A stretch of 64,000 nt of DNA from Pelomonas sp. Root1217 (GTDB taxonomy: Bacteria > Pseudomonadota > Gammaproteobacteria > Burkholderiales > Burkholderiaceae_C), in the NCBI RefSeq assembly GCF_001425705.1, contig NZ_LMDC01000001.1, positions 558,001-622,000 on the forward strand. Reading direction: 5' to 3'. Made by a program: the position numbers and the translations under genes. Shown here piece by piece: positions 1-64,000 of the stretch. The number at the start of each line of letters is the position of its first letter. The first letter of the stretch is position 1. Below the pieces are notes generated by a model that was given only the letters and a program-made list of their open reading frames with translations, was not told where the DNA came from and searched no databases.

Positions 1-2802
1 AAGAAGATCGGCGACATGCGCAGCTCGCTGCCCGCGGGCGTGCTGGGCCCGGTGTTCAACGACGAGTTCGGCGACGTCTACGGTTCCATCTACGCGCTGT
101 CGGCCGACGGCTTCAGCCGCGAGGAGTTGCGCGAGCATGCGGACCGCGTGCGCCAGGCCCTGCTGCAGGTCAAGGACGTTGCCAAGGTGGAGATCTTCGG
201 CGTGCAGCCCGAGAAGGTGTTCATCGAGATCTCGCAGAAGCGCCTGGCCCAGCTGGGCCTGGACTTCAGCCAGGTCATCAACCAGATCGGCGCGCAGAAC
301 GCCGTCGAGGGCGCGGGTGTGTTGAACGCCGGCAGCGCCAACTTCCAGGTGCGGGTGCAGGGCCAGTTCACGACGGCCCAGGCCCTGGCCGAGGTGCCTA
401 TCCGCGCCATCAACCCGCAGACCGGCGTGGCCAGCCAGCTGCGCCTGGGCGACATCGCCACCATCAAGCGTGAATACGTCGACCCGCCGGCCACCAAGGT
501 GCGCCACCAGGGCAAGGAAGTGCTCGCACTGGGCGTGTCCATGGCCAAGGGGGGCGACATCATCGCGATGGGCAAGGCGCTCAACGTCGCCCTCAGGGGT
601 ATCGAGCGCGAGCTGCCGGCCGGCATTCTGCTCGAGCAGGTGCAGGACCAGCCCAAGGCCGTCACCACCTCGGTCGGCGAGTTCGTGCACGTGCTCATCG
701 AGGCTGTCGTCATCGTGCTGGCGGTCAGCTTTATCGCGCTAGGTTTTCACACCAAACCGCTGCGCATCGACATCTGGCCCGGCCTGGTCGTCGGCATCAC
801 CATCCCCTTGGTGCTGGCCATCACCTTCACGACGATGTTCTATTGGGGCGTCGGCCTGCACAAGATATCGCTCGGGTCGCTGATCATCGCGTTGGGGCTG
901 CTGGTGGACGACGCCATCATTGCCGTCGAGATGATGGTGCGCAAGCTCGAAGAGGGCTACGACAAGATGCACGCCGCCACCTTCGCCTACGACGTGACGG
1001 CCATGCCTATGCTGACCGGCACGCTGATCACGGCGGTGGGCTTCCTGCCCATCGGCCTGGCCAAGTCGACGGTGGGTGAGTACACGTTCGCGATCTTTGC
1101 AGTGACGGCGGCGTCCTTGGTCATCTCCTGGGTCGTCTCGGTCTATTTCGTGCCTTATCTCGGCGCCTTGCTGCTGAAGAGCAAGCCGGCGGCGGACGGC
1201 GAGGTGCACGAGCTCTTCGACACGCCCTTCTACAACCGCTTCCGTGGCGTGGTGCGCTGGTGCGTGGAGAACCGCTGGAAGACGATTGGCATCACGCTGC
1301 TCGTGTTCGCGCTGGGCATCGTTGGCATGGGCCGCGTGCAGCAGCAGTTCTTCCCGGACTCCAGCCGTCCCGAGGTGCTGGTGGACCTCTGGCTGCCCGA
1401 GGGCTCGACCATCCAGGAGACTGAAGCGCTCGCCAAGCGCTTCGAGGCCCGCATGCTCAAGGAGCCGGGCATCGCCAGCGTGACGAGCTGGATCGGCTCC
1501 GGCGTGCCGCGCTTCTATCTGCCGCTGGACCAGATCTTTCCGCAGGCCAATGTCACGCAATCCATCCTGCTGCCCAAGGACCTGACGGCCCGCGAGGAGT
1601 TGAGAAAGCGCCTGCCCGCTGTGCTGGCTGAGGAGTTCCCCGAGGCGCGCGGCCGCGTCAAGCTGCTGCCCAACGGGCCGCCGGTGCCTTACCCAGTGCA
1701 GTTCCGCGTCACCGGCGCCGACCCGAAGATCGTGCGCGACTGGGCCGACAAGGCCAAGGACATCCTGCGCACCAACCCGAACATGCGCGGCGTCAATGAC
1801 AACTGGAACGAAAACGTCAAGATGCTGCGCCTCAAGGTCGACCAGGACAAGGCGAGGGCGCTGGGCGTCACCAGCCAGAGCCTGGCGCAGTCGGCGCGCA
1901 CGCTGCTGTCGGGCAGCGTCATCGGCCAGTACCGTGAAGCGGACAAACTCGTCGACATCGTGCTGCGCCAGCCGCTGGACGAGCGTGCCGTCATCACCGA
2001 CATCGCCAACGCCTATGTGCCTACCAGCACCGGCCGCTCCATCCCGCTGACGCAGATAGCCAAGGTCGAATTCGACTGGGAGCCGGGTGTCATGTGGCGC
2101 GAGGGCCGCCTCTACGCTGTCACGGTGCAGGGCGACGTCGCTGAAGGCCTGCAGGGCGCAACGGTGACCAAGGAAGTCTGGCCCCAGCTCGACGAGCTGC
2201 AGAAGAAGATGCCGGTCGGCTACCGCATCGACATCGCCGGCGCGGTGGAGGAAAGCAGCAAGGGCCAGGGCTCCATCGCGGCCGGTGTGCCCGTCATGCT
2301 CTTCATCACCTTCACGCTGCTGATGCTGCAGTTGCAGAGCTTCAGCCGGGCGATGCTGGTCTTCCTGACCGGTCCGCTGGGCATTGCCGGCGTGGCGATG
2401 GCGCTGCTGGTGCTGAACCGGCCCTTCGGCTTCGTCGCTCTGCTGGGCGTCATCGCCTTGATGGGCATGATCATGCGCAACTCCGTCATCCTGATCGACC
2501 AGATCGAACAGGACCGCGCCCGGGGCGTGCCAGACTGGTCGGCCATCGTCGAGTCGGCGGTGCGGCGCTTCCGGCCCATCGTGCTCACGGCGGCGGCGGC
2601 AGTGCTGGCCATGATCCCGCTGTCGCGCAGCGTGTTCTGGGGGCCGATGGCTGTGGCAATCATGGGCGGGCTGATCGTGGCCACGGTGCTGACGCTGCTG
2701 GCGCTGCCGGCCATGTACGCGGCCTGGTTCCGCGTCGTGCGGCCCGAGGAGCACAGCCGGCTGCACAGCCGCATGCACAGCGAACTGCCTGACGAGGCCT
2801 AG
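1..2802 (+). CDS. RND-family efflux permease, 3' part (gene starts before the window)
   Basis: Inner-membrane proton-driven RND transporter subunit that, with a periplasmic adaptor and outer-membrane channel, exports drugs or other toxic compounds. The reading frame is open from base 1, giving about 933 visible residues against roughly 1040 in the family, so only about 100 N-terminal residues are missing. The visible start (VFNDEFGDVYGS) is typical of the porter domain. A first membrane block lies at about residues 220-395 and a second at about 755-920. The paired Asp in LGLLVDDAII (about residues 303-304) matches the proton-relay aspartates of HAE-type RND pumps. The adaptor gene is presumably upstream, outside the window. 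Substrate cannot be inferred. A GC hairpin (2821-2843) follows the stop but lacks a T-run. Confidence 0.9.
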   Translation, partial: KKIGDMRSSLPAGVLGPVFNDEFGDVYGSIYALSADGFSREELREHADRVRQALLQVKDVAKVEIFGVQPEKVFIEISQKRLAQLGLDFSQVINQIGAQNAVEGAGVLNAGSANFQVRVQGQFTTAQALAEVPIRAINPQTGVASQLRLGDIATIKREYVDPPATKVRHQGKEVLALGVSMAKGGDIIAMGKALNVALRGIERELPAGILLEQVQDQPKAVTTSVGEFVHVLIEAVVIVLAVSFIALGFHTKPLRIDIWPGLVVGITIPLVLAITFTTMFYWGVGLHKISLGSLIIALGLLVDDAIIAVEMMVRKLEEGYDKMHAATFAYDVTAMPMLTGTLITAVGFLPIGLAKSTVGEYTFAIFAVTAASLVISWVVSVYFVPYLGALLLKSKPAADGEVHELFDTPFYNRFRGVVRWCVENRWKTIGITLLVFALGIVGMGRVQQQFFPDSSRPEVLVDLWLPEGSTIQETEALAKRFEARMLKEPGIASVTSWIGSGVPRFYLPLDQIFPQANVTQSILLPKDLTAREELRKRLPAVLAEEFPEARGRVKLLPNGPPVPYPVQFRVTGADPKIVRDWADKAKDILRTNPNMRGVNDNWNENVKMLRLKVDQDKARALGVTSQSLAQSARTLLSGSVIGQYREADKLVDIVLRQPLDERAVITDIANAYVPTSTGRSIPLTQIAKVEFDWEPGVMWREGRLYAVTVQGDVAEGLQGATVTKEVWPQLDELQKKMPVGYRIDIAGAVEESSKGQGSIAAGVPVMLFITFTLLMLQLQSFSRAMLVFLTGPLGIAGVAMALLVLNRPFGFVALLGVIALMGMIMRNSVILIDQIEQDRARGVPDWSAIVESAVRRFRPIVLTAAAAVLAMIPLSRSVFWGPMAVAIMGGLIVATVLTLLALPAMYAAWFRVVRPEEHSRLHSRMHSELPDEA

Positions 2803-2864
2803 GCTTTTTCTCAGGGTTTTGCCGCCCCGTGGACCGGGGCGGCCGGCAGGCGGCGCGGCATCGC

Positions 2865-2870
2865 TACAAT
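2865..2870 (+). promoter_or_regulatory. Putative -10 element of tRNA-Leu(UAG)
   Basis: TACAAT lies about 67 bases before the mature tRNA, in the context GCTACAATCGCCGG that recurs before other genes here. No convincing -35 box is visible at 17 bases, so this rests on the -10 alone. Confidence 0.35.
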
Positions 2871-2936
2871 CGCCGGTTTGCCGAATCGCCTACGGGGTTG
2901 CTCGCTCCTGAGCAGCCCAACCAGAACCAACCCGTT

Positions 2937-3020
2937 GCGCGGGTGGCGAAATTGGTAGACGCACCAGGTTTAGGTCCTGACGCCTTCACGGGCGTGCCGG
3001 TTCGAGTCCGGCCCCGCGCA
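2937..3020 (+). tRNA. tRNA-Leu (anticodon UAG)
   Basis: A class II tRNA with a long variable arm. The acceptor arms GCGCGGG and CCCGCGC pair perfectly. The anticodon stem-loop CAGG-TTTAGGT-CCTG gives anticodon TAG, and the T-arm contains GGTTCGAGTCC. The CCA end is encoded (3021-3023). It stands alone between the RND gene and tig. Confidence 0.96.
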
Positions 3021-3051
3021 CCACTGTCCTTCAACTGTTCCCGAGTCCATC

Positions 3052-4365
3052 ATGGCCGTCACCGTCGAAACCCTCGAAAAGCTGGAACGCCGCATCACCC
3101 TGCACGTCGCGGCCGCTGACATCAACAACGAAGTTGAGTCGCGCCTGAAGAAGCTGGCCCGTACCGTCAAGGCCGACGGCTTCCGTCCCGGCAAGGTGCC
3201 GATGAATGTCGTCGCCCAGCGCTACGGCTACTCGGTGCAGTACGAAGTCGTGAACGACAAGGTCGGCCAGGCTTTCATGACCGCCGCCAACGAGGCGCAA
3301 CTGCGCGTCGCTGGTGCGCCCCGCATCGAGCAGAAGAACGAGGCCCCCGAGGGCCAGATGGCCTTCGACGCCACGTTCGAGATCTACCCCGAAGTCAAGA
3401 TCGGTGATCTGGCGGCCGCGGAAGTCGAACGTGTCACCAGCGACGTGACCGATGAGGCCATCGACAAGACTGTCGAGATCCTGCGCAAGCAGCGCCGCAG
3501 CTTCGCCCAGCGCGCCGCTGCCGACGTGGCCCAGGCCGGTGACCGCGTCACCATCGACTTCGAAGGCAAGATCGACGGCGAGCCCTTCGCCGGCGGCAAG
3601 GCCGAGGGCTTCCAGTTCCTGATTGGCGAAGGCCAGATGCTGGAGCAGTTCGACGCCGCCGTGCGCGGCATGAAGGCCGGCGAGAGCAAGACCTTCCCGC
3701 TGCAGTTCCCCGAGGACTATCACGGCAAGGACGTGGCTGGCAAGGAAGCCGACTTCCTGGTCACGGTCAAGAAGATCGAGGCCCAGCATCTGCCCGAGGT
3801 GAACGAGGCGTTCGCCAAGTCCCTGGGCATCAAGGATGCGACGGTCGAGGGTCTGCGCGCCGATATCAAGAAGAACCTCGAGCGCGAAGTGAAGTTCCGT
3901 GTGCTGGCGCGCAACAAAGGTGCCGTCATGGACGCCCTGGTCGCCGCCTCCGAGCTGGAAGTGCCCAACGCTCTGGTGGAAGGCGAAGCCGCCCGCATGG
4001 TCGAGCAGGCTCGTGAAGACCTGAAGAAGCGCGGCGTCAAGGATGCCGACAAGGCCGAGATCCCCACGGACATCTTCAAGCCGCAGGCCGAGCGTCGCGT
4101 GCGCCTGGGTCTGGTGGTCTCTGAGCTGGTGCGTGCCAACAACCTGCACGCCAAGCCCGCCCAGCTGCAGGCCCACATCGAAGAACTGTCGCAGAGCTAC
4201 GAGAAGCCCGCCGAAGTCATGCGCTGGTACCTGGGCGACCGGGATCGCATGGCCGAAGTCGAGGCCGTCGTGGTCGAGAACAATGTCACGGACTTCGTGC
4301 TGTCTACGGCCAAGGTGACCGACAAGGCGCTGCCGTTCGACGAGCTGATGGCCGCCGGCAACTGA
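3052..4365 (+). CDS. tig: Trigger factor, ribosome-associated chaperone and peptidyl-prolyl isomerase
   Basis: Cytoplasmic chaperone that docks at the ribosomal exit tunnel and protects nascent chains. The 437-residue length is normal. The N-terminal ribosome-binding signature GFRPGKVP is at residues 43-50. The FKBP-like PPIase domain is at about 160-245 (VTIDFEGKIDG, then GMKAGESKTF), followed by the helical chaperone arms. It is the first gene of the classic tig-clpP-clpX-lon order and is separated from clpP by a terminator-like hairpin, so it is probably its own transcription unit. The ATG is well placed 28 bases after the encoded tRNA CCA. Confidence 0.97.
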   Translation: MAVTVETLEKLERRITLHVAAADINNEVESRLKKLARTVKADGFRPGKVPMNVVAQRYGYSVQYEVVNDKVGQAFMTAANEAQLRVAGAPRIEQKNEAPEGQMAFDATFEIYPEVKIGDLAAAEVERVTSDVTDEAIDKTVEILRKQRRSFAQRAAADVAQAGDRVTIDFEGKIDGEPFAGGKAEGFQFLIGEGQMLEQFDAAVRGMKAGESKTFPLQFPEDYHGKDVAGKEADFLVTVKKIEAQHLPEVNEAFAKSLGIKDATVEGLRADIKKNLEREVKFRVLARNKGAVMDALVAASELEVPNALVEGEAARMVEQAREDLKKRGVKDADKAEIPTDIFKPQAERRVRLGLVVSELVRANNLHAKPAQLQAHIEELSQSYEKPAEVMRWYLGDRDRMAEVEAVVVENNVTDFVLSTAKVTDKALPFDELMAAGN

Positions 4366-4382
4366 AGAGCCCTGGCCTCACG

Positions 4383-4414
4383 AAGGCGCCGTGCCGCAAG
4401 GCCGGCGCCTTTTT
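4383..4414 (+). terminator. Rho-independent terminator after tig
   Basis: AAGGCGCC pairs with GGCGCCTT, with CG-rich extension in the loop, followed by TTTTT. It sits 18 bases after the tig stop. Confidence 0.75.
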
Positions 4415-4476
4415 ACTTGCATCGCCATAATCTGCCCCCATAACGGCTGTTACCGGTTTAGTTTTCAAGGATCTGA

Positions 4477-5085
4477 ATGAGCGCTCTCGAAACCAGCAAT
4501 CTGGGCCTCGTGCCCATGGTCATCGAAACGTCGGGTCGCGGCGAGCGCGCCTACGACATCTACTCGCGCCTGCTGCGCGAGCGCATCGTCTTCCTGGTGG
4601 GCCCCGTCAACGACGCGGTCGCCAACATCGTCGTGGCCCAGTTGCTGTTCCTTGAGAGCGAGAACCCCGACAAGGAGATCTCGCTGTACATCAACAGCCC
4701 GGGCGGCAGCGTGTCGGCCGGCATGTCCATCTACGACACGATGAACTTCATCAAGCCGGAGGTGTCGACGCTGTGCATGGGCATGGCGGCCAGCATGGGA
4801 GCCTTCCTGCTCGCAGCCGGTGCCAAGGGCAAGCGCTTCTCCCTGCCCAATGCCAAAGTGATGATTCACCAGCCGCTGGGCGGCGCGCAGGGCCAAGCTA
4901 CGGATATTGAAATCCATGCGCGTGAAATCCTGAAGACTCGCGACACCTTGAATCGCATCCTGGCCGAGCGCACCGGCCAGTCCCTGGAGAAAATCCAGTC
5001 GGACACCGAGCGCGACTATTTCATGTCCGCCACCGAGGCTCAGAGCTACGGCCTGATCGACCAGGTGCTGGAACACCGGCCCTGA
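4477..5085 (+). CDS. clpP: ATP-dependent Clp protease proteolytic subunit
   Basis: Serine peptidase that forms the tetradecameric chamber of ClpXP and ClpAP. The catalytic triad is visible as Ser106 in MAASMGAF, His131 in MIHQPLGG and Asp180 in TERDYFMS. The oxyanion-loop region SPGGSVSAG lies at 74-82. Length (202) is standard and a short N-terminal propeptide region is present. It is followed by clpX after 133 bases that contain two stem-loops. A CATAAT sequence (4426-4431) could be its -10 box, but no -35 is clear. Confidence 0.98.
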
Positions 5086-5092
5086 GTTGTGA

Positions 5093-5156
5093 GGGGCCGT
5101 AACTGGCCCCCGGATTCGCGGCGGAATCGGGGCCCTTATCCTCACGAGGGCCCCGA
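5093..5156 (+). other. Two stem-loops in the clpP-clpX spacer
   Basis: GGGGCC-gtaact-GGCCCC (5093-5110) is followed by TCGGGGCCC paired with GGGCCCCGA (5127-5156). Neither has a T-run, so they look more like mRNA-stabilising or processing structures than terminators. A TATCAT sequence at 5169-5174 may be a -10 for a separate clpX transcript. Confidence 0.45.
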
Positions 5157-5218
5157 GATCGTTTGGACTATCATCATTTCAGGCACCCGCCTGTCCACTG
5201 GCATCCCCGAGCAGACCC

Positions 5219-6487
5219 ATGGCCGACAAAAAAGGCACCTCCAGCGAAAAAGTTCTGTACTGCTCGTTCTGTGGCAAGAGCCAGCATGAAGTCAAGAAGC
5301 TGATCGCCGGTCCGTCGGTCTTCATCTGCGACGAGTGCATCGAGTTGTGCAACGACATCGTCCGTGACGAGATCCCGGCGCCGGCACCGGCCGCACGCGC
5401 CGGCAAGTCCGACCTGCCTGTGCCGAGCGAGATCAAGTCCAGCCTCGATCAGTATGTGATCGGTCAAGACGTCGCCAAGCGCACTCTTGCCGTGGCTGTC
5501 TACAACCACTACAAGCGCCTGCGCCACATGGCGTCGACCAAGGATTCGGTCGAGCTGTCCAAGAGCAACATCCTCTTGATCGGCCCCACCGGCTCCGGCA
5601 AGACGTTGCTGGCTCAGACATTGGCGCGCCTGCTGAATGTGCCCTTCGTGATCGCCGATGCGACGACGCTGACGGAGGCCGGCTACGTTGGCGAGGACGT
5701 CGAGAACATCATCCAGAAGCTGCTGCAGAACTGCAATTACGACGTCGAGCGTGCGCAGCGCGGCATCGTCTACATCGACGAGATCGACAAGATCTCGCGC
5801 AAGGCCGATAACCCTTCCATCACGCGGGACGTCTCCGGCGAAGGCGTGCAGCAGGCCCTGCTCAAGCTCGTCGAAGGCACGATGGCTTCGGTGCCGCCCC
5901 AAGGTGGCCGCAAGCACCCGAACCAGGACTTCCTGCAGATCGACACGACCAACATCCTGTTCATCTGCGGCGGTGCTTTCGACGGCCTGGAAAAGGTCAT
6001 TCAGAACCGCAGCGAGAAGTCGGGCATAGGCTTCGGCGCCACCGTGAAGAGCAAGTCCGACAAGCGCGTCGGCGAGGTCTTCCGCGAGTGCGAGCCCGAG
6101 GACATCATCAAGTTCGGCCTCATCCCAGAACTCGTCGGCCGCCTGCCCGTCGTCGCCACGCTGGGCGAACTGACCGAGGACGCGCTGGTGCAGATCCTGA
6201 CCGAGCCCAAGAACGCGCTCGTCAAGCAATACCAGCAGCTGTTCGAGATGGACGGCGTCGAGCTCGAAATCCGCAAGCCGGCGCTGGCGGCCATCGCCCG
6301 CAAGGCGCTGGCGCGCAAGACCGGCGCCCGCGGCCTACGTTCCATCATGGAGCAGTCGCTGATCGACACCATGTTCGACCTGCCCGCGCTTGATGGCGTC
6401 GAAAAGGTCGTGCTGGACGAACACAACATCGAGGACACCTCGGCACGTCCCTTGCTGGTCTATCGCGAACAAAAAGCCAGCGCCTGA
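5219..6487 (+). CDS. clpX: ATP-dependent Clp protease ATP-binding subunit ClpX
   Basis: AAA+ unfoldase that recognises tagged substrates and feeds them to ClpP. The N-terminal C4 zinc domain has Cys15, Cys18, Cys37 and Cys40. Walker A is GPTGSGKT (122-129), Walker B is [10 protein letters not shown], and the pore loop is GYVGEDVE. The 422-residue length is normal. The upstream spacer with hairpins suggests partly separate control from clpP. Confidence 0.98.
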
Positions 6488-6520
6488 GCTCCCAATAAGC
6501 CCTCAACTTGCAATCGTCCC

Positions 6521-6543
6521 CTCAGGCCGCACATCGGCCTGAG
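6521..6543 (+). promoter_or_regulatory. Stem-loop directly upstream of the lon ribosome-binding site
   Basis: CTCAGGCC pairs perfectly with GGCCTGAG across a 7-base loop, ending a few bases before the purine-rich AAAGAGAGG that precedes the lon ATG. There is no T-run. It could be a stability or translational-control element. Confidence 0.4.
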
Positions 6544-6557
6544 AAAGAGAGGTCTTC

Positions 6558-8972
6558 ATGTCCGGACATCCCATCCTCCCCGCCGATCCCATCACGCTGC
6601 CGCTGCTGCCGCTGCGCGACGTGGTCGTTTTCCCGCACATGGTCATCCCGCTGTTCGTGGGCCGGCCCAAGTCCATCAAGGCGCTCGAAGCCGCGATGGA
6701 AGCGGGCCGCCAGATCATGCTGGTCGCCCAGAAGGCCGCCGGCAAGGACGAGCCCAAGCCGGAAGACATGTTCGAGGTCGGCTGCGTCTCCAGCATCCTG
6801 CAAATGCTCAAGCTGCCCGACGGCACCGTGAAGGTGCTGGTCGAAGGCCTGCAGCGCGCCACGACCCTGTCCATCACCGAACCGGGTGAGCACTTCGTTG
6901 CTGAAGTGACTCCCATCCCGCCAGAGACCGAACATGCGCCTGAAGTCGAGGCCCTGCGCCGCGCCGTGACGCAGCAGTTCGACCAGTACGTCAAGCTCAA
7001 CAAGAAGATCCCGCCGGAGATCCTCACGTCCATCGGCGGCATCGACGACCCGGGCCGCCTGGCTGACACCATCGCCGCCCACCTGCCGCTCAAGCTCGAC
7101 GCCAAGCAGGCCGTGCTTGACTTGGCTGAAGTGGCCAAGCGTCTGGAGAAGCTGCTTGACCTGCTCGAGCACGAAGTCGACATCCTGCAGGTCGAAAAGC
7201 GCATCCGTGGCCGCGTCAAGCGCCAGATGGAGAAGAGCCAGCGCGAGTACTACCTGAACGAACAGGTCAAGGCCATCCAGAAGGAACTCGGCGACGGCGA
7301 AGAAGGCGCCGACATGGAGGAGCTCGAGAAGAAGATCATCGCGGCCCGCATGCCCAAGGAAGCGCGCAAGAAGGCCGACGCCGAACTGAAGAAGCTCAAG
7401 CTCATGTCGCCCATGTCCGCTGAAGCGACGGTGGTGCGCAACTACATCGACACCCTGGTCAACCTGCCCTGGAGCAAGAAGACCAAGATCAAGCACGACC
7501 TCAAGAACGCCGAGGATGTGCTCAACGAAGACCACTACGGCCTCGAGAAGGTCAAGGATCGCATCCTTGAATATCTCGCGGTGCAGCAGCGCGTCGAGAA
7601 GGTCAAGGCGCCCATCCTGTGCCTGGTCGGTCCTCCGGGCGTCGGCAAGACCTCGCTCGGCCAGAGCGTGGCCCGCGCCACCGGTCGCAAATTCATCCGC
7701 ATGGCGCTGGGCGGCGTGCGCGATGAAGCCGAGATCCGCGGCCACCGCCGCACCTACATCGGCTCCATGCCGGGCAAGGTGCTGCAGTCGCTGACCAAGG
7801 TGGGCACGCGCAATCCGCTCTTCCTGCTCGACGAGATCGACAAGCTGGGCATGGACTTCCGCGGCGACCCGTCGTCGGCGCTGCTCGAGGTGCTGGACCC
7901 GGAGCAGAACCACACCTTCGGTGACCACTACATCGAGGTCGACTTCGACCTGTCCGACGTGATGTTCGTCGCCACGTCCAATTCGATGAACATCCCACCG
8001 GCCCTGCTGGACCGCATGGAAGTGATTCGCCTGTCGGGCTACACCGAGGATGAGAAGGTCAATATCGCGCAGACCTATCTGCTGCCCAAGCAACGCAAGA
8101 ACAACGGCGTGCTGGACGAGGAACTGGACGTCACCGAGTCGGCCGTGCGCGGCATCATCCGCTACTACACGCGGGAGGCCGGTGTGCGTTCGCTTGAACG
8201 CGAGATGTCCAAGATCTGCCGCAAGGTGGTCAAGGGCATCCAGCTCAAGACCTACGAAGGCAAGGTCACCGTCACTGAGGACAACCTCAACGACTTCCTG
8301 GGCGTGCGCAAGTACGACTTTGGACGCGCCGAGAAGAAGAACCAGGTTGGCCAGGTGGTCGGTCTTGCGTGGACGGAAGTGGGCGGTGATCTGCTAACCA
8401 TCGAAGCCACCGCGATGCCGGGCAAGGGCAACATCATTCGCACCGGTTCGCTGGGCGACGTGATGAAGGAGTCCGTTGAGGCTGCCCGCACGGTAGTGCG
8501 TTCGCGCGCCCGCCGCCTGGGCATCAAGGACGAGGTCTTCGAGAAGCGTGATGTGCACGTGCACGTGCCTGATGGCGCCACGCCCAAGGACGGCCCGAGC
8601 GCGGGTGCTGCGATGACCACGGCCTTCGTGTCGGCGCTGACCGGCATCCCGGTGCGTGCCGATGTCGCGATGACTGGCGAAATCACGCTACGCGGCGAAG
8701 TCACCGCCATCGGTGGCCTCAAGGAAAAGCTGCTCGCGGCCCACCGTGGCGGCATCAAGACCGTGATGATTCCGGAAGAGAACGTCAAGGACCTTCAGGA
8801 CATCCCCGAGAACGTCAAGAACCAGCTCGAGATCGTGCCGGTGCGATGGATCGAACGCGTGCTCGAGGTCGCCTTGGAAGCGATGCCAACGCCGTTGCCC
8901 GACGAAGAGGTGGCCGTTGCCGCCGCCAAGCCGGAAGAGGGCGCGGCCAAGAGCACGGTGGTGCCGCACTGA
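6558..8972 (+). CDS. lon: ATP-dependent protease Lon (LonA type)
   Basis: Cytoplasmic AAA+ serine protease that degrades misfolded and regulatory proteins. An N-terminal LON substrate-binding domain ([13 protein letters not shown] at the start) and coiled coil are followed by the AAA+ module with Walker [12 protein letters not shown] and Walker B LLDEIDK. The C-terminal protease domain has the Ser681 (DGPSAGAAM) and Lys724 (LKEKLLAAH) dyad. The 804 residues match the family. It is the last gene of the tig-clpP-clpX-lon block, 70 bases after clpX. Confidence 0.98.
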
Positions 8973-8983
8973 GTGCGACTGGC

Positions 8984-9013
8984 TTGTCATCCGACCAAAA
9001 ATTGGATTACACT
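8984..9013 (+). promoter_or_regulatory. Putative sigma70 promoter of the tRNA cluster
   Basis: TTGTCA (8984-8989) and TACACT (9008-9013) are separated by 18 bases, about 60 bases before the first tRNA of the cluster and just after the lon stop. Confidence 0.5.
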
Positions 9014-9073
9014 GCCAGCTTCGCTAGATAGGCAGCTGCATAGCTGACTAGCTAGGGAAATGAAGGAAACAAA

Positions 9074-9146
9074 GCGGGATTAGCTCAGTTGGTAGAGCGA
9101 TACCTTGCCAAGGTATAGGTCGAGAGTTCGAGCCTCTTATCCCGCT
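9074..9146 (+). tRNA. tRNA-Gly (anticodon GCC), copy 1
   Basis: Acceptor GCGGGAT pairs with ATCCCGC. The anticodon arm ATACC-TTGCCAA-GGTAT gives anticodon GCC. The CCA end is encoded (9147-9149). It differs from the two later glycine copies in the acceptor, anticodon and T stems but keeps the same anticodon. Confidence 0.96.
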
Positions 9147-9159
9147 CCAAGATTTTCCG

Positions 9160-9184
9160 AAAGGGAAGCCCAGGCTTCCCTTTT
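9160..9184 (+). terminator. Hairpin with T-run between tRNA-Gly and tRNA-Cys
   Basis: AAAGGGAAGCC pairs with GGCTTCCCTTT and runs into TTTT. It lies inside the tRNA cluster, so it may be only a partial terminator or a processing signal. Confidence 0.5.
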
Positions 9185-9226
9185 CCGTCAGGGTCGCACC
9201 AAACGGCTCTGGCTTGGGTTTACGGC

Positions 9227-9297
9227 GGCGCGATAGCAAAGCGGTTATGCCCCGGATTGCAAATCCGGTTAGTCCGGTTCGACTCCGGATCGCGCCT
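9227..9297 (+). tRNA. tRNA-Cys (anticodon GCA)
   Basis: Acceptor GGCGCGA pairs with TCGCGCC. The anticodon arm CCGGA-TTGCAAA-TCCGG gives GCA. The CCA end is encoded (9298-9300). Confidence 0.96.
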
Positions 9298-9322
9298 CCA
9301 AAAATTTGGTTTCAAGCACCAT

Positions 9323-9395
9323 GCGGGTGTAGCTCAGTTGGTAGAGCGCAACCTTGCCAAGGTTGAGGTCACGAGTTCGAGCCTCGTTACCCGCT
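9323..9395 (+). tRNA. tRNA-Gly (anticodon GCC), copy 2
   Basis: Acceptor GCGGGTG pairs with TACCCGC using one G-T pair. The anticodon arm CAACC-TTGCCAA-GGTTG gives GCC. The CCA end is encoded. The sequence is identical to copy 3, which begins 122 bases later. Confidence 0.96.
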
Positions 9396-9444
9396 CCAAA
9401 AAATCGGTCGCACCGATGTTTAGCTGCGAGGCTGAATGAAATGC

Positions 9445-9517
9445 GCGGGTGTAGCTCAGTTGGTAGAGCGCAACCTTGCCAAGGTTGAGGTCACGAGTTC
9501 GAGCCTCGTTACCCGCT
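9445..9517 (+). tRNA. tRNA-Gly (anticodon GCC), copy 3
   Basis: Same sequence as copy 2 across the whole tRNA and encoded CCA, but with a different flank, indicating a recent local duplication or gene conversion. It is followed closely by a terminator. Confidence 0.96.
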
Positions 9518-9524
9518 CCAATTC

Positions 9525-9560
9525 ACGGGAGATTCGATCAGTCGGATCTCCCGTTTTCTT
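9525..9560 (+). terminator. Rho-independent terminator after tRNA-Gly copy 3
   Basis: ACGGGAGAT pairs with ATCTCCCGT across a 12-base loop, followed by the T-rich TTTCTTTTC. It separates the glycine tRNAs from the downstream tRNA-Leu. Confidence 0.75.
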
Positions 9561-9587
9561 TTCTGCGGCCTGGATAATCTGCTCGCC

Positions 9588-9673
9588 GCGCGGGTGGCGA
9601 AATCGGTAAACGCAGCGGACTTAAAATCCGCCGTCTCGAAAGGGACGTACGGGTTCAAGTCCCGTCCCGCGCA
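9588..9673 (+). tRNA. tRNA-Leu (anticodon UAA)
   Basis: Class II tRNA with a long variable arm. Acceptor GCGCGGG pairs with CCCGCGC. The anticodon arm GCGGA-CTTAAAA-TCCGC gives TAA. The CCA end is encoded (9674-9676). Confidence 0.95.
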
Positions 9674-9721
9674 CCAGGTGCTTCATCACGTCGCGTCGAC
9701 GGCGAGCCGGCAGGGAGTTTC

Positions 9722-10021
9722 ATGGACGTCTTTCATCGGGCCGGGATGGCCTTGACTTTCTTGGCGCTGACAGCGTGTGCGAGTCCGCGCCTGGAAAATC
9801 TGAGGAACCCCGGAGCCGATTTGCAGGCGGATGCCGCAGCGTGCCAGCGAGAGGCGGAGCGTGCCGCGAAGTTGGACCAATTGGCTCGGCCGCCGGCGTT
9901 CGAGGATGCCTGCACCGGCTGCCAGAACCATGCGCAGAACCGGCAGATGAGAGTCGAACTTGGTGCTCTTGGCACGCAGAAGCGCTGCATGGCTGCACGG
10001 GGCTGGCGGCAAGTCTCCTGA
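9722..10021 (+). CDS. Small predicted lipoprotein
   Basis: A 99-residue protein with an N-terminal hydrophobic stretch ending in the lipobox LTAC (Cys19), so it is probably exported and lipidated. The mature part is hydrophilic with three more cysteines (in AACQRE, DACTGCQ) and ends in a CMAARGW-type motif of the kind seen in many small uncharacterised betaproteobacterial lipoproteins. The ATG has the upstream purine run GCAGGGAG. It converges on murI with a 17-base gap. The family was not recognised and no function is assigned. Confidence 0.65.
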   Translation: MDVFHRAGMALTFLALTACASPRLENLRNPGADLQADAAACQREAERAAKLDQLARPPAFEDACTGCQNHAQNRQMRVELGALGTQKRCMAARGWRQVS

Positions 10022-10038
10022 CTGCCGCCGGCACATCC

Positions 10039-10869
10039 TCAAATGGCCAGCGTCTGCTGGCCGTTTTGGGTTTCGGGCTGCCACGCCTGGACGTTCAATC
10101 GGCGCCACCCCAGCACACGTTCGATCCAGATGCTCAAGGCAGTTGGGTCGCCGCTGGTTTCGATGTTCAGTGCGGCTTGATCCGCCGGCATGGGCGCCCA
10201 TAGCGCCACTGTGCGGCGGGCGACGGCGGTCTCGATTCGCAGCAGTTCGACGTTCGGACCAAGGGCTGCCCGCCATAGCGGCTCGATCAGCGGGTAGTGG
10301 GTGCAACCCAGCAACGCCGTGTCGACGCTGGCCGTACGCAGCGGTTCGCAATACCTCTGCACGAGTGAACGCAGCTCAGGGCTGTCAAGGTCGCCGGCTT
10401 CAATATGGTCGACGACACCGGCACAACCTTGCACGACCACCTCACGATCGCCGGCGTGGCGCTCGATCAGTGAACGCAATCGTGCGCTGGCTGCCGTGGC
10501 CGGCGTGGCCAGCAGGCCGATCCGGCCATTGCGCGTCGCGGCAACCGCGGGTTTGATGCCCGGCTCGGTGCCCACGAAGGGAAGGTTGGGCCAACGCGCA
10601 CGCAACGCCTCGATGGCGTGCGCCGTGGCCGTGTTGCAGGCGACGACGATGAGTTCGGCACCGCTGGCGATCAGATGTTCGGCGATGACCAGGCTGCGCT
10701 GTCGGATGTCTTCGGGCGTGCGAGCGCCGTAGGGGGCATAGGCCGTGTCGGCGAGGTAGCGCAGGCGCGCACCGGGCAACAGCTGGCGCAGTTCGTGCAA
10801 CACCGTGAAGCCGCCGACACCGGAGTCGAAGATGCCGATTTCTCGGCTCGGGAAGGGATCGATCTGCAT
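10039..10869 (-). CDS. murI: Glutamate racemase
   Basis: Cofactor-independent racemase that makes D-glutamate for peptidoglycan. The N-terminal signature IGIFDSGVGGFTVL is clear. The catalytic cysteines are Cys78 (VVACNTATAHA) and Cys189 (LLGCTHYPL), with the conserved His191 beside the second. Its 276 residues are within family range, with a somewhat long C-terminal tail after the core. It is divergent from etfB across a 172-base regulatory region. Confidence 0.95.
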   Translation of the reverse strand: MQIDPFPSREIGIFDSGVGGFTVLHELRQLLPGARLRYLADTAYAPYGARTPEDIRQRSLVIAEHLIASGAELIVVACNTATAHAIEALRARWPNLPFVGTEPGIKPAVAATRNGRIGLLATPATAASARLRSLIERHAGDREVVVQGCAGVVDHIEAGDLDSPELRSLVQRYCEPLRTASVDTALLGCTHYPLIEPLWRAALGPNVELLRIETAVARRTVALWAPMPADQAALNIETSGDPTALSIWIERVLGWRRLNVQAWQPETQNGQQTLAI

Positions 10870-11007
10870 GGGCTCGAGCAGTCTAGCTTCGCGATTCGAG
10901 AGGCCTCTCCAGAAAGAGTTCCGGCGGCGTCGGCGGTCGTCTGGCTAGAATCGAACGATCGTGCTTTTTTGTGCGTCGCTCGCTGCAACAGCGCCCGTAG
11001 AATCTGA

Positions 11008-11023
11008 TTAACGTTTACGTCAA
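11008..11023 (+). promoter_or_regulatory. Imperfect dyad upstream of etfB resembling a LiuR/MerR-type operator
   Basis: TTAACGT-TT-ACGTCAA is an inverted repeat with 6 of 7 half-site bases matching, 18 bases before the etfB ATG. MerR-family regulators of branched-chain amino acid and fatty acid catabolism in proteobacteria are known to bind similar ACGT-centred dyads. The assignment is inference. A TAGAAT (10998-11003) just upstream could be the -10 box, so a bound protein would overlap the start site. Confidence 0.45.
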
Positions 11024-11041
11024 TTTGAGCTGGAGTTTCCG

Positions 11042-11797
11042 ATGAAGGTCTTGGTTCCTGTCAAACGCGTGGTCGACTACAACGTCAAGGTGCGCGTCAA
11101 GAGCGACGGCACGGGCGTGGATATCGCCAACGTCAAGATGTCGATGAATCCCTTTGACGAGATCGCCGTCGAAGAGGCTGTTCGCCTGAAGGAGAAGGGC
11201 GCAGTCACCGAAGTGATCGCCGTGTCCTGCGGTGTTACGCAGTGCCAGGAGACCCTGCGCACCGCCATGGCTATCGGCGCGGACCGCGCCATCCTCGTCG
11301 AGACGCCCGCCGATATCGAACTGCAGCCGCTGGCCGTGGCCAAACTGCTGAAGGCGCTGGTCGACAAGGAAGGCCCGAGCCTGGTCATCCTTGGCAAGCA
11401 GGCCATCGACGACGATTGCAACCAGACCGGCCAGATGCTGGCCGCGCTGACCGGCATGCCGCAAGGCACCTTTGCCTCCAAGGTGGAAATCGCCGGCGAC
11501 AAGGTCACCGTCACGCGCGAAGTCGACGGCGGCCTCGAGACGGTGTCGCTGAGCCTGCCGGCCGTCGTGACGACTGACCTGCGCCTGAACGAGCCGCGCT
11601 ATGTGACGCTGCCCAACATCATGAAGGCCAAGAAGAAGCAGCTCGACATCATCAAGCCCGCCGACCTGGGCGTTGACGTGACGCCGCGCATCAAGACGCT
11701 CAAGGTCAGCGAGCCGCCCAAGCGCGGTGCTGGCGTGAAGGTGCCGGATGTGGCGACGCTCGTCGCCAAGCTGAAGAACGAAGCCAAGGTCATCTGA
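11042..11797 (+). CDS. etfB: Electron transfer flavoprotein beta subunit
   Basis: Small subunit of the soluble heterodimer that takes electrons from acyl-CoA dehydrogenases and passes them to ETF:quinone oxidoreductase. It starts [20 protein letters not shown], typical of the bacterial subunit, and carries the AMP-site region ([20 protein letters not shown]) and the recognition-loop region near [14 protein letters not shown]. Its 251 residues are normal. It is followed by etfA after 28 bases and then by a probable client dehydrogenase. Confidence 0.96.
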
Positions 11798-11825
11798 CCG
11801 TTCGCCCCCGATTTGGAGACTTGAG

Positions 11826-12758
11826 ATGACCGCACTCGTCATTGCCGAACACGACAACGCCTCGATCAAGGGCGCCACCCTGAACACCGTCACGGCCGCT
11901 GCCGCCACCGGCGGTGAAGTCCATGTGCTGGTCGCGGGCCACAACGCTGGCGCCGCTGCTGCGGCCGCTGCGCAGATCGCCGGCGTCACCAAGGTGCTGC
12001 ATGCCGACTCCGCCGCGCTGGCCGAAGGCCTGGCCGAGAACGTCGCCGCGCAGGTGATCGCGCTGGCATCCGGTTACAGCCACCTGCTGTTCCCGGCTAC
12101 CGCCGCGGGCAAGAATGTCGCGCCGCGCGTCGCTGCGCTGCTCGACGTCGCCCAGCTGAGCGACGTGACCAAGGTCATCAGCGCCGACACTTTCGAGCGC
12201 CCGATCTACGCCGGCAACGCCATCGCCACCGTGCAGAGCGGCGATGCGACCAAGGTGCTGACCGTGCGCACGACCGGCTTCGACCCGGCGGCTGCCAGCG
12301 GTGGCTCGGCCACCGTCGAGACCGTGGCTGCTGCTGCCGACAGCGGCAAGAGCAGCTTCGTCGGCCGTGAGGTGACCAAGAGCGACCGACCGGAACTGAC
12401 CGCTGCCAAGATCATCGTGTCCGGTGGCCGCGCGCTGGGTTCGAACGACAAGTTCATGGAAGTGCTGACCCCGCTGGCCGACAAGCTGGGCGCTGCCCTC
12501 GGCGCTTCGCGCGCCGCGGTCGACGCCGGCTACGCGCCCAACGACTGGCAGGTCGGCCAGACCGGCAAGATCGTCGCGCCGCAGCTCTACATCGCGGCCG
12601 GCATCTCGGGTGCCATCCAGCATCTGGCCGGCATGAAGGACTCCAAGGTCATCGTCGCCATCAACAAGGACGCCGAAGCGCCGATCTTCTCGGTGGCCGA
12701 CTACGGCCTGGAAGCCGACCTGTTCGTGGCCGTGCCCGAACTTGTCGCCGCGCTGTAA
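11826..12758 (+). CDS. etfA: Electron transfer flavoprotein alpha subunit
   Basis: FAD-carrying subunit of the ETF. The C-terminal FAD domain shows the hallmark run SGGRALGS, then [28 protein letters not shown] and [12 protein letters not shown]. Its 310 residues match the family. The start ATG has GGAGACTTG upstream. It forms an operon with etfB, and a terminator-like hairpin follows within 25 bases of the stop. Confidence 0.96.
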
Positions 12759-12781
12759 ACCGCCGCTCGCTGACCACACCC

Positions 12782-12817
12782 GGGCGCCCCGACCTTCGTC
12801 GTCGCGGCGCCCTTTTT
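12782..12817 (+). terminator. Terminator-like hairpin after etfA
   Basis: GGGCGCC pairs with GGCGCCC across a 17-base loop and is followed by TTTTT. It stands between etfA and the acyl-CoA dehydrogenase gene, so partial read-through may set the ratio of the two. Confidence 0.7.
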
Positions 12818-12837
12818 GTTTCCGCCAGGAGGAACAA

Positions 12838-14625
12838 ATGAGTTACCAAGCTCCCGTCAAGGACATGCTCTTCAACATCCAGCACCTCGCCGGGCTGGAA
12901 ACGCTAACGCAGCAAGTCCCTGCCTTCGAGGACTTCGGCCTGGACACGGCGGCGGCCGTGCTGGAGGAGTGCGCCAAGCTGACCGAGGACGTCATCGCGC
13001 CGCTGAACTTCGAAGGCGACAAGAACCCGTCGAGCTGGAAGGACGGCGTGGTCACGACGACGCCGGGCTTCAAGCAGGCCTTCCGTGCCTATGCCGAAGG
13101 CGGCTGGCAGGGGCTGGTGCACCCGACCGAGTTCGGTGGCCAGGGCGCGCCCAAGACGATCGCGGCGGCCTGCAACGAGATGCTGCAGGCGGCCAACATG
13201 AGCTTTGCACTGTGCCCGCTGCTGACCGACGGCGCCGTCGAGGCGCTGTTGACTGCGGGAAGCGATGAGCAGCGCTCGGTCTACATCCCCAAGCTGCTGG
13301 ACGGCTCGTGGACCGGCACGATGAACCTGACCGAGCCGCAGGCCGGCTCGGACCTGGCGCTGGTGCGCACGCGCGCCGAGCCGCAGGGTGACGGCAGCTA
13401 CAAGATCTTCGGCACCAAGATCTTCATCACCTATGGCGAGCACGACATGGCCGAGAACATCGTCCATCTGGTGCTGGCCCGCGTGGTGGGTGCTCCCGAG
13501 GGCGTGAAGGGCATCAGCCTGTTCCTGGTGCCCAAGTTCATGGTCAATGCCGATGGCAGCCTGGGCGCGCGCAATGACGCCCACTGCGTCTCCATCGAGC
13601 ACAAGATGGGCATCAAGGCGAGCCCGACGGCGGTGCTGCAGTTCGGCGACCACGGCGGTGCGATCGGCACCTTGATCGGCCAGGAAAACCGCGGCCTGGA
13701 GTACATGTTCATCATGATGAACGCGGCTCGCTACGGCGTCGGCCTGCAGGGCATCGCGATCGCCGACCGCGCCTACCAGAAGGCCGTCGCCTACGCGAAG
13801 GACCGCGTGCAGTCCCGCCCCGTGGACGGCTCGGTGGCCGGCAGCGCCGCCATCATTCATCACCCCGACGTGCGCCGCATGCTGATGACGATGCGCGCGC
13901 TGACCGAAGGCTGCCGCTCGATGGCCAGCACCGCCGCAGCGGCCTTCGATGCGGCCCATCACCACCCCGACGCGGACGCGCGCAAGCAGAACCAGGCCTT
14001 CTACGACTTCATGGTGCCGCTGGTTAAGGGCTACAGCACCGAGATGAGCCTGGAGGTCACTTCGCTGGGCGTGCAGGTGCATGGCGGCATGGGCTTCATC
14101 GAGGAGACCGGCGCGGCGCAGTACTACCGCGACGCCAAGATACTGACCATCTACGAGGGCACCACCGCCATCCAGGCCAACGACCTGGTGGGCCGCAAGA
14201 CTTCGCGTGACGGTGGTCAGCTGGCCCGCGGCATCGCCGGCCAGATCGAGGTGACGGAGGGCGAACTGACCCGGCGTGACAGCGTCGCCGCGCGCGCCGT
14301 GCTGAAGTCGCTGCGCGCTTCGCGCGAGGACTTCCTGGCCGCGGTCGACTTCATCGCCGGTGCCGCCAAGGGCAACCCCAATGCGGCCTATGCCGGCTCG
14401 GTGCCCTACCTGATGCTGGCGGGCAACCTCGTTGCCGGCTGGCAGCTGGCGCGCGCGCTGATGGCCGCGGAAGACGCCTTGGCGACTGACAAGGAATTCA
14501 TGGCCGCCAAGATCGTGACCGCGCGCTTTTATGCCGAACACATCCTGCCGCGTACCCGCTCGCTGCGCGCCGCCATCGTCGATGGCGCGGACAGCGTGAC
14601 CGAGCTCAGCCTCGAAGCTTTCTGA
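12838..14625 (+). CDS. Acyl-CoA dehydrogenase (large, with C-terminal extension)
   Basis: FAD flavoenzyme that introduces the alpha-beta double bond in acyl-CoA and donates electrons to ETF. The start at MSYQAPVKDM is supported by AGGAGG 6 bases upstream; an upstream in-frame ATG would run through the terminator hairpin. The 595 residues belong to the long ACAD type found in many proteobacteria. GTMNLTEPQAGSDLA is the FAD-binding signature. The candidate catalytic base is Glu440 in IYEGTTAIQANDLVGR. About 120 residues follow as the extra C-terminal domain. Placement after etfBA fits a beta-oxidation role. Chain-length preference is unknown. Confidence 0.93.
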   Translation: MSYQAPVKDMLFNIQHLAGLETLTQQVPAFEDFGLDTAAAVLEECAKLTEDVIAPLNFEGDKNPSSWKDGVVTTTPGFKQAFRAYAEGGWQGLVHPTEFGGQGAPKTIAAACNEMLQAANMSFALCPLLTDGAVEALLTAGSDEQRSVYIPKLLDGSWTGTMNLTEPQAGSDLALVRTRAEPQGDGSYKIFGTKIFITYGEHDMAENIVHLVLARVVGAPEGVKGISLFLVPKFMVNADGSLGARNDAHCVSIEHKMGIKASPTAVLQFGDHGGAIGTLIGQENRGLEYMFIMMNAARYGVGLQGIAIADRAYQKAVAYAKDRVQSRPVDGSVAGSAAIIHHPDVRRMLMTMRALTEGCRSMASTAAAAFDAAHHHPDADARKQNQAFYDFMVPLVKGYSTEMSLEVTSLGVQVHGGMGFIEETGAAQYYRDAKILTIYEGTTAIQANDLVGRKTSRDGGQLARGIAGQIEVTEGELTRRDSVAARAVLKSLRASREDFLAAVDFIAGAAKGNPNAAYAGSVPYLMLAGNLVAGWQLARALMAAEDALATDKEFMAAKIVTARFYAEHILPRTRSLRAAIVDGADSVTELSLEAF

Positions 14626-14636
14626 CGGAGTCCCCC

Positions 14637-15590
14637 TTGGCCCTGCCTCCCATCCTGAAGAACCTGCCGCTGCCGGCCATCGGCTCGCCCCTGTTCATCA
14701 TCAGCAACCCCAAGCTCGTCATCGAGCAGTGCAAGGCCGGCGTCGTCGGCTCCATGCCGGCGCTCAACGCCCGGCCGGCGGAGCTGCTCGACGAATGGCT
14801 GGCCGAGATCACAGAGACCTTGGCGGCCTACAACCGCGCCAACCCGGACAGGCCGGCCGCGCCGTTTGCCATCAACCAGATCGTGCACAAGAGCAACGAG
14901 CGCCTGGAGCACGACATGCAGGTCTGCGCCAGGTACAAGGTGCCGATCATCATCACGAGCCTGGGCGCGCGCGAGGACGTGAACAACGCCGTGCATGGCT
15001 GGGGCGGCATCGTGCTGCACGACATCATCAACAACAAGTTCGCCAGGAAGGCCATCGAGAAGGGCGCCGACGGCCTCATCGCCGTGGCCGCGGGCGCGGG
15101 TGGCCATGCCGGCGTGAAGAGCCCGTTCGCGCTGGTCCAGGAGATCCGCGAGTGGTTCGACGGCCCGCTGGCGCTGTCGGGCTCAATGGCAACGGGCGAC
15201 GCCATCCTGGCCGCCCAGGCCATGGGTGCCGACCTGGCCTACATCGGCTCGGCCTTCATCGCCACCGACGAAGCCCGCGCCAGTGACGCCTACAAGCAGA
15301 TGATCGTCGCCAGCAACAGCGACGACATCGTCTACAGCAACCTCTTCACCGGCGTGCACGGCAACTACCTGCGCGGCTCCATCGTGGCGGCCGGCATGGA
15401 CCCGGACAAGCTCCCCGAGAGCGACCCCAGCGCGATGAACTTCGGCGGCAGTGCGGCCAAGGCCTGGAAGGAAATCTGGGGCAGCGGGCAGGGCATCGGC
15501 GCGGTGCGCGAGGTGCTGCCTGCGGCGCAACTGGTGGCGCGTCTGAAGCGCGAGTACCAGGCCGCACGGGAGCGCCTGGCGCTGAACTGA
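14637..15590 (+). CDS. Nitronate monooxygenase / 2-nitropropane dioxygenase-like flavoprotein
   Basis: FMN-dependent TIM-barrel enzyme of the NMO family, which oxidises alkyl nitronates such as propionate 3-nitronate; several relatives have other roles. The phosphate-binding signature AGAGGHAG and the later ALSGSMATGDAILAAQAMGADLAYIGSAF are clear. The start is the TTG 11 bases after the dehydrogenase stop, with GGAG upstream; the protein begins MALPPILKNL as the family usually does. At 317 residues the length is normal. It is probably co-transcribed with the acyl-CoA dehydrogenase. Confidence 0.88.
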   Translation: MALPPILKNLPLPAIGSPLFIISNPKLVIEQCKAGVVGSMPALNARPAELLDEWLAEITETLAAYNRANPDRPAAPFAINQIVHKSNERLEHDMQVCARYKVPIIITSLGAREDVNNAVHGWGGIVLHDIINNKFARKAIEKGADGLIAVAAGAGGHAGVKSPFALVQEIREWFDGPLALSGSMATGDAILAAQAMGADLAYIGSAFIATDEARASDAYKQMIVASNSDDIVYSNLFTGVHGNYLRGSIVAAGMDPDKLPESDPSAMNFGGSAAKAWKEIWGSGQGIGAVREVLPAAQLVARLKREYQAARERLALN

Positions 15591-15608
15591 AGCGCACCGC
15601 CTTATGCG

Positions 15609-15637
15609 ACGGCCGCCCTCGGGCGGCCGTTTCCTTA
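15609..15637 (+). terminator. Terminator after the nitronate monooxygenase gene
   Basis: ACGGCCGCCC pairs with GGGCGGCCGT and is followed by TTTCCTT. It closes the etf/acyl-CoA dehydrogenase cluster. Confidence 0.65.
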
Positions 15638-15696
15638 GGTGAGTTTCCTGTCCCAGAAGCGGGCGACTCATGAAAACGTCCCGCACGGGTTTTCCA

Positions 15697-15710
15697 TGAA
15701 ACCGCTTTCG
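15697..15710 (+). promoter_or_regulatory. Degenerate second LacI-type operator
   Basis: TGAAACCGCTTTCG matches the perfect palindrome at 15741 in 12 of 14 positions and begins 44 bases before it, about four helical turns. Two such sites would let one tetrameric or two dimeric repressors bind the same DNA face. Confidence 0.4.
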
Positions 15711-15740
15711 CACCTCTCCCGGGAGGATGCCAAGCAAATC

Positions 15741-15754
15741 TGAAAGCGCTTTCA
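15741..15754 (+). promoter_or_regulatory. LacI-family operator upstream of the beta-1,3-glucanase gene
   Basis: TGAAAGCGCTTTCA is a perfect 14-base palindrome with the central CpG typical of LacI/GalR-family sites. It lies about 170 bases before the glucanase start in a 330-base intergenic region that otherwise holds one terminator and no gene. The cognate regulator is not in this window. Confidence 0.6.
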
Positions 15755-15920
15755 GTCGGTTTCAGATGGCGACCTGCCCCCGGCAGCGGCTGCATGTCCG
15801 GGGAGCGCAGTAGGTCTTCGCAGTCGAGACACCGGCCAGGGACGAGCCATGCCGCCCGTCCAGCGTTGGGACCCCGAACGACCCGCCGATTCCCGACGAC
15901 GAGCGGGCAAGGAGACAGAG

Positions 15921-17699
15921 GTGATTCTTGTTTTGCGTTGCTTGCGCCTGATGGGCGCTTGTTGGTTGCTGGCTGTTTCGGGTCTTGGCCTGCTTGGCAC
16001 CACACCCGCCCTGGCCCAGGACTACACCCAGGGCGTCGACGTCAGCGGCACGACCGCCACGATCTGGTTCAAGTCCAATGTGTCGACCGCCTGGGTCGAC
16101 GCCCACTACACCGTCAACAACGGCCCTCAGCAGAACATCCGCATGACGGCCGCCAACGGCCGCTATGAGCAAAAGGTCACCGTGGCCACCGGCAACGTGC
16201 TCGGCTACTTCTTCACCTACAACAACGGCACGCCGGCCTACGACACGCCCAGGTTCAGCTACACCGTCGGCTCGCCCCCTGTGGCGAGCGGCCCGGTCTG
16301 CTTCTACGCGGACATCAACTACACCGGCGACAGCTTCTGCGGGAGCGCCGATTCGAGCTGGATCGGTGCCGCCTGGAACGACCGCGTGTCGTCCGTGAAG
16401 GTGCAGGCCGGCTACCAGGCCACGCTGTTCAACGACGTCAGCTACGGCGGCGGCTCGCTGGTGCTGACGGCCAACGAGCCCAACCTCGTCAACCGCGGCT
16501 TCAACGACCTGACCTCGTCCTACCGCGTCGGCACCAGCACCAACACCGGTGCCTGGAACGGCCGCACGACGTTCAACATCGTCAACCAGACCGGCGGCCG
16601 CTGGCCCGACGACCAAGTCTACTGGGCCATCATCGGCAAGGACTGGGCCACCGGCAAGTTCGTGCGCGTGGATGCGGCCGGCAACTTCATCCCGATGTCC
16701 ACCGCCGACAACGGCGCGCTGACCAAGGGCGGCCAGACCTACACCAACTACTTCCACAAGCTCAGCAACACCCGCTCCATCACCATCCCGGCGCTGAACT
16801 CGGCCCGCGTGCTGATGTCGGTGGGCTCGCCGATGTACATCAAGGTCGTCGTCGATGGCAACGGCAACATCGGCTATGCCGGTGCCAACATCGAGAACCC
16901 GACCGATCCCAACATCGACGTCATCTTCGACTTCGGCGAGATGGCCATCATCCCGCTGGGCCAGCCGGATCAGGGCATCTTCATCAATACCACCCGCGTC
17001 GACCACTTCGGCTTCCCGCTGAAGCTGCGCGTGCAAGGCGGTGGCGGCTACGACCAGACCGTGGGCGAGGCGTTGACCGAGACGCGTGACCAGCTCTTCA
17101 GCAAGTTCATCGCCGAAGTGCCGGCGCCGTTCAAGCCTCTGGCCCAGGCACCGTACTCGCCGTACCGCATCATGGCCCCTGCCCATGGCACCTTCAAACC
17201 CGGCCAGGCCAACACCAACTACCTGCAGCCCTATATCGACGCCGTCTGGGCCCGCTACCGCAACGAGGACCTGGTCTTCACGCTGCAGAACCTGGGCACC
17301 TTCCGCGGTCGCGTCAGCGGCGATCGCTTCACCTTCACCGGCGGCTCGCCGGCCGGCACCTTCTACATCAACGGCAAGCCCGACACCGCCATGGTCCTGC
17401 TGGGCGCCGGCCTGCTGGCGGACGCGAGCGGCAACCCGACCAACACCGGCACGCAGCTGCAGCTCCAGGCCCAGATCTGCGCCGCGTTGAACCGCCACGT
17501 GATGGAGCAGCCGGCCAACTGGTACGTGCAGACGGCCCACTACCCGGTCGGCCAGCTCGGCAACTGGTACGCCAAGTTCTGGCACGACCACAGCATCAAC
17601 AAGAAGGCCTACGGCTTCGCGTACGACGACGTGGGCGACTTCAGCCCGTCGCTGCACACGACGGCGCCGACGACGGTCACTTACACGATCGGCTGGTAA
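15921..17699 (+). CDS. Secreted modular endo-beta-1,3-glucanase (GH64) with CBM56-like and beta/gamma-crystallin-like domains
   Basis: Extracellular enzyme predicted to cut beta-1,3-glucans such as curdlan or fungal wall glucan. The GTG start is supported by AAGGAGA 6 bases upstream and leaves a good signal peptide ending ALA at residue 32; an upstream ATG would add a charged 24-residue lead. Residues 34-115 resemble the beta-1,3-glucan-binding module CBM56. Residues 124-205 resemble a beta/gamma-crystallin domain (CFYADINYTGDSF, then ATLFNDVSYGGGSLVL). Residues 218-592 are the thaumatin-like GH64 region; acidic residues in FDFGEMAI and TRVDHFGFPL may include the catalytic pair. Two LacI-type operators lie upstream, so sugar-responsive control is likely. 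Domain names come from pattern recognition, not a profile search. Confidence 0.82.
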   Translation: MILVLRCLRLMGACWLLAVSGLGLLGTTPALAQDYTQGVDVSGTTATIWFKSNVSTAWVDAHYTVNNGPQQNIRMTAANGRYEQKVTVATGNVLGYFFTYNNGTPAYDTPRFSYTVGSPPVASGPVCFYADINYTGDSFCGSADSSWIGAAWNDRVSSVKVQAGYQATLFNDVSYGGGSLVLTANEPNLVNRGFNDLTSSYRVGTSTNTGAWNGRTTFNIVNQTGGRWPDDQVYWAIIGKDWATGKFVRVDAAGNFIPMSTADNGALTKGGQTYTNYFHKLSNTRSITIPALNSARVLMSVGSPMYIKVVVDGNGNIGYAGANIENPTDPNIDVIFDFGEMAIIPLGQPDQGIFINTTRVDHFGFPLKLRVQGGGGYDQTVGEALTETRDQLFSKFIAEVPAPFKPLAQAPYSPYRIMAPAHGTFKPGQANTNYLQPYIDAVWARYRNEDLVFTLQNLGTFRGRVSGDRFTFTGGSPAGTFYINGKPDTAMVLLGAGLLADASGNPTNTGTQLQLQAQICAALNRHVMEQPANWYVQTAHYPVGQLGNWYAKFWHDHSINKKAYGFAYDDVGDFSPSLHTTAPTTVTYTIGW

Positions 17700-17714
17700 G
17701 CCCCAGGCGCTTGC

Positions 17715-17741
17715 AAAAGGCCTCGCGATGCGAGGCCTTTT
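17715..17741. terminator. Bidirectional terminator between the glucanase and the PEP-CTERM gene
   Basis: AAAAGGCCTCGC pairs perfectly with GCGAGGCCTTTT across a 3-base loop. The A-run and T-run flanks allow it to act for both convergent genes. Confidence 0.85.
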
Positions 17742-17766
17742 GAGCTTTGGACGGCGTGGCCGCTGG

Positions 17767-18285
17767 TCAGGCCGTGCGGCGACGGGCGCCGCCTGCTCCG
17801 AGGAGGGCTACAGCGGCCAGCGCCAGGCTACCGGGTGTGGGCACGGAGAACAGTTCTCCTCTGAGATCACCTACGTTGGAGGCGCTGGTGCAACTGGGGA
17901 CCGAGCAAACGCCCCATCCGTAGCCATTTGCCAGATTGATGGGCGCCGTACCGCCCGCGTCGGTCAACGGGTTCGAAACCGTGATCCAAAGGGTTGTCTG
18001 GCCTGTGTAATCGGCGGCGGCCGTTTCGGTGAACAGGAAGTAGGTTCCACCGACGGTCGGGTAGAACTGGTTCGTCAGCGTGAAGGGCGAACCCGGAGAG
18101 CCGGTGGTAAGGAGGATGCTGATGTCCGAGACCAGGTCAAGGCTGGCGTCGTAGGTGAACCCGCCGGCGACGGCGCTGCCATCGGTCAGGCTCAGGCCGT
18201 CCACCGACCAGCGCACGGGTGCGGCATGGGCGGCCAGGCAGGTCGCGGCAAGCGCCATGGCTGCCAGCATCGAGCGGATATTCAT
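17767..18285 (-). CDS. PEP-CTERM-type exported protein (sorting-signal variant)
   Basis: A 172-residue exported protein with signal peptide MNIRSM..AAHA and a polar, Thr/Ser/Gly-rich body with two cysteines (GVCSVPSCTS). The C-terminus VPTPGSLALAAVALLGAGG followed by ARRRTA has the layout of a PEP-CTERM signal: short motif, membrane segment, Arg cluster. Here the motif reads PTP rather than PEP. Such proteins are processed by exosortase and linked to exopolysaccharide in Gram-negative bacteria. Start ATG has AAGGAGAG upstream. No exosortase gene is in the window, and the body function is unknown. Confidence 0.75.
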   Translation of the reverse strand: MNIRSMLAAMALAATCLAAHAAPVRWSVDGLSLTDGSAVAGGFTYDASLDLVSDISILLTTGSPGSPFTLTNQFYPTVGGTYFLFTETAAADYTGQTTLWITVSNPLTDAGGTAPINLANGYGWGVCSVPSCTSASNVGDLRGELFSVPTPGSLALAAVALLGAGGARRRTA

Positions 18286-18496
18286 GGGAACTCTCCTTCA
18301 CGGGTGGTGACCACGTTCGCCGGTACCGACTCCAGGGGACGCCCGGCTCTGCACAAGGTGACGCAGATTCCGTACCAGAGCGCCGCCTTCCTGGGGTGGC
18401 GGGCTCAACGCCGCGGGTCAGCAGGGCTGGCTGTAAAGAAGCCCGACACGATTTCGCGCCGTGCCCTTGGCGCAGCCGGAAGGGTCCGCTGGCGGC

Positions 18497-19147
18497 TCAG
18501 CGTCTTGCGTTGATCCGCCAGGCGGGCAGCGTCCACCCCGTCCACAGTGCCAGGCCGCGCAGCGCCACGGCGGTTGCCGCCGCTGCGCTGATGGTGGCCC
18601 ACTGCGGCCAGCCCAGCGTGACGGCGCTGACCAGCACCCAGCCGCCGACAAAGCTGCACAGGGCGTACGGTCGGTGGTCGTGGAAGGCCGCGGGGATTTC
18701 GTTGCAGACGATGTCGCGCAGCACGCCGCCGAAGACCGCGGTGATGACGCCCATCAGCACGGCGACGATGGCCGGCATGCCGGCGTCCAGCGCCACCAGC
18801 GTGCCGTTGGCCGTGAACAGGCCCAGGCCCAGCGCGTCGGGCCACTGGATGGCGCGTTCGGTCAGCGCCAGGTGACGGCGGCGCATCAGCAGCATCGCGG
18901 CCAGACACAGCCCCATCAGCGCCCACAGCCAGTCGGCATGCTCGACCCAGAAGAAGGGCCGGCGGTCCAGAAGCACATCGCGCAGCGTGCCGCCGCCGAA
19001 GGCCGACAGACCGGCGACCACGCACAGGCCGACGACGTCAAGCTGCTTGCGCGCGCCGGCCAGCAGGCCCGACAGCGCGAAGGCCAGGGTGGCGGTGATT
19101 TCCACCGCCGACTGCAGCGTGGAGAAATTGATGACGGGAGGCTTCAC
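18497..19147 (-). CDS. TRIC-type cation channel family protein (UPF0126)
   Basis: Inner-membrane protein of 216 residues with about seven hydrophobic segments and the internal repeat typical of this family: GLSAFGGGTLRDVLLDR in the first half and GVITAVFGGVLRDIVCNEIP in the second. Bacterial TRIC relatives conduct K+ or small cations. The start is a GTG 10 bases downstream of the stop of the last binding-protein gene, so it is probably the fourth gene of that operon. A 211-base gap with no gene follows before the PEP-CTERM gene. Confidence 0.85.
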   Translation of the reverse strand: MKPPVINFSTLQSAVEITATLAFALSGLLAGARKQLDVVGLCVVAGLSAFGGGTLRDVLLDRRPFFWVEHADWLWALMGLCLAAMLLMRRRHLALTERAIQWPDALGLGLFTANGTLVALDAGMPAIVAVLMGVITAVFGGVLRDIVCNEIPAAFHDHRPYALCSFVGGWVLVSAVTLGWPQWATISAAAATAVALRGLALWTGWTLPAWRINARR

Positions 19148-19157
19148 CCGCGCATCA

Positions 19158-20732
19158 TCACTTCAGCGTCGCCCACTTCGCCTGGGGTGCGTCGTTGGCG
19201 GAATGCGGGATCGTCAGGCCCGCCTTCATCGCCCAGGGCCGCACCTGGTGGTGGATGGGAATGAACAGGTACTCGTCGCGCGTGCGCTTGAGCGCTTCCT
19301 GCATCAGCGCCAGGCGCTTGGGCACGTCAGTCTCGACCTTCATCTGCTGCACCAGCGCATCGACCTTGGCGTCGCTGACCCTGGAGAAATTGCCCTTGCC
19401 GTCGGCGCCGCCGGTCTTGGTGTGGACGATGTCCTGCAGCGTGTATTGCGCATCGAAGGTCGTCACGCCCCAGCCGTACATGTACAGCGGCAGCTCGTAG
19501 CGCTGCATGGCGGCCGAGTGCTGGGTCATGGGCTGGGTCGACAGCCTGGCCTTGATGCCGACGCGGGTCCACATCGACACCACCGCCTGGCAGATCTCCT
19601 CGTCATTGACGTAGCGGTCATTGGGGCAGGCCAGTGGCACCTCGAAGCCGTCGGGGTAGCCGGCCTCGGCCAGCAGCTGCCTGGCACGCGCCACGTCGGG
19701 CTTTTGCACCGCGTCCAGTTCGGCCGAATGACCGTAGGCCACCGGCGCGACCATGATGGCCGCCGGCACCGACAAGCCACGCATCAGGCTGCGCTTGATG
19801 GCCTCGCGGTCGATCGCCAGCGACATCGCCTCGCGCACGCGGCGGTCCTTGAAGGGGTTCTTGCCCTTCACGTTGCTGCCCTTGATCTCGTCGCTGCCGA
19901 GGTCCAGCGCGAAGAAGATGGTGCGGTTCTCGGGCCCGTCGATGACCTTGAGGCGCGGATCGGCCTTGAGCTTGGCGACATCCTGCGGCGGCAGGTCGGT
20001 CAGCAGGTCCAGGTCGCCCGACAGCAGGGCAGCCACGCGTGTGGCATCGGACTTGATCGGCAGATAGGTCAGCTCGGTGATGTTGCCCTTGGGCTTGTCC
20101 CACCAGTCCTTGTTGGCCACCATGTTGATGCGCTGGTCCGGCTGCCAGGCCATGATCTTGAAGGGCCCCGTGCCCATGGCATTGCGCGAGGCATAGGTGT
20201 CCTCCTTGGCCTTGAAGTCCTGCGGGTTCTCGGAGCGGTTCTTCGTTGCCCAGGCCTTGCTGAGGATGCGCACATAGGTCAGGTTGCGCGTCAGCACGGG
20301 GTTGGGGCCTTCCAGCACGAAGTCGACCGTGAAGTCGTCGATCTTCTTCACCTCCTTGATGCCGGAGGCGTAGATGACCATGTTGCTGGCGGGATGCTTG
20401 ATGCGCTGCAGGCTGAAGAGCACGTCGTCGGCGGTGAACGGCGTGCCGTCATGGAATTTGACGCCGCGGCGCAGGTCGAAGCGCACCAGCGTCGGCGTCA
20501 CGAAGGTCCACTTCGCGGCCAGCGCCGGCTCGACGTCGAACTTCTCGGTGTACCGCGTCAGGCCCTCGTAGGCATAGCCGGTGATGGTCGAGGTGGCCGA
20601 GTGGTTTTGCGAATGCGGGTCCAGCGTCTGGATGTCGTTCTGGGCCGCCCAGCGCAGCGGGTTGCCCGTGGCAGCCAATGAAGTGACCAGCCAGGCGGCG
20701 GCCCAAAGCGTGGAAAGTTTCATGAGCTTCAT
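19158..20732 (-). CDS. ABC transporter substrate-binding protein, peptide/nickel family (third of three tandem paralogs)
   Basis: Periplasmic binding protein of the SBP_bac_5 (DppA/OppA) family, 524 residues. A signal peptide ends near LAATGN, followed by PLRWAAQNDIQTLDPHSQNH. The family signature LRRGVKFHDGTPFTADDVLFS is clear. The ATG overlaps the upstream paralog's TGA as ATGA, so translation is coupled. Two cysteines (in CPNDRYVNDEEICQ) are shared with its two neighbours and may form a disulfide. No permease or ATPase gene accompanies it here, so the ligand and partner transporter are unknown. Confidence 0.93.
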   Translation of the reverse strand: MKLMKLSTLWAAAWLVTSLAATGNPLRWAAQNDIQTLDPHSQNHSATSTITGYAYEGLTRYTEKFDVEPALAAKWTFVTPTLVRFDLRRGVKFHDGTPFTADDVLFSLQRIKHPASNMVIYASGIKEVKKIDDFTVDFVLEGPNPVLTRNLTYVRILSKAWATKNRSENPQDFKAKEDTYASRNAMGTGPFKIMAWQPDQRINMVANKDWWDKPKGNITELTYLPIKSDATRVAALLSGDLDLLTDLPPQDVAKLKADPRLKVIDGPENRTIFFALDLGSDEIKGSNVKGKNPFKDRRVREAMSLAIDREAIKRSLMRGLSVPAAIMVAPVAYGHSAELDAVQKPDVARARQLLAEAGYPDGFEVPLACPNDRYVNDEEICQAVVSMWTRVGIKARLSTQPMTQHSAAMQRYELPLYMYGWGVTTFDAQYTLQDIVHTKTGGADGKGNFSRVSDAKVDALVQQMKVETDVPKRLALMQEALKRTRDEYLFIPIHHQVRPWAMKAGLTIPHSANDAPQAKWATLK

Positions 20733-22303
20733 GGGAGGGTGGTGAAGCGGGCCTCGAAGGTGTCATTCGAGCGGTGCAGGGTCTGGACGCCGGGTTTCAT
20801 GGCCCAGGGCCGGATCTGATGATGCACCGGAATGAAGAAGGATTCGTCGCGCACGCGCAGCAGGGCCTCGCCGATCAGCGCATTGCGGGCCGCGGTGTCG
20901 GGCTCGAACTGGATGCGCTCGACGAGGCTGTCCAGCGTCGGGTCGGCGAGGCGATTGAAGTTCTGGCCGCCGTTGCCGCGGGTGTCGCGGCTGTGGCCCC
21001 AGCCCTGCAGGCCCTGGTGAGCGTCGTAGGTCGGCATCGCGATGCCGATCAGGTAGAAGGGCGATTCGTAGCGCTCCAGCGCCTGGATGTGCAGGCTCAT
21101 GGGCTGCGCGTTCAGCCGTGCGCGCACACCGATGCGTGCCCACATCGCCACTGCCGCCTGGCAAATCTGCTCGTCGTTGACATAGCGGTTGTTGGGGCAG
21201 CGCAGCGGCACCTCGAAGCCCTGCGGATAGCCGGCCTCGGCCAGCAGCTTGCGCGCCTTGTCGGGATCGGCCTTCACGGGTGTGTCCAGCGCGGCTTCGT
21301 ACCCGTTGACGCCCGGCGGCACCATCAGCGCCGCGGGCACGGACAGGCCGCGCATGATGCTGCGCTTGATGGCCTCGCGGTCCAGCGCCAGGTTCAGCGC
21401 GTCGCGCACCCGCTTGTCCTTGAAGGGGTTTTTGCCTTTGACGCTGGAATCGCGCAGTTCCTCGCTGCCTTGGTCCATCGCGAAGAACACTGTGCGCACT
21501 TCGGCGCCCTCCATCAGCTTGAGTCGGTTGTCCGTCTTGAGCCGCTGATAGTCCTGCGGCGGCACATCGGTGACGATGTCGACGTCACCCGACAGCAGCG
21601 CCGCCACGCGCGTGGGCGCCGACTTGATCGGCAGATAGGTCAGCTCGGTGATGTTGCCCTTGTTGCTGTCCCACCAGTCCTTGTTGATGACCATCTGCAC
21701 GGCCTGGTCGGGCTGCCCGCTGACGAGCTTGTACGGCCCGGTGCCGTTGGCGTTGCGCGAGGCGTGGTTCTCTTCCTTGGCCTTGAAGTCCTCGACGTGG
21801 CTGGCATGGTTGCGCAGCGCCCAGGTGCGGCTGAGGATGGCGAAGCTGACGAGATTCTGCAGCAGCAGCGGCGCGGGCGCCTCCAGCATCACGTCGATGC
21901 TGTAGTCGTTGATCTTGCGGATCTCGCGGATGCCCGACACATAGGCCTGCATCGCGCCCTGCGGCTCGCGGATGCGCGCGAAACTGAACACCACGTCGTC
22001 GGCCGTGAAGGGGCTGCCGTCGTGGAACTTCACGCCACGGCGCAGCTCGAAGCGCACCTGGGTGGGCGACAGATACGTCCAGCGCGTCGCCAGCGCCGGC
22101 TCAGGCTGGTAGTTCTCGCCGCGCCGCGTCAGGCCCTCGTAGACCTGCGCGGCGATGGTCAGCGAGGTGGTGTGGTTCTGCGAATGCGGGTCCAGCGTCA
22201 GGATGTCGTTCTGCGCGGCCCAGCGCAGCGGGGCCGCGCTGGCGGACAGGGCGGCAAACAGCCCGCAGGCCAGGGCCATGAGAACGCCATGTCGCGCCCT
22301 CAC
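20729..22303 (-). CDS. ABC transporter substrate-binding protein, peptide/nickel family (second of three tandem paralogs)
   Basis: SBP_bac_5 family, 524 residues when begun at the GTG that overlaps the preceding TGA as GTGA. That start gives a proper signal peptide (MRARHGVLMALACGLF, ending SASA); a start at the internal ATG (22279) would remove the charged n-region. The mature protein begins APLRWAAQNDILTLDPHSQNH, nearly the same as both neighbours. A longer open frame upstream is only a shadow of the first paralog. The repeated intact frames argue that all three copies are functional. Confidence 0.92.
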   Translation of the reverse strand: MRARHGVLMALACGLFAALSASAAPLRWAAQNDILTLDPHSQNHTTSLTIAAQVYEGLTRRGENYQPEPALATRWTYLSPTQVRFELRRGVKFHDGSPFTADDVVFSFARIREPQGAMQAYVSGIREIRKINDYSIDVMLEAPAPLLLQNLVSFAILSRTWALRNHASHVEDFKAKEENHASRNANGTGPYKLVSGQPDQAVQMVINKDWWDSNKGNITELTYLPIKSAPTRVAALLSGDVDIVTDVPPQDYQRLKTDNRLKLMEGAEVRTVFFAMDQGSEELRDSSVKGKNPFKDKRVRDALNLALDREAIKRSIMRGLSVPAALMVPPGVNGYEAALDTPVKADPDKARKLLAEAGYPQGFEVPLRCPNNRYVNDEQICQAAVAMWARIGVRARLNAQPMSLHIQALERYESPFYLIGIAMPTYDAHQGLQGWGHSRDTRGNGGQNFNRLADPTLDSLVERIQFEPDTAARNALIGEALLRVRDESFFIPVHHQIRPWAMKPGVQTLHRSNDTFEARFTTLP

Positions 22304-23868
22304 TTGATGGTGGTGTAGCGAGCCTCGAAATAGTCGTTCGAGCGGTGGATGGTCTCGACGCTCGGCTTCATCGCCCAGGGCCGGATCTGGTGGTGGATGG
22401 GCACGAAGAGGTATTCGTCGCGGATGCGCAGCAGGGCTTCCTTGATGAGGGCGTTGCGCTTGGGCACGTCGGGCTCGAACTTGATCTTCTGGATCAGGCC
22501 GTCGAGCGTCGCGTCGCTGACCTTGCCGAAATTGAAGTTGCCGTCCGCGCCGTTGGTGCGCGTGTGGCCCCAGGCCTGCATGCCGTAGAGGGCGTCGTAC
22601 GTGGAGACGCCCCAGCCCAGCATGTAGAACGGCGACTCGCCGCGCTGGAAGGTCTGGCTGTGGGTGGAGAAGGGCTGCGCGATCAGGCGCACCTTGACGC
22701 CGATCTTGGCCCACATCGACACCGCCGCCTGGCAGACCTGCTCATCGTTGACATAGCGGTTGTTGGGGCAGTGCAGCGGCACCTCGAAGCCCTGCGGGTA
22801 ACCGGCCTCGGCGAGCAGCTTGCGCGCCTTGTCGAGGTCGGGCTTCAGCGGCGTGTCCAAGGCCGCGTCATAGCCATTCACACCCGGCGCGATCATCAGC
22901 GCTGCCGGCACCGACAGGCCACGCATGATGCTGCGCTTGATGGCCTCGCGGTCCAGGGCCAGGTTCATGGCCTCGCGCACTTTTCTGTCCTTGAAGGGGT
23001 TCTTGCCCTTCACGCTGGACTCGCGCAGTTCCTCGCTGCCCTCGTCCATGACGAAGAAGACGGTGCGGATCTCCGAGCCTTCCAGCAGCCTGACCTTGCC
23101 TTCTTCCTTGAGCTTGAAGAAGTCCTGCGGCGGCAGGTCGGTGACGATGTCGACGTCGCCCGACAGCAGGGCCGCCACGCGCGTCGGCGGAGACTTGATC
23201 GGCAGATAGCTCAGCTCGGTGACATTGCCCGGGTTCTTGTCCCACCAGTCCTTGTTGGCCACCATCTTGACGGCCTGGTCGGGCTGCCAGCTCACCAGCT
23301 TGTAGGGCCCGGTGCCATTGGCATTGCGGCTCGCGAAGTTCTCTTCCTTGGCCTTGTAGTCCTGCGTGTTGGTCGTGTTGTTCTTGGTCGACCAGACCTT
23401 GCTCATGATGGGGAAGCTGATGATGTTCTGCAGCAGCATCGGCGTGGGTGCCTCGAGGATGAAATCGACGGTGTGGTCGTCGATCTTCTTGACCTCCTTG
23501 ATGCCCGACACATAGGTCTGCTTGGTGCCTTGCGGCTGGGTGATGCGGCCGAAGCTGAAGACGACGTCGTCGGCCGTGAACGGCGAGCCGTCATGGAACT
23601 TGACGCCCTTGCGCAGCTCGAAGCGCACCTGGGTCTGGGAGAGGTAGGTCCACTTGGTCGCCAGCGAGGGCTCGGGCCGGTACTCGCGGCTCAACCGCGT
23701 CAAGCCCTCGTAGATGTGGGTGCCGATGGCGTTGGAGGTGTTGTGGTCCTGCGAGTGCGGGTCCAGCGTCAGGATGTCGTTCTGCGCGGCCCAGCGCAGT
23801 GGGGCGGCAGTGGCCACTCCCAGCGTCAGTGCGGCCAGCAGGGGCAGGAGTCGGAGCAGAGATTTCAT
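22300..23868 (-). CDS. ABC transporter substrate-binding protein, peptide/nickel family (first of three tandem paralogs)
   Basis: First gene of the operon, 522 residues. The start MKSLLRLLPLLAALTLG has AAGGAAAG upstream and a signal peptide ending ATA. It has LRKGVKFHDGSPFTADDVVFSF and GLSVPAALMIAPGVNGYDA, shared with the second paralog. It looks closest to the second copy by eye. The promoter must lie in the 68 bases before it or further upstream. The ligand is not deducible; the family binds oligopeptides, heme, nickel or glutathione. Confidence 0.93.
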   Translation of the reverse strand: MKSLLRLLPLLAALTLGVATAAPLRWAAQNDILTLDPHSQDHNTSNAIGTHIYEGLTRLSREYRPEPSLATKWTYLSQTQVRFELRKGVKFHDGSPFTADDVVFSFGRITQPQGTKQTYVSGIKEVKKIDDHTVDFILEAPTPMLLQNIISFPIMSKVWSTKNNTTNTQDYKAKEENFASRNANGTGPYKLVSWQPDQAVKMVANKDWWDKNPGNVTELSYLPIKSPPTRVAALLSGDVDIVTDLPPQDFFKLKEEGKVRLLEGSEIRTVFFVMDEGSEELRESSVKGKNPFKDRKVREAMNLALDREAIKRSIMRGLSVPAALMIAPGVNGYDAALDTPLKPDLDKARKLLAEAGYPQGFEVPLHCPNNRYVNDEQVCQAAVSMWAKIGVKVRLIAQPFSTHSQTFQRGESPFYMLGWGVSTYDALYGMQAWGHTRTNGADGNFNFGKVSDATLDGLIQKIKFEPDVPKRNALIKEALLRIRDEYLFVPIHHQIRPWAMKPSVETIHRSNDYFEARYTTIK

Positions 23869-23936
23869 GCGGCTTTCCTTGAGAATGGCAGGTCGGCAGA
23901 AGCCGAAAATACTAGCCGCGCCCCTCGGGTTGCCGG

Positions 23937-24251
23937 CTACGGTTTTCCCTCGGGTTCTAGTGAGCAATCGCAACCAACGCCGGCGGCGATCCAGCGCTTC
24001 ACCAGCCAGCCGCCGAACCTCCCGACGAGGCCGCTCGGTTGCGCCGCTAGTGCGCCGCACACATAGCGTGCGCCGTCCCAGCGCAGTGCGACGCATGCAC
24101 CTTTGAGGCGCCGGCTCAGCACGACGCCCAGCGGGCAGGGCTCAGCCAGGCAGCAGACGCCGCAGCCGTTGCAAGCCTGGCCGAACGCGGGCTTGGGCGG
24201 CGCGTCGGGGTGGATTTGAATGATCCGTGTCTGGCCCATGGGTTGAATCAT
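23937..24251 (-). CDS. Small cysteine-rich protein with CxxCxxCC cluster
   Basis: A 104-residue protein with nine cysteines: Cys27, 30, 33, 34 and 39 (in ACNGCGVCCLAEPCPLG), 53, 65, 94 and 96. The CxxCxxCC cluster resembles the metal-chelating YkgJ-type families and may bind iron-sulfur or zinc. There is no signal peptide. Its ATG overlaps the MocR gene's TGA as ATGA, so it is translated together with that regulator; an internal Met at residue 5 is an alternative start. No defined function is known to me. Confidence 0.72.
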   Translation of the reverse strand: MIQPMGQTRIIQIHPDAPPKPAFGQACNGCGVCCLAEPCPLGVVLSRRLKGACVALRWDGARYVCGALAAQPSGLVGRFGGWLVKRWIAAGVGCDCSLEPEGKP

Positions 24252-25696
24252 GGGCCAGAAGATGGCCCGGACCGCAGCGCCTGCCGCAATCGGCTCGCCA
24301 CCTCGCCCGCCTGTTCGGTCCTGACATTGGTGAAGCCGATCAACAGGCCCTGTCCGGCCTCGTGCTGGACGGCATGGGCAGACAGCGCGGACGGCGCCAG
24401 GCCCTGAGCGCGGGCGCGCAAGACCAAGCCGGTGTCCGGCTCGTGTCCGGGGAAGCGGGCCAGCAGCGTGAGGCCGCCCTCGGGAGCCGCCAGCGCGATG
24501 CCGTTGCCGAATTCAGCTTGCAGGGCGCGGGTCAGCGCCATGCTGCGTTCGGCATAGCGAAGCCGCATGCGGCGCAAATGCCGGGCGTAGTGGCCGCCGG
24601 CCATGAAGGCCGCCAGAGCAGCCTGTTCCTGCTGGGCATGGCCGCGGTGGGACAGTTCGCAGGCAGCGGTCGTGGCCTCGACCCAGGCGGCGGGTGCGAC
24701 GAGATAGCCCAGCCTCAGCCCGGGGAACAAGGTCTTGCTGAAGCTGCCGGCGTAGAACACCCGGTCGTGCCGGTCGATGCTTTTTAGCGCCGCCGGCTTG
24801 CGGCCGACGTAGTGGAATTCGCTGTCGTAGTCATCTTCCAGCACCCAGGCGTCGGCGGCCTGAGCCCAGTCGAGCAGCGCCTGGCGGCGTTGGGATGACA
24901 GCGCCACGCCCAGCGGGCTCTGGTGGCCAGGCGTGACGACGGCGAGCCGGGCGGCCGGGTGATGTTGCCGCGCATAGGCCACGTCCAGGCCGGCCGCATC
25001 GACCGGGATGAAGGCCAACTGCAGCTGCGCCGCTTCCAGCGCGCGCCGCGCGAAGCGGTAGCCGGGATCCTCGAACCAGACTTCCGCGCCCGACGGTGCC
25101 ACCAGGCCCACCACCAGTTGCTGCGCGGCCTGGTAGCCGGCCGTGACGAAGACCTGGGCGGGGTCGCAGGCAATACCGCGCGACACCAGCAGGTAGGCCG
25201 CAATGGCGGCGCGCAGCTCCGGCAGGCCGCGCGGGTCGGGGTAGCAGAAGCGCTGGGCGTCCAGACGCCGTGCCGCGCTGGCCGTCAGGCTGGCCCAGAG
25301 CGTGCGTGGGAACAAGTCCAGCGCCGGCAGGCCGCCGCGAAAGGGCCAGAGGTAGTCGTCGGGCAAGGTGAAGGCCGCTGCCCGCGCGATGGCAGGCGTC
25401 GCACCCTGCATCAGGCTGCCCGGCTTCAGGTCGGGCGCCACCACGGTGCCGGCTGCACCGCGCCCCAGGATGCAACCCTCACCGGCCAGCCGCCCATAAG
25501 CCGCGTCGACGGTGCCGCGGGCCACATTGAGCTGGGCGGCCAGGCTGCGCGTGGACGGCAGGCGCTCGCCTGGCGCCAGCCGCCCGTCTGCGATGGCCTC
25601 GCGGATGCGCTGGTAGACCTGGTCCTGCAACGGTTGGGCCGACGCGGTTTCCAGGCGCAGCGCATCCAGCAGGGAGGGAGTTGGCGGTGCGCTCAT
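24248..25696 (-). CDS. MocR/PdxR-family transcriptional regulator (GntR HTH fused to aminotransferase-like domain)
   Basis: A 482-residue chimeric regulator. Residues 1-85 form the GntR-type winged helix (QVYQRIREAIADGRLAPGERLPSTRSLA). The rest is a fold-type I aminotransferase domain with EDDYDSEF and the PLP-lysine motif YAGSFSKTLFPGLRLGYL. Such proteins use PLP or PLP-amino-acid adducts as signals. The start at MSAPPTPSLL is chosen because longer frames would run into the divergent gene. Its divergent neighbour begins 64 bases away and is the likely target. Confidence 0.9.
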   Translation of the reverse strand: MSAPPTPSLLDALRLETASAQPLQDQVYQRIREAIADGRLAPGERLPSTRSLAAQLNVARGTVDAAYGRLAGEGCILGRGAAGTVVAPDLKPGSLMQGATPAIARAAAFTLPDDYLWPFRGGLPALDLFPRTLWASLTASAARRLDAQRFCYPDPRGLPELRAAIAAYLLVSRGIACDPAQVFVTAGYQAAQQLVVGLVAPSGAEVWFEDPGYRFARRALEAAQLQLAFIPVDAAGLDVAYARQHHPAARLAVVTPGHQSPLGVALSSQRRQALLDWAQAADAWVLEDDYDSEFHYVGRKPAALKSIDRHDRVFYAGSFSKTLFPGLRLGYLVAPAAWVEATTAACELSHRGHAQQEQAALAAFMAGGHYARHLRRMRLRYAERSMALTRALQAEFGNGIALAAPEGGLTLLARFPGHEPDTGLVLRARAQGLAPSALSAHAVQHEAGQGLLIGFTNVRTEQAGEVASRLRQALRSGPSSGP

Positions 25697-25760
25697 GGCC
25701 CAGTCAATTCGCGCGGATTTGGCTCTGTTGGATCGGGCCATTCTCCGGGAGAGTCTGGGC

Positions 25761-26804
25761 ATGGACACGCAGCTTCGATCTTCCGCCGCCGACATGGGCG
25801 CCAGGGCACCGCTCTCCGCGGGCCGGCAGGCCCTCGCGCTCGCGCCGGCCCTCGCGGCGATGAGCTACCCGTTCTGGTTGCGGGCCTTCCATGCCGTCGG
25901 CCCGCAATGGCCTCTCGCGGCGCTGCCGCTGCTGGCTGCCTTCGCGATGCCGCTGGTCGCCGCGCTGCTGTGGTTGCGCGCGGCCCGCATGGCGCCCGGC
26001 TCGGTCTTCGAACTCCGAGCACGTCGCCTGGCGCTGCTGGGTGTCGCGGCGCCGCCGCTGTTCGTGTTCTGCGCCTTCCTGTTGGGCGTGCTGGGCCGCC
26101 CGATCTCCGAGCCGCTGGCTTGGGTGGCCGCATGGTTGGCCGCTGGCCTGTGGGCGTGGGCGGCCCCCCGCAGGGCCGAGCCCGTGACCGCCCCGCCGGC
26201 GGACATGACCGCGCGCGCTGCCCATGGCGTGGTGGCGGCGATGGTGCTGGCCTTCATCGGCTTTCACCTCGTCAACCACCTGTTCGGGCTGCTGGGGCCG
26301 CAGGCGCATGCGGCCGTCATGAAGGCTGGGCGCGGCGTCTACCGCATGCCCGCGGTCGAAGCCATGCTGGTGGCGCTGCTGTTGCTGCAGCTCTGCCTTG
26401 GCGCGTGGCTGGCCTGGCGCTGGAGTCGGTTGCGCATGGATGTCTACCGCGCCGTGCAAGTGATGACAGGTGTCTATCTCGGCTTCTTCCTGCTCACGCA
26501 CATGAACTCGGCCCTGGTGTCGGCGCGCGCCTTGCGAGGCATCGAGACCGACTGGGCCTGGGCCTCGGGCGCGCCGCAAGGCCTGCTGCTGGACGCCTGG
26601 AACATCCGCCTGCTGCCGCACTATGCGCTGGGCGTGTTCTGCGTGCTCGCCCATCTGTGCTGCGGCCTGCGCAGCGTGCTGCTGGCGCATGGCTGGCGGG
26701 CGGCGAGCGTCGACCGCGGCTGGATGGCGGGTTTGATTGCCGCGGCCGCGGTGTCGATGCTCGTCGTGGCCGGCTTGTGCGGACTGCGGTTGCCCCGCGC
26801 TTGA
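25761..26804 (+). CDS. Polytopic membrane protein of unknown function
   Basis: A 347-residue inner-membrane protein with about eight to nine hydrophobic segments. The second half carries histidines inside membrane segments (AFIGFHLVNHLFG, FFLLTHMNSALV, PHYALGVFCVLAHLCCG), a layout reminiscent of heme-ligating cytochrome b or succinate dehydrogenase anchor proteins, but this is only resemblance. The start ATG has GGAGAG upstream at good spacing; an earlier in-frame ATG would overlap the MocR start. It shares a 64-base divergent promoter region with the MocR gene, which suggests PLP-linked control. Confidence 0.7.
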   Translation: MDTQLRSSAADMGARAPLSAGRQALALAPALAAMSYPFWLRAFHAVGPQWPLAALPLLAAFAMPLVAALLWLRAARMAPGSVFELRARRLALLGVAAPPLFVFCAFLLGVLGRPISEPLAWVAAWLAAGLWAWAAPRRAEPVTAPPADMTARAAHGVVAAMVLAFIGFHLVNHLFGLLGPQAHAAVMKAGRGVYRMPAVEAMLVALLLLQLCLGAWLAWRWSRLRMDVYRAVQVMTGVYLGFFLLTHMNSALVSARALRGIETDWAWASGAPQGLLLDAWNIRLLPHYALGVFCVLAHLCCGLRSVLLAHGWRAASVDRGWMAGLIAAAAVSMLVVAGLCGLRLPRA

Positions 26805-26878
26805 GTCCACGCTGCGAGACGCTAGGCTCCACGCAGGCGCTGTCCCTTCCACCACACCGCACGACAGGAGAGTTCAAG

Positions 26879-27520
26879 ATGTCCAAGGTCAGAGTCGCCG
26901 CCTTCAGCATTTCCATCGACGGTTTCGCGGCAGGGCCGCGCCAGAGCCTGGAGGCGCCACTGGGCGCGGGCGGCGAGCAGCTGCACGAGTGGATGTTCCC
27001 GACGCGCACCTTCAAGCAGATGCTCGGCAGCGAAGGCGGCAGCACCGGCGTCGATGATCGCTTCGCGGTGCGCAGCTTCGAAGGTGTCGGCGCCTGGATC
27101 CTGGGCCGCAACATGTTCGGTCCCGTGCGCGGCCCCTGGCCCGACGAGACCTGGAAGGGCTGGTGGGGCGTCAATCCGCCCTACCACGTGCCCGTGTTCG
27201 TGCTAACCCACCACGCCCGGCCGCCCCTGCAGATGGAAGGCGGCACGACCTTCCATTTCGTGACGGACGGAATCGAAGCCGCGCTGCGGCAGGCGAAGCA
27301 CGCCGCCGCGGGCAAGGACGTGCGCATCGGTGGCGGTGCTCAGACGATCCGTCAGTACCTGCAGGCCGGCCTCATCGACGAGATGCACCTGGCCCTCTCG
27401 CCGGCGCTGCTGGGCAGCGGCGAGTCGCTGCTGGGCGGCCTGGACATGCCGGCCCTTGGCTGGCGCGTCACCGAGCGCGAAAGCTCAGGGCAGGCAATGC
27501 ATGTAGTGATGGCGAGGTGA
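26879..27520 (+). CDS. Dihydrofolate reductase family protein (RibD C-terminal-like)
   Basis: A 213-residue cytoplasmic protein of the bacterial DHFR/RibD-C superfamily, many members of which are uncharacterised NADPH-dependent reductases. It starts MSKVRVAAFSISIDGFAAGP, with AGGAG 8 bases upstream. It contains the nucleotide-binding region GAWILGRNMFGPVRGPW and RIGGGAQTIRQYLQAGLIDEMHLALSPALLGSGE, characteristic of the group. Its last 53 bases overlap the convergent HxlR-type gene. The actual substrate is unknown. Confidence 0.87.
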   Translation: MSKVRVAAFSISIDGFAAGPRQSLEAPLGAGGEQLHEWMFPTRTFKQMLGSEGGSTGVDDRFAVRSFEGVGAWILGRNMFGPVRGPWPDETWKGWWGVNPPYHVPVFVLTHHARPPLQMEGGTTFHFVTDGIEAALRQAKHAAAGKDVRIGGGAQTIRQYLQAGLIDEMHLALSPALLGSGESLLGGLDMPALGWRVTERESSGQAMHVVMAR

Positions 27521-27932
27521 CACCACAGATCGCGCGAGCGTCGACGCCGACGTCCGGCGGGGCGATTGCACAAGCGGCTTGATGGGCCGCGCCCCAGCGA
27601 CGGATTTCCTCGGCCACCGGCAGCACCGACAGCCCGCGCGGCGTGAGCGCGTATTGCACGACGGCCGGCACGGGCCCCGTGCGCTCGCGGCTCACCAGGC
27701 CGTCGGCCTGCAGCTCGCGTAACTGCTCCGCCAGCACCTTGGCCGACACGTCCGGCAGGCTGCGCCGCAGCGCTGCGAAGTGTAGTGGACCATCGGCCAG
27801 CCGGTACACCACAAACAACTTCCAGCGCCCGCCGATGGCCGCCAGCGCCGCCGTCAGCGCGCAGCCGGGGATGGCGTTGCCACGCGCTGAACGAGGGCGG
27901 TTACCTGCAGGTGCCTTCTTGGCAGTGGACAT
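27468..27932 (-). CDS. HxlR-family winged-helix transcriptional regulator
   Basis: A 154-residue DNA-binding protein. The HxlR pattern is clear: [34 protein letters not shown], then SAKVLAEQLRELQADGLVSRE and YALTPRGLSVLPV. The C-terminus extends past the usual end and overlaps the 3' end of the convergent DHFR-like gene by 53 bases. The start is MSTAKKAPAG; longer frames are shadows of the divergent gene. It shares a 48-base divergent region with the next gene, its likely target. Confidence 0.88.
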   Translation of the reverse strand: MSTAKKAPAGNRPRSARGNAIPGCALTAALAAIGGRWKLFVVYRLADGPLHFAALRRSLPDVSAKVLAEQLRELQADGLVSRERTGPVPAVVQYALTPRGLSVLPVAEEIRRWGAAHQAACAIAPPDVGVDARAICGVTSPSLHALPALSFRAR

Positions 27933-27980
27933 GGTGCTGCATAGAGTGAACCGGGTCAGTCTAGTCACCCATCCGAGTTC

Positions 27981-28562
27981 ATGCCTTCCCAACACACCCG
28001 CCGCACTGCCGCTTCCCTGTTCGTTGCCGCCGGCGCCAGTGCCATCGCCGCACCGGCAGCCAGCGCGCCGCCGCTGCCCGCAACGCCGGCGGGCCTGCCG
28101 CAGGACTTTGATTTCGAGCACGGCAACTGGCGCACGTCGCTGCGCCGCCGCCTGCGGCCCCTGAGCGGTTCCGACACCTGGGCCGAGTACACGGGCACAA
28201 CCCTCGTGCACCCTCTGCTAAGCGGCCGCGCGAATCTCGTCGAGCTGGATGTCTCGGGCCCCGAGGGTCGCATCCAGGGTCTGTCGCTGCGGCTCTTCGA
28301 GGTGCAGAGGCAGCGGTGGACGCTCAACTTCTCCAACGCAGCATCGGGCACGCTCGCCGCGGCAATGGTGGGCGGTTTCGGCGGCAGCCCACGTGGCCTG
28401 TTCTACAGCGCCGAGGACTTCAACGGCCGGCCCATCCTGGTGCGTTTCGTCATCGAGTCTCTCAACGCCGACCGCTGTCGCTTCGAGCAGGCATTTTCAG
28501 CGGATGGGGGCGTGACATGGGAGGTCAACTGGGTTGCGGTGGATACGAGGAGGTCATACTGA
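27981..28562 (+). CDS. Exported conserved hypothetical protein (DUF1579-like)
   Basis: A 193-residue protein with a probable Tat- or Sec-type signal (MPSQHTRRTAASLFVAAGAS, cleavage near AASA). The mature part begins with FDFEHGNWRTSLRRRL, similar to the opening (FDFWIGEW-like) of secreted DUF1579-type beta proteins, and ends with FEQAFSADGGVTWEVNWV. Biochemical function is unknown. It is divergent from the HxlR gene and followed 4 bases later by an exonuclease gene, suggesting co-transcription. Confidence 0.7.
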   Translation: MPSQHTRRTAASLFVAAGASAIAAPAASAPPLPATPAGLPQDFDFEHGNWRTSLRRRLRPLSGSDTWAEYTGTTLVHPLLSGRANLVELDVSGPEGRIQGLSLRLFEVQRQRWTLNFSNAASGTLAAAMVGGFGGSPRGLFYSAEDFNGRPILVRFVIESLNADRCRFEQAFSADGGVTWEVNWVAVDTRRSY

Positions 28563-28566
28563 AGCG

Positions 28567-29181
28567 ATGGAGAGACCCACGAGCGAACAGATTGCGGCGT
28601 TGCCGCCTTACCCCGCGCTGCCGCTCGACCGTATCCATGTGCTTCGCGATGCGGACCAATGCGAGTTCGCTGAAGCAGAACTGCGCTTGGCCGGGCAGGT
28701 CGGCTTCGACACCGAGAGCAAGCCCATGTTCGTCGCTGGCGGTGAGCAGACGGGACCGCACATCGTGCAGTTCGCGACCGCGGGGCATGCCTTCATCGTG
28801 CATACGGAAGCGCCGGAGACTGCAGGCTTCCTGCGCGCCATCCTTGAGTCTGAGGTCATCGTCAAGGTGGGGTTCGGCATCGTGTCCGACCGCGTGCCCC
28901 TGCTCAGGAAGCTCGGCGTGCAGCTCAGCGGTGGGGTCGACGTTTCGCACATGGTGCGGCGACTGGGTTTCCAGCAGGCCGTCGGCCTCAGGGCCGCCGT
29001 TGCCATCGTGCTGGGCCAGCGCATGCCCAAGTCCAAGAAAGTCACCACCTCCAACTGGGCCACCCGCAAGCTCAGCCCCCAGCAGCTGCAGTACGCGGCC
29101 AACGACGCGCACGCGTCGCTGCTGGTGTATCAGGCGCTCCAGGCGATGCCAATGGAGCTTGCGAGAGCTTCATCTCCATGA
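28567..29181 (+). CDS. DEDDy 3'-5' exonuclease domain protein (RNase D-like)
   Basis: A 204-residue stand-alone nuclease domain. The active-site residues are visible: Asp48 and Glu50 (GFDTESKP), Asp108 (GIVSDRVPLL), Tyr176 and Asp180 (YAANDAHASL). It lacks the HRDC domains of true RNase D, so it is the short form. DNA or RNA preference is not predictable from this. It starts 4 bases after the preceding stop. Confidence 0.85.
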   Translation: MERPTSEQIAALPPYPALPLDRIHVLRDADQCEFAEAELRLAGQVGFDTESKPMFVAGGEQTGPHIVQFATAGHAFIVHTEAPETAGFLRAILESEVIVKVGFGIVSDRVPLLRKLGVQLSGGVDVSHMVRRLGFQQAVGLRAAVAIVLGQRMPKSKKVTTSNWATRKLSPQQLQYAANDAHASLLVYQALQAMPMELARASSP

Positions 29182-29232
29182 GTGGCCCTGCCAACGGCCA
29201 CCCTCCAGCCGTCCGAGTTCTAAACTCAAGAG

Positions 29233-30045
29233 ATGAAGCCGGTCCTGACTTGTCTGGTGGCGACCCTGTTCGCCAGTGCCGGACTGCAGGCCCATGAAAG
29301 TCCCTGCGGGCCGTATCAAGTGGCCTTTTACGAAACGGGCTTGCTGTATTTCAAGAATGCCGCAGGCGACTACGTCGGCATCGACCGCGACGTCGTCGAG
29401 GAAGTCAGCAGGCGCACGGGCTGCTCCTTGGTGCGAGTCATGGAGTCCCGCGTGCGAATCTGGACGGCGTTGGCCGGGGGTGCGCTTGACATGACAGTCT
29501 CGGGCATAGAAACGCCTGAGCGGCAGCGGTTTGCGCATTTCGTTCCTTATGTCCTGAACAATCGCAACTACCTGATCGTGCGTAACGAGCTGGCTGCCAC
29601 GACGAAGACCATGGACGAATTCCGGGCGCGAAAGCCCCTGCGTCTGGGGGTAGTCAAGGGTTTTGTCCATGGCGCAACGCTGGACGCCTGGATCGAAGCG
29701 CTCCGTCGCGAAGGCCGCATCGATGAAGTGGCAGATCTGGAAGTTCTCGCCAGAGTCTTTGCGGTAGGGCGCGTTGATGCCTTCCTCAGCCAACCGGTGG
29801 TCTGGGCCCCACTACTCAAGCGCAACCAGCTGGACGGAAAGGTTCAAATCCTCGACTTCGCGCCGCAGGACAACGCGGTCCTGGGGCTCGTGCTGTCGCG
29901 CCAGCGGGTTGCGGCCGTCGACGTCGACAAGATGCGCAACGCGATCGAGATGATGCGCACCGATGGCACGCTTGAGACGATTTTTGCGCGCTATGTTGAC
30001 CGGCCGACAGCCCGAGCGCTTGCAGCGCGACCCGGCGGAAAGTAG
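29233..30045 (+). CDS. Periplasmic amino-acid-type substrate-binding protein (SBP family 3)
   Basis: A 270-residue exported protein with signal peptide ending LQA at residue 20. The body shows the family 3 pattern: FKNAAGDYVGIDRDVVEEVSRR, then ALAGGALDMTVSGIETPERQRFAHFVPYV, and a C-terminal MRTDGTLETIFARYV. There is no adjacent permease, so it may be an orphan binding protein or a sensor. It converges on the oxygenase gene over a terminator. Confidence 0.85.
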   Translation: MKPVLTCLVATLFASAGLQAHESPCGPYQVAFYETGLLYFKNAAGDYVGIDRDVVEEVSRRTGCSLVRVMESRVRIWTALAGGALDMTVSGIETPERQRFAHFVPYVLNNRNYLIVRNELAATTKTMDEFRARKPLRLGVVKGFVHGATLDAWIEALRREGRIDEVADLEVLARVFAVGRVDAFLSQPVVWAPLLKRNQLDGKVQILDFAPQDNAVLGLVLSRQRVAAVDVDKMRNAIEMMRTDGTLETIFARYVDRPTARALAARPGGK

Positions 30046-30101
30046 CGGCAGGCAAGCGCCCGTCACACACGCTCGGTTTCGGAGCGCGGCAATGAATTGG
30101 A

Positions 30102-30124
30102 AAAGGGCGCCCGCGGCGCCCTTT
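30102..30124. terminator. Bidirectional terminator between binding protein and oxygenase genes
   Basis: AAAGGGCGCC pairs perfectly with GGCGCCCTTT across a 3-base loop. The two genes converge on it. Confidence 0.75.
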
Positions 30125-30143
30125 CGACTTCGAAGACAGGCCT

Positions 30144-30986
30144 TCAGGTCTTCACGCCCAGCTCGCGCAGCCGCTCGTTCAGATAGCTGTCGGCTGTATA
30201 GCGATCGCTCAGCACGACGTTGTCGCGCGGATGCAGGAACAGCGGCAGCGACACGCGGCTCTTCTTCGCGCCTTCGCCGGTCGGGTTCACCACGCGGTGC
30301 TGGGTCGATGGGTAATAGCCCTCGGAGGCTTCCTGCAGCATGTCGCCGATGTTGATGGTCAGCGTGCCGAAGTCGCAGGGCACGTCGTGCCAGGCGTTGT
30401 CGGTGCCCAGCACCTGCAGGCCCGGCTCGTTGGCGGCGGGCAGGATGGTCAGCAGATTGATGTCGCCATGCGCTGCGGCGCGGATGGAGCCCACCGGCTC
30501 TTCGCCCGTCAACGGCGGGTAGCGCAGCACGCGCAGCAGGGTCTTGCTGCTGCCCTGGATCATGTTCGACAGTGGCTCGCGGTACTTGGCCGCGATCTCT
30601 GGCGGCGTGTAACGCTCCACCCAGCCCAGCAGTTCCTCCGCCAGCGCGTTGGCTTCGCGGTAGTAGGTGAGGGCATCTTCCTTCAGCTGCGGTGGGATGC
30701 GGCCCCACGGGTAGACGTGGAAGTACTCCTTGATGTCCTTCTGCTTGGAGCCCTTCGCAGTTTCGGAAATCTCCGTCGAGAAATAACCATCCTGCGTCTC
30801 CTTCGAAAACGCGAAACCGTGCTTGGCCTCGCTGTTGAAGAAGGCCAGCCAGTCGGCGTAGATCTTCTCGACCAGGGTTTGGCGGATCGGGTGGTTGGTC
30901 AGCACGCCGAAGCCGGTTTCGTGCAGGGAGCGGGTGAACTTTTCGGCCGCATCAGCGGCGCGGTAGTCGACGACCTGGACTTGCAT
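30144..30986 (-). CDS. 2-oxoglutarate/Fe(II) oxygenase, isopenicillin-N-synthase family
   Basis: A 280-residue cytoplasmic oxygenase. The iron ligands are His173 and Asp175 (AAHGDINLL) and His230 (TQHRVVNP), with Arg244 and Ser246 (SRVSLPLF) as the 2-oxoglutarate carboxylate site. The start MQVQVVDYRA is chosen because a longer frame reaches into the sucA promoter region and adds a non-conserved lead. Members hydroxylate or desaturate small molecules; the substrate here is unknown. It is divergent from the 2-oxoglutarate dehydrogenase operon, so both consume the same metabolite, though a link is inference. Confidence 0.88.
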   Translation of the reverse strand: MQVQVVDYRAADAAEKFTRSLHETGFGVLTNHPIRQTLVEKIYADWLAFFNSEAKHGFAFSKETQDGYFSTEISETAKGSKQKDIKEYFHVYPWGRIPPQLKEDALTYYREANALAEELLGWVERYTPPEIAAKYREPLSNMIQGSSKTLLRVLRYPPLTGEEPVGSIRAAAHGDINLLTILPAANEPGLQVLGTDNAWHDVPCDFGTLTINIGDMLQEASEGYYPSTQHRVVNPTGEGAKKSRVSLPLFLHPRDNVVLSDRYTADSYLNERLRELGVKT

Positions 30987-31290
30987 GGGGAATCCTCGTT
31001 GTCCCTTGGCGCAGCCATTCAATCGCGGGGCTGTCGCGGGCGCCAAGTTTACGAGTTAGTCAACTTTTGCGAACCTCAATCGGTGAACTTTGTCGCATCC
31101 CACAGGCCTTCTCGGGCAAACCCGGAGTGCTAGAGTCCGCCCCTGATACTTTTATTCCTTCCCGTCCCTTTTGCAGTTGCGCCTGGCAACAGCAGAGGTG
31201 GGTCGCAATCCGCCAACCGGTCGAGCCGTGTCGCGGAAGGTTCTTCAACCAGCCAACTCCCTGGAAACCGGGGCATGAGGTGAGCGAAAG
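30987..31290. promoter_or_regulatory. Divergent intergenic region between oxygenase and sucA
   Basis: 304 bases with no credible gene. The middle holds the AT-richer stretch GATACTTTTATTCC, where a sucA promoter could lie, but no clear -35/-10 pair can be given. The sucA leader after it is about 130 bases. I see no operator palindrome. Confidence 0.4.
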
Positions 31291-34146
31291 ATGATGCAGC
31301 AATACAGGTCCAACTCCTACCTGTTCGGCGGCAATGCGCCGTATGTGGAGGAGATGTACGAGGCCTACCTCGACAACCCCGGCTCCGTCCCCGACAACTG
31401 GCGCGCCTATTTCGACGCGCTGCAGCATGTGCCGGCGGTGGATGGCAGCGAGGCCCGCGATGTGGCCCATGCGCCGGTCGTCGAATCCTTCGCCCAGCGC
31501 GCCAAGGCCAATGCCTTCGCCAACAAGGCCTCCAGCGCCGACCTGGCCGTCGCCCGCAAGCAGGTCCATGTTCAGTCGCTGATCGCGGCCTACCGCTTCC
31601 TGGGCAACCGCTGGGCCGAGCTGGACCCGCTCAAGCGCGCCGAGCGCCCCAAGATTCCCGAACTCGACCCGGCGTTCTACGACCTGACCGAGTCCGACAT
31701 GGACATCTCGTTCAGCGCCGTGAACAGCTATTTCGGCGGCGAGACGATGACGCTGCGCCAGATCGTGCAGGCCCTGCGCGAGACCTATTGCGGCTCCATC
31801 GGCTCCGAATTCATGCACGGCTCCGACCCCGGTGAAAAGCGCTGGTGGCAGGAGCGCCTGGAGAAGGCGCGCGGCAAGCCGACCTTCACGGCCGAAGAGA
31901 AGAAGCACATCCTCGACCGCCTGACCGCGGCCGAAGGCCTGGAGCGCTACCTCCACACCAAGTACGTCGGCCAGAAGCGCTTCTCGCTCGAAGGCGGCGA
32001 GAGCTTCATCGCGGCCATGGACGAAGTGATCCAGCGTGGCGGCGAGCGCGGCGTGCAGGAAATCGTCATCGGCATGGCCCACCGCGGCCGCCTGAACGTG
32101 CTGGTCAACACGCTGGGCAAGATGCCCGCCGACCTGTTCGCCGAGTTCGAGCACAAGGCTGCCGAAGACCTGCCGGCCGGCGACGTGAAGTACCACCAGG
32201 GCTTCAGCTCCGACGTGTCCACGCCTGGCGGCCCGGTCCACCTGAGCCTCGCGTTCAACCCGTCCCACCTGGAGATCGTCAACCCGGTCGTCGAAGGCAG
32301 TGTGCGCGCCCGCCAGGATCGCCGTGGCGACAGCGAAGGCGCCCAGGTGCTGCCGGTGCTGGTGCACGGTGACGCGGCCTTCGGTGGCCAGGGCGTCGTG
32401 CAGGAAACGCTGGCGATGGCCCAGACGCGTGGCTACCGCACCGGCGGCACGGTCCACATCGTCATCAACAACCAGATCGGCTTCACCACCAGCGACCCGC
32501 GCGACCTGCGCTCCACCTGGTACTGCTCCGACGTCGTCAAGATGATCGAAGCGCCGGTGCTGCACGTGAACGGCGACGACCCCGAGGCCGTCGTCTGGGC
32601 CACGCAGCTGTGCATGGACTACCGCGCCGAGTTCAAGAAGGACGTCGTCCTGGACATCGTCTGCTTCCGCAAGCTGGGCCACAACGAGCAGGACACGCCG
32701 GCCCTGACCCAGCCGCTGATGTACAAGAAGATCGCCGCCCACCCCGGCACGCGCAAGGTCTACGGTGACAAGCTGGTGGCGCAGAACGTGCTGCCGGCCG
32801 AGGGCCCGGACGACATGGTCAAGGCCTACCGCGCCGCCATGGACGAAGGCCGCCACACCGTCGACCCGGTGCTGACCAATTTCAAGAGCAAGTTCGCCAC
32901 CGACTGGTCGCCCTTCCTGGGCAAGAAGTGGACCGACAGCTGCGACACCGCCATTCCGGTGGCCGAGTGGAAACGCCTGGCCGAGAAGCTGACGACGCTG
33001 CCCAAGGACTTCGCGGCCCACAACCTCGTTGCCAAGCTCTACGCCGACCGCGCCGCGATGGGCCGCGGCGAAGTCAACATCGACTGGGGCATGGGCGAGT
33101 CCATGGCTTTCGCGTCGCTGGTGGCTTCGGGCTATCCGGTGCGCCTGTCCGGCGAGGACAGCGGCCGTGGCACCTTCACGCACCGCCACGCCGTGCTGCA
33201 CGACCAGAACCGCGCCAACTGGGACGCCGGCACCTACATCCCGCTGCAGAACGTGGCCGAAGGCCAGGCGCCGTTCACCGTCATCGACTCCATCCTGAGT
33301 GAAGAAGCGGTGCTGGGCTTCGAGTACGGCTATGCCGCCGCCGAACCCAACACGCTGACCATCTGGGAGGCGCAGTTCGGCGACTTCGTCAACGGCGCTC
33401 AGGTTGTCATCGACCAGTTCATCGCCTCCGGCGAAGTGAAGTGGGGCCGCTCCAACGGCCTGACGATGATGCTGCCGCACGGCTACGAAGGCCAGGGCCC
33501 CGAGCACAGCTCGGCGCGCCTGGAGCGCTTCATGCAGCTGGCCGCGGACAACAACATGCAGATCGTGCAGCCGACCAACGCCGCGCAGATCTTCCATGTG
33601 CTGCGCCGCCAGATGCTGCGCATGTTCCGCAAGCCGCTGGTCATCATGACGCCCAAGAGCCTGCTGCGTGCCAAGGACGCGACCTCGCCGCTGGCCGACT
33701 TCACCAAAGGCGATTTCAAGACCATCATTGGTGAGCAGGACACCGCGCTGAACGCCGACAAGGTCAAGCGCGTCATCGTCTGCTCGGGCAAGGTCTATTA
33801 CGACCTGGTCAAGGCGCGGGCCGAGAAGAAGTCTGCCGACGTGGCGATCGTGCGCGTCGAGCAGCTCTACCCCTTCCCGCACAAGGCCTTCGCGGCCGAG
33901 CTCAAGAAGTACCCGCACGCGACCGACATCGTCTGGTGCCAGGACGAGCCGCAGAACCAGGGCGCCTGGTTCTTCGTGCAGCACTATGTGCACGAGAACA
34001 TGACGGAAGGCCAGAAGCTCGGCTACGCCGGCCGCCCGGCCAGCGCCAGCCCCGCCTGTGGCTATGCCCACCTGCACCAGGAGCAGCAGAAGGCGCTGCT
34101 GGATCAGGCGTTCGCCAAGCTCAAGGGCTTCATCCTCACCAAATAA
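31291..34146 (+). CDS. sucA: 2-oxoglutarate dehydrogenase E1 component
   Basis: Thiamine-diphosphate decarboxylase subunit of the TCA-cycle 2-oxoglutarate dehydrogenase complex. At 951 residues it is a normal E1o. It starts with the family opening SNSYLFGGNAPYVEEMYEAYL. MAHRGRLNVLVNTLGK, the ThDP region HGDAAFGGQGVVQETL and GAWFFVQHYV near the end are characteristic. It heads the sucA-odhB-lpdA operon. Two adjacent ATG codons form the start; the second is equally possible. Confidence 0.97.
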   Translation: MMQQYRSNSYLFGGNAPYVEEMYEAYLDNPGSVPDNWRAYFDALQHVPAVDGSEARDVAHAPVVESFAQRAKANAFANKASSADLAVARKQVHVQSLIAAYRFLGNRWAELDPLKRAERPKIPELDPAFYDLTESDMDISFSAVNSYFGGETMTLRQIVQALRETYCGSIGSEFMHGSDPGEKRWWQERLEKARGKPTFTAEEKKHILDRLTAAEGLERYLHTKYVGQKRFSLEGGESFIAAMDEVIQRGGERGVQEIVIGMAHRGRLNVLVNTLGKMPADLFAEFEHKAAEDLPAGDVKYHQGFSSDVSTPGGPVHLSLAFNPSHLEIVNPVVEGSVRARQDRRGDSEGAQVLPVLVHGDAAFGGQGVVQETLAMAQTRGYRTGGTVHIVINNQIGFTTSDPRDLRSTWYCSDVVKMIEAPVLHVNGDDPEAVVWATQLCMDYRAEFKKDVVLDIVCFRKLGHNEQDTPALTQPLMYKKIAAHPGTRKVYGDKLVAQNVLPAEGPDDMVKAYRAAMDEGRHTVDPVLTNFKSKFATDWSPFLGKKWTDSCDTAIPVAEWKRLAEKLTTLPKDFAAHNLVAKLYADRAAMGRGEVNIDWGMGESMAFASLVASGYPVRLSGEDSGRGTFTHRHAVLHDQNRANWDAGTYIPLQNVAEGQAPFTVIDSILSEEAVLGFEYGYAAAEPNTLTIWEAQFGDFVNGAQVVIDQFIASGEVKWGRSNGLTMMLPHGYEGQGPEHSSARLERFMQLAADNNMQIVQPTNAAQIFHVLRRQMLRMFRKPLVIMTPKSLLRAKDATSPLADFTKGDFKTIIGEQDTALNADKVKRVIVCSGKVYYDLVKARAEKKSADVAIVRVEQLYPFPHKAFAAELKKYPHATDIVWCQDEPQNQGAWFFVQHYVHENMTEGQKLGYAGRPASASPACGYAHLHQEQQKALLDQAFAKLKGFILTK

Positions 34147-34156
34147 GGACCGCCAT

Positions 34157-34182
34157 GCGCAGCGCCCCGATCGGCGCTGCGC
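34157..34182 (+). other. Stem-loop in the sucA-odhB spacer
   Basis: GCGCAGCGCC pairs perfectly with GGCGCTGCGC across a 6-base loop, in the 87-base gap. There is no T-run, so it is more likely a transcript-stability or processing element than a terminator. Confidence 0.5.
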
Positions 34183-34233
34183 TTGCTCGCGCCTGCACCA
34201 TCACACCGAATAAAGAACACGGAGCCTCACACC

Positions 34234-35493
<1,260 letters not shown>

Positions 35494-35514
35494 GAAGAAC
35501 AAGGAACGATCCTC

Positions 35515-36936
<1,422 letters not shown>

Positions 36937-36953
36937 CCCAACCTAGCGAGATC

Positions 36954-36985
36954 AAAGGGGCGGCCATTCAGTCGCCCCTTTTTTT
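36954..36985 (+). terminator. Rho-independent terminator after lpdA
   Basis: AAAGGGGCG pairs with CGCCCCTTT across a 10-base loop and runs into seven T residues. The zapE ATG lies only 4 bases after the T-run. Confidence 0.85.
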
Positions 36986-36988
36986 GCG

Positions 36989-38089
36989 ATGACCTCCGTC
37001 ACCGAGCTCTACCAGCAAACTCTCGCCGAGCGCGGCTACAAGGCCGACGCGGCGCAGCTGCGCGCTATCGAAGCCTTGCAGCGCTGCCAGGACGAATGGG
37101 CCAGCTACAAGGCCCGCCGAGCTAACGCGGTGACCAAGCTGCTGGTGCGCCCGCCCATCCCGCGCGGCGTCTACATGTACGGCGGCGTGGGGCGGGGAAA
37201 AAGCTTCCTGATGGACTGCTTCTTCCAGGCCGTGCCGCTGCAGCGCAAGACGCGGCTGCACTTCCACGAGTTCATGCGCGAGGTGCACCGCGAGCTGCAG
37301 GAACTCAAAGGCATCGCCGACCCGCTCGACGAACTGGGCAAGCGCATCGCACGCAAGTTCCGGCTGATCTGCTTCGACGAGTTCCACGTCGCCGACGTGA
37401 CCGACGCGATGATCCTGCACCGCCTGCTGGACGCACTGTTCCGCAACCGCGTGTCCATCATCACGACGTCCAACTTTCACCCAGACGGCCTCTATCCCAA
37501 CGGCCTGCACCGCGACCGCATCCTGCCGGCCATCGAGCTGTTGAAGGCCAACCTCGAAGTCATCAACGTGGATGCCGGCACCGACTACCGGCGCCGCACG
37601 CTGGAGGACATGAACCTCTACCTGACGCCGCTGAACGAGATGACCGAGGTCGCTCTCACGCAGGCCTTCGAGTCCCTTGCCGAGGCCCAGGACGAGGACC
37701 GCAAGCTGATGATCGAACACCGCGCGATTTATGCGCGCCGGCGCGCCGGTGGTGTCGTCTGGTTCGATTTCGCAACGCTCTGTGGCGGCCCGCGCTCACA
37801 GAACGACTACCTCGAGCTGGCCAGCCAGTTCCATACCGTCATCCTGTCCGACGTGCCGGAGATGCCGGTGCGCCTGGCCAGCGAGGCGCGCCGCTTCACC
37901 TGGCTGGTGGACGTGCTTTACGACCGCCGCGTCAAGCTCATCATTTCGGCCGCTGTGCCCGCGGAGCAGCTTTACACCGAAGGTCCGCTGGCCCACGAAT
38001 TCCCGCGCACGGTGTCGCGCTTGCAGGAAATGCGCTCGGCCGAATACCTGGCCCTGGCCCGCCGCGAGGTCGATACTTCGCTCACATGA
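36989..38089 (+). CDS. zapE: Cell division protein ZapE (AFG1-like ATPase)
   Basis: Cytoplasmic P-loop ATPase of the AFG1/ZapE family that modulates the FtsZ ring in E. coli. Walker A is GGVGRGKS (65-72), followed by FLMDCFF and, later, RLICFDEFHVADVTDAMIL (Walker B region). The family signature continues with TTSNFHPDGLYPNGLHRDRILPAI. 366 residues is normal. No Shine-Dalgarno is visible because the lpdA terminator T-run immediately precedes the ATG, so its translation start is unusual; a later start is not supported by conservation. Confidence 0.94.
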   Translation: MTSVTELYQQTLAERGYKADAAQLRAIEALQRCQDEWASYKARRANAVTKLLVRPPIPRGVYMYGGVGRGKSFLMDCFFQAVPLQRKTRLHFHEFMREVHRELQELKGIADPLDELGKRIARKFRLICFDEFHVADVTDAMILHRLLDALFRNRVSIITTSNFHPDGLYPNGLHRDRILPAIELLKANLEVINVDAGTDYRRRTLEDMNLYLTPLNEMTEVALTQAFESLAEAQDEDRKLMIEHRAIYARRRAGGVVWFDFATLCGGPRSQNDYLELASQFHTVILSDVPEMPVRLASEARRFTWLVDVLYDRRVKLIISAAVPAEQLYTEGPLAHEFPRTVSRLQEMRSAEYLALARREVDTSLT

Positions 38090-38670
38090 AGTTCAGCCCT
38101 CTTTTCCTGGCGCTTGCCGCCCTCGGTGCTGCGGCCCAGCCGGCGACGCGTGCCGAAGTCGCAGCCCAGCGCGCCGCCATCGAGCAGCGCTTCGCGCAGG
38201 AAAAGCTGGACTGCGAGCAGCGCTTTTCCGTCGCCGCCTGCCTGGATGAGCTGCGTCGGCGCCGCCACGAGGCGTTGGCACCGCTGGTGCGACGGGAGAA
38301 TGAACTTGCGGCCGAGGAGCGCCGTGCCCGTGCGGCGGCCCAAACCCAGCGCGTGCGCGAACGCGAACTCGCCGCCTCGCAGGACGAGGGCCACAAGCGC
38401 GAGCGCATCCTCACGGCGCCGCCGCCATCCCCACCTGCGGTGGCTGCCTCCCGCACGCCCCGCGCGCGGAGCCCCGAAGATGCCGCACGCCAGCGCCAGC
38501 TCGCAGAGAACAAGGGGGAGGCCGAGGCAGCCAAGCGCCGCGAGCAGGCCGAGGAGCGCGAGAAGCGTCAGCAGCAGCGCATTGCCGAGCACGAGGCCAA
38601 ACAGAAGGCCCGGGTCAAGCCGCTGGCAGCGCCCCTGCCGTTGCCGAGCGCGTCAGCGGCGTCGCGGTAG
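38086..38670 (+). CDS. Exported coiled-coil protein of unknown function
   Basis: A 194-residue protein whose ATG overlaps the zapE stop (ATGA). A signal peptide (MKFSPLFLALAALGAAAQ) is followed by a highly charged Ala/Glu/Arg-rich coiled coil (about 20-110), a Pro-rich break (APPPSPP) and a second charged helix (130-180). The two cysteines (LDCEQRF and AACLDEL) are 12 residues apart. It resembles small periplasmic proteins often found after zapE in Burkholderiales. Low-complexity composition makes homology hard to judge. Confidence 0.65.
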   Translation: MKFSPLFLALAALGAAAQPATRAEVAAQRAAIEQRFAQEKLDCEQRFSVAACLDELRRRRHEALAPLVRRENELAAEERRARAAAQTQRVRERELAASQDEGHKRERILTAPPPSPPAVAASRTPRARSPEDAARQRQLAENKGEAEAAKRREQAEEREKRQQQRIAEHEAKQKARVKPLAAPLPLPSASAASR

Positions 38671-38676
38671 CGGCCG

Positions 38677-39447
38677 CTAATCGAGGTTCTCGAGCTTGAC
38701 GATGGCGACGGACAGGTTGTCGCCACCGCCCCGGGCGCGTTGGCGCGCTTTGCTCACCAGCAACTCGGCCGCTTCGCGCGGCGGCAGGCTGTAGAGCACG
38801 CTGCCCAGCTCCTGGGCGGTGAAGTAGTGCCAGAGCCCGTCGCTGCAGCACATCAGCGTGTCGCCGACCTCGAGATTCTCGAAGCGCTCTGACGTCGAGG
38901 TCGGGTCCTGCACCGTGCCCAGGCAGGCCGTCAGCAGATTGCTCTGCGGATGCGAGCTGGCCTCGGCCTCCGTCAACTGGCCCTCGTCGACGAGGCGCTG
39001 CACATAGGAGTGGTCCATGGAACGCTTGACGAGACGTGCGCCGCGAAACCAGTAGATGCGCGAATCGCCGGAGTGGATCCAATGCACGCAGCGGTCGCTG
39101 GTGACGACGAAACCGGCAATCGTGCTGTGCGGCTCCTCCTCGGCGGAGATGGCCGTCAGCTTGATCATCAGATGCGCCTCTGCCGTGATCTGGCTCAGCA
39201 GCTCGGCGGGCAGCTCATCCTCGGGCGAGTAGCGCTCGAACAACTGGCGCGCCGTCAGGATGACCTGGTCGGCCGCCTTGCGCCCGCCGCTCTTGCCACC
39301 CATGCCATCGGCCACGATGCCCATCATGCAGCCCGCGATGCGCGGGTGGGCGATGACGGCCACCTGGTCCTGCTGATAAGCCCGGTCCCCGCGATGGGTG
39401 CCGGTGGCGGCATTGAGTCGGAAACCGACGGCGGTGGATGAGGGCAT
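38677..39447 (-). CDS. PP2C-family protein phosphatase
   Basis: A 256-residue metal-dependent Ser/Thr phosphatase. The conserved metal-binding motifs are visible: DRAYQQDQVAV, GIVADGMGGKSGGRKAA, IHSGDSRIYWFRGARL, GDTLMCCSDGLW and ARGGGDNLSVAIV. It is a stand-alone catalytic domain, as in type VI secretion or stress-signalling phosphatases, but no cognate kinase gene is nearby. It ends 6 bases from the convergent coiled-coil gene. Confidence 0.92.
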   Translation of the reverse strand: MPSSTAVGFRLNAATGTHRGDRAYQQDQVAVIAHPRIAGCMMGIVADGMGGKSGGRKAADQVILTARQLFERYSPEDELPAELLSQITAEAHLMIKLTAISAEEEPHSTIAGFVVTSDRCVHWIHSGDSRIYWFRGARLVKRSMDHSYVQRLVDEGQLTEAEASSHPQSNLLTACLGTVQDPTSTSERFENLEVGDTLMCCSDGLWHYFTAQELGSVLYSLPPREAAELLVSKARQRARGGGDNLSVAIVKLENLD

Positions 39448-39456
39448 GCCGAAAAC

Positions 39457-39462
39457 TATACT
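39457..39462 (+). promoter_or_regulatory. Putative -10 element in the PP2C/DUF465 divergent region
   Basis: TATACT lies 48 bases before the start of the DUF465 gene in a 62-base divergent spacer. No -35 is convincing. Confidence 0.3.
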
Positions 39463-39509
39463 GGTCGGTGAGCTTTTGCCCGCATCGAACCGCCTTCGTA
39501 AACCCTTGG

Positions 39510-39713
39510 ATGGATGAACAACTTCACTCGTTGCCGCGGCGGCTCATCGAGTTGCGCATGGAGCATGCCGACCTCGACGCGATGATCGACAGGCTCGCCG
39601 AGCAGGCGCCTGTGGACGAATTGGCGCTGCAGCGGCTCAAGAAGCGCCGCCTGGCGCTGCGCGACATGATTGCGCGACTCGAAGCGACGACCGAGCCTGA
39701 TGACCTTGCCTGA
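39510..39713 (+). CDS. DUF465 (YdcH-like) small protein
   Basis: A 67-residue charged, helical protein. The pattern RLIELRMEHADLDAMIDRLAE followed by LQRLKKRRLALRDMIARLE matches the YdcH/DUF465 family: two helices with a conserved LKKRRL core. Function is not established. The start at MDEQLHS is preferred over an upstream frame that would enter the PP2C region. It overlaps the downstream helicase start by 14 bases, suggesting coupling. Confidence 0.85.
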   Translation: MDEQLHSLPRRLIELRMEHADLDAMIDRLAEQAPVDELALQRLKKRRLALRDMIARLEATTEPDDLA

Positions 39714-41751
39714 CATCGACGACTGGCTCGACGCCCTCGATCAGGCCGCCCCTCCCGCACCGCCCGCTGCCGACGCACTCGAACAGGACGTCCTGGCCGC
39801 CTTCGACGTCGACGGCCCGCTGGCGCGGCTGGACCCGGGCTACAAGCCCCGCGAGCCCCAGCTGCAGATGAGCCGGGCCGTGGCGCGCGCGCTCAGCCGC
39901 CGCCAGGCCCTGGTCGTCGAGGCCGGGACGGGCGTCGGCAAAACCTTTGCTTACCTGGTGCCCGCTTTGCTGGCCGGCAGCCGGGCGCTGATCAGCACCG
40001 CCACCAAGAGCCTGCAGGACCAGCTCTTCCTGCGCGACCTGCCGCGGCTGACCAAGGCGCTGAACACGCCGGTGCGGCTGGCCCTGCTGAAGGGGCGCAG
40101 CAGCTATCTCTGCCTGCACCGCATGAAGGAGGCGCGCGTCTCCGGTGAATTCCCGGACCGGCGCACGGCGCTGTCGCTGGCGCGCATCGAGCGCTGGGCC
40201 CTGGGCACGACAACGGGCGACTTTGCCGAGATCGACGGGTTGGACGAGCGCTCGCCCATCATCCCCATCGTCAGCTCCAGCCGCGAGAACTGTCTGGGCC
40301 AGGAGTGCCCGGACTGGAAGAGCTGCTACGTCGTCAAGGCGCGGCGAGAGGCGATGGAGGCCGATGTCGTCGTCGTCAATCACCACCTCTTCTTTGCCGA
40401 CATGACGCTGCGCGATACCGGCGTGGCCGAACTGCTGCCCAGTGTCGAGATCGCCATCTTCGACGAGGCCCACCAGCTCGCCGAGGCCGGCGTGCAGTTC
40501 CTCGGTACGCTGCTGGGCACGGCCTCGCTGATTGATTTTGCGCGCGATGTGCTGGCCCAGGGCCTGGCCCATGCACGCGGCGTGCATGACTGGCAGGGCC
40601 TGCATGCGGGTGTCGAGAAGGCGGCGCGGGAGCTGCGCCTGGCCGCGGCCGGCCCGCTGGCCACCGCCGGCCGCGAGCTGCGCGGCACGCTCAAGCTGGG
40701 CTGGAAGGAGAGGGTGAACCAGCCCGGTTTCGCCACGGCGCTGGCTGGCGTCGAGGTGGCGACGGCCAAGGCCCTGGAGGCGCTGACCGCCGTGCGCGAG
40801 GCAGCGCCCGACTTTGCGCGTCTGTGCGAGCGGGCCCAGGAGCTGCGCGAGTTGGCCAAACAGTTCGCCACCGACCCTGATCCAGGTGATGTGCGCTGGA
40901 TCGACATCAGCCCGCATGCGGCGCGCCTGGTCGAGTCGCCGCTGGACATCCGCGACGCGATGCAGCAGCAGCTGGAGGGGCCGCCCAAGGCCTGGGTGTT
41001 CACCTCGGCCACGCTGGGCGATGACGAAGGCCTGACCTGGTTCACCGAGCCCGCCGGGCTGACCGACGCCGAGGTGCTGCGCGTCGGCAGCCCTTTCGAC
41101 TACCCAAGCCATGCGCGCCTCTATGTGCCGCGTGGCTTCCCCAAGCCCAGTGAGCCCAGCCATCCGCCCAGCGTTGCGCTGCTGGCTTCGCGGCTGGCAC
41201 GAGCCCTGGGTGGGCGCACCTTTGTGTTGACGACGACGCTGCGGAATCTGCAGACCGTGGCCGACGCGCTGCGCGAGCGCTTCGAGGAGGCTGGCGACGC
41301 GATCGCCGTGCTGCAGCAGGGCGCAGCGCCCAAGCGTGTGCTGCTGCAGCGCTTCCTGGACAACCCGGCGTCGGTGCTGGTCGGCTCGGCCAGCTTCTGG
41401 GAAGGCATCGACGTGCCGGGCGATGCGCTGCAATGTGTGCTCATCGACAAGCTGCCCTTCCCGCCGCCCAACGACCCGCTCGTGGAGGCCCGTGTGCAGC
41501 GCCTGGAGGCGCAGGGGCGCAATGCCTTCTCGGAGTATTTCGTCGCCGAGGCGGCGATTGCGCTCAAGCAGGGCGCCGGACGGTTGATCCGCACCGAGAC
41601 CGACCGCGGCCTGCTGGTGGTCTGCGATCCGCGCATGGCGGGCATGAATTACGGCCGTCGCCTGCGCGCGGCGCTGCCGCCGATGACGCCGGTGGCCAAC
41701 GAGGCGGAGGCGCTGGCCTGGTTGCAGCTGCTTAATGAAGAGCGGGCCTGA
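39700..41751 (+). CDS. DinG/YoaA-family ATP-dependent helicase with Fe-S cluster
   Basis: A 683-residue superfamily 2 (XPD-like) DNA helicase for unwinding 5' tailed structures in repair. Walker A is EAGTGVGKTFAYLVPALL, the DEAH box is IFDEAHQLAEAG, and motif VI is near EYFVAEAAIALKQGAGRLIR. The candidate Fe-S cysteines lie in SYLCLHR, NCLGQECPDWKSCYVVK. SASFWEGIDVPGDALQCVLIDKLPF is typical. The length is nearer to YoaA than to DinG, so the exact ortholog is left open. The start ATG overlaps the DUF465 gene. Confidence 0.9.
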   Translation: MTLPDIDDWLDALDQAAPPAPPAADALEQDVLAAFDVDGPLARLDPGYKPREPQLQMSRAVARALSRRQALVVEAGTGVGKTFAYLVPALLAGSRALISTATKSLQDQLFLRDLPRLTKALNTPVRLALLKGRSSYLCLHRMKEARVSGEFPDRRTALSLARIERWALGTTTGDFAEIDGLDERSPIIPIVSSSRENCLGQECPDWKSCYVVKARREAMEADVVVVNHHLFFADMTLRDTGVAELLPSVEIAIFDEAHQLAEAGVQFLGTLLGTASLIDFARDVLAQGLAHARGVHDWQGLHAGVEKAARELRLAAAGPLATAGRELRGTLKLGWKERVNQPGFATALAGVEVATAKALEALTAVREAAPDFARLCERAQELRELAKQFATDPDPGDVRWIDISPHAARLVESPLDIRDAMQQQLEGPPKAWVFTSATLGDDEGLTWFTEPAGLTDAEVLRVGSPFDYPSHARLYVPRGFPKPSEPSHPPSVALLASRLARALGGRTFVLTTTLRNLQTVADALRERFEEAGDAIAVLQQGAAPKRVLLQRFLDNPASVLVGSASFWEGIDVPGDALQCVLIDKLPFPPPNDPLVEARVQRLEAQGRNAFSEYFVAEAAIALKQGAGRLIRTETDRGLLVVCDPRMAGMNYGRRLRAALPPMTPVANEAEALAWLQLLNEERA

Positions 41752-41762
41752 CGGCCCGTTTG
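41743..41762 (+). terminator. Terminator overlapping the helicase stop codon
   Basis: CGGGCC-TGAC-GGCCCG followed by TTTGATG. The stop TGA lies in the loop. The T-run is short, so the assignment is moderate. Confidence 0.45.
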
Positions 41763-41812
41763 ATGTTTGGCTTTCGGGCCGAGCGCTGGGCCGCTTCCGA
41801 GCCGGCCCGCCT

Positions 41813-41865
41813 GGCGATGTGCTTGGCGGTCGATCCGCCAAGCATCGCCGTCCCCCCCGGGGGAC
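41813..41865. other. Two tandem hairpins between the convergent helicase and bamD genes
   Basis: GCTTGGCGG pairs with CCGCCAAGC, extended by GGCGAT and ATCGCC around a 2-base bulge. It is followed at once by GTCCCCC-CC-GGGGGAC. There is no T-run. They may be transcript-end or REP-like structures; no coding sequence fits in this 159-base gap. Confidence 0.45.
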
Positions 41866-41910
41866 CGACTGGACTTGCCCGCGTTCAGCGGCGCCAGGCC
41901 AGGCGAGGGG

Positions 41911-42726
41911 TCACCACAACTGCCACCAGGGCTTCTTGCGGTTGGCGCCGTTGCTGGCGTACTGGCTGTCGGGGAAGTTCTTGTCCAGCACGCGGCGGGC
42001 ATCGTCGCGCAGTTGCGTGAGACCGAGCTTGTCGTAGCTCTCGCCCATGATGAAGAGGCCTTCCTCGATGCCAGGCGCGTACTGGAACTCGGCCACGGCT
42101 GACTGGGCGCGGTTCGCCGCGGCGACATAGGCCTTGCGGTTGAAGTAGTAGCGCGCCACGTGGATCTCGTAGGCCGCCAGCGTGTTGGTGATGAAGTTGA
42201 TGCGCGTCGTCGCCTCGGCCGCGTACTTGGACTCCGGAAACTGCTCGACGAGCTGGCGGAAGGCCAGCAGTGCTTCTCGCGAGGCCTGCTGATCGCGCTC
42301 GGACACGTCCTGGTTGGCCAGGCGGCCGAACAGGCCCAGGTCTTCGTTGAAGTTGACTACGCCCTTCATGTAAAGGGCGTAGTCCATTGCCGGGCTGGAC
42401 GGATTGAGCTTGATGAAGCGGTCCAGCGTCGCAATCGCCTGGGCGCGTTCGCCGGTGCGGTAGTAGGCCCAGGCCACGTCCAGCGTCGCCTGCTGGCCCA
42501 TCGTCGTGCCGGCAGCGCGGCCTTCGATCTTTTCGAGCGCCTTGATGGCGCGGTCGTAACTGCCGGCGTTCAGGTCGTCCTTGGCGTCTGCATACAATTT
42601 GTCCAGCGCCGCCTGGGAGTTTGGGTCCTCCTTGGCCGTGGAGCCGCAACCGCTCAAGCCCAGCGCGAACGCCATCAGGACAGTGCCAGCGACGACGCGG
42701 GCGGTCTTGAATTTCTCAACAAACAT
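41911..42726 (-). CDS. bamD: Outer membrane protein assembly factor BamD
   Basis: Essential lipoprotein of the BAM complex that inserts beta-barrels in the outer membrane. The lipobox LSGC puts the lipidated residue at Cys27. It starts a TPR-type array (YADAKDDLNAGSYDRAIKALEKIEGR and DRFIKLNPSSPAMDYALYMKGVV). The motif FNEDLGLFGRLANQDVSERD is typical of the family. 271 residues is normal. Its start codon overlaps the rluD start on the other strand. A TATACT on the minus strand (42785-42780) may be its -10 box. Confidence 0.94.
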   Translation of the reverse strand: MFVEKFKTARVVAGTVLMAFALGLSGCGSTAKEDPNSQAALDKLYADAKDDLNAGSYDRAIKALEKIEGRAAGTTMGQQATLDVAWAYYRTGERAQAIATLDRFIKLNPSSPAMDYALYMKGVVNFNEDLGLFGRLANQDVSERDQQASREALLAFRQLVEQFPESKYAAEATTRINFITNTLAAYEIHVARYYFNRKAYVAAANRAQSAVAEFQYAPGIEEGLFIMGESYDKLGLTQLRDDARRVLDKNFPDSQYASNGANRKKPWWQLW

Positions 42727-43768
42727 GTCTGAAGTCGACGGCGATGCTGCCGGCTGGTCACAGGGAACAATGGACGCGGAGTATAGGGTGGGGGGTCAGG
42801 ACGATTTCGAGCCGGAGGTCGAAGAAGGCGGCGACGCTGAACGGCGCACGGCCGAAGTCGATGCTGCCGGCCATGGCGAACGCCTCGACCGCTGGCTGAC
42901 GACACGGGCACCGGAGTTCTCGCGCAACCATTTGCAATCCCTGATCGAGCGCGGCTGCGTGACGGTGGATGGCAAGGTGCTGGAAAAGGCCGCGCACAAG
43001 CTGCGCGCCGGCCAGCGCGTCGAGATCGAGCTGCTGCCTACCGACGAGAGCCGCGCCTTCCGCGCCGAGGCCATGGCGCTGGACTTCGTCTATGAGGACG
43101 AGCACATGGCGGTGGTCAACAAGCCGGCCGGCCTGGTCGTGCACCCTGCTGCGGGCAACTGGTCGGGCACGCTGATGAACGGCCTGCTGGCCCATCACGC
43201 CGCGGCAGCGACGCTGCCGCGCGGCGGCATCGTGCACCGGCTGGACAAGGACACCAGCGGCGTCATGGTCGTCGGCAAGACACTGGCGGCCGTGACGGCA
43301 CTGATGCGTCAGATCTCGGCGCGCGAAGTGCATCGCGAATACCTGGCGCTGGCCTGGGGCCGTGTCGAGGAGCCTTTCGTCGTCGAACAGGCGCTGCGCC
43401 GTGACCCGGTGTCGCGCGTGAAGATGGCCATTGCCCCCGCCAACCTCGGCAAGCCGGCGCGCACCGATTTCTTTCCGCTGGGTGTCGGCGAAGTGAATGG
43501 CCGGGCCATCAGCGCGGTGCACTGCGTGCTGCACACGGGCCGCACCCACCAGATCCGCGTTCACCTGACGCACAGCGGCCACCCCATGCTGGCGGACGTG
43601 CTCTATGGCGGCGCGCCGGCCCTGGGCCTCACGCGCCAGGCCCTGCATGCGGCACGGCTGTCCCTCACCCACCCGACCACCGGCGAACCTCTGGTGCTGA
43701 CAGCGCCGCTGCCCGCCGACCTGGGCTCCGCCTGGGCCCAGATCGGTGCCGCCGACCTGCCCGGCTGA
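42725..43768 (+). CDS. rluD: 23S rRNA pseudouridine synthase RluD
   Basis: Modifies uridines of helix 69 in 23S rRNA. The N-terminal S4 domain (HGERLDRWLTTRAPEFSRNHLQSLIERG) and the catalytic HRLDKDTSG motif are visible, followed by CVLHTGRTHQIRVHLTHSGHPMLADVLYGG. The ATG at 42725 gives 347 residues and shares bases with the bamD start on the other strand. An in-frame ATG at 42770 with AGGGA upstream would give 332 residues and is also plausible. Ends 318 bases before scpB. Confidence 0.9.
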   Translation: MSEVDGDAAGWSQGTMDAEYRVGGQDDFEPEVEEGGDAERRTAEVDAAGHGERLDRWLTTRAPEFSRNHLQSLIERGCVTVDGKVLEKAAHKLRAGQRVEIELLPTDESRAFRAEAMALDFVYEDEHMAVVNKPAGLVVHPAAGNWSGTLMNGLLAHHAAAATLPRGGIVHRLDKDTSGVMVVGKTLAAVTALMRQISAREVHREYLALAWGRVEEPFVVEQALRRDPVSRVKMAIAPANLGKPARTDFFPLGVGEVNGRAISAVHCVLHTGRTHQIRVHLTHSGHPMLADVLYGGAPALGLTRQALHAARLSLTHPTTGEPLVLTAPLPADLGSAWAQIGAADLPG

Positions 43769-43845
43769 ATGAATAGGCCCCCATGCTCACTCCCCCCGAG
43801 GGGGCGTTTCAGCGGCTTCGGGCGGCCGTGCGCCGCTGACGCGGC

Positions 43846-43851
43846 TACAAT
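43846..43851 (+). promoter_or_regulatory. Putative -10 element at the head of the scpB leader
   Basis: TACAAT in the context GGCTACAATGCAC. If used, it would start a transcript with a leader of about 230 bases. No clear -35. Confidence 0.4.
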
Positions 43852-43857
43852 GCACTC

Positions 43858-44062
43858 CGGTTGTCGTGGCAGCCAGCGCGCCCCGAAGTCCAAGACGGGC
43901 GCGACCCGCGCGGTCAGCAGTCCATCCGCCCGCCGGCCAACCACCCCGATCGCGTCCCGCTGGAAGGCTACTGAGCCCCACGGTGACGCCCGGACAGACC
44001 CCGTCCGCTTCGCCTGCCGAACGCTGTGAGCGCCCAGGCCCGGACGGATTGCCAAGCCAGGC
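43858..44062 (+). other. Structured non-coding leader upstream of scpB
   Basis: The 318-base rluD-scpB gap holds no credible gene. One hairpin pairs CGCGCCCCG (43877-43885) with CGGGCGCG (43896-43903). A compound hairpin pairs CCGTCCG (44001-44007) with CGGACGG (44041-44047), with inner stems GCCTG/CAGGC and CGCT/AGCG. The same CCGTCCG could instead pair with an upstream CGGAC (43991-43995), so two exclusive folds are possible. I could not match it to cobalamin, SRP or RNase P RNA signatures. Confidence 0.4.
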
Positions 44063-44086
44063 TTGATTGAGGGCGCGATTGCGTTC

Positions 44087-44863
44087 ATGAACACCCAGGA
44101 TGCCAAGCGCGTCCTCGAGACCGCACTGATCTGTGCTTCGCAGCCGCTGACGCTGCGCGAGCTGCGCAGCCTGTTCGCCGACGAACTCGGCGCCGATACC
44201 GTGCGCAGCCTGCTTGACGAGCTGAGCCGAGATTGGGAAGGCAAGGGCGTCGAACTGGTGGCGCTGGCCTCGGGCTGGCGCTTCCAGAGCCGCCCCGAGC
44301 TGCGCGAATACCTCGACCGGCTGCATCCCGAGAAGCCGCCGCGCTATTCGCGTGCCGTGCTGGAGACGCTGGCCATCATTGCCTACCGCCAGCCGGTCAC
44401 TCGTGGCGACATCGAGGACATCCGCGGCGTCGTCGTCGCCAGCCAGATCGTCAAGCAGCTCGAGGACCGCGGCTGGATCGAGGCCATCGGCCATCGCGAG
44501 ACCCCGGGCCGCCCGGCGCTGTACGCGACGACCAAGTCCTTCCTGGACGACCTGGGCCTGGCCAGCCTGGAGCAGTTGCCCGCCCTGGACATCGGCGGCG
44601 AAGCGCCGCCCGCCTTCGAGGCGCTGCAGGGCCAGTTGCTGGACAACTCGGAAGACGCTGAGTTGCCGGCCGAGGCGTCCGCTGAAACGCCCGCTGAGCC
44701 ACCCGCCGAACCGCCCGCAGAAGCCCCTGCCGAAGTCCATCAAGTGCCGCCTGCCGAAGAGATCGTCCCGAGTCTGAGCCTGTTTGGCGACGACGGCACG
44801 CCCGCACTTCCCAATCCCGACCCCAACGACCCGCCCCCCCAACCCCAGCCCGAATCCGCATGA
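44087..44863 (+). CDS. scpB: Segregation and condensation protein ScpB
   Basis: Winged-helix kleisin-partner protein of the SMC-Scp condensin. The core shows [23 protein letters not shown] and the signature [29 protein letters not shown], then [18 protein letters not shown]. 258 residues, with a low-complexity Pro/Glu/Ala tail after residue 195. The start ATG has no strong Shine-Dalgarno; an upstream TTG (44063) is an alternative. It overlaps rluB by ATGA. No scpA is in the window. Confidence 0.92.
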
Positions 44864-46830
44864 ACGACGCTGCCGACCAAGACAAGTCCCTGCCCCCCGA
44901 CGCCGACGCCGAAGCGCCTGCCGCGCCCAAACGGCGCCGCACGACGGCCAAGGCTCCAGCCGAGACCGCACCCGAAGCCGAAGCGCCCGTGGCGGCGAAG
45001 CGCACCCGCCGCAAGGCCGCTGAGGCGGTGGTGGAGGAGGCAGCGCCTGCGCCCGAGGCAGCGCCCGCCGACGAGGCGCCTGCGCCGGCCCGCAAGCGCG
45101 CGCCGCGCAAGGCCGCCGCCGCTGAGGAGGCTGCGCCGCCCGTCGCCGCAGAGGCGCCCGCGCCTGTCGCGGCGCCCATCTTCACGTTGGCGGAAGAGGC
45201 GCCGGCCACGCCGGCCGCGGCGAGTGGGCAGGCGGATGACGAAGGGAATGATGGCGAGGCGGGTGAAGACGGCGAGCGTGGCGGTCGAGGCCGCAACCGT
45301 CGCCGCAACCGCAAGGACCGTGCGGAGCGCCAGGACGCCCCGGCTGCGGGCGGGGACGAGCTGCCCGGCGCGGTCGCGGCGCCCGAACTTGTCGAGGCCG
45401 CGGGGGCGCGGTTCGCCGATGTGCTGTCGGGCAATCTGGACGCTGAATCCGAAGGGCCGGCGGGCGAACCGCCGCAACTGCGGCCCGAGGTTGACGAAGC
45501 GGTGGAGGAGAGCGTTGAGGGCGAAGCCAAGCGCGTGTTGGCGCCGGATGCCGACGCCCCCAAGCTGCAAAAGGTGCTGGCGCAGGCCGGCATCGGCTCG
45601 CGCCGCGACATCGAGGAATGGATTGCCGAGGGCAAGATCGAGGTGAACGGCGAGGTCGCCCATGTCGGCCAGCGCATCTCCTTCGGCGACCGGGTGCGCG
45701 TCAATGGCAAGGATGTGCGCGTGCGCATCTCGCCACCGAACCCGCGCATCCTGGCCTATCACAAGCCCACGGGCGAGGTCTCGACCTTCAACGACCCGGA
45801 AGGCCGCCCGACGGTGTTCCGCTCGCTGCCGCGCGTGCAGGGCCAGAAATGGCAATCCGTCGGCCGCCTGGACATCAACACCGAAGGCCTGCTGCTGTTC
45901 ACCAACTCCGGCGAACTGGCCAACCAGCTGATGCACCCGCGCTTCGGTGTCGAGCGTGAGTACGCGGCCCGTGTGCTGGGCGCGCTCAGCGACGAGCAGC
46001 GCGCCAAGCTACTTGAGGGCGTCAACGTCGAAGGCCAGGTGGCGTCGTTCAAGAGCATCGAGGATGGCGGCGGCGAAGGCGCCAACCGCTGGTACCGCGT
46101 CGTCATCACCGAAGGCCGCAACCGCGAAGTGCGCAAGCTCTTCGAAGCTGTCGGCATGGTCGTCAGCCGCCTGATCCGCATCCGTTACGGCACCGTCGTG
46201 CTGCCGCGCGGCTTGAAGCGCGGCGTCTGGGTGGAGCTGGGTGACGACGACGTGCGCGTCATCCGCCGCCTGGCCGGCCACACCTCCAACAGCGGCCAGG
46301 GCCAGAACTTCGGGCAAGGGCAGGGCAAGAGCCAGCCGCAACAGCAGCAGGGCCAAGGCAACAAGAACGACCGCAACAAGCGCCGCAACGACGAGCGCCA
46401 CAGCGGCAGTGGCGGCCCGCGCCCGAGCCGCCCGCCCGAGGCGCAACAGCCGCAGCAAGCGCGCCCGCCGCGCGAGGAGCGCGCCCCGCGCCGTGACGAT
46501 GAGGAGGATGACGGCTTCATTCCGCATCACGTCAACCCGCTGGAGCAGACCTTCGACCGCCGCCATGCGACGAGCGGCAAGCGCGGCCTGCCTCAGGGCT
46601 TTGGCGCCGGCGGCAGCCAGCAGGACAACAGGCAAGGCCGGGGCGGCGGCAACAAGGGCAATGGCCCGCGTGAACCCGATCCGATGCAGACCTCGGTGGG
46701 CTATATCGGTGGCGACGCTTTCCTGCGCCGCGGCGGTGGCGGCGGAGGTGGTGGCCGCGGCGGCAAGGGCGGCGGCGGCGGTGGTGGTGGTGGCGGTCGC
46801 TCCGGCGGCGGCTACGGCGGTCGGCGCTGA
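44860..46830 (+). CDS. rluB: 23S rRNA pseudouridine synthase RluB with long low-complexity ends
   Basis: RsuA/RluB-family enzyme that modifies 23S rRNA. The conserved core lies at about residues 225-470: S4 domain [23 protein letters not shown], then catalytic [27 protein letters not shown] and [14 protein letters not shown]. The N-terminal 220 residues are Ala/Glu/Pro/Lys-rich with a basic patch ([14 protein letters not shown]). The C-terminal 185 residues are Gln/Asn/Arg-rich and end in a poly-Gly RGG-like tail. At 656 residues it is more than twice the usual 250-300. Start overlaps scpB by ATGA. Confidence 0.9.
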
Positions 46831-46869
46831 AACCGGGCGGGCGATACAACTAGGGTCATCCCTGCCCGC

Positions 46870-46875
46870 TACAAT
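46870..46875 (+). promoter_or_regulatory. Putative -10 element of ndk
   Basis: TACAAT 38 bases before the ndk ATG, in the context CGCTACAATCACAG. No clear -35. Confidence 0.4.
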
Positions 46876-46913
46876 CACAGGCTTTGTCCAATACGCCCCA
46901 TCAGGAGAACCCC

Positions 46914-47342
46914 ATGGCGATCGAAACCACCCTGTCCATCATCAAGCCCGATGCCGTGGCAAAGAACGTCATCGGCCAGATCTATGCCCGCTTCGAGGCC
47001 GCCGGCCTGAAGGTCGTGGCTGCCAAGATGGTGCATCTGTCGCGCGTCGAAGCCGAGCAGTTCTACGCCGTCCACAAGGCCCGCCCCTTCTTCAACGACC
47101 TGGTGAACTTCATGATCTCCGGCCCGGTCATGATCCAGGCCCTGCAAGGCGAGGGCGCCATCCTGAAGAACCGTGACCTGATGGGCGCCACCGACCCCAA
47201 GAAGGCCGAGAAGGGCACCATCCGCGCCGACTTCGCCGACAGCATCGACGCCAACGCCGTGCACGGCTCCGACGCCGCCGAAACGGCCGCTGTCGAAGTG
47301 GCCTTCTTCTTCCCCGGCATGAACGTCTACGCCGGCCGCTGA
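46914..47342 (+). CDS. ndk: Nucleoside diphosphate kinase
   Basis: Transfers the terminal phosphate between nucleoside triphosphates through phospho-histidine. The active-site His117 is in [28 protein letters not shown] at the start is typical. 142 residues. AGGAG lies 8 bases upstream. It is followed by a 128-base spacer before rlmN with a small GC hairpin and no gene. Confidence 0.97.
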
Positions 47343-47470
47343 TCAAGCCCACCCCTACCGGCTGACGCCGGCCCCTCAAGGGGCACTGCTAGCGGCCTGG
47401 CAAAGCCAGTTCCGCTGCAGTCGCTAAGTAAGACACTAGCCGGCGACGGTGGGGCGCTTGGAGGTTTGCA

Positions 47471-48580
<1,110 letters not shown>

Positions 48581-48600
48581 TGCCCCAAGCTGAGGATTTG

Positions 48601-49383
48601 ATGAAGCGACTGTTGATCGTTCTGGCCACCGCCCTCCTTGCTGCCTGCGCCGGCACCACCGCGCCCAGCGCCGACCGCGAGATCAAGACCGACTCGGACC
48701 AGACCGACGGCGATCGCCGCGCCGCGATCCGGCTCGAACTGGCCCAGGGCTACTTCTCGCGCGGGCAGTTCAACACGGCCCTGGACGAGCTCAAGATGGC
48801 GCTCCAGCTCAAGCCCGACATGCGTGAAGCCGTCAACCTGCGCGGCCTCATCTACGCCGCCATGGGCGAGCACCAGCTCGCCGAGGAGGCTTTCCGCCGC
48901 GCGCTGGCCGTCTACCCCAACGATCCCGACACCCTGCACAACTACGGCTGGTTCATGTGTCAGCAGCAGCGCTGGCCGACGGCCGACTCGCTGTTCGACC
49001 AGGCCCTGGCCCAGTCCACCTACCGCGCGCCGGCGCGCACCTTGCTCGCCAAGGGCGTCTGCGAGGCCCGTTCGGGCCGCATGCTGGTGGCCGAGAAGAC
49101 GCTGGCGCGCGCCTTCGAGCTGGACCCGGGCAGCCCGGCCGTCGCCATGAATCTGTCCGATGTGCTGTTTCGCAACCGCGAGCTGGAGCGTGCCCGTTTC
49201 TACGTGAAGCGTGTCAACAGCCAGCCCGAGCAGGTCAATGCCCAGAGCCTGTGGCTGCAGTTGCGCATCGAGCGCAAGCTCGGCAACAGCGGCACGGTGG
49301 ACGATCTGGCCATGCAGATGCGCCGCAAATACCCCCAGGCCCCCGAGACCCAGTCCCTGGACGCCGGTCGTTACGACGAATAA
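48601..49383 (+). CDS. pilW: Type IV pilus biogenesis/stability protein (PilW/PilF), TPR lipoprotein
   Basis: Outer-membrane lipoprotein (pilotin) that helps the secretin or stabilises pili. The lipobox LAAC (Cys16) fixes the start at MKRLLIVLAT; an upstream ATG overlapping rlmN adds 7 residues ahead of the signal and is less likely. TPR repeats cover about 40-230 (ELAQGYFSRGQFNTALDELKMALQLKP and following). This rlmN-pilW-rodZ-ispG order is classical. Whether the cell makes pili cannot be told here. Confidence 0.9.
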   Translation: MKRLLIVLATALLAACAGTTAPSADREIKTDSDQTDGDRRAAIRLELAQGYFSRGQFNTALDELKMALQLKPDMREAVNLRGLIYAAMGEHQLAEEAFRRALAVYPNDPDTLHNYGWFMCQQQRWPTADSLFDQALAQSTYRAPARTLLAKGVCEARSGRMLVAEKTLARAFELDPGSPAVAMNLSDVLFRNRELERARFYVKRVNSQPEQVNAQSLWLQLRIERKLGNSGTVDDLAMQMRRKYPQAPETQSLDAGRYDE

Positions 49384-49416
49384 GCCGTGACTGCGGCGCA
49401 CAGAAAAAACGAGACG

Positions 49417-50322
49417 ATGGAATCCACCTCCGAGGGACTCGCCAGCCAGCCCGCCACCGCGGGTGCCTGGCTCAGGAGCGCGCGCCAGCAGCGAGGCCTG
49501 CACATCGCCGCTCTGGCGGTCATGCTCAAGGTGCCCCAGGCCAAGCTGGAGGCCCTGGAGGCCGACCGTTTCGACGAGCTGCCCGACGCCACCTTCGCCC
49601 GCGCCCTGGCCACGGCCATGTGTCGGGCGCTCAAGGTGGACCCGGCACCGGTGCTGGCGATGCTGCCGCGCACGCGCGATCGCGAGTTTGACGTGCGCCC
49701 CGGGCTCAACCAGCCCTTCCGTGAGCGCGGTGCCGGCCCCATCGATGGCGGCGTGCTGGGTCTGGCGGCGCGGCCCGTCGTCTGGGGGCCGGTGCTGCTG
49801 CTGGTCGTCGCGGCAGCCATCTACTGGGTCCCGGCCGGCTGGCTGCCCGAGCGTGGCGGCGTCACGGCAGCGCCAGCGGCCTCGGGCACCGTCGTCAATG
49901 CAGCGAGTGCGCCGGTCGTCGAGTTCGTGCCCGCGCCGGCGGCCTCGGAACCCGTAATGACGGCCACGACCGCGGCGCCCGAGCCCATCGCCTCCGCGCC
50001 GCTGCAGGTGCGTGACGTTGCACCGCCGCCCGCTGCCGTGCCGGCCTCCGCGCCGCCCGTGAAGACGACGCTCAGCGCCACGACCGGCAGCGCGCTGCGC
50101 GTGACGGCGACGGCCGACACCTGGATCGAAGTCGCCGACGCCAAGGGCCAGACGCTGCTGTCACGGGTGCTGCGCGCGGGCGAGCAGCAGGAATTCACGG
50201 CTGATGCGCCCTACAAGCTGCGCATCGGCAATGTGCGCGGCACCCAGGTCGAATGGCGTGGTGCCGCCGTTAACCTCGCGGCGCGCAGCAAGGACAACAT
50301 CGCTCGACTGGAGTTGAATTGA
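49417..50322 (+). CDS. rodZ: RodZ-like cytoskeletal HTH membrane protein
   Basis: A 301-residue bitopic protein. The N-terminal helix-turn-helix ([42 protein letters not shown]) is the MreB-binding domain in RodZ. A membrane segment ([19 protein letters not shown]) follows at about 125-145, then an Ala/Pro linker and a C-terminal DUF4115-like beta domain ([21 protein letters not shown]). The start MESTSEG is chosen; a GTG 30 bases upstream is an alternative. Overlaps ispG at TGATG. Confidence 0.88.
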
Positions 50323-51584
50323 TGAGCGAATGGATCATTCCCGAAGCCGCCCCCGCGGCGCGCAAGAGTCGCCAGGCCCGCGTCGTCTGGGGCAGCCGTG
50401 TCGTCACCGTCGGCGGTGACGCCCCTGTGCGCGTGCAGTCCATGACCAACACCGACACGGTGGACGCCATCGGCACGGCCATCCAGGTCAAGGAGCTGGC
50501 GATTGCCGGCTCGGAGATGGTGCGCATCACCGTCAACACGCCCGAGGCGGCGGAGCAAGTGCCCTACATCCGCGAGCAGCTCGACCGCATGGGCATCGAC
50601 GTGCCGCTGGTGGGCGACTTCCACTACAACGGCCACCGCCTGCTGACCGAGTTCCCAGCCATGGCGCAGGCCTTGTCCAAGTACCGCATCAACCCCGGCA
50701 ACGTCGGCAAGGGCGACAAGAAAGACCGCCAGTTCGCCATGATGGTCGAGGCCGCGGCCAAGTACGACAAGGTCGTGCGCATCGGCGTCAACTGGGGCAG
50801 CCTGGACCAGGAGCTGCTCGCGCAGTTCATGGACGAGAACGCCAAGCGTGCCCAGCCCTGGGATGCCAAGCCGGTCATGTACCAGGCTCTCGTCGAATCG
50901 GCGCTGACGTCGGCTGCCTATGCCGCCGAGCTGGGTCTGAACCCCGACAACATCATCATCAGCTGCAAGGTCAGCGGCGTGCAGGACCTGATCTCGGTCT
51001 ACCGCGAGCTGGCCCGCCGCTGCGACTACGCGCTGCACCTGGGCCTGACCGAAGCCGGCATGGGCACCAAGGGCACGGTCGCTTCCTCGGTCGCGCTGGG
51101 CATCCTGGCCCAGGAAGGCATCGGCGACACCATCCGCGTCAGCCTCACGCCCCAGCCGGGCGAGTCGCGCACCCAGGAAGTGGTCGTGGCGCTGGAGATC
51201 CTGCAGGCCCTGGGCCTGCGCCACTTCAACCCGAGCGTCACCGCCTGCCCGGGCTGCGGCCGCACGACCAGCACGACCTTCCAGGAACTGGCCAAGCAGA
51301 TCGACGATTTCCTGCGCCTGCAGATGCCGGTCTGGCGCGACAAATACCCCGGCGTCGAGGAGATGAAGGTGGCCGTCATGGGCTGCATCGTCAACGGTCC
51401 CGGCGAGAGCAAGCATGCCGACATCGGCATCAGCCTGCCCGGCACCGGCGAGGCCCCGGCGGCGCCCGTCTTCATCGACGGCGAGAAGGCGCTGACCCTG
51501 CGCGGCGACAACATTGCGGCCGAGTTCCACGCGCTGGTCGAAAACTACATCGAGAAGCGCTTCGGCGCCACAGCAACTGCATGA
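50322..51584 (+). CDS. ispG: 4-hydroxy-3-methylbut-2-en-1-yl diphosphate synthase (flavodoxin)
   Basis: Penultimate enzyme of the MEP isoprenoid pathway, with a 4Fe-4S cluster. The cysteine ligands are in [10 protein letters not shown] and [10 protein letters not shown]. 420 residues. The N-terminal TIM-barrel shows [21 protein letters not shown] and [17 protein letters not shown] overlaps the rodZ stop. It is translationally linked to hisS by ATGA. Confidence 0.97.
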
Positions 51585-52888
51585 GCAAGAAAATTCAGGC
51601 CGTGAAGGGGATGAACGACATCCTCCCGGCCGGCATAGATCGCACGGACAAGCTGCCGACTAGCCAGCGCTGGGCCTGGTTCGAGACCACGTTGCGCAGC
51701 GTGCTGTCGCGCTATGGCTACCAATACATGCTGACGCCTGTCGTTGAGCCCACGGCCCTGTTCGTGCGTGGCCTGGGCGAGGTCACTGACATTGTCGAGA
51801 AGGAGATGTACTCCTTCACCGACAGCATGAACGGCGACCAGCTGACGCTGCGCCCCGAGGCCACGGCCGGCATCGTGCGCGCGATGATCGAGCACAACGC
51901 CCTCTACAACGCGCCGCTGCGCCTGTGGACGATGGGGCCGATGTTCCGCCACGAGAAGCAGCAGAAGGGGCGCTACCGCCAGTTCTTCCAGCTCGACGTC
52001 GAGGCTCTGGGCTTCGCCGGCCCGGACGTGGACGCCGAGATCATCCTGATGGTGCGTCAGCTCTGGAAGGAGCTTGGCCTCGTCGAGGGCGAGCATGTGC
52101 GCCTGGAGCTGAACTCACTGGGCCAGCCCAATGAACGTGCGGCCCACCGCGCGGCGCTGATCGCCCACTTTGAAGCTCATGCCGACAAGCTGGACGAGGA
52201 CGGTAGGAAGCGCCTGCACAGTAACCCCCTGCGCATCCTCGACAGCAAGAACCCAGCGATGCAGCCTGTCATTGAGGCCGCGCCCAAGCTGATGGACTTC
52301 CTAGGTGAGGAGACGCTGGCCCACTTCAATGCCGTGCGTGCCATCCTCGATGCCGTCGGCCTGGAATACCGTGTCAATACGCGCCTGGTGCGCGGCATGG
52401 ACTACTACAACCTGACTGTCTTTGAATGGGTGACCGATCATCTCGGCTCTCAGGGCACAGTCTGTGGCGGTGGCCGCTACGACGGCCTGTTTGAGCAGCT
52501 CGGTGGCAAGGCCACGGCAGCGGTCGGTTTCGGCATGGGCATCGAGCGCGTGCTGCTACTCATTGATGCGCTGAACCTGCCGATGCCATCCATGGCGCCC
52601 GACGCCTACGCCATCTTGCCCGACGCTATGGCACTGCCGAAGGCCTTCCCGGTGCTGGAGGCGCTGCGCGCGGCCGGCGTGGCCGTGCAAATGCATGCCG
52701 GCGGCGGCAACTTCAAAGCCCAGTTCAAGAAGGCCGACGCCTCCGGCGCGCGCTTTGCCCTCGTCTTCGGCGCCGACGAACTGGCCCGTGGCGAGGTGAG
52801 CGTCAAGCCGCTGCGCGACGGTGGCGAACAGCTCAGCCGGCCGATCGCCGACGTGGCCTCCTGGGCCGCCGATCTCCTCCCCGCATAA
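51581..52888 (+). CDS. hisS: Histidyl-tRNA synthetase
   Basis: Class II aminoacyl-tRNA synthetase, 435 residues. Motif 1 region [11 protein letters not shown], motif 2 near [26 protein letters not shown], the histidine signature [15 protein letters not shown] and motif 3 near [15 protein letters not shown] are visible, with a C-terminal anticodon-binding domain. It starts 4 bases inside ispG. It fits the conserved ispG-hisS-yfgM-bamB order. Confidence 0.97.
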
Positions 52889-52925
52889 TCCCGGGCCTCC
52901 CGAGACCCTTTCCTGAAGTTTTCCC

Positions 52926-53597
52926 ATGGCTGCCCATCTCGACCTCGAAGAACAAGAACAACTCGAACAACTCAAAGCGTTCTGGAAGCGCTGGGGCAAC
53001 CTCATCACCTGGGTGCTGACCGCCGTCCTGGCCGCCTTTGCCGCCTGGCAAGGCTGGAACTGGTATCAGCGCGACCAAGCTGCCAAGGCCGCCGCGATGT
53101 ACGACGAATTCGACCGCGCCCTGGCCGCCCAGGACGTCGACAAGGCCGCCATCGCCGCGGGCGATCTGAAAGCCCGTTACGGCGGCACCGGTTATGCGGC
53201 CCAGGCCGGCTTGCAGGTTGCCAAGCTGCAGCTCGACAAGGGCAAGGCGGACGACGCCAAGCAGAGCCTGACCTGGGTGGCCGAGCAGGGCGCCGAGGGC
53301 GGCCCCTACCGCGACGTGGCCCGCCTGCGCCTGGCCGGCCTGCAGCTCGATGCCAAGGCCTATGACGAAGCCGGCAAGACGCTGGATGCGATCAAGACGA
53401 CCGATTTCGCTCCCCTGGTGGCTGACCGCCGTGGCGACCTGCTGCTGTTGCAGGACAAGCGCGACGCTGCCAAGGCCGAGTACCAGAAGGCCCTGGCTGG
53501 CCTGGAGAAGACCCAGGACTACCGCCGCATCGTCGAGGCCAAGCTGGCGACGCTGGGTGTGCCGACCGCCGTCGAAGCGACCGGAGCCGCGCAATGA
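52926..53597 (+). CDS. yfgM: YfgM-like TPR membrane protein
   Basis: A 223-residue single-span inner-membrane protein; E. coli YfgM is associated with the SecYEG translocon and periplasmic chaperones. The start AAHLDLEEQEQLEQLKAFWKRWGN is typical, then a membrane segment (LITWVLTAVLAAFAAWQ, about 23-42) and a TPR-like periplasmic domain. ATGA overlap with bamB. Confidence 0.92.
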   Translation: MAAHLDLEEQEQLEQLKAFWKRWGNLITWVLTAVLAAFAAWQGWNWYQRDQAAKAAAMYDEFDRALAAQDVDKAAIAAGDLKARYGGTGYAAQAGLQVAKLQLDKGKADDAKQSLTWVAEQGAEGGPYRDVARLRLAGLQLDAKAYDEAGKTLDAIKTTDFAPLVADRRGDLLLLQDKRDAAKAEYQKALAGLEKTQDYRRIVEAKLATLGVPTAVEATGAAQ

Positions 53598-54730
53598 GGC
53601 GGGTTGCCCTGATCTCGCTGTTGGCGGCTTCGCTGACCGGCTGCTCCACGATCAGCTCGACGTGGACCTCCTGGTTCGGCAGCGAGAAGGACAAGCCGGC
53701 TGCGCTGGAGACCCTGTCCGGCCCGGCCAGCGGCCGCATCATCTGGAGCGCCAGGGGCGACAACATCGGCTTCCCGCTCAGCATCGCGACGCCTGGTGAC
53801 CGCTTCGTCGTGGCCAGCAGCGATGGCAGCGTGCGCGCGCTGGCCGCGGCCGATGGCCGCGAGCTTTGGCGCGGCGATGTGGGCGCCAAGCTGTCGGCCG
53901 GCATCGGCAGCGATGGCCGCTTTGCCGCTGTCGTCAACCGTGACAACGAACTGGTCGTGCTGGACAACGGCAAGGTGGCCTGGAAGAAGGCCCTGCCGAC
54001 GCCCGTCGTCGCAGCGCCCTTGGTGGCTGGCGAGCGTGTCTTCACGTTGACCCTGGATCGCCAGGTGCTGGCCTTTGACGTTCTGGACGGCCGCAAGATC
54101 TGGGAACTGAAGCGCCCGGGCGAGCCGCTGACGCTGGCCAAGGCCGGCGTGTTGCTGGCCTACAAGGACACGCTGGTGGTCGGCCAAGGGCCGCGCCTGG
54201 CCGGTATCGACCCGGTCAAGGGCCAGTTGCGCTGGGAAGCCAGCGTGGCCACGCCGCGTGGCACGAACGAGGTCGAGCGCCTGGCCGACCTGGTCGGCCC
54301 GGCCGTGCGCCAGGGTGAGGTCATCTGCGCGCGCGCCTTCCAGTCCTCGGTGGGCTGCGTGAACGCCGAGCGCGGCAGCGCGCTGTGGAACCGCGTCGTC
54401 GGTGGCACCAACGGCATTGGCGCTGACGCCCAGGTCGTCGTCGCCGGTGACGCCTCCGACCGCCTGTCGGCCTGGAAGCTGGCCAACGGCGACCTCGCCT
54501 GGTCGGCGGACCAGTTCCAGCGCCGCAAGCTGTCCGAGCCCGTGGTGATGGCCAAGCAGGTGCTGATCGGCGACTTCGAGGGTCAGGTCCATCTGATCGA
54601 CCGCGACACCGGCAAGACGCGCTCGCGCCTGGCCACCGACGGCTCGCCGGTCGTCACGATTGCAGTTCAGGGCGAAACGGCCCTGGTCGCGACCAAGAGC
54701 GGCGGCCTGTTCGCGATCACCGCCGAATGA
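53594..54730 (+). CDS. bamB: Outer membrane protein assembly factor BamB
   Basis: Lipoprotein of the BAM complex with an eight-bladed beta-propeller. The lipobox LTGC places the lipidated residue at Cys17. PQQ-like repeats are visible ([46 protein letters not shown] and others). 378 residues is standard. It overlaps yfgM and der by ATGA on both sides. Works with BamD, encoded 11 kb upstream here. Confidence 0.94.
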
Positions 54731-56064
54731 AACCTGTCATTGCCCTGGTCGGCCGCCCCAATGTGGGCAAGTCGACGCTGTTCAACCGCCTGACGAAGTC
54801 GCGCGACGCCATCGTGGCCGACTTCGCCGGCCTGACGCGCGACCGCCACTACGGCGACGGCCGCCTGGGCGACCGCGAGTTCATCTGCATCGACACCGGC
54901 GGCTTCGAGCCCGACAGCAGCACCGGCATCGTCAAGGAGATGGCCAAGCAGACCAAGCAGGCCGTCGCTGAAGCCGACGCGGTCATCTTCGTCGTCGACA
55001 TCCGCCTGGGGCTGTCGGCCCACGACAGCGACATCGCCCGCTACCTGCGCAGCGTCAACAAGCGCGTGCACCTGGCCGTCAACAAGGCCGAGGGCATGAG
55101 CGAGTCGCCGCTGCTGGCCGAGTTCCACGAGCTCGGCATGGGCGAGCCGCATCCGATCTCGTCGGCCCACGGCCAGGGCATCCGCAGCCTGCTGGACGCG
55201 GTGCTGGAGCCGTTCGAGGACACTAGCGAGGAATTCGGCGCCGGCCCGCAGCAGGATGGCGTCATCCGCCTGGCCGTGGCGGGCCGCCCCAACGTCGGCA
55301 AGAGCACGCTGATCAACACCTGGCTGGGCGAGGAGCGCCTCGTCGCCTTCGACATGCCGGGCACGACCCGTGACGCCATCGCGGTGGACTTCGAGCGCAA
55401 CGGCCAGAAGTTCAAGCTCATCGACACGGCCGGCCTGCGCCGCAAGGGCAAGGTCTTCGAGGCGATCGAGAAGTTCTCGGTGGTGAAGACCTTGCAGGCG
55501 ATTGCGGACGCCCACGTCGTACTGCTGCTGCTGGACGCGACGCAGGGCGTGACCGACCAGGACGCCCACATCGCCGGCTACATCCTCGACAGTGGCCGTG
55601 CTGTGGTGCTTGCCATCAACAAGTGGGACGCCGTCGACAGCTACCAGCGTGAGACGCTGCAGCGCCAGATCGAGCAGCGCCTGGCCTTCCTGAAGTTCGC
55701 GCCGATGCACAACATCTCGGCGCTGAAGCGCCAGGGCCTGTCGGCGGTCTGGAATTCGCTGGCCGACGCCTATGCCTCGGCCTACCGCAAGATGACCACG
55801 CCGGTGCTGACCCGCCTCATTCATGAAGCCGTGGAGCACCAGCAGCCCAAGCGCTCGGGGGTTTCGCGCCCCAAGATGCGCTATGCCCACCAGGGCGGCC
55901 AGAACCCGCCGATCGTCGTCATCCACGGCAATGCACTGGACGGCGTCACCGAGGTCTACAAGCGCTATCTGGAAGGCCGCATCCGCGCCCACTACAAGCT
56001 GGTCGGAACGCCGCTGAAGATCGAGCTGCGTTCTTCGAAGAATCCCTTCGACGAAAAGACCTAG
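54727..56064 (+). CDS. der: GTPase Der (EngA), ribosome assembly
   Basis: Double GTPase for 50S subunit maturation. The first P-loop is [12 protein letters not shown] (9-20) and the second [12 protein letters not shown] (about 185-196), followed by the C-terminal KH-like domain ending KNPFDEKT. 445 residues. ATGA overlap with bamB. Confidence 0.97.
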
Positions 56065-56146
56065 CCTGACCTCTGGAGGGGCTAAGACGCTGTGTTAAGG
56101 TCTTACCCGTAGTCCCCACTCCCCCCGAATAACTCGGAGCATACCG

Positions 56147-56389
56147 ATGAGCAACAAAGGCCAACTTTTGCAGGACCCCTTTTTGAACCTGCTCCGCAAA
56201 GAGCATGTGCCCGTTTCGATTTACCTCGTGAACGGCATCAAGCTCCAAGGCCACATCGAATCGTTTGACCAGTACGTCGTCCTGCTGCGCAACACCGTGA
56301 CGCAGATGGTCTACAAGCACGCGATCTCGACCGTCGTGCCTGGCCGCGCGGTCAACTTCCACGCCGGCGACGCTCCCGCGGACGCCTGA
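56147..56389 (+). CDS. hfq: RNA chaperone Hfq
   Basis: Sm-like hexameric protein for small RNA-mRNA pairing. 80 residues with the Sm1 motif ([25 protein letters not shown]) and Sm2 [10 protein letters not shown]. Full core with a short C-terminal tail. The 82-base upstream gap holds an AAGAC/GTCTT pairing and GGAG before the ATG but no clear promoter. It is followed by hflX after 10 bases. Confidence 0.97.
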
Positions 56390-56399
56390 TACCCACCCC

Positions 56400-57637
<1,238 letters not shown>

Positions 57638-57641
<4 letters not shown>

Positions 57642-58885
57642 GCAGCACTCCTCACACCACGCCCCGCAGCACCTGGGTCCAGCGTCTGATGACGCCGGTC
57701 GCCCGTGCCGCGGGCCGGTTGCTGAACAACGGCCGCAATGACGGCCCGCCCGACCTCGACGAGCTCTGGCGCGATTTCAATCGCAAGCTGTCCGGCATGT
57801 TTGGCGGCAAGTCCGGCGGGCCATCCGGCCCCAGCGGCTCCGGCGGCTCTCCCGACATGAAGGGCGCCGGTATTGGTCTGAGCCTCATCGCCGGCGTGGT
57901 CGTCCTGGGCTGGCTGGCCAGCGGCTTCTTCATCGTGCAGGAAGGCCAGCAGGGCGTCGTCACGTCCTTTGGCAAGTACAGCAAGACGGTCGAAGCCGGT
58001 TTCCAGTGGCGCCTGCCCTATCCCTTCCAGGCGCATGAGATCCAGCCGGTCTCGCAGCTGCGCCAGGTGGAGGTCGGCCGCAGTTCCGTCGTCGCCGCTA
58101 CCGGGCTGCGTGACTCGTCCATGCTGACGCAGGACGAGAACATCGTCGACATCCGCTTCACCGTGCAGTTCACCATCCGCGACCTGCGCGACTTCCTGTT
58201 CGAGAACCGTGACCCCGAGCAGGCCGTCTTGCTGGCCGCCGAGTCGGCGGTGCGCGAGATCGTCGGCAAGAGCACGATGGATTCGGTCCTCTATGAGCAG
58301 CGTGACGCCATCGCCGCCGACCTGGTCAAGTCCATCCAGGTCCAGTTGGATCGCTTGAAGGCCGGCATCCAGGTCGTCAATGTCAATGTGCAGAGCGTGC
58401 AGCCGCCCGAGCAGGTGCAGGCGGCGTTCGACGACGTGCAGAAGGCCAACGCCAACCGCGAGCAGTTGAAGAACGAGGCCCAAGCCTACGCGAACGACAA
58501 GATCCCGAGTGCGCGAGGCGATGCCGCCCGGCTGCGCGAGCAGGCCGAGGGCTACAAGGCGCGTGTCATCGCGACGGCCGAGGGCGATGCAGCGCGCTTC
58601 AAGAGCGTGCTGACCGAGTACCAGAAGGCGCCCCAGGTCACGCGGGACCGCCTCTACATCGACGCGATGCAGCAGGTCTACACCAACGTCAGCAAGGTGA
58701 TGGTGGACAGCAAGAGCGGCTCCAACCTGCTCTACCTGCCGCTGGACAAGCTGCTGCAGCAAGGCAGCACCGGCACCGTGACCGTGTCGGCGCCGCAGCC
58801 GACCACCGTGCCTGAGCCGCAGACGCTGCCCAATGCCAACGACCTGCGCAGCCGTGACAACCAGCGCAGCCGCGACGGCCGCTGA
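57638..58885 (+). CDS. hflK: FtsH protease modulator HflK
   Basis: SPFH/band-7 membrane protein that with HflC forms a cage around FtsH. A Gly-rich cytoplasmic lead (about 55-75) precedes the single membrane segment (GIGLSLIAGVVVLGWLASGFF, about 76-98). The band-7 domain begins EGQQGVVTSFGKYSKTVEAGFQWRLP. 415 residues. Long C-terminal coiled coil. Confidence 0.95.
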
Positions 58886-58900
58886 TCGAGGACCATCCGA

Positions 58901-59797
58901 ATGAACCGTATTGCCGCCATCGTCGCCGGCGCCATCGTCGTCCTGATGCTGCTGTCGTCGATGCTCTTCATCGTCGACCAGCGCCAGTTCGCCGTCATCT
59001 ATGCGCTCGGCGAGATCAAGGAAGTCGTCACCGAGCCGGGCCTGAAGTTCAAGCTGCCGCCGCCGCTGCAAAACGTCGTGCTGCTGGACCGCCGCGTGCA
59101 GACGCTTGATAGCACCGAGTCGCGCCCGGTCTTCACCGCGGAGAAGAAGAGCCTGGTCATCGACTGGCTCATCAAGTGGCGCGTCGCCGAGCCGCGCCAG
59201 TTCATCCGCAACAGCGGCGCTGACATGCGCAACGTCGAGAACCGCCTGGTGCCCGTCGTGCAGGCCGCATTCAACGATGAAGTGACCAAGCGCACCGTCC
59301 TCGCCGTGCTGGCCACCGAGCGCGAGAAGATCATGCAGGATGTGCGCAAGCGCCTGGCCGATGAAGCCAAGCAATTCGGCATCGAGGTCGTTGACGTGCG
59401 CATCAAGCGTGTGGACTTCGCGGCCAGCATCACCGAGTCGGTCTACCGCCGCATGGATTCCGAGCGCAAGCGCGTGGCCGCCGAGGCCAGATCCACCGGT
59501 GCCGCCGAGGGCGAGCAGATCAAGGCTGACGCCGATCGCCAGCGCGAGATCATCGTCGCCGAGGCCTTCCGTGACGCCCAGCTCATCAAGGGCGAGGGCG
59601 ACGCCAAGGCCTCGGCCTTGTACGCCGAAGCCTTTGGCCGTGATCCCCAATTCGCCCAGTTCTACCGCTCGCTGGAGGCTTACCGCGCCAGCTTCACCAG
59701 GAAGAGCGACGTGATGGTGGTCGATCCCTCCAGCGACTTCTTCAAGGCCATGCGCGGCTCCGGCGCTGCGGCCGCCGCTGCACCGGCGCGCAAGTGA
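58901..59797 (+). CDS. hflC: FtsH protease modulator HflC
   Basis: Partner of HflK, 298 residues. Membrane segment at about 5-25, then band-7 start DQRQFAVIYALGEIKEVVTEPGLKFKLPPPLQ. VVDVRIKRVDFAASITESVYRRMDSERKRVA is typical. Its GTGA overlap links it to the small DUF2065 gene. Confidence 0.95.
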   Translation: MNRIAAIVAGAIVVLMLLSSMLFIVDQRQFAVIYALGEIKEVVTEPGLKFKLPPPLQNVVLLDRRVQTLDSTESRPVFTAEKKSLVIDWLIKWRVAEPRQFIRNSGADMRNVENRLVPVVQAAFNDEVTKRTVLAVLATEREKIMQDVRKRLADEAKQFGIEVVDVRIKRVDFAASITESVYRRMDSERKRVAAEARSTGAAEGEQIKADADRQREIIVAEAFRDAQLIKGEGDAKASALYAEAFGRDPQFAQFYRSLEAYRASFTRKSDVMVVDPSSDFFKAMRGSGAAAAAAPARK

Positions 59798-59976
59798 ACG
59801 AACTCCTCACCGCGCTCGCGCTGGTGATGGTCATCGAGGGGTTGATGCCCCTGCTCAGCCCGGCGCGCTGGCGCGAGGTTTTCAGTCGCATCCTGGCGAT
59901 GAGCGATGGGCAGATTCGTTTCATCGGCCTGGCCAGCATCCTGATGGGCGTGATCGGACTGTTCTGGTTGCGCTGA
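59794..59976 (+). CDS. DUF2065 small membrane protein
   Basis: A 60-residue protein with two membrane segments (LLTALALVMVIEGLMPLL and IGLASILMGVIGLFWL). The LMPLLSPARWREV and IRFIGLASILMGVIGL patterns define DUF2065, commonly found after hflC. It starts with GTG overlapping the hflC stop. Role unknown; context suggests link to FtsH/HflKC. Confidence 0.88.
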   Translation: MNELLTALALVMVIEGLMPLLSPARWREVFSRILAMSDGQIRFIGLASILMGVIGLFWLR

Positions 59977-60004
59977 TCTGAAGGCTGGGCCCGGGAGGCA
60001 CCGG

Positions 60005-60010
60005 TAGAAT
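60005..60010 (+). promoter_or_regulatory. Putative -10 element before hisZ
   Basis: TAGAAT 28 bases before the hisZ start, in the context CCGGTAGAATGCCG. No clear -35 box. Confidence 0.35.
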
Positions 60011-60037
60011 GCCGTTTTTAACCGCCTGCCTTCGCCC

Positions 60038-61201
60038 ATGTCCTCTGCTTGGCTGCTGCCCGAGCACATCGCCGATGTCCTGCCTTCGCAGGCGCGCCGC
60101 ATCGAAGAGCTGCGTAGAGAACTGCTCGACATGGCCCGCAGCTACGGCTGCGAGCTCGTCATTCCGCCGCTGCTGGAGCATCTGGACTCGCTGCTTTCCG
60201 GCACGGGCAGTGGCTCAGATATCAAGCTCTTCAAGCTGGTTGACCAGCTTTCCGGCCGATCGCTCGGCCTGCGCGCCGATACGACGCCGCAGGTCGCGCG
60301 CATCGACGCCCACCTGCTGAACCGCCAGGGCGTCACCCGCCTGTGCTACTGCGGGCCCATCGCACACACGCGACCGGATGGCCTCAATACCAGCCGTGAG
60401 CCGCTGCAGTTCGGCGTCGAGATCTACGGTCATGCCGGCCTGGAGGCCGACCTCGAAGTGCATGAACTGGCCTTGGACGCGCTGCGCCGCGCCGGCTTGA
60501 GCGATGTGATGCTGGATCTCGGCGACGCACGCTTGCTGCAAGGCGTGCTGGACGGCATCAAGCTGGCGCCAGAGACGCTGGAAGCGCTGACGGCGGCACT
60601 GGCCGCCAAGGACCTCTCCGCACTGGCCGCGCTGAGCGCTGGCATGCCGGCCGTCACACGCGACGCTTTGCTGGCGCTGCCCAGCCTGTTTGGTGGCCGG
60701 GAAGTGCTGGCCGAGGCCGCGCGCCGCCTGCCCGACCACCCGCTCGTCAAGGCGGCCCTGGCCGACCTGGACTGGCTGGCCGGCCATCTTGCCGCCGTCC
60801 ACCCCGAGGTGTCGCTGGGCTTTGACCTGGCCGACCTGCAGGGCTATGCCTACTACACCGGCATCCGCTTCGCGGCCTATGCCTCGGGCTGCTCCGACGC
60901 CGTGCTGCGTGGCGGGCGCTATGACGAGGTCGGCGCCGCCTTCGGCCGCCGCCGCCCGGCCGTCGGCTTCAGCCTGGACCTGAAGACGCTGGTGACACTC
61001 GCACCGGCCTCGCCGCTGCGCGCCGCCGTGCGTGCCCCGTGGGGCGACGATGCCTCACTGCGCCAGGCCGTGCGCGCCTTGCGCGAGCAGGGCGAGACGG
61101 TGGTCTGCATGCTGCCCGGGCATGAGCACGAGGCCGATGAATTCGACTGTGACCGCGAACTGGTTCGCGAGCACACTGACTGGGTTGTCCGGGCGCTTTG
61201 A
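60038..61201 (+). CDS. hisZ: ATP phosphoribosyltransferase regulatory subunit HisZ
   Basis: A catalytically inactive HisRS paralog that activates short-form HisG in histidine biosynthesis. 387 residues with [27 protein letters not shown] and the class II-like motif [31 protein letters not shown]. It lacks the anticodon-binding domain. hisG is not in this window, as is common where hisZ sits by purA. Confidence 0.93.
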
Positions 61202-61232
61202 GCGCCGGCGGCCCTTCCCAATCCAAAGCTAG

Positions 61233-62579
<1,347 letters not shown>

Positions 62580-62623
62580 AATCGCCTGACACTTCAAACC
62601 TATTCGACGGAGACCCCGCCATC

Positions 62624-63145
62624 ATGCTGACCGACGACGGCAAACACCTCTACGTGTCCTGGGACGAGTACCACCTGCTGACCGAGCGCCTGGCGCTCAA
62701 GGTGCACGCTTCGGGCTGGCAGTTCGACCAGATCCTCTGCCTGGCCCGCGGCGGCATGCGACCGGGTGATGTGCTGTCGCGCGTCTTCGACAAGCCCCTG
62801 GGCATCATGTCGACCAGTTCCTACCGGGCCGAGGCCGGCACCATCCAGGGCCGGCTGGACATGGCCAAGTACATCACCATGCCCAAGGGTGAACTGGCGG
62901 GCCGCGTGCTGCTGGTGGACGATCTGGCCGACTCGGGCGTCACGCTGAAGGCCGTGGTGGAGCGCCTGCGCGGCATGCCGTCCATCACCGAGTTGCGTTC
63001 GGCGGTCATCTGGACCAAGAAGGTTTCTGCCTACACGCCGGACTACTACTGCGAGATGCTGGAGACCTCGCCATGGATCCATCAGCCGTTCGAGGAATAC
63101 GACGGCATGGGGCCGGAGCTGCTGGCGAAGAAGTTTGCTGTTTGA
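62624..63145 (+). CDS. Purine phosphoribosyltransferase (Gpt/Hpt-like)
   Basis: A 173-residue type I PRTase. The PRPP loop is VLLVDDLADSGVTLKAVVERL (about 102-122), and the PPi loop region is CLARGGMRPGDVLS. It resembles the xanthine/hypoxanthine/guanine group used for purine salvage, but the base is not certain. The position just after purA supports a purine role. Confidence 0.85.
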   Translation: MLTDDGKHLYVSWDEYHLLTERLALKVHASGWQFDQILCLARGGMRPGDVLSRVFDKPLGIMSTSSYRAEAGTIQGRLDMAKYITMPKGELAGRVLLVDDLADSGVTLKAVVERLRGMPSITELRSAVIWTKKVSAYTPDYYCEMLETSPWIHQPFEEYDGMGPELLAKKFAV

Positions 63146-63165
63146 GGCAGCGCTGGGTGAGCGGC

Positions 63166-63321
63166 ACGATGCGAAGCTCGATTTGTGCCACCACTCGACG
63201 AAGCACCCATCGAGGGCGCATCGTCGGGGACTCGGTCACCTCCGGCGACTCCGGCGGCCGGCAATGCGCTTGCAAGCGCATTGCCTTCACCGAGGCGTCG
63301 GCCAAGCCGCAGGGCTTGGCC
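63166..63321. repeat. Hairpin-rich non-coding spacer after the phosphoribosyltransferase gene
   Basis: Three consecutive dyads: ACGATGCG plus CTCGAT paired with ATCGAG plus CGCATCGT (63166-63224); a perfect 24-base palindrome with half GCAATGCGCTTG (63261-63284); and GGCCAAGCC-GCAG-GGCTTGGCC (63300-63321). No T-runs. No gene fits. Confidence 0.7.
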
Positions 63322-63342
63322 TCGGTCCTCGGCGGCACGCCC

Positions 63343-63412
63343 TTCGAGTCCTCTCCTGGGCACCAAAGCAAAAAGGCCGATGCTTTCGCATCGGCCTTTT
63401 TGCTTTGTTTGG

Positions 63413-63432
<20 letters not shown>
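63343..63432. repeat. Large inverted repeat duplicating the tRNA-Leu(CAG) 3' end and its terminator
   Basis: The left arm (63343-63383) equals the reverse complement of the right arm (63388-63432) except for one 4-base indel. The right arm contains the T-arm, acceptor and CCA of the tRNA plus its terminator half. The left arm holds a 23-base copy of the tRNA 3' end, without the rest of a tRNA. Confidence 0.85.
63370..63401. terminator. Bidirectional terminator between the phosphoribosyltransferase and tRNA-Leu(CAG)
   Basis: AAAAAGGCCGATGC pairs perfectly with GCATCGGCCTTTTT across a TTTC loop. It serves the minus-strand tRNA and probably the plus-strand gene as well. It forms the core of the larger inverted repeat. 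Confidence 0.9.
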
Positions 63433-63494
<62 letters not shown>

Positions 63495-63560
63495 AAGGCG
63501 CTTGAACCTTTTGCAAGGCTTAAGCTGTCTCAGGAAAACCGAGATCGTATCATCAAAAAC

Positions 63561-64000
63561 TTGAAGAACACAAACACATCGCCTACGGGCGACAGCGCAG
63601 GCCTGCTCGGCGAGGTCGAAGGCGTGCTGCAGGGCCACCGGGACGGGCATGGTTTCCTGATCCCCGATGATGGTTCCTCGGACATCTATCTGTCTTCGCA
63701 GGAAACCCATGCTGTCATGCATGGCGACCGCCTTCGCGTGCGGGTGATGCGCTTCGACAAGCGTGGCCGCCCCGAAGGCAAGGTGCTGGAGATCCTCGAG
63801 CGCAAGAAGCGTCCGTTGATCGGCCGCCTGCTGCTGGAATCCGGCATCTGGCTCGTTGCGCCCGAGGACCGGCGCATGGGCCAGGACATCCTGATCCCCA
63901 AGAACGGCATCGCCAATGCGACCGCAGGGCAGGTTGTCGCTGTCGAGCTGACCGAGCCGCCATCGCTGTACTCGCAACCCGTCGGTCGGGTCGTCGAAGT
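63561..64000 (+). CDS. rnr: Ribonuclease R, 5' part (gene runs past the window end)
   Basis: 3'-5' exoribonuclease of the RNase II family for structured RNA. 146 residues are visible. They begin (after the start) KNTNTSPTGDSAG, then the cold-shock-type RNA-binding region VEGVLQGHRDGHGFLIPDDG, SDIYLSSQETHAVMHGDRLRVRVMRFDKRGRPEGKVLEILERKK. The only reasonable start is the TTG; no in-frame ATG lies upstream before a stop-free but non-conserved stretch. The N-terminal helix-turn-helix domain of longer RNase R forms is absent. Confidence 0.85.
   Translation, partial: MKNTNTSPTGDSAGLLGEVEGVLQGHRDGHGFLIPDDGSSDIYLSSQETHAVMHGDRLRVRVMRFDKRGRPEGKVLEILERKKRPLIGRLLLESGIWLVAPEDRRMGQDILIPKNGIANATAGQVVAVELTEPPSLYSQPVGRVVE

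Follow-up and report, generated by a model that had tools for sequence, protein, structure and literature searches.

The three tandem genes for family-5 solute-binding proteins (SBP1, SBP2 and SBP3) in Pelomonas sp. Root1217 probably encode dispersed receptors of one ABC importer, whose operon, at C1:1473-1477 kb of the same genome, contains no binding protein of its own. Judging from sequence comparison, we give this pairing a probability of roughly 0.7. The trio most likely feeds this distant importer because the operon is SBP-less, because SBP family and permease co-occur in a survey of 90 genomes, and because the two are physically linked in five of them.

Organization of the SBP array and its flanks

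The features considered here lie in the window, the whole stretch of 64,000 nucleotides that was analysed:

18444-18465, minus strand: terminator-like stem-loop after the TRIC gene, from a consensus scan alone
18497-19147, minus strand: TRIC/UPF0126 membrane protein, 216 aa; PF03458 ('Glycine transporter'), 133.5 bits
19158-20732, minus strand: SBP3, family-5 solute-binding protein, 524 aa; PF00496, 300.5 bits
20729-20732, minus strand: ATGA start/stop overlap of SBP3 and SBP2, from sequence
20729-22303, minus strand: SBP2, family-5 solute-binding protein, 524 aa; PF00496, 277.8 bits
22300-22303, minus strand: GTGA start/stop overlap of SBP2 and SBP1, from sequence
22300-23868, minus strand: SBP1, family-5 solute-binding protein, 522 aa; PF00496, 305.9 bits
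23937-24251, minus strand: small cysteine-cluster protein, CNGCGVCC...PCPLG...GCDC, 104 aa

An earlier note on this DNA had described three full-length genes joined by GTGA and ATGA overlaps, which the sequence confirms, and its assignment of all copies to SBP_bac_5 is borne out by scores of 277.8-305.9 bits against a Pfam cut-off of 32.4 (PF00496). Each copy has a hydrophobic N-terminus resembling a signal peptide. An AlphaFold2 model of SBP1, the one copy modelled, is of moderate confidence (mean pLDDT 74.2, pTM 0.69), and its top ten matches in a PDB fold search are family-5 SBPs by title (query TM 0.68-0.78). The best matches in sequence and fold are 5u4o, E. coli YliB (1uqw) and the H. 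parasuis glutathione-binding protein (3m8u), which are family-5 SBPs like SBP1, yet just 22-25% identical to it in the fold search. Some high-GC antisense frames among our own gene calls are wrong, and tblastn or HMM searches confirmed the gene orders on which the argument depends.

SBP2 and SBP3 are 69% and 62% identical to SBP1, respectively. In this regard, the local amplification proposed previously holds as an old duplication, with SBP1 and SBP3 forming separate old lineages in the trees; the SBP2 copy is confined, among the sampled loci, to the Pelomonas genome and its closest relative (L010). Across 55 related loci, 26 carry one full-length copy, 27 two, one three and one none (truncated), and three copies were found just in this genome and its nearest relative. 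All three copies look selectively constrained, with dN/dS values against L010 of 0.05 (SBP1), 0.15 (SBP2) and 0.08 (SBP3). Pseudogene copies were ruled out by the lack of stops and these low ratios. SBP1 and SBP3 are separated by 71 fixed differences and differ in a segment particular to each copy where the ligand cleft is presumed to lie; all three copies have such cleft segments, which make different ligands per copy plausible.

The TRIC gene follows SBP3 after 10 bases (19148-19157), as first reported, although this spacing varies and is about 150 bases in L010. It is the sole PF03458 gene found in this genome, that family now carrying the name 'Gly_transporter', and shows a dN/dS of 0.16 against L010. 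The SBP-TRIC order recurs in relatives as a real link, but one limited to a clade: TRIC lies near the SBPs in just 16 of the 55 loci, six of which have a helicase gene in between, and this ruled TRIC out as a constant part of the system. A search of 30 relatives found TRIC genes in 26, located within the SBP array in 11 and elsewhere in 15. Eleven of the latter are paralogs (32-40% identity), nine of them adjoining an htpG-like gene (one Pfam-checked); two closer genes (58% in L118 and 70% in L125) are not beside SBPs, and the remaining two (L126, L129) were missed by the gene caller. Shuffled sequences led us to expect 4.0 such stem-loops in the region; the scan that gave the one after TRIC returned nine.

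At the other end, 68 bases upstream of SBP1, lies the cysteine-cluster gene, which is absent from the earlier note. Its product has no Pfam match, and the structure model (mean pLDDT 51.6) is too weak for use. In 50 of the 55 related loci the gene precedes the SBPs, with eight cysteines invariant in 50/50; its dN/dS against L010 is 0.33, and it is perhaps co-transcribed with the array. It is not specific to the SBP system: 11 of the 90 genomes carry it and the SBP family reaches threshold (E <=1e-111) in only two of the 11, which rules it out as a dedicated partner; in the same comparison, G032 and G082 show SBP matches weaker than that threshold.

A distant importer operon without a binding protein

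No permease was found close to the array, in agreement with the original observation. Genome-wide searches for PF19300 (OppB-type, five matches) and OppC_N (three matches) placed none inside the window and the nearest about 250 kb away, ruling out a local permease within the reach of these two domains, which a permease having neither would escape. The proposal of a transporter encoded elsewhere gains support from the OppBCDF/DppBCDF-type operon at C1:1473-1477 kb, some 0.9 Mb from the SBPs, with the order porin-porin-dppBCDF-cyaY. Its DppC ortholog is present in 30/30 relatives at 75-98% identity. An SBP HMM found no SBP in the permease regions of this genome and 20/20 relatives (L105 ends just upstream of DppB); in the same run it recovered the SBPs of four control loci, although L001 and L004 among them had contributed to the HMM. 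The genome thus combines an SBP-less permease operon with permease-less SBPs of the matching family, as expected where many SBPs serve one importer.

The order-wide sample comprises 90 genomes, this one included, with thresholds chosen after the scores were seen and counts that ignore kinship. In it, the permease ortholog (identity at least 62%) occurs in eight genomes and the SBP family (E <=1e-111) in the same eight plus G039, which has no permease ortholog at the threshold used. SBPs and permease are physically linked in five of the eight and unlinked in this genome, G068 and G089. The linked arrangement reads SBP-SBP-DppB-DppC-DppD-DppF in G052 and G099, SBP-DppB-M20-SBP-DppC-DppD-DppF in G079, DppB-M20-SBP-DppC-DppD-DppF in G113, and SBP-DppC-DppD-DppF in G105, where no DppB lies within 19 kb. 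The eight linked SBPs, 41-49% identical to SBP1, group with the trio against three DppA-type SBPs of this genome with support of 100/100, in a tree whose long DppA-type branches, according to a warning from the tool, may join falsely.

From these comparisons we infer that SBP1-3 dock to the C1:1473-1477 kb permease. The three proteins would be exported to the periplasm, each capturing a small ligand, possibly a peptide or peptide-like compound, and would deliver it to the importer encoded behind the two porin genes. Several receptors with different clefts would broaden uptake by one importer, and the TRIC-family protein may handle an amino acid (glycine) that is linked to this uptake.

Other binding proteins of the genome count against the pairing. 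Two further orphan SBPs of the trio's family (C1:289k and C28:470k) could be the main partners of the SBP-less importer, and two DppA-type SBPs with no adjoining permease match (C12:790k and C1:707k) need an importer as well.

Ligand class and alternative readings

The label 'peptide-binding' used in the earlier note is not assured. The position of DppA Asp436 (mature Asp408), which clamps the peptide amino group, holds S/P/A/T/G/N in 104/104 family rows; SBP1-3 carry S, P or T there, and the DppA-type SBPs of this genome E, D, D. Because DppA uses this aspartate to hold the amino end of a dipeptide and the family is without it, binding of ordinary dipeptides cannot be taken for granted. For DppA Arg383 (mature Arg355), which contacts the peptide carboxylate, the pairings differ: phmmer pairs it with Arg371, present in 102/104 family rows, whereas in MAFFT Arg371 faces T, T and Y of the same DppA-type SBPs. 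SBP1-3 score 124.3, 108 and 129.7 bits against the NCBIfam DppA equivalog, below its cut-off of 1005 bits, as do the DppA-type SBPs of this genome (463-544 bits).

On the permease side, Glu41-Arg42 of E. coli DppB is presumably the 'GER' of our DppB alignment, and this scoop site reads Gln-Asp in the SBP-less operon. The Gln-Asp scoop is not specific, because another OppB-type permease of this genome (L006) has it too. In E. coli, Arg383 and Asp436 of DppA pair with Glu41 and Arg42 of DppB, according to PMC12136057. Together, the loss of Asp436 and the Gln-Asp scoop suggest matching losses in receptor and permease, which would favour the pairing.

A more tentative, rather unlikely reading is that the trio and the distant importer take up N-blocked amino acids or acyl-peptides instead of free dipeptides. 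It would fit an SBP family without the amine clamp and a permease without the matching scoop arginine, as well as the M20 amidohydrolase found inside the permease operon at 11 of the 28 permease loci read. Hydrolases of N-acyl amino acids and of hippurate belong to the M20 class. The permease operon of this genome has no M20 gene; two homologs (about 50%) are encoded at other sites of the genome, and the genes listed around them include no SBP. If this reading is true, released glycine would be moved by the product of the TRIC-family gene that follows the SBPs.

That the trio serves a different importer of this genome, such as the canonical one for dipeptides at C23:430 kb, is improbable, even though several SBPs sharing one DppBCDF are documented for P. 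aeruginosa (PMC4206461). The C23 operon has a DppA-type SBP beside a permease whose DppB retains the GER scoop, but the trio groups apart from DppA-type SBPs (100/100) and lacks the DppA aspartate, and linked family members elsewhere adjoin permeases of the SBP-less type, not the C23 type.

Binding proteins that serve chemoreceptors exist, and an SBP operon without a permease (by the PF19300 and OppC_N searches) could also encode periplasmic sensors or scavengers that have no importer, for example by presenting ligand to a chemoreceptor. This alternative of the earlier note finds slight support in eight of the 55 loci. In six, a methyl-accepting chemotaxis gene (full-length match) is encoded on the opposite strand, some 3-6 kb past the SBPs, and two more have a chemoreceptor-like gene with a weaker or partial match, about 0.1 kb beyond the SBPs in L037. 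The other 47 loci, including those of the window's clade, have no match to it, and relatives of the SBP family are encoded within importer operons, so that we regard a sensing or scavenging role as quite improbable; other signalling genes near the SBPs were sought by eye alone, in neighbour clusters. It is very improbable, finally, that the array survives from local duplication with redundant copies that have no separate roles: copy number does vary among the 55 loci, but dN/dS is low in every copy, SBP1 and SBP3 are kept as separate lineages, and the 71 fixed differences include the copy-specific cleft segment.

Comparison with known systems

The pairing of the trio with the distant importer would vary an arrangement already known, not establish a new kind of system. 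SBPs encoded away from any importer are often left unassigned, and here comparison across genomes yields a specific, testable partner. The pairing would provide an importer with all receptors encoded elsewhere, in one bacterial group (Roseateles/Pelomonas), and an SBP/permease pair without either side of the dipeptide amine clamp.

In addition, UPF0126/TRIC, a family for which functions as a cation channel and as a glycine transporter have both been proposed, shares an operon with SBPs, which may receive amino-acid-like compounds; the results listed by our literature searches included no precedent for the operon. The protein has in common with the family its two PF03458 half-repeats (81.9 and 66.3 bits) and the PDB relatives 5wuf and 5h36. 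The structure paper treats the family as a cation channel (PMC5477506), and a review reports that, in 11 bacteria, UPF0126 genes matter for the use of glycine (PMC12173739).

With E. coli DppABCDF (PMC12136057), the system shares SBP_bac_5, two permeases and two oligo_HPY ATPases, whereas here Asp436 is replaced, the DppB scoop is Gln-Asp and the trio reaches 108-130 bits against 1005. In P. aeruginosa, DppA1-A5 share one DppBCDF (PMC4206461). The likeness lies in paralogous SBPs, one DppBCDF and a porin gene nearby, and DppA5, encoded away from the rest, resembles the distant SBPs here. In that system, however, four of the five SBP genes are near the permease, whereas here none is and the array has its own locus; its SBPs also fall outside the group formed by the DppA-type proteins of this genome.

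The gene run and its setting

An earlier note had read three tandem solute-binding proteins followed by a TRIC gene, with no permease beside them. This reading proved correct: the PF00496 and PF03458 matches were recovered, and a genome-wide search returned 0 OppB-type (PF19300) and 0 OppC_N matches within the window.

Gene run in the window
23937-24251, minus strand: cysteine-cluster gene, first of the run; small protein with a CxxCxxCC pattern
22300-23868, minus strand: SBP1, full-length PF00496 protein
20729-22303, minus strand: SBP2, full-length PF00496 protein
19158-20732, minus strand: SBP3, full-length PF00496 protein
18497-19147, minus strand: TRIC-family gene, PF03458 match

The binding-protein genes meet at GTGA (SBP1/SBP2) and ATGA (SBP2/SBP3), and a 10-base gap separates SBP3 from the TRIC gene. 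Sequence identity to SBP1 is 69% for SBP2 and 62% for SBP3. A terminator-like stem-loop lies 3' of the TRIC gene (9 such sites in the scan, 4.0 expected by chance). The cysteine-cluster gene, not mentioned in the earlier note, encodes a protein with no matching Pfam family, whose 8 cysteines are invariant across 50 related loci; homologs elsewhere lie in varied contexts, once directly 5' of an OppB-like permease (L207:7310-7603, read by eye). In many relatives this gene directly adjoins the 2OG-oxygenase gene; in the window the two are separated (24248-31046) by the gene for a MocR-like regulator and by several genes on the plus strand. Near the TRIC gene lie a predicted beta-1,3-glucanase (15849-17699, plus strand; GH64, CBM56 and a crystallin/inhibitor-I36-like domain), whose homolog cluster is present in 9/55 related loci, and a small, probably secreted protein (17767-18285, minus strand) with a weak NCBIfam match, below cut-off, to the PEP-CTERM protein PepA.

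The 55 related loci come from a single scan of genome contigs; the named ones are mostly from Roseateles, Pelomonas, Paucibacter or Mitsuaria, and the closest, L010, is from Pelomonas sp. Root1237 (SBP1 99% identical). Between the window and L010, dN/dS is 0.05, 0.15 and 0.08 for SBP1, SBP2 and SBP3, 0.16 for TRIC and 0.33 for the cysteine-cluster gene. The SBP1 structure model (mean pLDDT 74.2) matches family-5 binding proteins in the PDB, the first being 5u4o, YliB and a glutathione-binding protein.

In most loci the array is flanked on one side by a 2-oxoglutarate dehydrogenase cluster with the 2OG-oxygenase gene and on the other by a second cluster, which encodes an acyl-CoA dehydrogenase, electron-transfer flavoproteins and a flavin-type enzyme. 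The oxygenase was called in 50/55, a sucA-like gene in 48/55 and the flavin-type enzyme in 41/55, these names being readings of the sequences with a Pfam check on the window's oxygenase alone. The cysteine-cluster gene lies 5' of the array in 50/55 loci. As for the order of three binding proteins plus TRIC, three full-length copies recur in L010 only (1/55), one being found in 26 loci, two in 27 and none in one truncated locus, and further loci end at contig ends; TRIC lies 3' of the binding proteins in 16/55. In 6 of those 16 a UvrD-like helicase gene intervenes (L011:13194-15140, L015, L016, L017, L021, L024), ending about 8-21 bases 5' of TRIC. Four-base overlaps occur at 13 of 29 junctions between binding-protein genes. 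In trees, SBP1 and SBP3 form separate old lineages, and SBP2, seen only in the window and L010, falls inside SBP1's clade. L023 carries a lipoprotein-like gene (4407-4967, 186 aa) between SBP1 and SBP3. A chemoreceptor-like (methyl-accepting chemotaxis) gene lies ~3-6 kb past the binding proteins in 6/55 loci (L038:16255-17832, L045, L049, L053, L057, L059), with a weaker match in L037 and a partial one in L027; among the 55 loci, none was found in the window's clade.

A probable partner importer for the trio

The 6.6-Mb genome, in which the window is C1:558001-622000, holds 12 SBP_bac_5, 5 OppB-type and 3 OppC_N matches. Seven binding proteins have no nearby permease match, namely the trio and those at C1:289k, C28:470k, C12:790k and C1:707k. 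The search for an orphan permease found a DppBCDF operon at C1:1473-1477 kb, composed of two porins, DppB, DppC, DppD, DppF and a frataxin/CyaY gene, in which no binding protein was found. The proposal that the transporter is encoded elsewhere is well supported by genome comparison, with this operon as the probable partner.

The DppC ortholog occurs in 30/30 relatives (the genomes of 30 of the 55 loci), at 75-98% identity. Around it, an HMM detected a binding protein in 0/20 relatives (18-19 kb each; 11.4 kb in L105, whose region ends just upstream of DppB), and the same run recovered those of four control loci, of which two had contributed to building the HMM. In an even sample of 90 genomes across the order, our own included, queried with DppC and SBP1, 8 carry DppC at >=62% identity and 9 the binding-protein family at an E-value of at most 1e-111, these being the same 8 plus G039; the thresholds were picked after the score gap was visible, and the counts ignore relatedness. 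Binding proteins lie inside the permease operon in five of the eight, ordered SBP-SBP-DppB-C-D-F in G052 and G099, SBP-DppB-M20-SBP-DppC-D-F in G079, DppB-M20-SBP-DppC-D-F in G113 and SBP-DppC-D-F in G105, where DppB was not found within 19 kb; the two stand apart in three (our own, G068 and G089). More distant pairs (DppC 47-52%, binding protein 31-35%) are adjacent by coordinates in at least 7 further genomes, e.g. G042, G083 and G090, and this is the usual layout. The eight linked binding proteins and the trio share one 42-row tree group, separated at 100/100 from three DppA-type proteins of our genome, whose long branches, as the tree tool warns, may join falsely. This co-occurrence, operon linkage and shared tree group are the chief grounds for assigning the trio to the C1:1473-1477 kb importer as its probable partner.

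Candidate ligands and the TRIC gene

In E. coli DppA, Arg383 holds the carboxyl end of the dipeptide and Asp436 the amino end; the partners of Arg383 and Asp436 in the scoop of DppB are Glu41 and Arg42 (PMC12136057, in the text available). The Asp436 position holds S in SBP1, P in SBP2 and T in SBP3, is never D in 104 rows of the family, and reads E, D and D in the three DppA-type proteins of our genome. Arg371 is present in 102/104 rows, its pairing with DppA Arg383 varying by aligner. At the aligned scoop site, where we place Glu41-Arg42 of E. coli DppB, DppB of the candidate partner operon has Gln-Asp and that of our canonical dipeptide importer (C23) Glu-Arg; Gln-Asp also occurs in L006, another OppB-type permease of our genome, hence it is not unique. 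An M20 amidohydrolase gene sits between dppB and dppC in 11/28 permease loci searched (L106-L112, L184, L185, L187 with two copies, L189) and is absent from our own permease operon; TIGR01891 scored above cut-off in 6/6 M20 proteins scanned, from 5 loci. Because of the lost Asp436, the Gln-Asp scoop and M20 in permease loci, a reasonable guess is that the ligands might be N-blocked amino acids or acyl-peptides.

SBP1 and SBP3 show 71 fixed differences (18 and 11 rows), and SBP1 and SBP2 show 54, two edge gaps being left out of 56 and SBP2 having two rows only. The paralog differences include the segment around the Asp436 site, which in the window reads GWGVSTYDALY (SBP1), GIAMPTYDAHQ (SBP2) and GWGVTTFDAQY (SBP3).

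The window's TRIC gene is the only PF03458 gene found in its genome, and likewise the 11 searched relatives with TRIC in the array have one each. In the other 19 searched it lies elsewhere in 15, two of these missed by gene calling, and none was found in 4; 11 of the 15 are 32-40% paralogs, 9 of which adjoin an htpG-like gene, and two are closer (58%, L118; 70%, L125) and not beside binding proteins. TRIC is treated as a cation channel in a structure paper (PMC5477506, in the part available); PF03458 is now named 'Glycine transporter' in Pfam. UPF0126 genes are important for glycine use in 11 bacteria, according to the accessible part of a review (PMC12173739). If the trio serves peptide-like uptake, glycine handling would fit the window's gene better than a cation channel.

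Likeness to a known system

The arrangement resembles DppBCDF of P. aeruginosa, which works with DppA1-A5 (PMC4206461, as far as its available text describes it). It differs from that account in that the receptors are here fully separated from their probable importer and belong to another group of solute-binding proteins.
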